A stretch of 25,675 nt of DNA from Bacteroidales bacterium (GTDB taxonomy: Bacteria > Bacteroidota > Bacteroidia > Bacteroidales > UBA10428), in the NCBI GenBank assembly GCA_016926235.1, contig JAFGOZ010000568.1:1-25675 (forward strand). The letters are read 5' to 3'. Every line of letters starts with the position of its first letter. Position 1 is the stretch's first letter. Positions 1 through 25,675 of the stretch are shown here, one piece after another. A model generated the notes under the pieces. That model searched no databases, was not told where the DNA came from, and worked only from the letters and a program-made list of their open reading frames with translations. A program made the position numbers and the translations under genes.

Positions 1-284
1 AGAAGTACAATGGCAGCTTCTGGTTTTGATATGACTTTTTAACCCTAACGATGCTCCTTCGATGATTCATTTGCATTCAACTCTTTTTCACTTATCTTCC
101 AGCTATTTGCTGATTTTTCCGGTATCGCTCACTACCCTTGCATTGCCTCAAGAGCAGCATCCGGTGATTTGTAACCTGCCCCTGCAGGCCGATTACGGGA
201 GGCCTTCTCCCATCTCTCTAACAGTTACGGACTTCCTACATTATCGCTAGCCACTCAATATGTAGGAATGTCCTCGTGACACAC
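1..284 (-). mobile_element. Probable 5' portion of a group II intron inserted in an IS transposase (partial)
   Basis: Read on the minus strand from 284, this stretch begins GTGTGTCACGAGG, which fits the GUGYG 5' end of group II introns. It is rich in nested stems. A 13-bp hairpin with one bulged A pairs 273-260 with 241-229. GTAAC (228-224) pairs with GTTAC (175-171). Between those arms lie a GGGAG/CTCCC hairpin and a CCTGC/GCAGG hairpin. The junction interrupts the transposase reading frame right after TGGC, where the family normally continues Trp-Gln-Tyr-Phe, so a C|AG codon split is restored if the insert is removed. A short frame opens at 70 (MNHRRSIVRV...) and runs off the left edge; it is too close to the 5' end to be a typical intron-encoded protein. 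The identification rests on the 5' motif, the folding and the exact insertion; no catalytic domain V or reverse transcriptase is in the window. Confidence 0.5.
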
Positions 285-549
285 GCCAGTAGGGATTCTC
301 AAGATACCTCTCAACCACTGTCTCATCTCCCAGGTTATACATTTGCTTTAAAAGTAACAGGCCTACTATTGTCCTGATGGGTATCGAGGGACGACCAACT
401 TTACCATATAAAGGAGCAAACTCTTCCTCAAGACTCTTCCAATCAATTTTCTTTGCCAATAAACAAAGTTCATGCTCGGGATGAATAAAACTTGTGAGGG
501 CTGTTTTAAACATCTCTAACTGTGGCTGAACTGGCAATTTCTTTAACAT
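285..549 (-). pseudogene. IS5-like (DUF772) transposase, N-terminal part, interrupted
   Basis: This is the N-terminal segment of a DDE transposase of the IS5-like group with a DUF772 N-terminal domain. The ATG is at 549-547. Recognisable family motifs are a Lys-Ile-Asp-Trp segment, GRPSIPIRTIVGLLLLK and VVERYLENPYW. After this Trp the family motif (Gln-Tyr-Phe-Cys-Gly-Glu) is lost, and the open frame runs only about 12 more codons of unrelated sequence to a stop at 247. The break coincides with the GTGTG-starting insert at 284. The catalytic DDE domain would lie left of the window if the gene continues beyond the insertion. If the insert is a splicing intron, the transposase could still be expressed. 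Otherwise it is dead. Confidence 0.8.
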
Positions 550-653
550 AATTTTCAGGGTTTTGATCGAATTTAGTCAAAATCCCGACAAAAAACAATA
601 CCTTAAAGAACATAAGTTATTAACAATCAGAATATTATCTGTTTATAAGAATC
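285..653 (-). mobile_element. IS5-like insertion sequence, copy 1 (right part)
   Basis: This is the right-hand part of an insertion sequence: the transposase N-terminus (285-549) plus about 104 nt of non-coding leader up to about 653. The right boundary is inferred because the leader is shared, at roughly 80% identity by eye, with 2373-2475, and similarity stops at AAGAATC in both places. The left end of the element is not in the window, so terminal inverted repeats and a target duplication cannot be assessed. Positions 654-768, between the element and the next gene, show nothing recognisable. Confidence 0.65.
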
Positions 654-768
654 AACTAGGTAAATATGTTTATTGTTGCGATTCAATCTGTTGGGTAGTT
701 TATTATAATAACTGAAGCCAGGGTACATGATCAGAACTTTCTTAAAAGCTTAGAATTAATCCCGCATA

Positions 769-1941
769 TTATGGTTTGTCTTTGTCCGAATGTTTATGAC
801 ACATAATTTTATTAAAGAAATCATTTAAATCTTTGGTAAAAATACGATAGTCAAAATTCAATTTGGCTGTCTCTAAAGCATTTTGCCTCATAATTTCAAA
901 TTGAGATCTTTGCATTTTGGTTATTTTTTTAAGAAGGGATTTTAAGGCTTCAGGTGATGAATTATCAACTACAAAACCATTAAATCCATTTTTAAGATAC
1001 ATAAATAAATCACTTGTAAGATTAGCGATAACAGGTAATCCTGAGTTCATACTTTCAACGAACTTCGTTGGGAATCCTGCCATTGAATAGCGTTTTCCCG
1101 GACGCAATAATACTGAGAAATCTGCATATTGTAAATATAGTCTAACCTGATTATGAGGAACTCTACCATAACATATAAAAGCTTCGTTATTCAAATGCGG
1201 ATATTTTTTTTTAATAGTTGAAAAATTAAGACCTAATAAATGCAATTTTACAGCATAGTTTTCTTCATATAATTGTTGAATAGCTTCTATTACATTGTAT
1301 AATAAATCTTTCTTTCCAGGTATACCTGCATAAATTAAATTTAAATACTTTGAATCAAATTGTGAATTAGATCTAGAAACAACTTTCCCTACAGAGGTGT
1401 CAACTGTGACAGGAATTCGTAGAGTTATTTTCCCTTGTTTCCTGTAATAGTTTTCAAGAAAAGAGCTTATTGCTATGACACCATCACATTTGGAAATTAA
1501 TTTAGTCATAGCAAGGTGAATATCCAATGCTATTAAACCAAAACGTCCCATAAGTAAATGAGAATAATCTGACCATTCACTAACATCGGTAATTAGTTTA
1601 ATCCTTTTTCTGTGGCAGTATTTTAATAAAGGGAACAATATTCTTGTGTGAGTTCCATAATAAATAATAATATCTGGTTGCGTAGATTCCTTGCGTAACA
1701 TATTAATAATGAATAGGCCACGAAAAATGAAGTTTACAATTTTTTGAAAATAATTTTTCCCCTTATAAACATTTTTTATAACGAACTCTTCTCTAATTGT
1801 ATGAGATTTATCACCATAACCAATAATTGTAAGGTTAGTATTACTAATGGCAGAAATTGACAGTGCATTGTAATAAACTCTATGAGTTGAAGCTACCTCT
1901 TTAGTAAAATCCGATTCAGTTATATAGAATATATCAAACAT
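769..1941 (-). CDS. Glycosyltransferase family 4 (GT-B fold)
   Basis: This is a predicted cytoplasmic GT4 transferase that would add one sugar from a nucleotide-sugar donor to the lipid-linked repeat unit. It has about 390 residues. The N-terminal acceptor-binding half contains the DIIIYYGTHTRILFP stretch, and a C-terminal Glycos_transf_1 domain starts near residue 200 (LNLIYAGIPGKKD). The donor-binding signature FPTKFVESMNSGLPVIAN (about residues 290-307) includes the expected Glu. I chose the ATG at 1941, giving MFDIFYITESD. A TTG five codons upstream would extend it, but ATG is the better start. Donor and acceptor cannot be deduced. The gene stands apart from the main cluster, between two copies of the same damaged IS, so it may have been captured or marooned by IS activity. 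Confidence 0.85.
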   Translation of the reverse strand: MFDIFYITESDFTKEVASTHRVYYNALSISAISNTNLTIIGYGDKSHTIREEFVIKNVYKGKNYFQKIVNFIFRGLFIINMLRKESTQPDIIIYYGTHTRILFPLLKYCHRKRIKLITDVSEWSDYSHLLMGRFGLIALDIHLAMTKLISKCDGVIAISSFLENYYRKQGKITLRIPVTVDTSVGKVVSRSNSQFDSKYLNLIYAGIPGKKDLLYNVIEAIQQLYEENYAVKLHLLGLNFSTIKKKYPHLNNEAFICYGRVPHNQVRLYLQYADFSVLLRPGKRYSMAGFPTKFVESMNSGLPVIANLTSDLFMYLKNGFNGFVVDNSSPEALKSLLKKITKMQRSQFEIMRQNALETAKLNFDYRIFTKDLNDFFNKIMCHKHSDKDKP

Positions 1942-2019
1942 GATATCCAAATTCAAATTCTGATAAATAACCTTTAATTGATTTTAGTGATCTAATCAAA
2001 ATCTATAAACAAATATCAT

Positions 2020-2372
2020 TTAAGCTCTCTTGTTCCCAAACTTATAAGACTTATTTCCTTTACCCTTAGATATACAAAGTACCTCAGGTTCATGAACACA
2101 GTAAACCTTAATTGAGCCATCTCTCTTTTGTGTCAGACCCTTGTAAAGAACGTCAAACTCCTTCATGTATGATATTGGTATCGGATTAAGTTCATTAACC
2201 ATAACCAGATCATGATAGAACTTTTATGCTATCCTGTAAAGCCTCTCTGTGCTTTCCTGAGCTTATTCTTGTTCTTTGGATTACGTGCAAACCGATGTTT
2301 AGGATTTGTAAAGATTGCAAGAACTGTTTTGTAAATTTATAACTGAGACTGGGAAGGTAATTTTTCTAACAT
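2020..2372 (-). pseudogene. IS5-like transposase relic with internal deletions and stops
   Basis: This is a decayed relative of the transposase at 285-549. The start (ATG at 2372-2370) reads MLEKLPSQSQL, matching the left copy's MLKKLPVQPQL, and then hits an in-frame TAA. The same frame continues IYKTVLAIFTNPKH, parallel to MFKTALTSFIHPEH in the left copy. It then jumps to an internal family segment (KLRKAQRGFTG), with another stop. After a frame change, 2202-2020 encodes 60 residues resembling the middle of IS5-like transposases (KVYCVHEPEVLCISKGKGNKSYKFG). The DDE catalytic core is missing. It cannot be functional. Confidence 0.75.
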
Positions 2373-2475
2373 TATTTTCAAGGTTTTGATCAAATTTAGT
2401 CAAAATTAAATAAAAAACATATACCTAAAATGACGCAATTTATTAACAATCAAAATATTATCTTTTTCTAAGAAT
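2020..2475 (-). mobile_element. IS5-like insertion sequence, copy 2 (degenerate relic)
   Basis: This is a second remnant of the IS seen at 285-653, in the same orientation. The non-coding leader 2373-2475 aligns with 550-653, with blocks such as GGTTTTGAT, AATTTAGTCAAAAT, TTATTAACAATCA and AATATTATCT in the same order and nearly identical spacing from the ATG (103 versus 104 nt). The left end is lost near 2020. Positions 2476-2599 up to the next gene show nothing recognisable. Confidence 0.7.
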
Positions 2476-2599
2476 CCAATAATTATTATTAAACTTTCTT
2501 GAACAACTCTTGATCCATTAGGAAGGTGATGGTTTTCTCCGAGTTTGTCTTATACCCTTAAAATGATAATTGGTTTCAGCTTAACACATGTCTTCAAGA

Positions 2600-3484
2600 T
2601 TACCTGTTCATTAACTTGTCAATAAGAGCCGCGGAAGAAGGGATCAGAGTTTTAAGCCATAAGCTACAATATACAAAAGGAGCTCGAAAAGGGAAAAAGC
2701 GCCGTATGAAATACATATATCCTGAAAGCTCAACTCCTTTTGGGTCTTTTAAATACTGAATCCTTTGTCTAAGGTTCATTTTTTTCAAATTAACATTAGG
2801 TGTATCATTAGTGCAGTAACCACAGTAATTTGGACAAACCAGGATTGGAAACTTTTTTTCCTGTGCTCTCAATGTATAATCAAAATCAGCCTTGGCATGA
2901 ATATATTTTTCACTAAAAATACCGATAGTATCAACAACTTTATAATGCACCAACATAATGTTTGAACATCCTAAATCACATTCTTTAATATTTCCGTCTG
3001 GAAGTACCTTTTTAGCCGAAAACTTCCATTTATTAATTAAAATATTCCCTCCATAACTATGTTCCTGAGTAAATTGATCCTTTACACTTCCAATATAAAT
3101 GCCTCCTTTCCCATATACTTTAATAGAATATTCATGAGTTTTGAATAATTCATCAAAACATGTTCTCTCAATAATAGTATCATCATTCAATAAGAAAAAG
3201 GCGTCATATTCTCTTTTTTGCAAGGCTGCCTTCCAGGAATTTCTCATTCCCCCTGCCCAGAACAGACTACCATTACCATAAAGAATATTTACTGCAGGGA
3301 ATAACTTTTTTAATTCATCGGACGTTCCATCAGTCGATCCATCGTCTGTTAGGTAGACATCCATTTCAAAAGCTATGGAGCATACACTTTTTGATTCATT
3401 CAATTGTGTGATGCAGGCAATTGTCTTTTCTTTCCGGTTATGACAGGTTAACAGAACCGCAATTGAATTAATCATCAATATCAT
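2600..3484 (-). CDS. Glycosyltransferase family 2 (rhamnosyltransferase-like)
   Basis: This is an inverting GT-A fold transferase of about 294 residues. The N-terminus shows the GT2 core: AVLLTCHNRKEKT (residues 9-21), DDGSTDGTSDEL (47-58), LFWAGGMRNSW (74-84) and the metal-binding LNDDT (99-103). The LFWAGGMR box is typical of the GT2 subgroup often annotated as dTDP-rhamnosyltransferase-like, though the donor cannot be fixed from sequence. There is no transmembrane segment, so it probably acts at the cytoplasmic face of the membrane on the lipid-linked oligosaccharide. Two ATG starts (3484 and 3475) are possible and the longer is given. It lies 64 nt after the preceding pyruvyltransferase-family gene and is probably co-transcribed with it. 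Confidence 0.88.
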   Translation of the reverse strand: MILMINSIAVLLTCHNRKEKTIACITQLNESKSVCSIAFEMDVYLTDDGSTDGTSDELKKLFPAVNILYGNGSLFWAGGMRNSWKAALQKREYDAFFLLNDDTIIERTCFDELFKTHEYSIKVYGKGGIYIGSVKDQFTQEHSYGGNILINKWKFSAKKVLPDGNIKECDLGCSNIMLVHYKVVDTIGIFSEKYIHAKADFDYTLRAQEKKFPILVCPNYCGYCTNDTPNVNLKKMNLRQRIQYLKDPKGVELSGYMYFIRRFFPFRAPFVYCSLWLKTLIPSSAALIDKLMNR

Positions 3485-3548
3485 AGAGATTGTTAAAAAA
3501 CATATTCACTTAATAATTAAATTAAGATATTTCTTGATAAAATCTTAA

Positions 3549-4784
3549 TTATACCTTCAAAAGGCTCTCGAGTGAAGTTTTAAAATCATTATAGTAGACT
3601 GATTCTTTTATTAGAGCATCAATTATTTTATCTTTAGGAGGATTTTGTATTACAATGTCAACTTTTCTCTTGAGAAAATCCCATCCCTTCTCATCAAGTT
3701 CTTCTTTAGTAAAATAATATTCAGTCAGATTAAGCCGATTTAAAATGTCTTTAATTTTTGTATCGAATTTGTCAGAATAAACAGTACTCCTTTCAATAGG
3801 GAAGGTAGGTGTAAGATTTTTAAGGGATAGTAATGTGCCATGAAAAAAATGAGTAAATGTACATTGGAAAAATGAAAATACTCTTGCCCACTCAAATGGT
3901 GTTAAATCATATAAAAACACATCTGCATATCTGTTAGGTTCATAAATAGCTACGATTTGATTTTCCTTTCCAAATAACCTTCTGATTTCTTTCCCCAGCC
4001 ACTCTCCACCCATGAGACCTATAATCGGTTTCTTAAAATCAATCCCTCTCTTTACTATCTTATCCCGAAGTTTGACCATATCCACAGGTAATGAATCCAA
4101 TTCAAGAAATAAAGTCGGATCACAGTTATGATGCGGTTGAAGATCCCTATCAACTTTTATTATAAAATCTTCAGTTGGATTATCCCGGACTCCAATATAT
4201 GAAAAATCGTTAAAGGCTTTATTAAGAAATAAGTTTTTATCAGTTGTAACCAATGAAAAATCCTGCCCGTGTAAAGAAGCGGCATAGCTTAGTTTGAATG
4301 CTCCTAAATCTTCATTCAGGAAGTATGCATTAGGAAATCCACGAATTAACCAATTCCAAACAGCATCACTCCCAACAATTATAACATCATACTTATTCTT
4401 GATCTTCTCAAATAGGAGTCTGTAATCATCAGAACGAATAGAATAATCAGATAGAGGTAAATATGACAAACATTGTTTAAAAGATCGGTTTCTTGTTCTT
4501 AGTTTAGATAAATAGGAAGGATCTTCAATTAAAGTAATTATACTCTTAGCCAGAGATTTAAGCCTAAAAATCAAATTTTTATCTAATTTCAGTTCTTTTG
4601 ACCCAAATAGAAATTTCAGTAAACTGGTATCATAATATTGCATTATACTTTCTGTTACATAATCAATAACTTCAATCTTCGCGTATGTAAAATCCTTTTC
4701 GATTTTTTTTACCAAAGAATAGCATAACAGAAAAGCACCATAGTTAAAGCTTCTGTGGAAATTTAGTATAGCAATCCTTTTCAT
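3549..4784 (-). CDS. Polysaccharide pyruvyltransferase family protein 1
   Basis: This is a member of the polysaccharide pyruvyl transferase family (PF04230), whose characterised members attach a pyruvate ketal from phosphoenolpyruvate to a glycan sugar; some relatives have other roles. Family features are the N-terminal MKRIAILNFHRSFNYGAF, a central VGSDAVWNW (about residues 137-145) and the late FFHGTLLSLKN, corresponding to the family's (R)(F/L)HG region. I chose the ATG at 4784 because it matches the family start and begins 4 nt after the asnB stop codon. An ATG at 4802 would add six residues and overlap asnB. The close spacing implies translational coupling with asnB. It is a distant paralogue of the protein at 11992-13221. 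Confidence 0.85.
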   Translation of the reverse strand: MKRIAILNFHRSFNYGAFLLCYSLVKKIEKDFTYAKIEVIDYVTESIMQYYDTSLLKFLFGSKELKLDKNLIFRLKSLAKSIITLIEDPSYLSKLRTRNRSFKQCLSYLPLSDYSIRSDDYRLLFEKIKNKYDVIIVGSDAVWNWLIRGFPNAYFLNEDLGAFKLSYAASLHGQDFSLVTTDKNLFLNKAFNDFSYIGVRDNPTEDFIIKVDRDLQPHHNCDPTLFLELDSLPVDMVKLRDKIVKRGIDFKKPIIGLMGGEWLGKEIRRLFGKENQIVAIYEPNRYADVFLYDLTPFEWARVFSFFQCTFTHFFHGTLLSLKNLTPTFPIERSTVYSDKFDTKIKDILNRLNLTEYYFTKEELDEKGWDFLKRKVDIVIQNPPKDKIIDALIKESVYYNDFKTSLESLLKV

Positions 4785-4788
4785 ATCC

Positions 4789-6678
4789 TTATATCGTGAC
4801 ATTAAAGATTTTTATCCACCGACTTGTACAAATTAATCTCCAGAAGAGTGAAGTGCTTGATTTTTGCATAACAGCTTTTTTATATAACAGAAGTATTTTA
4901 TCCTTATCTACATAGTTTTGAAGATTGTCACAAGCGTTTTCCAATTCTGCTGATATTTCATTTACATTTTCATGAAACCAACTGTCCTGTGGTGTAGCAA
5001 AACCAAGTTTATCATAACGGTTTAGTATTTTATCAGGAACAAGTCCTTTAAGGGCTTCCCTTAAAATATACTTAGTAACTGCAATTTTAACTTTATATTC
5101 ACTTGGTAATCCGAAAACAAATTCGACTAGACGATAATCAACAAAAGGAGCACGTGATTCTACCGAGTGGGCCATTGAATTACGGTCCTGATGGTGCAGA
5201 AGCTTTGGCAAACTAAGGTAGAGCAACTGCCCTTCTGATGTTGATTTTATTGTCTTTGAGTATTTTTTGTTTAGATTTTCTACTACACTACCATCATTTG
5301 CAGTAATTTTTAGCCAATCGAAGGTATTATTTCCACTGGTTTTTATTAATTTGTTTGAGACAAATTTAACGAGCCAACCAGGCAATAGGCTTTTCCCAAC
5401 TTCTATTAGAAGAGGCTTGTAAGGATCATAATAATAATCTTTATATCTCGTTCGGTAATTTTTAAGACTCCTTATAAGATTTAATATTTTACCTTTAAAA
5501 AGTAACTCACGAAAATGAACCTGATGAAAATCAGCATATCCGGCTAAATGTTCATCGGCTCCTTGTCCGTCTAACATAACAATTATTCCTTTTTTTCTGG
5601 CTTCTTCATATACACACCATTGTGCAAATACTGCTGTTGATCCAAATGGTTCATCCTGATGCCAGACAATTTTATCTAATTGTGGGAACAGATCTTTATA
5701 AGAAGGGAAAATCTTGTGTGATGCAACGTTAGTCTTCTTAATAATTTCTTTAATATACTCACGTTCATCTACTTTTTTATCTTCAAAACAAGAAGAAACT
5801 GTTTCCTGTTGTTCCTCCTTCCCTTCTGCTTTTAAGATATCATTCATTGCACAGACTATTGAAGAGCTATCAAGGCCGCCGGACAGACAGGATCCAACTT
5901 TTACATCTGATCTTAAACGCATTTTGACGGTATCTTTGAATAAATTCCTAAACAATGTCTTTGTTTCTGCAAAGTTGCTTTTACTATTTGGAGAGTTTCT
6001 ATTTAAATTGTACCACTTTGTAACCACATAATTACAAGAAGTTAGATTGTAAACCAGAAATTCACCGCCTTGCAACTGAAAAACCTTATCGAAAAGTGTC
6101 TCATTAGTGTGATCATGGACTCCTCCTGAATACAAAAAATCTATTAACCGGTTCTTGTTTGCTACAGCTTTCCAATCTTTTAAAACAGTAAATTGTTTAA
6201 TTTCTGAAGCAAAGACAAATCTATTTTCCACTTGAGTATAATAAAAAGGTTTCACTCCGAACCTGTCTCTTGCACAGAAAATATTCTGTTTCTTCATATC
6301 ATAAAGTGCAAAAGCGAACATACCATTAAAATGTTGCAAACAATCAGTTCCCCAGTTATCGTATGCTGCCATTATCACTTCAGTATCAGTATCAGATTTG
6401 AAAATAAGTCCTTTACCTTCTAATTCACTTTTAAGTTCCAGGTAATTAAAAATCTCTCCATTATAAATTATTACATATTGATTTTCATAAATCATCGGTT
6501 GCCTGCCTTTATCTGACAAATCAATAATAGCCAGGCGCCGATGTCCAAATGCGAAGTTATTCCCATAATAGTATCCTTCGGTATCAGGTCCGCGATGTTT
6601 AATTATATCACACATTGCAACAATATCGTTTTGAAGATCATTCGTATTGTAGCTAATAATTCCTGCAAATCCGCACAT
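4789..6678 (-). CDS. asnB: AsnB-type glutamine-dependent amidotransferase (asparagine synthase family)
   Basis: This is a 629-residue class II glutamine amidotransferase/synthetase. The N-terminal glutaminase domain has the nucleophile Cys2 (MCGFAGI), RLAIID (48-53), NGEIFN (73-78) and the R-D-R-F-G-V-K-P box near 137-144. The C-terminal ATP-pyrophosphatase domain has the PPi loop SGGLDSS (266-272) and the DGQGADEHLAGY box (370-381). All expected catalytic motifs are present. Inside polysaccharide loci this form often amidates a sugar carboxylate (WbpS-like, giving uronamides) rather than making free asparagine. That role is inferred from context; plain asparagine synthesis remains possible. 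It lies 41 nt after wzy and is tightly followed by the first pyruvyltransferase-family gene. Confidence 0.92.
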   Translation of the reverse strand: MCGFAGIISYNTNDLQNDIVAMCDIIKHRGPDTEGYYYGNNFAFGHRRLAIIDLSDKGRQPMIYENQYVIIYNGEIFNYLELKSELEGKGLIFKSDTDTEVIMAAYDNWGTDCLQHFNGMFAFALYDMKKQNIFCARDRFGVKPFYYTQVENRFVFASEIKQFTVLKDWKAVANKNRLIDFLYSGGVHDHTNETLFDKVFQLQGGEFLVYNLTSCNYVVTKWYNLNRNSPNSKSNFAETKTLFRNLFKDTVKMRLRSDVKVGSCLSGGLDSSSIVCAMNDILKAEGKEEQQETVSSCFEDKKVDEREYIKEIIKKTNVASHKIFPSYKDLFPQLDKIVWHQDEPFGSTAVFAQWCVYEEARKKGIIVMLDGQGADEHLAGYADFHQVHFRELLFKGKILNLIRSLKNYRTRYKDYYYDPYKPLLIEVGKSLLPGWLVKFVSNKLIKTSGNNTFDWLKITANDGSVVENLNKKYSKTIKSTSEGQLLYLSLPKLLHHQDRNSMAHSVESRAPFVDYRLVEFVFGLPSEYKVKIAVTKYILREALKGLVPDKILNRYDKLGFATPQDSWFHENVNEISAELENACDNLQNYVDKDKILLLYKKAVMQKSSTSLFWRLICTSRWIKIFNVTI

Positions 6679-6719
6679 TGTATTTATTAATGAAGGTTAT
6701 TTATATAAACTGAACATGA

Positions 6720-7904
6720 CTATTCAATTGATCGGAAATTCTTGCTTTTATTTTCAAAATCAGCGATTACGATCCCCCAAAAGAAAGCAAAATAAATAAA
6801 GTATGTTGGATAAATAACCAAGTGGCTTATTGATGATATAACAATAAACATAATGAATGAAGCTGAGAAAGGAGCTAAAAGCGGATAGTTTTGGCTATAC
6901 ATTCTTTTACAATATTTGAAGAGTTGAAAATAAATAGATAAATATATCCAGAACGCAATTATTCCGTAATCATAAAGAACTTCCTGAAAATCGTTATGAG
7001 CACTTTTTCGCACACTAGAAAGTGAAACAGCGTCATAACCATGTCCAAAAATCCATCCTGGAAAATCAGAGTCCATCTGTATTCTGTAAGTATCTTTCCA
7101 AATATCTAATCGTCCGCTACCCCTGTCAGTTCCTATATCCTGAAATCGCTGAGCCAGAGATAAATTGGTCCGATCAGATAGATAATTAAATATTATAAAC
7201 AAGATTATACCGGAAATAATGATAAATGAAATCCCTGATAATCTATTTTTAAATTTCGACTTTGATTGAACAATAATCATTATAAAAAATATTCCTAATG
7301 CCCCAAGAAAAGCAACAGTTCCTCCTCTTTTATTAGACATAATCATTGCTATTAAGACAATAAGAATTCCGAAAAGTTTAAGAGAATTCTTTCTTAATGA
7401 CATTAAAAAAGGTAATAAAGATAAAATGTAGTAACTTTGGTTAAGACCAAGCATCGTTTCTGTTCCAAAAAAATTAAAAAATACAACAATTAAAAAATAG
7501 TAATATACAATTATCGGGAATGTAAGGGACATGCAATTTATGCTAAACATCATAAGACTAAATTTTCCTGTAACAATGGTATAGGAAATTAAAAATGCAG
7601 AAACCCAGTACAATACAAAAGCAGACGTATTGAGAAAATCTATAATTTCAAACCTATCAATATTAATAACAGTAGACATAAATGAAACGACTCCAAACCA
7701 AAAAATAAGTAAGACTATTTTAGGTACAGGCAGAATTACAGGCAAATTTATGATACAAAATGAAAAAGAAATAACCGTAAAAACTAAAGTTGCTCTACCA
7801 ATACCAAATGATACCTGACCCATTACAGCATTACTTGAAAGATGCAATACATTAATAATCATTATAATAGCAACCAGAACAACAATTATAATTTTTTTAA
7901 CCAT
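6720..7904 (-). CDS. wzy: O-antigen ligase/polymerase family membrane protein (Wzy-like)
   Basis: This is an integral inner-membrane protein of 394 residues with about ten hydrophobic segments. It fits the O-antigen polymerase/ligase family (PF04932). A conserved cytoplasm-side NKRGG lies near residues 191-195. The large periplasmic loop contains SGRLDIW (263-269), FGHGYD (286-291) and SAHNDFQEVLYDYG (301-314), including the family's conserved His303. It probably polymerises undecaprenyl-linked repeat units in the periplasm. Its position next to a flippase and among glycosyltransferases favours Wzy over the WaaL ligase, although the two share the fold. It lies 23 nt downstream of wzx1. Confidence 0.82.
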   Translation of the reverse strand: MVKKIIIVVLVAIIMIINVLHLSSNAVMGQVSFGIGRATLVFTVISFSFCIINLPVILPVPKIVLLIFWFGVVSFMSTVINIDRFEIIDFLNTSAFVLYWVSAFLISYTIVTGKFSLMMFSINCMSLTFPIIVYYYFLIVVFFNFFGTETMLGLNQSYYILSLLPFLMSLRKNSLKLFGILIVLIAMIMSNKRGGTVAFLGALGIFFIMIIVQSKSKFKNRLSGISFIIISGIILFIIFNYLSDRTNLSLAQRFQDIGTDRGSGRLDIWKDTYRIQMDSDFPGWIFGHGYDAVSLSSVRKSAHNDFQEVLYDYGIIAFWIYLSIYFQLFKYCKRMYSQNYPLLAPFSASFIMFIVISSISHLVIYPTYFIYFAFFWGIVIADFENKSKNFRSIE

Positions 7905-7927
7905 TCCTGAATACTATTAAGACAGAC

Positions 7928-9223
7928 TTATTCCTGGGTGGTACACCTCCTGCTCGCTTTATAGATAACCAGTAATAATATAACATACATGAAAGAATAT
8001 GCTAAACTAATGGAAAGTAAAAATTGCTCAATACTTAGCTTTAAATACTTCGATAAATAAAAAATAGTAAAAGCTTCTATTAAAAAAAAGCATTGGATTA
8101 TTAATTTTGTGAGTTGATTACCTGAAATAATTAAGCTGCTTACCAATGCCCCCACTATAAAATTCATCCAATACCATGGTATGAGTAACCTTACAAAAGT
8201 TCCACTACGGAACCATTCATTACCAAAAATGAAAGCAAAAAGAGGTTCTGCTAAAAAAAACAATCCTATAAAAGGTACAACTGAAACTAATGCCAGTAAA
8301 ACAAAAGTGCTTTTAAATGAACGATAAAATATCCCTGTTTCTGTTTTTTCCTGGCTTGCCTTTCGGAAATAAACAGTGCCAACACTATTAGCAATAAGAC
8401 CAATAGGCAGATATAGCATTGATACGGCAAGAGAATAATAACCAACTTCCTGAATACCATAACCTGTTGAAATAAAAATTGGTACAATGCTAAATGAATA
8501 GGACACAACAAAAATTCCTGGTGCAGAAAATAATGGTTGTGACTTATATTTCTTTAATATAAAATGTAATTCTTTAAGATTGGAAGAGAAGATTTTGCTT
8601 AAATTCAGTCTTAAATACTCCGACTGTTTTTTTACTCCGATAATAGTCCCCACTAAACTAGAAGCAATTAATCCTATTACACCAGTTTTGGCAAAGCCCA
8701 GACCAATTTTGCATATAGCCGAGGCAACCGACCTTTTTATACCAACTGAGGCTACTAACTTATATTGTTTATAACGGTTGTTATAACTTGAAATAACATT
8801 AAAAATACCTGATATAAAGATTAATGGGATAGAAATATAAATCCAAAATCCAGCTTCAATAAAAGTGTCAGGCTTTAAAATAGTATATATGATAATCCCA
8901 AGTGATACAATTGCAGAAACTATAAGCCCAAAATAAAATGATAAAGCAGTAACATTATTTGCTTCCTTATCACTATCAGCAGTTACGATGCAAAAATGAT
9001 ATTGCCCGTTTACAGATGGGCCAAACATTGAAACCAAAGAAGTTATTAATGCTAGCACTCCAAAATCTGCTGGTGCATAAAGCCTTGTTGCAACAGGTTG
9101 AGAAAGCATAGATATCACCTGACTCACCAAAACAGACCCGGATAAAATACTTATATTATTGATTTCAGTCTCTTTAACGAGTAGAACTAACTGATTTAAA
9201 TTAACTTTAATTCTTTGCCACAT
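7928..9223 (-). CDS. wzx: Oligosaccharide flippase 1 (Wzx-like, MOP superfamily)
   Basis: This is a polytopic membrane protein of about 431 residues, probably 11-12 transmembrane helices, of the polysaccharide-biosynthesis/Wzx branch of the MOP exporters. The N-terminal motif VLVSQVISMLSQPVATRLY followed by PADFGVLALITSLVSM matches the usual 'R-(I/L)-Y-x-P-x-x-F-G' start of this family. It should move undecaprenyl-PP-linked repeat units across the inner membrane. I chose the ATG at 9223 (MWQRIKVNLNQ); a TTG at 9235 is the only upstream alternative. It starts 24 nt after the GT4 gene and is followed after 23 nt by wzy, a standard wzx-wzy pairing. A second flippase lies at 13334-14878. Confidence 0.87.
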   Translation of the reverse strand: MWQRIKVNLNQLVLLVKETEINNISILSGSVLVSQVISMLSQPVATRLYAPADFGVLALITSLVSMFGPSVNGQYHFCIVTADSDKEANNVTALSFYFGLIVSAIVSLGIIIYTILKPDTFIEAGFWIYISIPLIFISGIFNVISSYNNRYKQYKLVASVGIKRSVASAICKIGLGFAKTGVIGLIASSLVGTIIGVKKQSEYLRLNLSKIFSSNLKELHFILKKYKSQPLFSAPGIFVVSYSFSIVPIFISTGYGIQEVGYYSLAVSMLYLPIGLIANSVGTVYFRKASQEKTETGIFYRSFKSTFVLLALVSVVPFIGLFFLAEPLFAFIFGNEWFRSGTFVRLLIPWYWMNFIVGALVSSLIISGNQLTKLIIQCFFLIEAFTIFYLSKYLKLSIEQFLLSISLAYSFMYVILLLVIYKASRRCTTQE

Positions 9224-9247
9224 TAATAAATCCAATCAGTCTGCCAA

Positions 9248-10402
9248 TCAATTACTTTCTTTAACTAATTTTTTATAAATTCTGAATAATTTTTGTACTT
9301 CCGTATCCCAGTTTAACAATTCTGAAGCAAGCTTAGCTTTTCTACACAGTTCCTGGTATAAAGGTTTGTCACTATATATTTTTAATATAGCTTCTGCTAT
9401 CTTCTCGGGTGTGACAGTGCCTATAATTAAACCAAATCCATATTTTTCGTTTAAATAACGATGCTCCGGAAGATCTGACAAAATTACAGGCAATCCAGCA
9501 TTTAGGTATTCAAATAACTTATTAGAAACAGTGTTAATAAAATTGATATTTATTGGTTCGGTCAGAACCACTCCTAAATGTGATGATGATGCTGCTACTG
9601 TAAGTTCAGTCACGAGCACTGGCGGGTCAAATCTTAATTTCTTATCTAAATAAAGTTCAGACGCAATTTCCCTTAGTTGGGCTTCAATTGAGCCATAACC
9701 TCGTAGGACAAACCGGATATCCTCATATTGTTTTAGTAGAGCAGCGGCTCGTACAAATGCTTCATAACCGCGACCTTCATAAAATCTTCCATGATAAAGA
9801 ACTTCAAAAATATCATTCCGTTTAAGCAGAAGTCTTTCTTCATCAACCTTGAATGCACAATTTGTTACTACTGTAGGAAACTTTATACGGTACCTCTTTG
9901 CAAGTATGGCTGCAGAAGAATGGCTTACTGATACAACGTGATCAACACGTTTTAATAGCATGCTCTCCAATAATCTGTAAAAAGTTTTTAGAATTATCCG
10001 CTTGCTCATACTAAGGTTTTCTGTAAAGATTTCATGACTGTCATAAACAATCTTACTTTTTGATTTCCTTGACGCAAAATACGCCACAGGCAAGGCATCC
10101 AGATCATTGGCATGGATTACATCCGGTTCCAGTAATGCACATGCTTTTATTAATCTTTTATATCGTAGATATTCTCTTTTTATCTTAGTAAATAATGTTC
10201 TATTTGCCCTATAATACTTCTTGTCCATACCATCTAATAGTACTGTTCTAAAAGGCAGCCTGGCAACCTCCTTTTCATTATACTCGTTATCTTTCATCCC
10301 AAGAACAGTAGTCTCAAAACCAGCCATATTAGCTGAAGTTGCAGTTCTGCAAACACGTGGATCATACCATACACTATTTGTTACAATCATTGTAATTCTC
10401 AT
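9248..10402 (-). CDS. Glycosyltransferase family 4 (GT-B fold)
   Basis: This is a 384-residue retaining GT-B transferase. The N-terminal domain begins MRITMIVTNSVWYDPRVCR and carries DVIHANDLDALP (95-106) and KIVYDSHEIFTE (117-128), typical of a GT4 subgroup common in Bacteroidota. The C-terminal donor domain starts VLYHGRFYEGRGYE (201-214) and has the signature SNKLFEYLNAGLPVILSD (293-310) with its Glu. The sugar transferred is unknown. The gap upstream to the next gene is 344 nt, the largest inside the assembly cluster, so this may be the first gene of a sub-operon that runs through wzx1, wzy, asnB and the first pyruvyltransferase-family gene. Confidence 0.9.
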   Translation of the reverse strand: MRITMIVTNSVWYDPRVCRTATSANMAGFETTVLGMKDNEYNEKEVARLPFRTVLLDGMDKKYYRANRTLFTKIKREYLRYKRLIKACALLEPDVIHANDLDALPVAYFASRKSKSKIVYDSHEIFTENLSMSKRIILKTFYRLLESMLLKRVDHVVSVSHSSAAILAKRYRIKFPTVVTNCAFKVDEERLLLKRNDIFEVLYHGRFYEGRGYEAFVRAAALLKQYEDIRFVLRGYGSIEAQLREIASELYLDKKLRFDPPVLVTELTVAASSSHLGVVLTEPININFINTVSNKLFEYLNAGLPVILSDLPEHRYLNEKYGFGLIIGTVTPEKIAEAILKIYSDKPLYQELCRKAKLASELLNWDTEVQKLFRIYKKLVKESN

Positions 10403-10746
10403 TGCCCAATTATCTTTATTAAGTTTATTAACATTCTGAAATAGAAAAGGGGAACATTTTTATTTATCAGATTCATTAGCTAAGATGACCGAATCATCAC
10501 CTAATAGTCATAACTCCAAATAGCGTGGTATCAAATCCAATCCAAATAGTGTTGCCATCTATTATTGAAAAAATAATCTAAGTACCTCAAAATAATATAT
10601 ATCAAAACATCGCTTAACCAGGTAGTTCTCTCTGTTTTGCTCTTATCATATTGTATAACGCAGGGTGTGTTGTAGCAAATTTGTTAATTGGATTTTAATC
10701 GTTAACAATTGCCACTTTCTTCGTAATCCATCAAAATCCAGCAATT
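10403..10746. other. 344-nt intergenic region without a recognisable gene
   Basis: This is AT-rich sequence between two GT4 genes on the minus strand. No ORF longer than about 25 codons on the minus strand looks genuine. There is a short minus-strand frame ending ALYNMIRAKQRELPG at about 10618. A 16-codon ATG frame (MATLFGLDLIPRYLEL) lies near 10556-10506. I could recognise no terminator hairpin or clear Bacteroidota TTTG/TAnnTTTG promoter pair. It could hold a promoter for the downstream sub-operon or a highly decayed gene. Confidence 0.4.
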
Positions 10747-11928
10747 TTACCACAATTTTGAACAATAAACCGTTTTTGTCTTATTGGCAATTTCTTGCCA
10801 TGAAAGTTCGGAATTTAAATATTTGTTTGAAATATTGTTTTTTAATTCTCTTAGAAATTCAGGTTTTGTCAATATATATTCGATTGCTTCCGATAATGCA
10901 AGACTATCTTTGGGGGGAATAATTAATCCGGTTTTCATATGTTCAATTACCTCCGGGAAACCACCAACTCTGGTAGCAATAACAGGTTTCCCAAAAAGAA
11001 ATGCTACCATGGGAATTCCACTTTGAGATGCACTTGTATAAGGACAAACAATGACCTTAGATCTTTTAATTAATCTTATTATCTCCTCATTTGAAAGTAA
11101 TCTATTAATTATCTCAATATTTGAATCTGAATATTTTTCTATATCAATTTCCCCGGCACCAGCAATAACTAATTTTATGGATGGAATTTTTTTCTTCAAC
11201 AATCTAACTGAATCAATTAAATAGGTAACTCCTTTATATGGAAGGATCCTCCCGAAAAACAAAATTGACATTTCTTCCTCAGGGATTTCGTTATCAGTTG
11301 AATAACAATTATAAGTTTCAAAAAGACCAAAAGGAATTACAAATACTCTTTTATCGATAGGGTATTTATTACCTTTTAATCCTGAATAATAATTAATAAA
11401 ACAATCCTTTTCTACCGATGAATGCAAAATCACTTTAATGTTCCTCCTGCATATTGTATTAAGTAAAAATCTTTGATTTATGGATAAAGATTTATTCTCT
11501 TCATGCATGGTTACCTCATGTAAGGTGTGAAATATGCACTTTGTACCAAAAATTAGGTAAAAGATACTTAAAAATGGCGAACCTCCGATAATATGAATAA
11601 TATCGAATTTTTGCTTCTTAATAAACCGGGATAACTTAAAAGCAAGAAAAAAATTTAATAATGGATATTTTCTTATGCTTGGATAGAAGAATGAGAATAT
11701 CTTAATTTTATTCAGATATTCCTTTAATTTTTGATTAAGAACTATATCATTATACATGTTATCAAATCCATGCCTGACTTTATAACCTGAAAAGTCTATC
11801 ACATAACTTCTCCTGTCTTCCAACGGTAAAATGCAAAATACGGTTACTTCAAGATTATTATCTGCAAGATGTTTTGCTAAAGGGAAAGTTGTCTCAAGAA
11901 AATGAACAGATGCAATACATACTCTCAT
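10747..11928 (-). CDS. Glycosyltransferase family 4 (GT-B fold)
   Basis: This is a 393-residue GT4 enzyme starting MRVCIASVHF. The N-terminal half has FDIIHIIGGSPFLS (108-121) and a histidine-rich FHTLHEVTMHEE (133-144). The C-terminal domain has ILFFGRILPYKGVTYLI (222-238), LVIAGAGE (253-260) and the donor-site stretch YTSASQSGIPMVAFLFGKPVIATRVGG. The QSG...AFxFGKPVIAT variant, lacking the usual E-A-M-A, is a recurrent form of this signature in GT4 enzymes and need not mean loss of activity. It lies 63 nt downstream of the second pyruvyltransferase-family gene. Donor and linkage are unknown. Confidence 0.88.
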   Translation of the reverse strand: MRVCIASVHFLETTFPLAKHLADNNLEVTVFCILPLEDRRSYVIDFSGYKVRHGFDNMYNDIVLNQKLKEYLNKIKIFSFFYPSIRKYPLLNFFLAFKLSRFIKKQKFDIIHIIGGSPFLSIFYLIFGTKCIFHTLHEVTMHEENKSLSINQRFLLNTICRRNIKVILHSSVEKDCFINYYSGLKGNKYPIDKRVFVIPFGLFETYNCYSTDNEIPEEEMSILFFGRILPYKGVTYLIDSVRLLKKKIPSIKLVIAGAGEIDIEKYSDSNIEIINRLLSNEEIIRLIKRSKVIVCPYTSASQSGIPMVAFLFGKPVIATRVGGFPEVIEHMKTGLIIPPKDSLALSEAIEYILTKPEFLRELKNNISNKYLNSELSWQEIANKTKTVYCSKLW

Positions 11929-11991
11929 GAGGATCTAAGTTTCATCGGTTGGATTTTTCAAAATTTCTTTATTTAGGAGGACTAAATTATT

Positions 11992-13221
11992 TCATTTATA
12001 GTATTGGTGAAATATATCCTCGATCTTTTTCATCATTCTTGTATACTCCAGATATTTTGTATCACTAACCTCCTTACATTTTGTCGATTTAAATTCTGAA
12101 ATTCTCTCCATAACTAATTGTGGTGAGACACCCTTTTTAAAAAAACCTAATACATTATACATATTATCGCCGAATCCAGATTTTGTTAAAAGATCATAAA
12201 TTTTACTCGATCTTTTATTTACTAAAGTGCGATACTTTAATATCCCATAGTAGTCAACACTAAAAAAAGGAATATTATTGTGAATTGAAACAATTATGGG
12301 ATGCATATTATGCCCTATATAAGCTGATGAATATTTGATCAAAGCGAACCAATCAAGGGGCGATAAAGGTAGTGAAATGTTTCTATCAAAACCCAGATCA
12401 TTTATGCCCTGAGGCATTGGCAACCCTACTACTGAGTATCCTTTTTTATTTGCCAACTTTTTGAGTGTTTCTACCCAATCCTTCTTTATAATTGGGAATC
12501 GTTTAAAGCTAAGTAGTAGATAGTTCTCGGGTAAATTGTATTTTATAAGAATTTCATGTCTGGATAGCAAAAGTTCCTGGGCGTTCTGATTAAAGGCAAA
12601 TACCGGATCAGGAGTTATCTCAGGAGTCTGGGTTGAATAAGTCAGATAATGTATCATATTCTGGGTCCATGTGTCTCGTACTGAAATAAATTTAAACATA
12701 TTAATGCTCCTGAAGATTTGTTTTCGTTCTTTCCCGAATATTTTTCTGTAATCTGTGTTTTGGCATGATACCGACATCATAACAACTGGAATTATTTTTT
12801 TCAGTTTTGACAAATAACTACCCCAAAATGGATTAGGATACAATTTATCACTTGTTGGTTTTATTATTGAAAGAATTTTCCTTGAAGGGAAACGTATTCT
12901 GCTTAGAAATGGGACATGCTGAACAACTGCATCACTTCCAACAATAATTCCATCAATGCCATTCTTCTCAATAACATCAACAATATCATCATCGGTTCTG
13001 CAGAGTTTAGATATCGGCAAGTATGTATTTATAAATTCTTTGTGTATTTTAATCTGTTCTGGAGAAGTGTTCTTGTTGTAATAGTCTTCCAGCGCCAGCG
13101 GAATCCAATTAATCACTATCGGCTCAATTCCCTTCTTTTTTAAATACTCTACTGTTGATAAAGTTTGCAGATTAGCACCAAAATTATATACTGAATGATA
13201 CGTAAGAATTCCAATTCGCAT
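11992..13221 (-). CDS. Polysaccharide pyruvyltransferase family protein 2
   Basis: This is a 409-residue PF04230-type protein. It begins MRIGILTYHSVYNFGANLQT, the classic family N-terminus, followed by GIIVGSDAVVQ (91-101) and, in the C-terminal half, SAYIGHNMHPIIVSIHNNIPFFSVDYYG, corresponding to the family's conserved His-containing segment. The first Arg of the usual R-(L/F)-H motif is replaced (G-H-N-M-H), so the exact activity is uncertain. Bacteroidota relatives are common next to flippases of the type found just upstream. Likely role: pyruvate ketal or related modification of the repeat unit. It starts 112 nt downstream of wzx2. Confidence 0.83.
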   Translation of the reverse strand: MRIGILTYHSVYNFGANLQTLSTVEYLKKKGIEPIVINWIPLALEDYYNKNTSPEQIKIHKEFINTYLPISKLCRTDDDIVDVIEKNGIDGIIVGSDAVVQHVPFLSRIRFPSRKILSIIKPTSDKLYPNPFWGSYLSKLKKIIPVVMMSVSCQNTDYRKIFGKERKQIFRSINMFKFISVRDTWTQNMIHYLTYSTQTPEITPDPVFAFNQNAQELLLSRHEILIKYNLPENYLLLSFKRFPIIKKDWVETLKKLANKKGYSVVGLPMPQGINDLGFDRNISLPLSPLDWFALIKYSSAYIGHNMHPIIVSIHNNIPFFSVDYYGILKYRTLVNKRSSKIYDLLTKSGFGDNMYNVLGFFKKGVSPQLVMERISEFKSTKCKEVSDTKYLEYTRMMKKIEDIFHQYYK

Positions 13222-13333
13222 AATCCTTAAATTTTAATGTAGCAATACCACGTGGTATAGTAAAAATATTTATTTTTTCTGTGTCAATCTATTTCGAAAA
13301 TAATAGAAATCGACGAGCAAGTAATCACTTAAA

Positions 13334-14878
13334 TTATTTTAAATCAAATTTGTGTAAAATGCTTAAAAAAATATCTTTTAATATCTTGTTAATTTTTTCA
13401 TTTTCATATTTAGACAATCCCAGCAGTTTTGTAAATAATAAAAATGAAATTGAGCTAACAGCAATCGTAATTAATAATCTAATAAAACCTTCATTAAAGA
13501 AGAAGTGAGGAATGATTGAGATACCCATACAAATTAATACAATGAGTAATGGCTTAAAAACTACATAATTAAGATACTCTTTAATTGGCATATTTGCCAG
13601 TCGGTTGACTGCCAACAGTCTAAAAACAAAAGCAAATATTTCGATAATTATTGTGCTACACAGAACTGTTGTGGGAAGTAGACCCATTCTTAATAAGATA
13701 TATGCAAATGGTAAATTCAGAATTAGCAAAATACTGACCCCAATTTGATATTTTTTTATTCTTCCCACAGATTGAACTGCGGATTGAATCCCAACAGATA
13801 ATAGATTAATCAATGATACAACTAGAATTAAGTTACAAAATCCGATTGTATATTCTGGAACATTTTTCAGCCAGACTGTTAACACATAGGGCATTTCAAT
13901 TAATAATGGTATGGCAAAAAAAGACATTAACAGGAAAGCAAACTTGCTGGCAATCATTGCCAAATTAAGCATCCTTTTTCTCTCGCCACTCCCCTCACTT
14001 ATAGCAATCTGAGGATTTAATGCTTTTAACATATATGTTGAGAAACTTTTTAATTGTGAATCTACTTGATTAGCAATTGCATATGATGCATTTATTCTAG
14101 CCCCAAAAAAAGTATTCAGAATGACTGCTATACCCTGATTTTTTGCTAACATACTAAAGGATCCAAAGAAATTCCAACCAGAAAATGCAAACATTTCTTT
14201 GAATAAGCCTTTACTAAAAAATTTCTTGAAGAGTATTTTAGTCTCACTATATTTCAAATGACAATATAATCGTTTTATTATAACTACAATTATCGTTAGT
14301 CCTGCCATGCATGCACCATAAAAAATAAGTTTATCACCTGGAAAATGAATTAAAGAGACTGCAATCCCTAACCTAATAATAGAATTACAAATTTCAATTA
14401 TTGCGACCGTAATCATATTTTCATGAGAATTCAGAATAGCATCATATGGTACAGAAATAATTGTAAAAAATGTACTACAGACCATAAAATGAAAAATTAT
14501 AACTGCACTCTCTTTGCTTTCTGCCGGAATATTTAAAACATTATCAAATAAGAAGATTCCTACTATTAATAAAAATCCACATATAAATATTCCTAAAATT
14601 AAATGGAGTACAACGCTAGTATTAAATACCATCTGCAATTTCTCGTGAAAACCAGAACCCAGGTAATATGATAAATAGCGTTGAGTTGAAACAGTCATTG
14701 CAGCATTTAAAAATGCTAATAATAAAATTACTCCTGATATGAGATTAAATATTCCATAATTAACTGCTCCAAGGGCGTTTAATACTATCCGGCTTGAGAA
14801 TAATGTAATTGCTATTGTAAGCAACATCTGTCCATACAGAATACCGGTATTAAAAAAAACTCTATTTGCTGTTTGCAT
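13334..14878 (-). CDS. Oligosaccharide flippase 2 (Wzx-like/MATE-fold lipopolysaccharide biosynthesis protein)
   Basis: This is a polytopic inner-membrane protein of about 514 residues with roughly 12-14 hydrophobic helices. Its N-terminus (NRVFFNTGILYGQMLLTIAI, then SSRIVLNALGAVNYGIFNLISG) is typical of a flippase subfamily widespread in Bacteroidota polysaccharide loci and distinct from the wzx1 type. It presumably flips a lipid-linked glycan. I chose the ATG at 14878; a TTG at 14890 would add four residues. It is the second flippase in one locus, while only one polymerase is present. It follows the remnant of capG and a small hypothetical frame. Confidence 0.85.
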   Translation of the reverse strand: MQTANRVFFNTGILYGQMLLTIAITLFSSRIVLNALGAVNYGIFNLISGVILLLAFLNAAMTVSTQRYLSYYLGSGFHEKLQMVFNTSVVLHLILGIFICGFLLIVGIFLFDNVLNIPAESKESAVIIFHFMVCSTFFTIISVPYDAILNSHENMITVAIIEICNSIIRLGIAVSLIHFPGDKLIFYGACMAGLTIIVVIIKRLYCHLKYSETKILFKKFFSKGLFKEMFAFSGWNFFGSFSMLAKNQGIAVILNTFFGARINASYAIANQVDSQLKSFSTYMLKALNPQIAISEGSGERKRMLNLAMIASKFAFLLMSFFAIPLLIEMPYVLTVWLKNVPEYTIGFCNLILVVSLINLLSVGIQSAVQSVGRIKKYQIGVSILLILNLPFAYILLRMGLLPTTVLCSTIIIEIFAFVFRLLAVNRLANMPIKEYLNYVVFKPLLIVLICMGISIIPHFFFNEGFIRLLITIAVSSISFLLFTKLLGLSKYENEKINKILKDIFLSILHKFDLK

Positions 14879-14896
14879 ATAAAGAGGCAAGAAGAA

Positions 14897-15130
14897 TTAA
14901 CTATTGTGTACCATCCTATTCATGTATTCTTCATTGATAAATATTAAATTCCCTTGAGAATGATTGCATAAGTAAATTCTTTTTGTCCTATCTTGGAATA
15001 CGGTAATGAGATCAGAATCAACCCGAGGGGTACTTTTTATTGAATAATAACTGTTACAGAACCAGGCATTATCAGAAATGTTCTCATTATCGAATCCTAT
15101 GATATGGAATGTCCTTAGTAACAGGTGCAT
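14897..15130 (-). CDS. Small hypothetical protein (77 aa), possibly a gene fragment
   Basis: This open frame, starting MHLLLRTFHIIGFDNENIS, has an ATG directly after an in-frame TAA. It starts 17 nt downstream of the capG remnant and stops 18 nt upstream of wzx2, so its spacing fits an operon. The protein has no signal peptide or membrane segment and I recognise no family. The stretch DLITVFQDRTKRIYLCNHSQ reads like ordinary coding sequence. Because the adjacent capG is a deletion remnant, it may be the surviving end of another lost gene. Confidence 0.35.
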   Translation of the reverse strand: MHLLLRTFHIIGFDNENISDNAWFCNSYYSIKSTPRVDSDLITVFQDRTKRIYLCNHSQGNLIFINEEYMNRMVHNS

Positions 15131-15147
15131 TTATAAATTATTTAAAA

Positions 15148-15484
15148 TCAGAGATTAAAAAACTTTTCAACAATTCTGGTTGCTGCTTTGCCATCCCACA
15201 ATTCCGGAATATTTCCTTTTTTCCATCTACCACTAAACAGTTTATCAATTTCAGGCATTACAGCAGAAGGATCTGTATGTACCTGTCAATTCGTTAGTGC
15301 AAATAGTAACCCTTTCAGGCCTTTCTGTGTTGTTTCGTATGGTAATACACGGAACCCCGAGGACGGTACATACGATTCTATATTGCAATATTTTGCCTTT
15401 CTCACCAGAATTCTGGATTGCGCTAACAAGCGGAGCTATCTTCATGAAGTTAGTACAGGCACCAGCAATAAGAGTAATCTTCAT
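15148..15484 (-). pseudogene. capG: UDP-GlcNAc 2-epimerase-like gene remnant (capG/fnlC)
   Basis: Only the two ends of a nucleotide-sugar 2-epimerase of the WecB/CapG family remain. The start (ATG at 15484) reads MKITLIAGACTNFMKIAPL, where the family has A-R-P-N-F-M-K-I-A-P-L, so the conserved Arg-Pro has become Cys-Thr. About 30 codons later it jumps to the C-terminus: TVLGVPCITIRNNTERPE, then NELTGT. A 4-bp tandem duplication (TGTATGTA at 15274-15281) shifts the frame there. In the shifted frame the rest of the enzyme reads intact: DPSAVMPEIDKLFSGRWKKG, NIPELWDGKAATRIVEKFF, stop at 15148. Roughly residues 30-290 of a ~370-residue enzyme are deleted. Position downstream of capE and capF identifies it as the former UDP-L-FucNAc-forming 2-epimerase. 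Confidence 0.88.
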
Positions 15485-15825
15485 TTTATGATTTGATTGA
15501 ATGATTCTTCCAAATTCTTAATTTTAAACAATAACTATAGACAATTTCCATAAACCAAAAACTAATATTAGTAAATATATTTGGAAAGTTTTTGAAAGAG
15601 AAGAAGCTGTTTTATAAAAACTAGAATTTAAAAGATATTATTCTTAAATTGCATTAGACATAGATTCAATGGAAGGTTTTAAGATATATGGGGAAACACT
15701 TATTGTGAAAAAGTCTGTATTAAATTAAAATCTGTGTTTTTTTAAATGTAACAAATTTAAAAGTTAATCGTTAAATATTCGTGATTAGTCTATAATTTTT
15801 CTTCATTGATCAAAAATAATGGCAA
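15485..15825. promoter_or_regulatory. Divergent intergenic region between the capG remnant and the beta-helix gene
   Basis: These 341 nt of strongly AT-rich DNA separate the leftward capG remnant from the rightward surface-protein gene. The promoter of the 1400-residue protein must lie here or upstream. A TAATTTTT close to the Bacteroidota -7 element TAnnTTTG occurs at about 15793-15800, but no good TTTG element sits at the expected distance, so this is weak. No hairpin terminator, coding frame or RNA gene was recognised. Confidence 0.3.
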
Positions 15826-18800
15826 ATGAAAATTGCTTTGCTGATATTTTTCATAACAATAGGTACAATAGCTTCAGCAACTGACTATTATATAAGTTCA
15901 TCCGGAGATGATTTAAATTTTAATGGAACATCTTCTTCAACACCCTGGAAAACTATAGCCAAAGTCAATTCTATTTTTTCCACATTGAAGCCTGGCGACA
16001 GGATTTTATTTAACAGGGGCGACACTCTTTACGGAACTTTAACTCCAACAAAATCAGGCACAATTGAAAATGCAATAACTATTGGAGCTTACGGTACTGG
16101 TAGTAGACCCGTAATATCTGGATTTACGACTATTAATGGATGGGAAAAAGAATCAGGTGGAATATATTCAAAGGTTATCTCTCCTGCATCTGCTCCAAAT
16201 ATGGTTACTGTGGATGGTGTCAATACTCCTATTGGAAGATATCCCAATACATCATACCTTAAAATAGACAGTCATGTAGGAGGTACCTCAATTACTGATG
16301 CAGAACTACCGGCATCTCCTGCTTTTACTGGTGGAGAAGTTGTAATACGAAAAAACCATTGGATAATAGACAGGTGTCCAATTACTGACCATACAAATCA
16401 AACATTAACCTATACAAATACATCTACTTATTCACCTGCAAATGGTTATGGATATTTTGTCCAAAATCATTTAAGTACACTAACTGCATTGGGGGAATGG
16501 TATTATAATCCAGCTGCTAAAAAATTCTATATGTATTTTGGATCCGTTGATCCTGCTATTAAAACAGTAAAAGTATGCACCTTAGATGAATTGGTTAATA
16601 TAAGACTCTGCAACTATATCACATTTGAAAATATAACCTTTGAAGGAGCAAACACTAATTGCTTTAATATCGCCAGCTCTTCTGGCATCACTATACAAAA
16701 CTGTACAATTGGTTACGCTGGTAAATATGGGATATATGGATTACAGAGTTACGGAGCAAGTTCAAATGGTTTTACTTTATTAAATTCGATTGTAAGTAAT
16801 TGTAATAACTGTGCGATTGAGATTGGATCTCTGTTTCAAAATGCTTTATTAAGCAATAATGTGATACATGATATCGCCGTAATACCAGGTATGGGAATGT
16901 CGGGTGATGGCAAATATTATGCAATTAGGATTTCTGGTGCTACCGGTACAATAATAGAATTTAATGATGTTTATAATATTGGATTTGTCCCGATTTCAGG
17001 AAACGGTAGTGACACAAAAATAAGAAACAATTATATACATAATTATGGTTACATTAAAGATGATGGTGGCGGTATTAATGTTGCATATTCTACTTACACT
17101 GGAAGAGAAATAACAAATAACATAATTGCAGATGGAATTGGTGCAACAGATGGGGCAATAGGTAGTTCTCAAACAATGGGGATATATTGTGATGATATGA
17201 GTGGTGATATCCTAATAAATGGTAATTCAATCTTTAATATTACCTTTTTAGGTTTATATCTACATAATGCCCATCATATAACTGTAACGAATAATACTAT
17301 ATATAACTGTTACAAGCAAATATATTTTAATCATGATCCATCATTTCCCGACTATCCTATACATAATGTAATAGTTAATCAAAATATCTTTTTTTCAAAA
17401 GCAGCAACACAAACAATTTTCCACTTTACGACCTCTTATGAAGACCTGTTAAGTTTTGGAACTGCGGATAACAACTATTATGCGAGACCAATAGCTGATG
17501 ATAATGTGTTTTATACATATACTCCATCTTTAGGTTCTAAGACAAGGACTCTTGCAAACTGGCAATCATATTCAGGTCAGGATCTGAATTCCAAAAAATC
17601 ACCAATAACTATAACTGATGTTAATGTTTTTAGATTTGAGTACAACGCATCAAAGTCAAACAAAGTAGTAACCCTGGATAAACCCATGATTGATGTCAAA
17701 GGAACTAAATATCATAACAGTATTACTCTTTTACCATACACTTCTGCAGTCCTGATGGTTGATCCCAATCCTACTCCACCAGAAATCCCAATATATTTAA
17801 GCTCAGTAATTGAAAATGCCACACCATCATTGCTTGAGATGACTTACAGTCTTCCACTTGCTAATTCAGTCCCTGCTGCATCATCCTTTAGTGTAGTTGT
17901 TAATTCTGTACCAAGAAGCGTTAGTGCTGTTTCTGTCTCAGGTGGTAAAGTTCTACTAACTCTCTCAAGTCCTGTTATCTCAGGGAACGTAGTTACGGTC
18001 GCCTACACCAAACCTGCAGTAAATCCAATTAAAACAACCTCAGGAGGAGAAGCAGCCAGTATGGGCCCACAACCAGTGACTAACAAAGTTAGCTCAGGAA
18101 TTCCTTTATATTTAAACTCAGTCGTAGAAAACCTGACTCCTACTATGCTCGAAATAACCTTCGATTTAAATCTTTCGGAATCAATAATACCTAGTACTTC
18201 CGTATTTAATGTTCAAGTAAATTCTTCCACAAGAACAATAAATAACATATCTATTTTAGGTAATAAAGTACGACTGACTTTATCAAATCCCGTTGTTTAC
18301 GGGGATGCTATTACAGTATCATATACCAAACCTGCGACCGGAGGATTACAAACTTCCTTAGGAGGAGAAGTAGCAACATTCAGTACAAAGACAGTAACAA
18401 ATAATGTTGGACCTGTAACTCCCATATTTGTCAGCGCTGTTGTAGAGAACGCAACGCCTACTATCATTGAGATGAATTATAACTTAAGTCTGGCGAATAT
18501 TATTCCAGCAACTTCCGCTTTCAGTTTAATTGTCAATTCTTCAACCAGAAGCATCGGCTCTGTTTCTATAGTTTCAGGTAAAGTTAGACTTACACTTCCA
18601 TCTCCCCTGTCATATGGTGACATAATAACTATCTCCTACTCAAAACCATCAACAAATCCTCTTCAAACGTCTTCTGGTGGTCAAGCAGCAAGCATAAGCG
18701 GGAAACCAGTTACGAATAATATAAATCCAGCTGTTCCTGTCTATACAAGTTCTGCTATTGAAGATGCAACATCCGATATTCTCGAAATGACCTATAACAT

Positions 18801-20028
18801 AGCTTTAGCAAACATAATACCTGCAATCTCTGCATTTGATGTTCAGGTTAACTCCACATCCAGGGCCATAAGTTCAGCTGCTATTGTAACAGGTAAAGTC
18901 CGTTTAACTCTTGCAAGCAAGGTTGTCTATGGTGATATAGTAACTATTTCATACACAATACCACCTATCAACCCACTTCAAACTTCTTCAGGAGGACAGG
19001 CAGAAAGCATCTCACTACAGCCTGTTACTAATAAATGCTTTAATCCTGTAATACCCAACAAACTGCCTGTAATTGATATCCGACAAAACGAAACTGAGAT
19101 TTTATCTGGATTTGTTTATGAACTAGATGCCTCAGCAACTTATGATTCTGATGGTGATCCACTCACTTACAGTTGGGATGTTCCTGCACAGTTCCCTGTC
19201 TCTTCAACAACAGACTTGAAAATCAGGTACCTGACTCCTGTGGTAAGTGCTCCACAAACATTCAACTTTACTTTAACTGTTAATGACACACGAGATATTG
19301 TTACCAAAAGCATATCTATAACAGTAAATCCCTATAAACCTGAATTAGGAATAGCCAAAATAGACCTGATTGAAGCAAGCAATTATTCCTTTTCTGACCT
19401 TCCTGATAATGTGAATGACGGTAATCTATCAACAAAATGGTCAATTGACGGTGACAACCAATGGCTTACAATGAGATTAACAGATCCTTTTAAATTAGAT
19501 CATGTTCAGATCGCTTTCCTTCCCACTCAAAAATATGAGTCTTATTTTGATATACTTGCTTCGAAAGATAATATTCTTTGGGAACCTATTCTTACAAGAG
19601 TTCCTTCATGTGATTTTTCAGGTAACCTCCAGAATTTTGATTTCTCTGTTGAAAAAAACAATATAAGTTATTCTTACATTAAGCTGGTAGGGCATGGTAA
19701 CTCTTTGAATACTATGAACAATTATTCTGAAATTAAATTGTTCGGTACTATAGGTGAGAAATCTTCAGATCCTGCCATTCAACCTGACAATATTTCAATT
19801 TATCCTAATCCTGCAACCGATTTTATCAATGTACTTGTTCTTGAACCACCGTCAGAGACTCAATTACTCAGGATTTTTGATTACTCCGGAGTCCTTAGGT
19901 TTACAGCAAGCATTGAACCGGCAGTTAATAACCTACAAATTCCTCTCAACCTCCATCCGGGAGCCTATGTAGCCCAGGTACTTCTCGGAAAAATAATTGT
20001 GTACGCCAAACAGTTAATTGTTCAATAA
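15826..20028 (+). CDS. Secreted right-handed beta-helix / SwmB-repeat / discoidin protein with T9SS sorting domain
   Basis: This 1400-residue surface protein is the only convincing plus-strand gene. It has a Sec signal peptide (about residues 1-19). A right-handed parallel beta-helix follows, with DYYISSSGDD near the start and runs of N-rich turns (residues about 20-600), resembling NosD/pectate-lyase-like carbohydrate-active folds. Four ~100-residue SwmB-like repeats span about 654-1070. A PKD/cadherin-like domain (SATYDSDGDPLTYSWDV) spans about 1075-1170. An F5/8 type C (discoidin/CBM32-like) domain covers about 1175-1308. A type A T9SS sorting domain begins SIYPNPATDFINV (about 1324-1400) and ends KQLIVQ. 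It is probably exported and attached to the cell surface as an adhesin or polysaccharide-binding or -cleaving protein; no lyase catalytic residues can be assigned. The ATG at 15826 opens directly into the signal peptide. It converges on the next gene with a 28-nt gap. Confidence 0.9.
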   Translation: MKIALLIFFITIGTIASATDYYISSSGDDLNFNGTSSSTPWKTIAKVNSIFSTLKPGDRILFNRGDTLYGTLTPTKSGTIENAITIGAYGTGSRPVISGFTTINGWEKESGGIYSKVISPASAPNMVTVDGVNTPIGRYPNTSYLKIDSHVGGTSITDAELPASPAFTGGEVVIRKNHWIIDRCPITDHTNQTLTYTNTSTYSPANGYGYFVQNHLSTLTALGEWYYNPAAKKFYMYFGSVDPAIKTVKVCTLDELVNIRLCNYITFENITFEGANTNCFNIASSSGITIQNCTIGYAGKYGIYGLQSYGASSNGFTLLNSIVSNCNNCAIEIGSLFQNALLSNNVIHDIAVIPGMGMSGDGKYYAIRISGATGTIIEFNDVYNIGFVPISGNGSDTKIRNNYIHNYGYIKDDGGGINVAYSTYTGREITNNIIADGIGATDGAIGSSQTMGIYCDDMSGDILINGNSIFNITFLGLYLHNAHHITVTNNTIYNCYKQIYFNHDPSFPDYPIHNVIVNQNIFFSKAATQTIFHFTTSYEDLLSFGTADNNYYARPIADDNVFYTYTPSLGSKTRTLANWQSYSGQDLNSKKSPITITDVNVFRFEYNASKSNKVVTLDKPMIDVKGTKYHNSITLLPYTSAVLMVDPNPTPPEIPIYLSSVIENATPSLLEMTYSLPLANSVPAASSFSVVVNSVPRSVSAVSVSGGKVLLTLSSPVISGNVVTVAYTKPAVNPIKTTSGGEAASMGPQPVTNKVSSGIPLYLNSVVENLTPTMLEITFDLNLSESIIPSTSVFNVQVNSSTRTINNISILGNKVRLTLSNPVVYGDAITVSYTKPATGGLQTSLGGEVATFSTKTVTNNVGPVTPIFVSAVVENATPTIIEMNYNLSLANIIPATSAFSLIVNSSTRSIGSVSIVSGKVRLTLPSPLSYGDIITISYSKPSTNPLQTSSGGQAASISGKPVTNNINPAVPVYTSSAIEDATSDILEMTYNIALANIIPAISAFDVQVNSTSRAISSAAIVTGKVRLTLASKVVYGDIVTISYTIPPINPLQTSSGGQAESISLQPVTNKCFNPVIPNKLPVIDIRQNETEILSGFVYELDASATYDSDGDPLTYSWDVPAQFPVSSTTDLKIRYLTPVVSAPQTFNFTLTVNDTRDIVTKSISITVNPYKPELGIAKIDLIEASNYSFSDLPDNVNDGNLSTKWSIDGDNQWLTMRLTDPFKLDHVQIAFLPTQKYESYFDILASKDNILWEPILTRVPSCDFSGNLQNFDFSVEKNNISYSYIKLVGHGNSLNTMNNYSEIKLFGTIGEKSSDPAIQPDNISIYPNPATDFINVLVLEPPSETQLLRIFDYSGVLRFTASIEPAVNNLQIPLNLHPGAYVAQVLLGKIIVYAKQLIVQ
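17785..19035 (+). repeat. Four tandem SwmB-like ~100-codon repeats within the beta-helix gene
   Basis: The repeats start at about residues 654 (IPIYLSSVIENATP), 759 (IPLYLNSVVENLTP), 866 (PIFVSAVVENATP) and 971 (PVYTSSAIEDATS). Each contains L(L/I)EMTY-like, SxFxVxVNSxxR, GKVRLTL and (I/V)SYxxP...TSxGG strands and ends PVTN. The copies are diverged at DNA level, so the array is old rather than a recent slippage product. The pattern matches the SwmB/'cyanobacterial long protein repeat' type, which has an Ig-like fold. Confidence 0.8.
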
Positions 20029-20056
20029 ATTCTGCGTTGAGTTCTATGTGTGCTAA

Positions 20057-21055
20057 TCAGAAGGATCTTATTGCACGTACACCTAATGGAAAACTTTTAG
20101 TCAGATTGCTAACCACCCCGGTAGAAAAATCCTGGCACCAGGCACTGACACTGCTTAATTCTGTCGAACTCCAGTAATAATTGCTGTCAAAATTACCAAC
20201 CAGATCTCTTTGCATAAATAATATAGCCAGTTCATATTTCGAAGGGAGATACCAATCCCCAAAACTTACTCCATCCACAATTACTGAATAATCAGCACAT
20301 AATTTAGCAGCAAAATTTCCCATAGGCTCATCGTTAGTCTGCTGGGCAATTATCATTTCAGTATTCATTTCCCCGGTGCCGATTCCATCTCCTGCAGTGT
20401 TAGAATATCTCTTTACACCATTATACCACTGAATTGATGGGTCTTGATCCACCACTGAAGCTATCAATCCATGTCTTCCATTATCAAAAACATAAAAGAC
20501 TATCCCACCTCCATATGATTCTCCTACATAGTGTGCTTTCTCATTTAAAACATAAGGATCTTCTTCAGTACCTGAACCTGTGATTGAAATATTATTACCG
20601 GCAGTAATATTTCCTCCTCCAATTCCTCCTCCAGAGCCTGCTTTTTTCGCATACAATGCATAAGGCACACTCAGGAACTGGCTTATCCCCATTTCAACAT
20701 ACGAATTGCCACCGGTTTTATCAAGCTCTACTTTCAGGAAATAAGCATCGCCACCCCAATCGATATTTGCAAATACACCTGATATTATTGCCCCGTTACC
20801 GATAATGAGCGATACCTGCCCTAATGCATCTGTCATAGTATTGTGTGTCTCACTGTAAACCACTGTTCCGGTAACATTTCCCCTAACAATACTGAACCGG
20901 AACGAAACTGCCTGGTTAAAGAGGGGATTCCCGATATTATCACGGACAATGGCACTGTAGTTGAAGCCTTCGGGTGCCTGTGCGTGGGCGGTGATGGACA
21001 AGAAAAGCATTAAGACGCAGGTAGCAGGTAGTATGTAGCGGTTTAAATGATTCAT
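20057..21055 (-). CDS. Secreted Bacteroidota protein with C-terminal DUF1566/Lcl-like domain
   Basis: This 332-residue protein has a Sec signal peptide ending near HAQA (about residue 26). The N-terminal domain is a Bacteroidota-specific module (APEGFNYSAIVRDNIGNPL ... VETH-like strand ... FLSVPYALYAKKAG, residues 27-140). A glycine-rich linker follows (141-149). The C-terminal domain (about 177-332) has the DUF1566/Lcl hallmarks GGGIVFYV, WYLPSKYELAIL, YYWSSTE and a final VRAIRSF. No T9SS sorting domain or lipobox is visible, so its final location is unclear (periplasm, or surface by another route). Function is unknown; Lcl-type domains occur in adhesin-like surface proteins. It separates capF from the capG remnant, together with the convergent beta-helix gene. 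Confidence 0.85.
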   Translation of the reverse strand: MNHLNRYILPATCVLMLFLSITAHAQAPEGFNYSAIVRDNIGNPLFNQAVSFRFSIVRGNVTGTVVYSETHNTMTDALGQVSLIIGNGAIISGVFANIDWGGDAYFLKVELDKTGGNSYVEMGISQFLSVPYALYAKKAGSGGGIGGGNITAGNNISITGSGTEEDPYVLNEKAHYVGESYGGGIVFYVFDNGRHGLIASVVDQDPSIQWYNGVKRYSNTAGDGIGTGEMNTEMIIAQQTNDEPMGNFAAKLCADYSVIVDGVSFGDWYLPSKYELAILFMQRDLVGNFDSNYYWSSTELSSVSAWCQDFSTGVVSNLTKSFPLGVRAIRSF

Positions 21056-21307
21056 TTCTGAAGATGATGGTTGAATCTATAAATTTACGAAATTTTTAAT
21101 TCAGCCGGAAATTATATTCAAGAGAAAAATGGTGCGATGTTTCACGGTTCAACGTCTCAGTGGCGTAACGGCTCAATGGTGTTAGATCGCAAAGTCTGGT
21201 AGCTAAACTGGTCATTGGGTGTTTCTCTCCGAACTCCAGGGACTTTAGTCTTCCTATTGCGGAATCTCCGCTCCACTGAGTTACTTCCGCTATTACGTAA
21301 TTTCGTC

Positions 21308-21322
21308 TCCCGATTCTCGGGA
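21308..21322 (-). terminator. Short perfect hairpin downstream of capF
   Basis: TCCCGA-TTC-TCGGGA forms a perfect 6-bp stem with a 3-nt loop, 55 nt past the capF stop. It has no U-tract on either side, so intrinsic termination is doubtful. It may be part of the intergenic repeat material. Confidence 0.25.
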
Positions 21323-21330
21323 TTTCCTCA

Positions 21331-21372
21331 CTACGTTCATCAAACTACGTTCCTCAAACTCCGAACTTCAAA
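21331..21372. repeat. Three 14-bp tandem repeats next to the capF stop
   Basis: CTACGTTCATCAAA (21331-21344), CTACGTTCCTCAAA (21345-21358) and the diverged CTCCGAACTTCAAA (21359-21372) run head to tail and end 5 nt from the capF stop codon. They lie outside the coding frame. Confidence 0.6.
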
Positions 21373-21377
21373 ATTCT

Positions 21378-22496
21378 TTAAACTTTTTCAAAATACGTAT
21401 CCGGATCCTCCTGATCAAAGAACTCGCTTATCCAGAATATCGTGTAAAGGTCTTCGGAACCGACATTAGTAATGTTGTGTGTGTGCCATATGGGCATATC
21501 GACATAAGAAGGTTCATCGTCGTTAAGCTCAAAATTCATTACTTTATCGCTACCGATACAACGTAGCTGGATCACTCCTTTTCCCTTTATGACAGCAAAC
21601 CGTTCAGCTTTGCGGATATGAAAATGATTACCCCTGGTAATGCCCGGTCTGGTTGTTGAAAACGATACCTGGCCACCGCTTGTTAACTTCACCGTTTCAA
21701 CAAATGAACCCCTGTCATCAGTATTTTTTAAAAGTTTTACAGGATTACGTTTCTCATTATCAATATAACATACGAATGTGTTAAAGAGATCACGGACAAA
21801 AGGATCGTTCAGATCAGGAAAAATGCCTTTTTCAAAATAACCTGATTTGAATTCTTTTAACAGACTAAGTATCTCTGTTACTTTTATTTCCCGGGTATGA
21901 GGTACTCTGAATTCAGTCGCAGATTGTTTGCCTTTTATAAGGCTGTATATGATCTGTACCAAGTCGCCGACGTAAATGATCTTCAGCTGAGCATCGACTT
22001 CTATCTTTGGTTCTTCATTATGTGTAAGCTGATGTGAGAAAGTTGCCACAACAGAATTATAATACGGCATACCGAAGGGTCCGAATACATTCGGTATTAC
22101 CATCCCTGTAAACAGTGCTCCGTTCTTTTCTGCCCAGGCAGTAAGGATCTCCCTTCCCTCTCTCTTCGAACGTCCAAATACATTATCGCGTTCTTCCTGA
22201 GTAGATGAAGAGAACAGGATATGCGGTTTTGAGACTGTTTTATCACAAGCATCAAGGAGTTTTCTGATCAATTCAAGGTTTGTGTTATAAATAACCTCCG
22301 GCTCATTGTGCCTGTTTACGGCGGCAAGATGGACTATCACATCACATTGCTTAACGAATTCCTCCAACAGGATTTCGTCGTTGAAGAATTCGTCCCGGAA
22401 AGGGATCCTTGTTACTTCGTCTTTCTGAAGTCCGAGGTAGTTATAGAGATGAGTGCCGATGAAGCCGGACTGGCCGGTTATACCAATTTTTAACAT
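21378..22496 (-). CDS. capF: CapF/WbjC/FnlB: UDP-2-acetamido-2,6-dideoxy-hexulose epimerase/reductase
   Basis: This is the bifunctional second enzyme of UDP-L-FucNAc synthesis, at 372 residues the normal family length. The N-terminal SDR domain has GITGQSGFIGTHL (5-17) and the late-SDR motif DNVFGRSKREGRE (104-116). The C-terminal cupin domain has GNHFHIRKAERF (289-300) and WHTHN (337-341), supplying the metal-binding His/Glu set. In characterised CapF the cupin epimerises C3 of the CapE product and the SDR domain reduces C4 with NADPH, giving the L-talo sugar. The usual catalytic Tyr of YxxxK is Phe here (F107, TTT codon) while K111 remains. The gene is separated from capE by an inserted surface-protein gene and from capG by two others. 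Confidence 0.92.
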   Translation of the reverse strand: MLKIGITGQSGFIGTHLYNYLGLQKDEVTRIPFRDEFFNDEILLEEFVKQCDVIVHLAAVNRHNEPEVIYNTNLELIRKLLDACDKTVSKPHILFSSSTQEERDNVFGRSKREGREILTAWAEKNGALFTGMVIPNVFGPFGMPYYNSVVATFSHQLTHNEEPKIEVDAQLKIIYVGDLVQIIYSLIKGKQSATEFRVPHTREIKVTEILSLLKEFKSGYFEKGIFPDLNDPFVRDLFNTFVCYIDNEKRNPVKLLKNTDDRGSFVETVKLTSGGQVSFSTTRPGITRGNHFHIRKAERFAVIKGKGVIQLRCIGSDKVMNFELNDDEPSYVDMPIWHTHNITNVGSEDLYTIFWISEFFDQEDPDTYFEKV

Positions 22497-22510
22497 TGAT
22501 AAAGAGTAAG

Positions 22511-22563
22511 AGTGATTAAAAGTTGGGAGTGCCTAAAGTGACTAGAGTGACTAGAGTGCCTGA
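22511..22563. repeat. 9-bp tandem repeat array between the leucine-rich-repeat gene and capF
   Basis: Head-to-tail variants of AGTGACTAG run AGTGATTAA, a disturbed 8-bp unit, AGTGCCTAA, AGTGACTAG, AGTGACTAG, AGTGCCTGA. They fill about half of the 105-nt gap between the stop of the gene at 22602 and the capF start. The same unit forms the array at 24551-24604 on the other side of that gene. Confidence 0.8.
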
Positions 22564-22601
22564 AGTTGTGTTTTTGCCCGTAATATTATTTTGTATAGGA
22601 A

Positions 22602-24545
22602 TCAGGGTATGATTATTTTTTTTGTGTGACTTTGTTTTCCCTCTGAAAGTTCTACTACATATATCCCGGGTGTAAGTGATGAGATATCAAAAACCATAAG
22701 ATCACTGTCGACCAGCTGACTATAAATCTGTACACCGTTAAGATTGTAGAGACTTGCTTGCCAGGAGATTAAATTTTCTTCTAAATGGATCCTAATTTCA
22801 TCACCGGTTACTATAATTTTTAATGGTTCTTTGTCGTCAGGTAGATCTTCTGATCCAGTTACCACATCGATGGTCCAACCTCGGGCAATCAGGTTGTCAA
22901 TATGAACCAGTCCCGTTGAGGAGGGGGCTGAATTGCCTGTCAGATCAAGGATACCATAACTATGACCGGCTGCATCAAGAACCTGCAATACATAATCTAT
23001 TAAAGATTCAGTAAGGTTACAATTCCTTAAACGGACATCTTTCATATATCCTCCGTTTCCGAAATTGAGTGCCGTCAGCTGACACTCTGAAAAATCAATA
23101 TTGCGTAAGTTAGGACTATCGCTTACATCTACACTTGTATAATAATTATTATATGATTCAACCACACGGATAGCAGAAGAATGACAAATGAATGCTCCTG
23201 TCTGATTGGTGTTCCAGTTCAACAACTCCCGTAAAACAGGGAATTGTGTAAGATCCGGCAGATTCTGATCCATCTGAGGATTATCCCTGATACAAAGATG
23301 CCAGAGAGATTGTCCTATTGAACCCCATTTTATTGAAGCATAGCTGTTCAATGCCCCCCTCAGATCTTCCAGCCCTTCACATCCCGACAGATCGAGAGAA
23401 TCCAGATCGCAGTTCTCCACACATAATCTTTCCAGATCCGGATGAATACCTAACTTTAATCTTGATAAGAACTGACATTTATACAATTCAACGAATTCCA
23501 ATGCTGTCAACTCCCGGAGATCAAGCTCTGCCAGGGGATTATAACTTGCACAAATGTATCTCAGGCTGTTTGTCGCAAGATTCAAATTCCTGAATCCAAC
23601 GACATTCTGATTCGACACGACATCAAACTCCCCATATCCCCCATCTGAGGCATCATAACCAACATTAATCCCAACCAGTGCGGACCAGGGTGTGACTCTA
23701 AGATAATTACGCCGGGGTCCTGCAGTACCATATTCTTTTGCAGGTGTGGCCGATGAACTTGTTGTGGAATCGTGAAAAATCCATTCAATTACCGGCGTAC
23801 CTGACACTTCAATGACAGGTGCAAAGACTGCACCGTCACTCTGGATATTAATTACATCTTCAGGTACGGGGTCGTATTGCCATGGCCAGGTAATTTCCCC
23901 TTCAATTGTTATCTTTCCCCATCTCGTATTCCCTCCCCAGCCTCCAAGAGCGATCTTCCTGTCAAGCTCAGGAGCACAGTTATTATTATAAGAATATACA
24001 ATATTATCAACTGATGATTTTATTGTCATTCCTGCAGCTGATACAGTAAACTCATAGTCTCTTGCAACTCCTGTAACTATATAGGGAGCTCCTATATCAC
24101 CTGCATTTGTTCCATTCTGAACCCAGAAATTTTTGTAATCAGCCAGGACAGCCCCAAGGCCGGGATCCGGTAAATAATTATCACCTGCAAATGAGGTAAG
24201 ATCGGTATAGAAATTCAGATGATGTCCCTCTGAAGTTAGTGCTACTGCATCTTTTGCAATTATCCTGCTGCATTTTATTCCCTGTTTCCATATCATAGCT
24301 CTTATCGAAGTATAACCTCCATCAATTGTAACAGTCCCAATATCCATGACCAATGATGACCCGTTTGTTGTTATCCAATCCTGAAGCTGTGAATCATCTG
24401 ACCAGTCATATTCAACACTGATATGTGTTGAATCGATCCAGGTAACAGTGCCGTTCAATCCAAGATCGGGGTAGTCCGGTTCTTGTTGCCCATAAATGAG
24501 GACTGGCACACAGAGTAAGAGCAGGTAGAACAGGTATCGGGACAT
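22602..24545 (-). CDS. Secreted leucine-rich-repeat surface protein with T9SS sorting domain
   Basis: This 647-residue exported protein has a Sec signal peptide (about residues 1-20, ending VLIYGQ). An N-terminal region of unknown fold spans about 22-225. It is followed by a strand-rich segment (VINIQSDGAVFAP...) and an irregular leucine-rich-repeat domain (about 315-560) with units such as LAELDLRELTALEFVELYKC, LERLCVENCDLDSLDLSGCE and LRNIDFSECQLTALNFGN. A type A T9SS C-terminal domain follows (about 575-647: LYNLNGVQIYSQ, FDISSLTPGIYVVELS, ending KKIIIP). It is probably exported by the T9SS and surface-attached; function is unknown, with binding or adhesion plausible. It is flanked on both sides by the same 9-bp tandem repeats and lies exactly between capE and capF, as if inserted there. 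Confidence 0.87.
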   Translation of the reverse strand: MSRYLFYLLLLCVPVLIYGQQEPDYPDLGLNGTVTWIDSTHISVEYDWSDDSQLQDWITTNGSSLVMDIGTVTIDGGYTSIRAMIWKQGIKCSRIIAKDAVALTSEGHHLNFYTDLTSFAGDNYLPDPGLGAVLADYKNFWVQNGTNAGDIGAPYIVTGVARDYEFTVSAAGMTIKSSVDNIVYSYNNNCAPELDRKIALGGWGGNTRWGKITIEGEITWPWQYDPVPEDVINIQSDGAVFAPVIEVSGTPVIEWIFHDSTTSSSATPAKEYGTAGPRRNYLRVTPWSALVGINVGYDASDGGYGEFDVVSNQNVVGFRNLNLATNSLRYICASYNPLAELDLRELTALEFVELYKCQFLSRLKLGIHPDLERLCVENCDLDSLDLSGCEGLEDLRGALNSYASIKWGSIGQSLWHLCIRDNPQMDQNLPDLTQFPVLRELLNWNTNQTGAFICHSSAIRVVESYNNYYTSVDVSDSPNLRNIDFSECQLTALNFGNGGYMKDVRLRNCNLTESLIDYVLQVLDAAGHSYGILDLTGNSAPSSTGLVHIDNLIARGWTIDVVTGSEDLPDDKEPLKIIVTGDEIRIHLEENLISWQASLYNLNGVQIYSQLVDSDLMVFDISSLTPGIYVVELSEGKQSHTKKIIIP

Positions 24546-24550
24546 ATAGA

Positions 24551-24604
24551 AGTGACTAGAGTGACTAGAGTGACTAGAGTGGCTAGAGTGGCTAGAGTGA
24601 CTAG
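24551..24604. repeat. Six-copy 9-bp tandem repeat (AGTGACTAG) between capE and the leucine-rich-repeat gene
   Basis: Six uninterrupted 9-bp units: AGTGACTAG three times, AGTGGCTAG twice, AGTGACTAG once. They occupy 54 of the 73 nt between the capE stop and the start codon at 24545. The array ends only 5 nt before that ATG, so it forms the untranslated leader of the gene. Confidence 0.92.
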
Positions 24605-24618
24605 TGGTTTGGGAGTTA

Positions 24619-25659
24619 TCAGGGTTCGTAGATCGGTGCTTTCTTTTCGTGGAGGACGTCTTCTCTTATCATGTTGAGTTTAAGGAGGAGTTCTTTTGTT
24701 TCTTCAATATCCAGCTGGCGGGTATTATGAGAATTGTATTCCTTTGATTCCGAGACTTTTGCTTCGCCCTCGGTGAAAAATTTATTATAGTTAAGATCGC
24801 GGGTATCAGCAGGTATTCTGAAGAAATCGCCCTCGTCGATCGCTTTTACCATATCTTCACGGTTGACAAGGGTTTCATACAGTTTCTCTGCATGTCTGGT
24901 CCCGATTATATTAACTGGTGAGGTGGAATTATATAATTCCTTAAGAGCCTGAGCCAGGATACCTACTGTTGTGGCAGGTGATTTTCTTACGAAGATGTCA
25001 CCGTTATTGCCGTTCCTGAATGCGAATATGACAAGTTCAACAGCCTCCTCAAGCGTCATCAGGAACCGTGTCATATTCGGGTCGGTGATAGTTAAAGGGT
25101 TATTATTCTTTATCTGACTTACGAAAAGAGGGACAACAGATCCTCTTGATGCCAGAACATTACCATATCTTGTTCCGCAAAATATTATCCCTGAGCCGTT
25201 CAGGTTTCTTGACTGGGCTATCATGATCTTTTCACTAAGAGCTTTCGACATGCCCATGGCATTGACGGGATAGACTGCCTTATCAGTACTCAGGGTTACA
25301 ACTCTTGCTACGTTGTTCTTCAGGGCAGAATTTAATACGTTCTCACATCCCAGTACATTGGTCCTGACAGCTTCTGCCGGGAAAAATTCACAGGACGGAA
25401 CCTGCTTCAAAGCTGCGGCATGGAATATATAGTCAACACCATGCATGGCAGCATTCAGGCTATCAATGCTGCGGACATCGCCTATAAAGTATTTTATTTT
25501 CGGATTCTTATAGAACTGCCGCATATCATCCTGCTTCTTTTCATCGCGGCTGAATATCCTTATTTCGGCAATATCAGTATCCAGAAAACGGCGTAAGACT
25601 GCATTGCCGAAAGAGCCGGTTCCGCCGGTGATGAGTAAACATTTATTATTAAAATCCAT
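24619..25659 (-). CDS. capE: CapE/WbjB/FnlA: UDP-GlcNAc 4,6-dehydratase/epimerase
   Basis: This is the first enzyme of UDP-L-FucNAc synthesis. It converts UDP-D-GlcNAc to UDP-2-acetamido-2,6-dideoxy-beta-L-arabino-hexul-4-ose, using bound NAD(P). It is a 346-residue extended SDR with the nucleotide-binding TGGTGSFG (11-18), HAAALKQVPSCE (80-91), STDKAVYPVNAMGMSK (124-139) and MTRFLMTLEEAVELVIFAF. As is normal in this FlaA1/CapE group, Met replaces the usual Tyr of YxxxK (MGMSK) and Asp-Lys of STDK supplies catalysis. GDIFVRKSPA and the C-terminal DTRDLNYNKFF favour CapE over the pseudaminic-acid enzyme PseB. It is complete, starting at the ATG at 25659, 16 nt from the window edge; the operon probably continues upstream. 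Confidence 0.92.
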   Translation of the reverse strand: MDFNNKCLLITGGTGSFGNAVLRRFLDTDIAEIRIFSRDEKKQDDMRQFYKNPKIKYFIGDVRSIDSLNAAMHGVDYIFHAAALKQVPSCEFFPAEAVRTNVLGCENVLNSALKNNVARVVTLSTDKAVYPVNAMGMSKALSEKIMIAQSRNLNGSGIIFCGTRYGNVLASRGSVVPLFVSQIKNNNPLTITDPNMTRFLMTLEEAVELVIFAFRNGNNGDIFVRKSPATTVGILAQALKELYNSTSPVNIIGTRHAEKLYETLVNREDMVKAIDEGDFFRIPADTRDLNYNKFFTEGEAKVSESKEYNSHNTRQLDIEETKELLLKLNMIREDVLHEKKAPIYEP

Positions 25660-25675
25660 TATTGTTATGCTTAAA

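Follow-up and report, generated by a model that had tools for sequence, protein, structure and literature searches.

A T9SS-tailed gene lies between two 9-nt repeat arrays in the capE/capF joint of a Bacteroidales bacterium

The genes capE, capF and capG, which we take to correspond to fnlA, fnlB and fnlC, presumably form the operon of the UDP-L-FucNAc pathway. In the stretch of DNA analysed here (the window, 25675 bases), capE and capF are intact, in their normal order and co-directional, as in that operon. The window differs from it in lacking capG and in carrying a T9SS-tailed gene between capE and capF, where this gene lies between two arrays of a 9-nt unit. Moreover, the capE product scored 539.7 bits against the FnlA equivalog TIGR04130 (cut-off 730) and the capF product 251 bits against NCBIfam WbcJ (cut-off 500), which places both outside these equivalogs. 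The likeness to T9SS type A cargo (Por_Secre_tail, TIGR04183) consists of the sorting tail present on two of the three extra proteins of the region, whereas no tail was found in the third, an Lcl-like protein. Further comparisons can be drawn from published descriptions. Many of the small genes in the cap joints of relatives resemble the intervening sequences of 23S rRNA (PMC4990558) in coding for TIGR02436-type proteins, and a minority of them have complementary ends; the relatives' small genes, however, sit in the joints of protein operons and not in rRNA, and the arrays of the window are direct, not inverted. Eighteen genes of the S23/four-helix-bundle protein family have been described in cas loci (PMC3936711), hence the occurrence of this protein outside rRNA was already known. 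BrickBuilt, a minisatellite-MITE of Porphyromonas gingivalis with a 23-nt unit and leader and tail subunits (PMC4596501), likewise places tandem repeat units between genes of a Bacteroidales genome, whereas the window has 9-nt units framing a gene. Arrays of the heptamer TAACTGA are likewise direct repeats of short length, scattered through genomes close to start codons, five Bacteroidetes included (PMC4679880); their unit is a different one, and the accessible part of that source links them with no inserted genes. Among the matches listed from the open-access literature, a scope that leaves out many subscription papers, none dealt with four-helix-bundle or GxxExxY genes located in operon joints.

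Table 1. Features of the window with coordinates, strand and basis of assignment
Feature	Coordinates	Strand	Basis or remark
Transposase-domain ORF (DUF772), 100 aa	247..549	-	left edge of polysaccharide locus
Polysaccharide locus	769..14890	-	head-to-head with 1400-aa gene
WecB-type UDP-GlcNAc 2-epimerase remnant (earlier 'capG')	15148..15484	-	337 nt
1400-aa protein gene: right-handed beta-helix, 4 SWM repeats, PKD, F5/8 type C, T9SS tail	15826..20028	+	
332-aa protein gene, Lcl_C-like C-terminus	20057..21055	-	tail-to-tail with 1400-aa gene, 28 nt between
capF / fnlB-wbcJ-type reductase	21378..22496	-	PF14667 E 2.3e-47; NCBIfam WbcJ
647-aa gene/capF joint, 105 nt	22497..22601	.	second AGTGACTAG array at 22527-22558
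647-aa protein gene, T9SS sorting tail, in capE/capF joint	22602..24545	-	Pfam and NCBIfam tail models
capE/647-aa gene joint, 73 nt	24546..24618	.	array of 9-nt unit AGTGACTAG at 24551-24604
capE / fnlA-type UDP-GlcNAc 4,6-dehydratase/5-epimerase	24619..25659	-	Pfam PF02719 E 1.1e-98; NCBIfam FnlA best match

The genes capE and capF, the 647-aa gene and the Lcl-like gene are all encoded on the minus strand (Table 1). The polysaccharide locus comprises four glycosyltransferases, two pyruvyl transferases, an asparagine-synthase-type enzyme, Wzy and two flippases. GC content is 29-36% across the first 18 kb of the window and 37-43% thereafter, a step in line with a mosaic region. The GC of the 647-aa gene equals that of the cap genes (40-43%); thus, composition shows no trace of recent entry. 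Promoters of Bacteroidota carry the motif TTTG-N17-23-TANNTTTG. A scan for this motif yielded 0 matches versus 2.0 expected, and scans for sigma-70 promoters and terminators stayed at chance level, hence none of them gave a sign of separate transcription.

The original prediction held that all three pathway genes keep their canonical order, which is true of capE and capF but not of capG. The capG candidate (15484-15148) was rejected, as it is a broken WecB-type epimerase of which both ends are kept and the middle is missing. The remnant covers codons 1-41 and approximately 291-362 of WecB-type epimerases, the last part in another frame, and its best piece is 65% identical over 34 aa to wecB of L008 (E 1.8e-9). 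By comparison, the best of 76 FnlC/CapG-type queries reached E ~3e-4. Matches of these queries fell mostly in the 3' part of the remnant and none of the 76 gave a match lying in its 5' piece; the capG query of L019 produced a weak run across part of that piece through residues 250-319, not through its N-terminus (E 0.004). In relatives, a GTRPEIIRLS-type capG sits downstream of capF. With capG absent from the window, three cap genes in order on one strand were not found, and there is no capF/capG joint that the Lcl-like and 1400-aa genes could occupy, as had been proposed; both genes are present, but outside any cap joint.

The sorting tail of the 647-aa protein passes both models applied (Pfam, 31.8 bits versus a cut-off of 27; NCBIfam, 35.1 versus 23). 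That of the 1400-aa protein passes TIGR04183 (26.4 versus 23) and misses Pfam PF18962 by 0.6 bit (26.4 versus 27), so that the expected number of two tailed proteins was confirmed. The N-termini of the Lcl-like, 647-aa and 1400-aa proteins are hydrophobic as judged by eye and may represent signal peptides. A leucine-rich-repeat protein had been predicted for the capE/capF joint; the tailed gene is there, but a Pfam search of the window's own 647-aa protein gave no LRR match. PF12799, presumably LRR_4, is listed for several of its relatives, from which the protein is predicted to be of the LRR type. At E 1e-20, relatives of the 647-aa gene turned up in 6 of the 117 genomes of the family and, at E 1e-100, in 1 of 393 order genomes (G005, also among the matches of the family genomes). 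Its closest relatives, P0122 (72%) and P0123 (69%), come from metagenome contigs. In none of the seven relatives' stretches, several of them short (the G051 contig has 3.2 kb), did the gene lie between capE and capF, and the relatives examined contained neither the order capE, 647-aa gene, capF nor a near-identical locus with an empty joint. A polysaccharide-type gene lies near the relative in L221 and L225, and that of G051 (L114) adjoins a hexapeptide transferase. The start of this transferase (L114, 2398-3198) resembles that of one beside the beta-helix gene of L163.

Cap joints were compared across 84 loci of relatives, 22 from a related-locus search and 62 from 117 family and 393 order genomes. 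L158 was dropped as a duplicate, and L216 and L228 have no capF by the cut used. Measurement over all loci, with identical pairs removed, covered 72 joints between capE and capF (that of the window among them) and 74 between capF and capG; the capF matches in G098:C13 and G071:C328 (33-36% identity) and in G233:C229 (contig edge) lie outside this set. More than 250 bp separated the genes in 28/72 capE/F joints (27/71 without the window) and in 27/74 capF/G joints. The 27 filled capE/F joints of relatives contained GxxExxY genes (7), four-helix-bundle genes (5; two of these 12 together with FdtA), FdtA alone (6), Wzi (2), GNAT/acyltransferase/phosphoesterase genes (3), an 89-aa ORF (1) or no ORF (3). 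In the 27 filled capF/G joints we found GxxExxY genes (9), four-helix-bundle genes (9, one with a transposase), a T9SS PKD protein (1), other genes (6) or no ORF (2). Thus, four-helix-bundle or GxxExxY genes account for 30 of the 54 filled joints. The four-helix-bundle proteins of L187 (E/F) and L202 (F/G) are 77% identical and the GxxExxY proteins of L005 (E/F) and L192 (F/G) 75%, indicating that one subfamily lands in either cap joint. The closest capF found, that of L141 (75%), has a four-helix-bundle gene in its capE/capF joint, and in further close relatives this joint is occupied by a Wzi gene. Other joints in the same loci, few in number, exceeded 250 bp in 0/7 (Wza/Wzc), 0/8 (FdtA/FdtA), 1/11 (CHU_C/PorP) and 3/12 (PorP/OmpA) cases, one of the last three being L019. 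Repeated landing in cap joints is therefore real, and the view of these joints as recurrent landing sites with varied content was borne out. Their usual passengers, however, are small orphan genes and not secreted cargo as anticipated: of the 145 joints measured in relatives, one contains a T9SS-tailed protein (that of L006; Pfam was run on 16 larger joint proteins) and two contain Wzi, an outer-membrane capsule protein. Because the joints of relatives so often hold small unrelated genes, they appear to be a permissive landing place rather than a target of surface-protein delivery. As separate observations, L142 and L143 both read capE-Wzi-capF-capG with equal lengths, scores and visible protein starts, yet are assigned to different species (G038, G051), reflecting either shared DNA or contamination. 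L001, from a record titled Candidatus Atribacteria, has a capE 75% and a capF 70% identical to those of the window and may be misbinned.

We read this as a mosaic cell-surface region with a permissive capE/capF joint, repeat-mediated entry of the T9SS gene and a glycan-linked beta-helix protein, a reading to which we assign a probability of roughly 55%. The capE/capF joint would be an operon position that tolerates insertion, in which four-helix-bundle/GxxExxY genes land repeatedly in relatives. The T9SS gene would have entered by recombination between dispersed copies of the 9-nt repeat, located in the joint and elsewhere in genomes of the family. The beta-helix protein, in turn, may be exported by the T9SS and bind or trim the polysaccharide made by the neighbouring locus. 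If true, this would help to explain how surface-sugar operons of Bacteroidota gain unrelated genes without breaking, and a T9SS beta-helix family travelling with polysaccharide loci would contain possible partners of those glycans.

The AGTGACTAG array between capE and the 647-aa gene has 6 copies (95% matches) and that between the 647-aa gene and capF 3.6 copies in the same direction; they are the only two such arrays in the window, and the flanks of the 647-aa gene score 25 as direct and 8 as inverted repeats. Upstream of capF in L141 lies a similar array, whose 9-nt unit reads CACTCTAGG in the direction of the operon, 22 nt from the start versus 31 nt in the window. Entry of the 647-aa gene through recombination at the arrays is what probably happened; about one chance in three is left for arrays that grew after insertion instead, since the 9-nt repeat is common between genes and only 7 of 33 clusters examined adjoin a four-helix-bundle or GxxExxY gene. 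It is quite possible, though at less than even odds, that the arrays played no part at all, being neutral tandem growth in spacers, and that the T9SS gene arrived by ordinary illegitimate or homologous recombination. This fits the dispersal of the pattern between genes across 50 of the 117 genomes of the family (0 with the pattern reversed), the intergenic position of 28 of the 33 clusters (30 loci), the lack of such an array near each of seven relatives of the 647-aa gene, and the arrays in 31 of 227 spacers of 101-200 bp away from four-helix-bundle/GxxExxY genes. It fits less well with the framing of the inserted gene by the window's sole two arrays, or with the excess of arrays in spacers beside the small genes, 46/91 versus 28.1 ± 3.5 expected with matched lengths (p 2e-4), a test that covered loci with such genes and in which shuffling was confined to length classes but not to single loci. 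Across all loci read, at least one flanking array was present for 22/28 four-helix-bundle, 10/21 GxxExxY and 214/1414 other genes, and arrays of like unit on both flanks for 4/28, 1/21 and 15/1414, respectively. The 22-nt pattern of the 9-nt repeat has 170, 89 and 55 (overlapping) matches in G073, G091 and G085.

Two further alternatives concern the genes rather than the repeats. The original prediction had secreted-protein genes delivered repeatedly to cap joints, in a directed or selected manner, possibly because cargo and glycan cooperate. The T9SS PKD protein that fills the capF/capG joint of L006 (1553 aa) would agree with this, as would Wzi: it occupies the capE/capF joint of L142/L143 and of L146, and it stands ahead of capF in L144, a locus truncated at capE. 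So would the beta-helix gene, present in 14/21 genomes with a capF match versus 20/96 others (p 8e-5, with kinship and genome size uncontrolled). The joint counts given above, however, make such delivery improbable, two of the three supposed cargo genes lie outside any cap joint, and joints of other operons take inserts too (PorP/OmpA in L176 and L019). Alternatively, capE and capF may be newcomers to an older surface-protein region, with capG lost later. Relatives with newly arrived cap genes had been named beforehand as evidence against the original prediction, and one relative, L019, shows them: capE-F-G is wedged into a T9SS operon at the junction of PorP/SprF with PD40/OmpA, a gap with a median of 61 bp that stays below 250 bp in 9 of the 12 loci in which both genes were measured. 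The Lcl/beta-helix pair in two genomes without a capF match (G057, G019) points the same way. We nevertheless consider it unlikely that the cap genes are the newcomers here: the window has no PorP/OmpA genes, and several genes are split in L019, a MAG contig of 9.9 kb. The right edge of the window falls just past capE, which places any older neighbour out of sight. The genes split in L019 (1-9916), possibly through assembly errors, are those of CapF, OmpA and the beta-helix protein.

The proposed glycan partner in the mosaic reading is the 1400-aa protein, whose beta-helix domain covers approximately residues 1-640. It and the Lcl-like gene form a tail-to-tail pair that was also found in G019 and G057 with gaps of 21 and 10 nt, respectively; the two loci are L164 and L165. 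The Lcl homologue is 62% identical in G019 and 76% identical over 184 residues in G057, and no capF match at E 1e-50 was obtained in either genome. In G057, just as in the window, a polysaccharide locus lies head-to-head with the beta-helix gene, and its far end carries a second paralogue; the G019 contig stops inside the beta-helix gene. As the pair recurs in genomes without a capF match and borders a polysaccharide locus, it is best read as a neighbour of that locus and not as an insert of the cap operon. Lcl_C in the 332-aa protein scores 29.6 bits, under the Pfam cut-off of 34.9, and the protein falls outside the Lcl collagen-like adhesins (NF046116), with 85 bits versus 500 over the C-terminal 73 residues only. 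The 1400-aa protein has relatives in 34/117 family genomes at E 1e-40, and in a large protein collection, from which 7994 candidates were scored, it gave 800 matches, the best 120 of the 800 being listed. Its N-terminus matches the N-termini of lacto-N-biosidases, presumably GH136, over only some 80-100 residues, and its F5/8 domain matches carbohydrate-binding modules. Binding or trimming of the local glycan at the cell surface would be its most likely role.

The gene neighbourhoods of the beta-helix family are consistent with this role. A polysaccharide gene lies within three genes of 19/30 beta-helix relatives versus 0/20 other T9SS-tail genes, although four of the 30 loci (L019, L175, L178, L179) were chosen because of capF and the polysaccharide reference set was partly drawn from beta-helix loci themselves; with references from the window only, the contrast is 4/26 versus 0/20 (p 0.12). 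A PorP/SprF-OmpA-CHU_C gene was within the same distance in 13/30 versus 0/20. The 20 control genes were hand-picked approximately in rank order from six of the same genomes, off contig ends and with beta-helix proteins excluded, though one (L247) still matched the 1400-aa reference. Pfam searches on 74 neighbours of beta-helix genes, the two nearest on each side, detected OmpA/PD40 (9), PorP (4), hexapeptide transferase (4) and FdtA (3), none of which appeared among the families listed for 70 control neighbours (25 of the 86 found there); 3 of 73 such neighbours had been left out as longer than 1200 aa. Clustering with polysaccharide and PorP/OmpA genes, weaker with the narrower references, thus makes a protein-glycan link of the kind originally suggested plausible.

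The small genes that commonly fill cap joints raise one more possibility. Four-helix-bundle/GxxExxY genes could be small mobile units that leave tandem-repeat ends, and these ends could serve as recombination pads for the movement of the T9SS gene, a whole capEFG block or other larger genes into and out of surface operons. We regard this as rather doubtful, including the part by which some such units in Bacteroidota operon joints would be built like rRNA intervening sequences. The four-helix-bundle protein of L003, the sole one put to the model, reaches 80.3 bits against TIGR02436 (cut-off 24), and the others were grouped with it by phmmer. Inverted flank scores of at least 16 were obtained for 10/28 four-helix-bundle, 4/21 GxxExxY and 10/1498 other genes, so that complementary ends belong to a minority. 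The element of L141 has inverted flanks scoring 25 and folds into a long end-to-end stem, with an MFE of -142.4 versus -109.1 ± 5.6 for 100 shuffles (z -5.98). Mean flank pairing energies were -43.6 and -44.0 for the two small-gene classes versus -29.5 kcal/mol, a difference that tandem repeats as such may drive. The 647-aa gene of the window showed neither inverted ends nor an S23 ORF, and no four-helix-bundle gene was found in the window. The PorP/OmpA joint takes capEFG in L019 and, in L176 (13195-13640), a whole four-helix-bundle gene with arrays. Co-orientation was rejected as a special property of the small genes (45/45 versus 77/85 other small genes, p 0.05). Four-helix-bundle/GxxExxY genes with strong inverted flanks lie in cap joints at L141 1489-1848, L188 7780-8151 and L199 1501-1872, and these resemble rRNA intervening sequences in their build although their setting is a protein operon. 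In the PorP/OmpA joint of L173 (9572-9694), an array is accompanied by what appears, by eye, to be a remnant of the first codons of the L176 gene.
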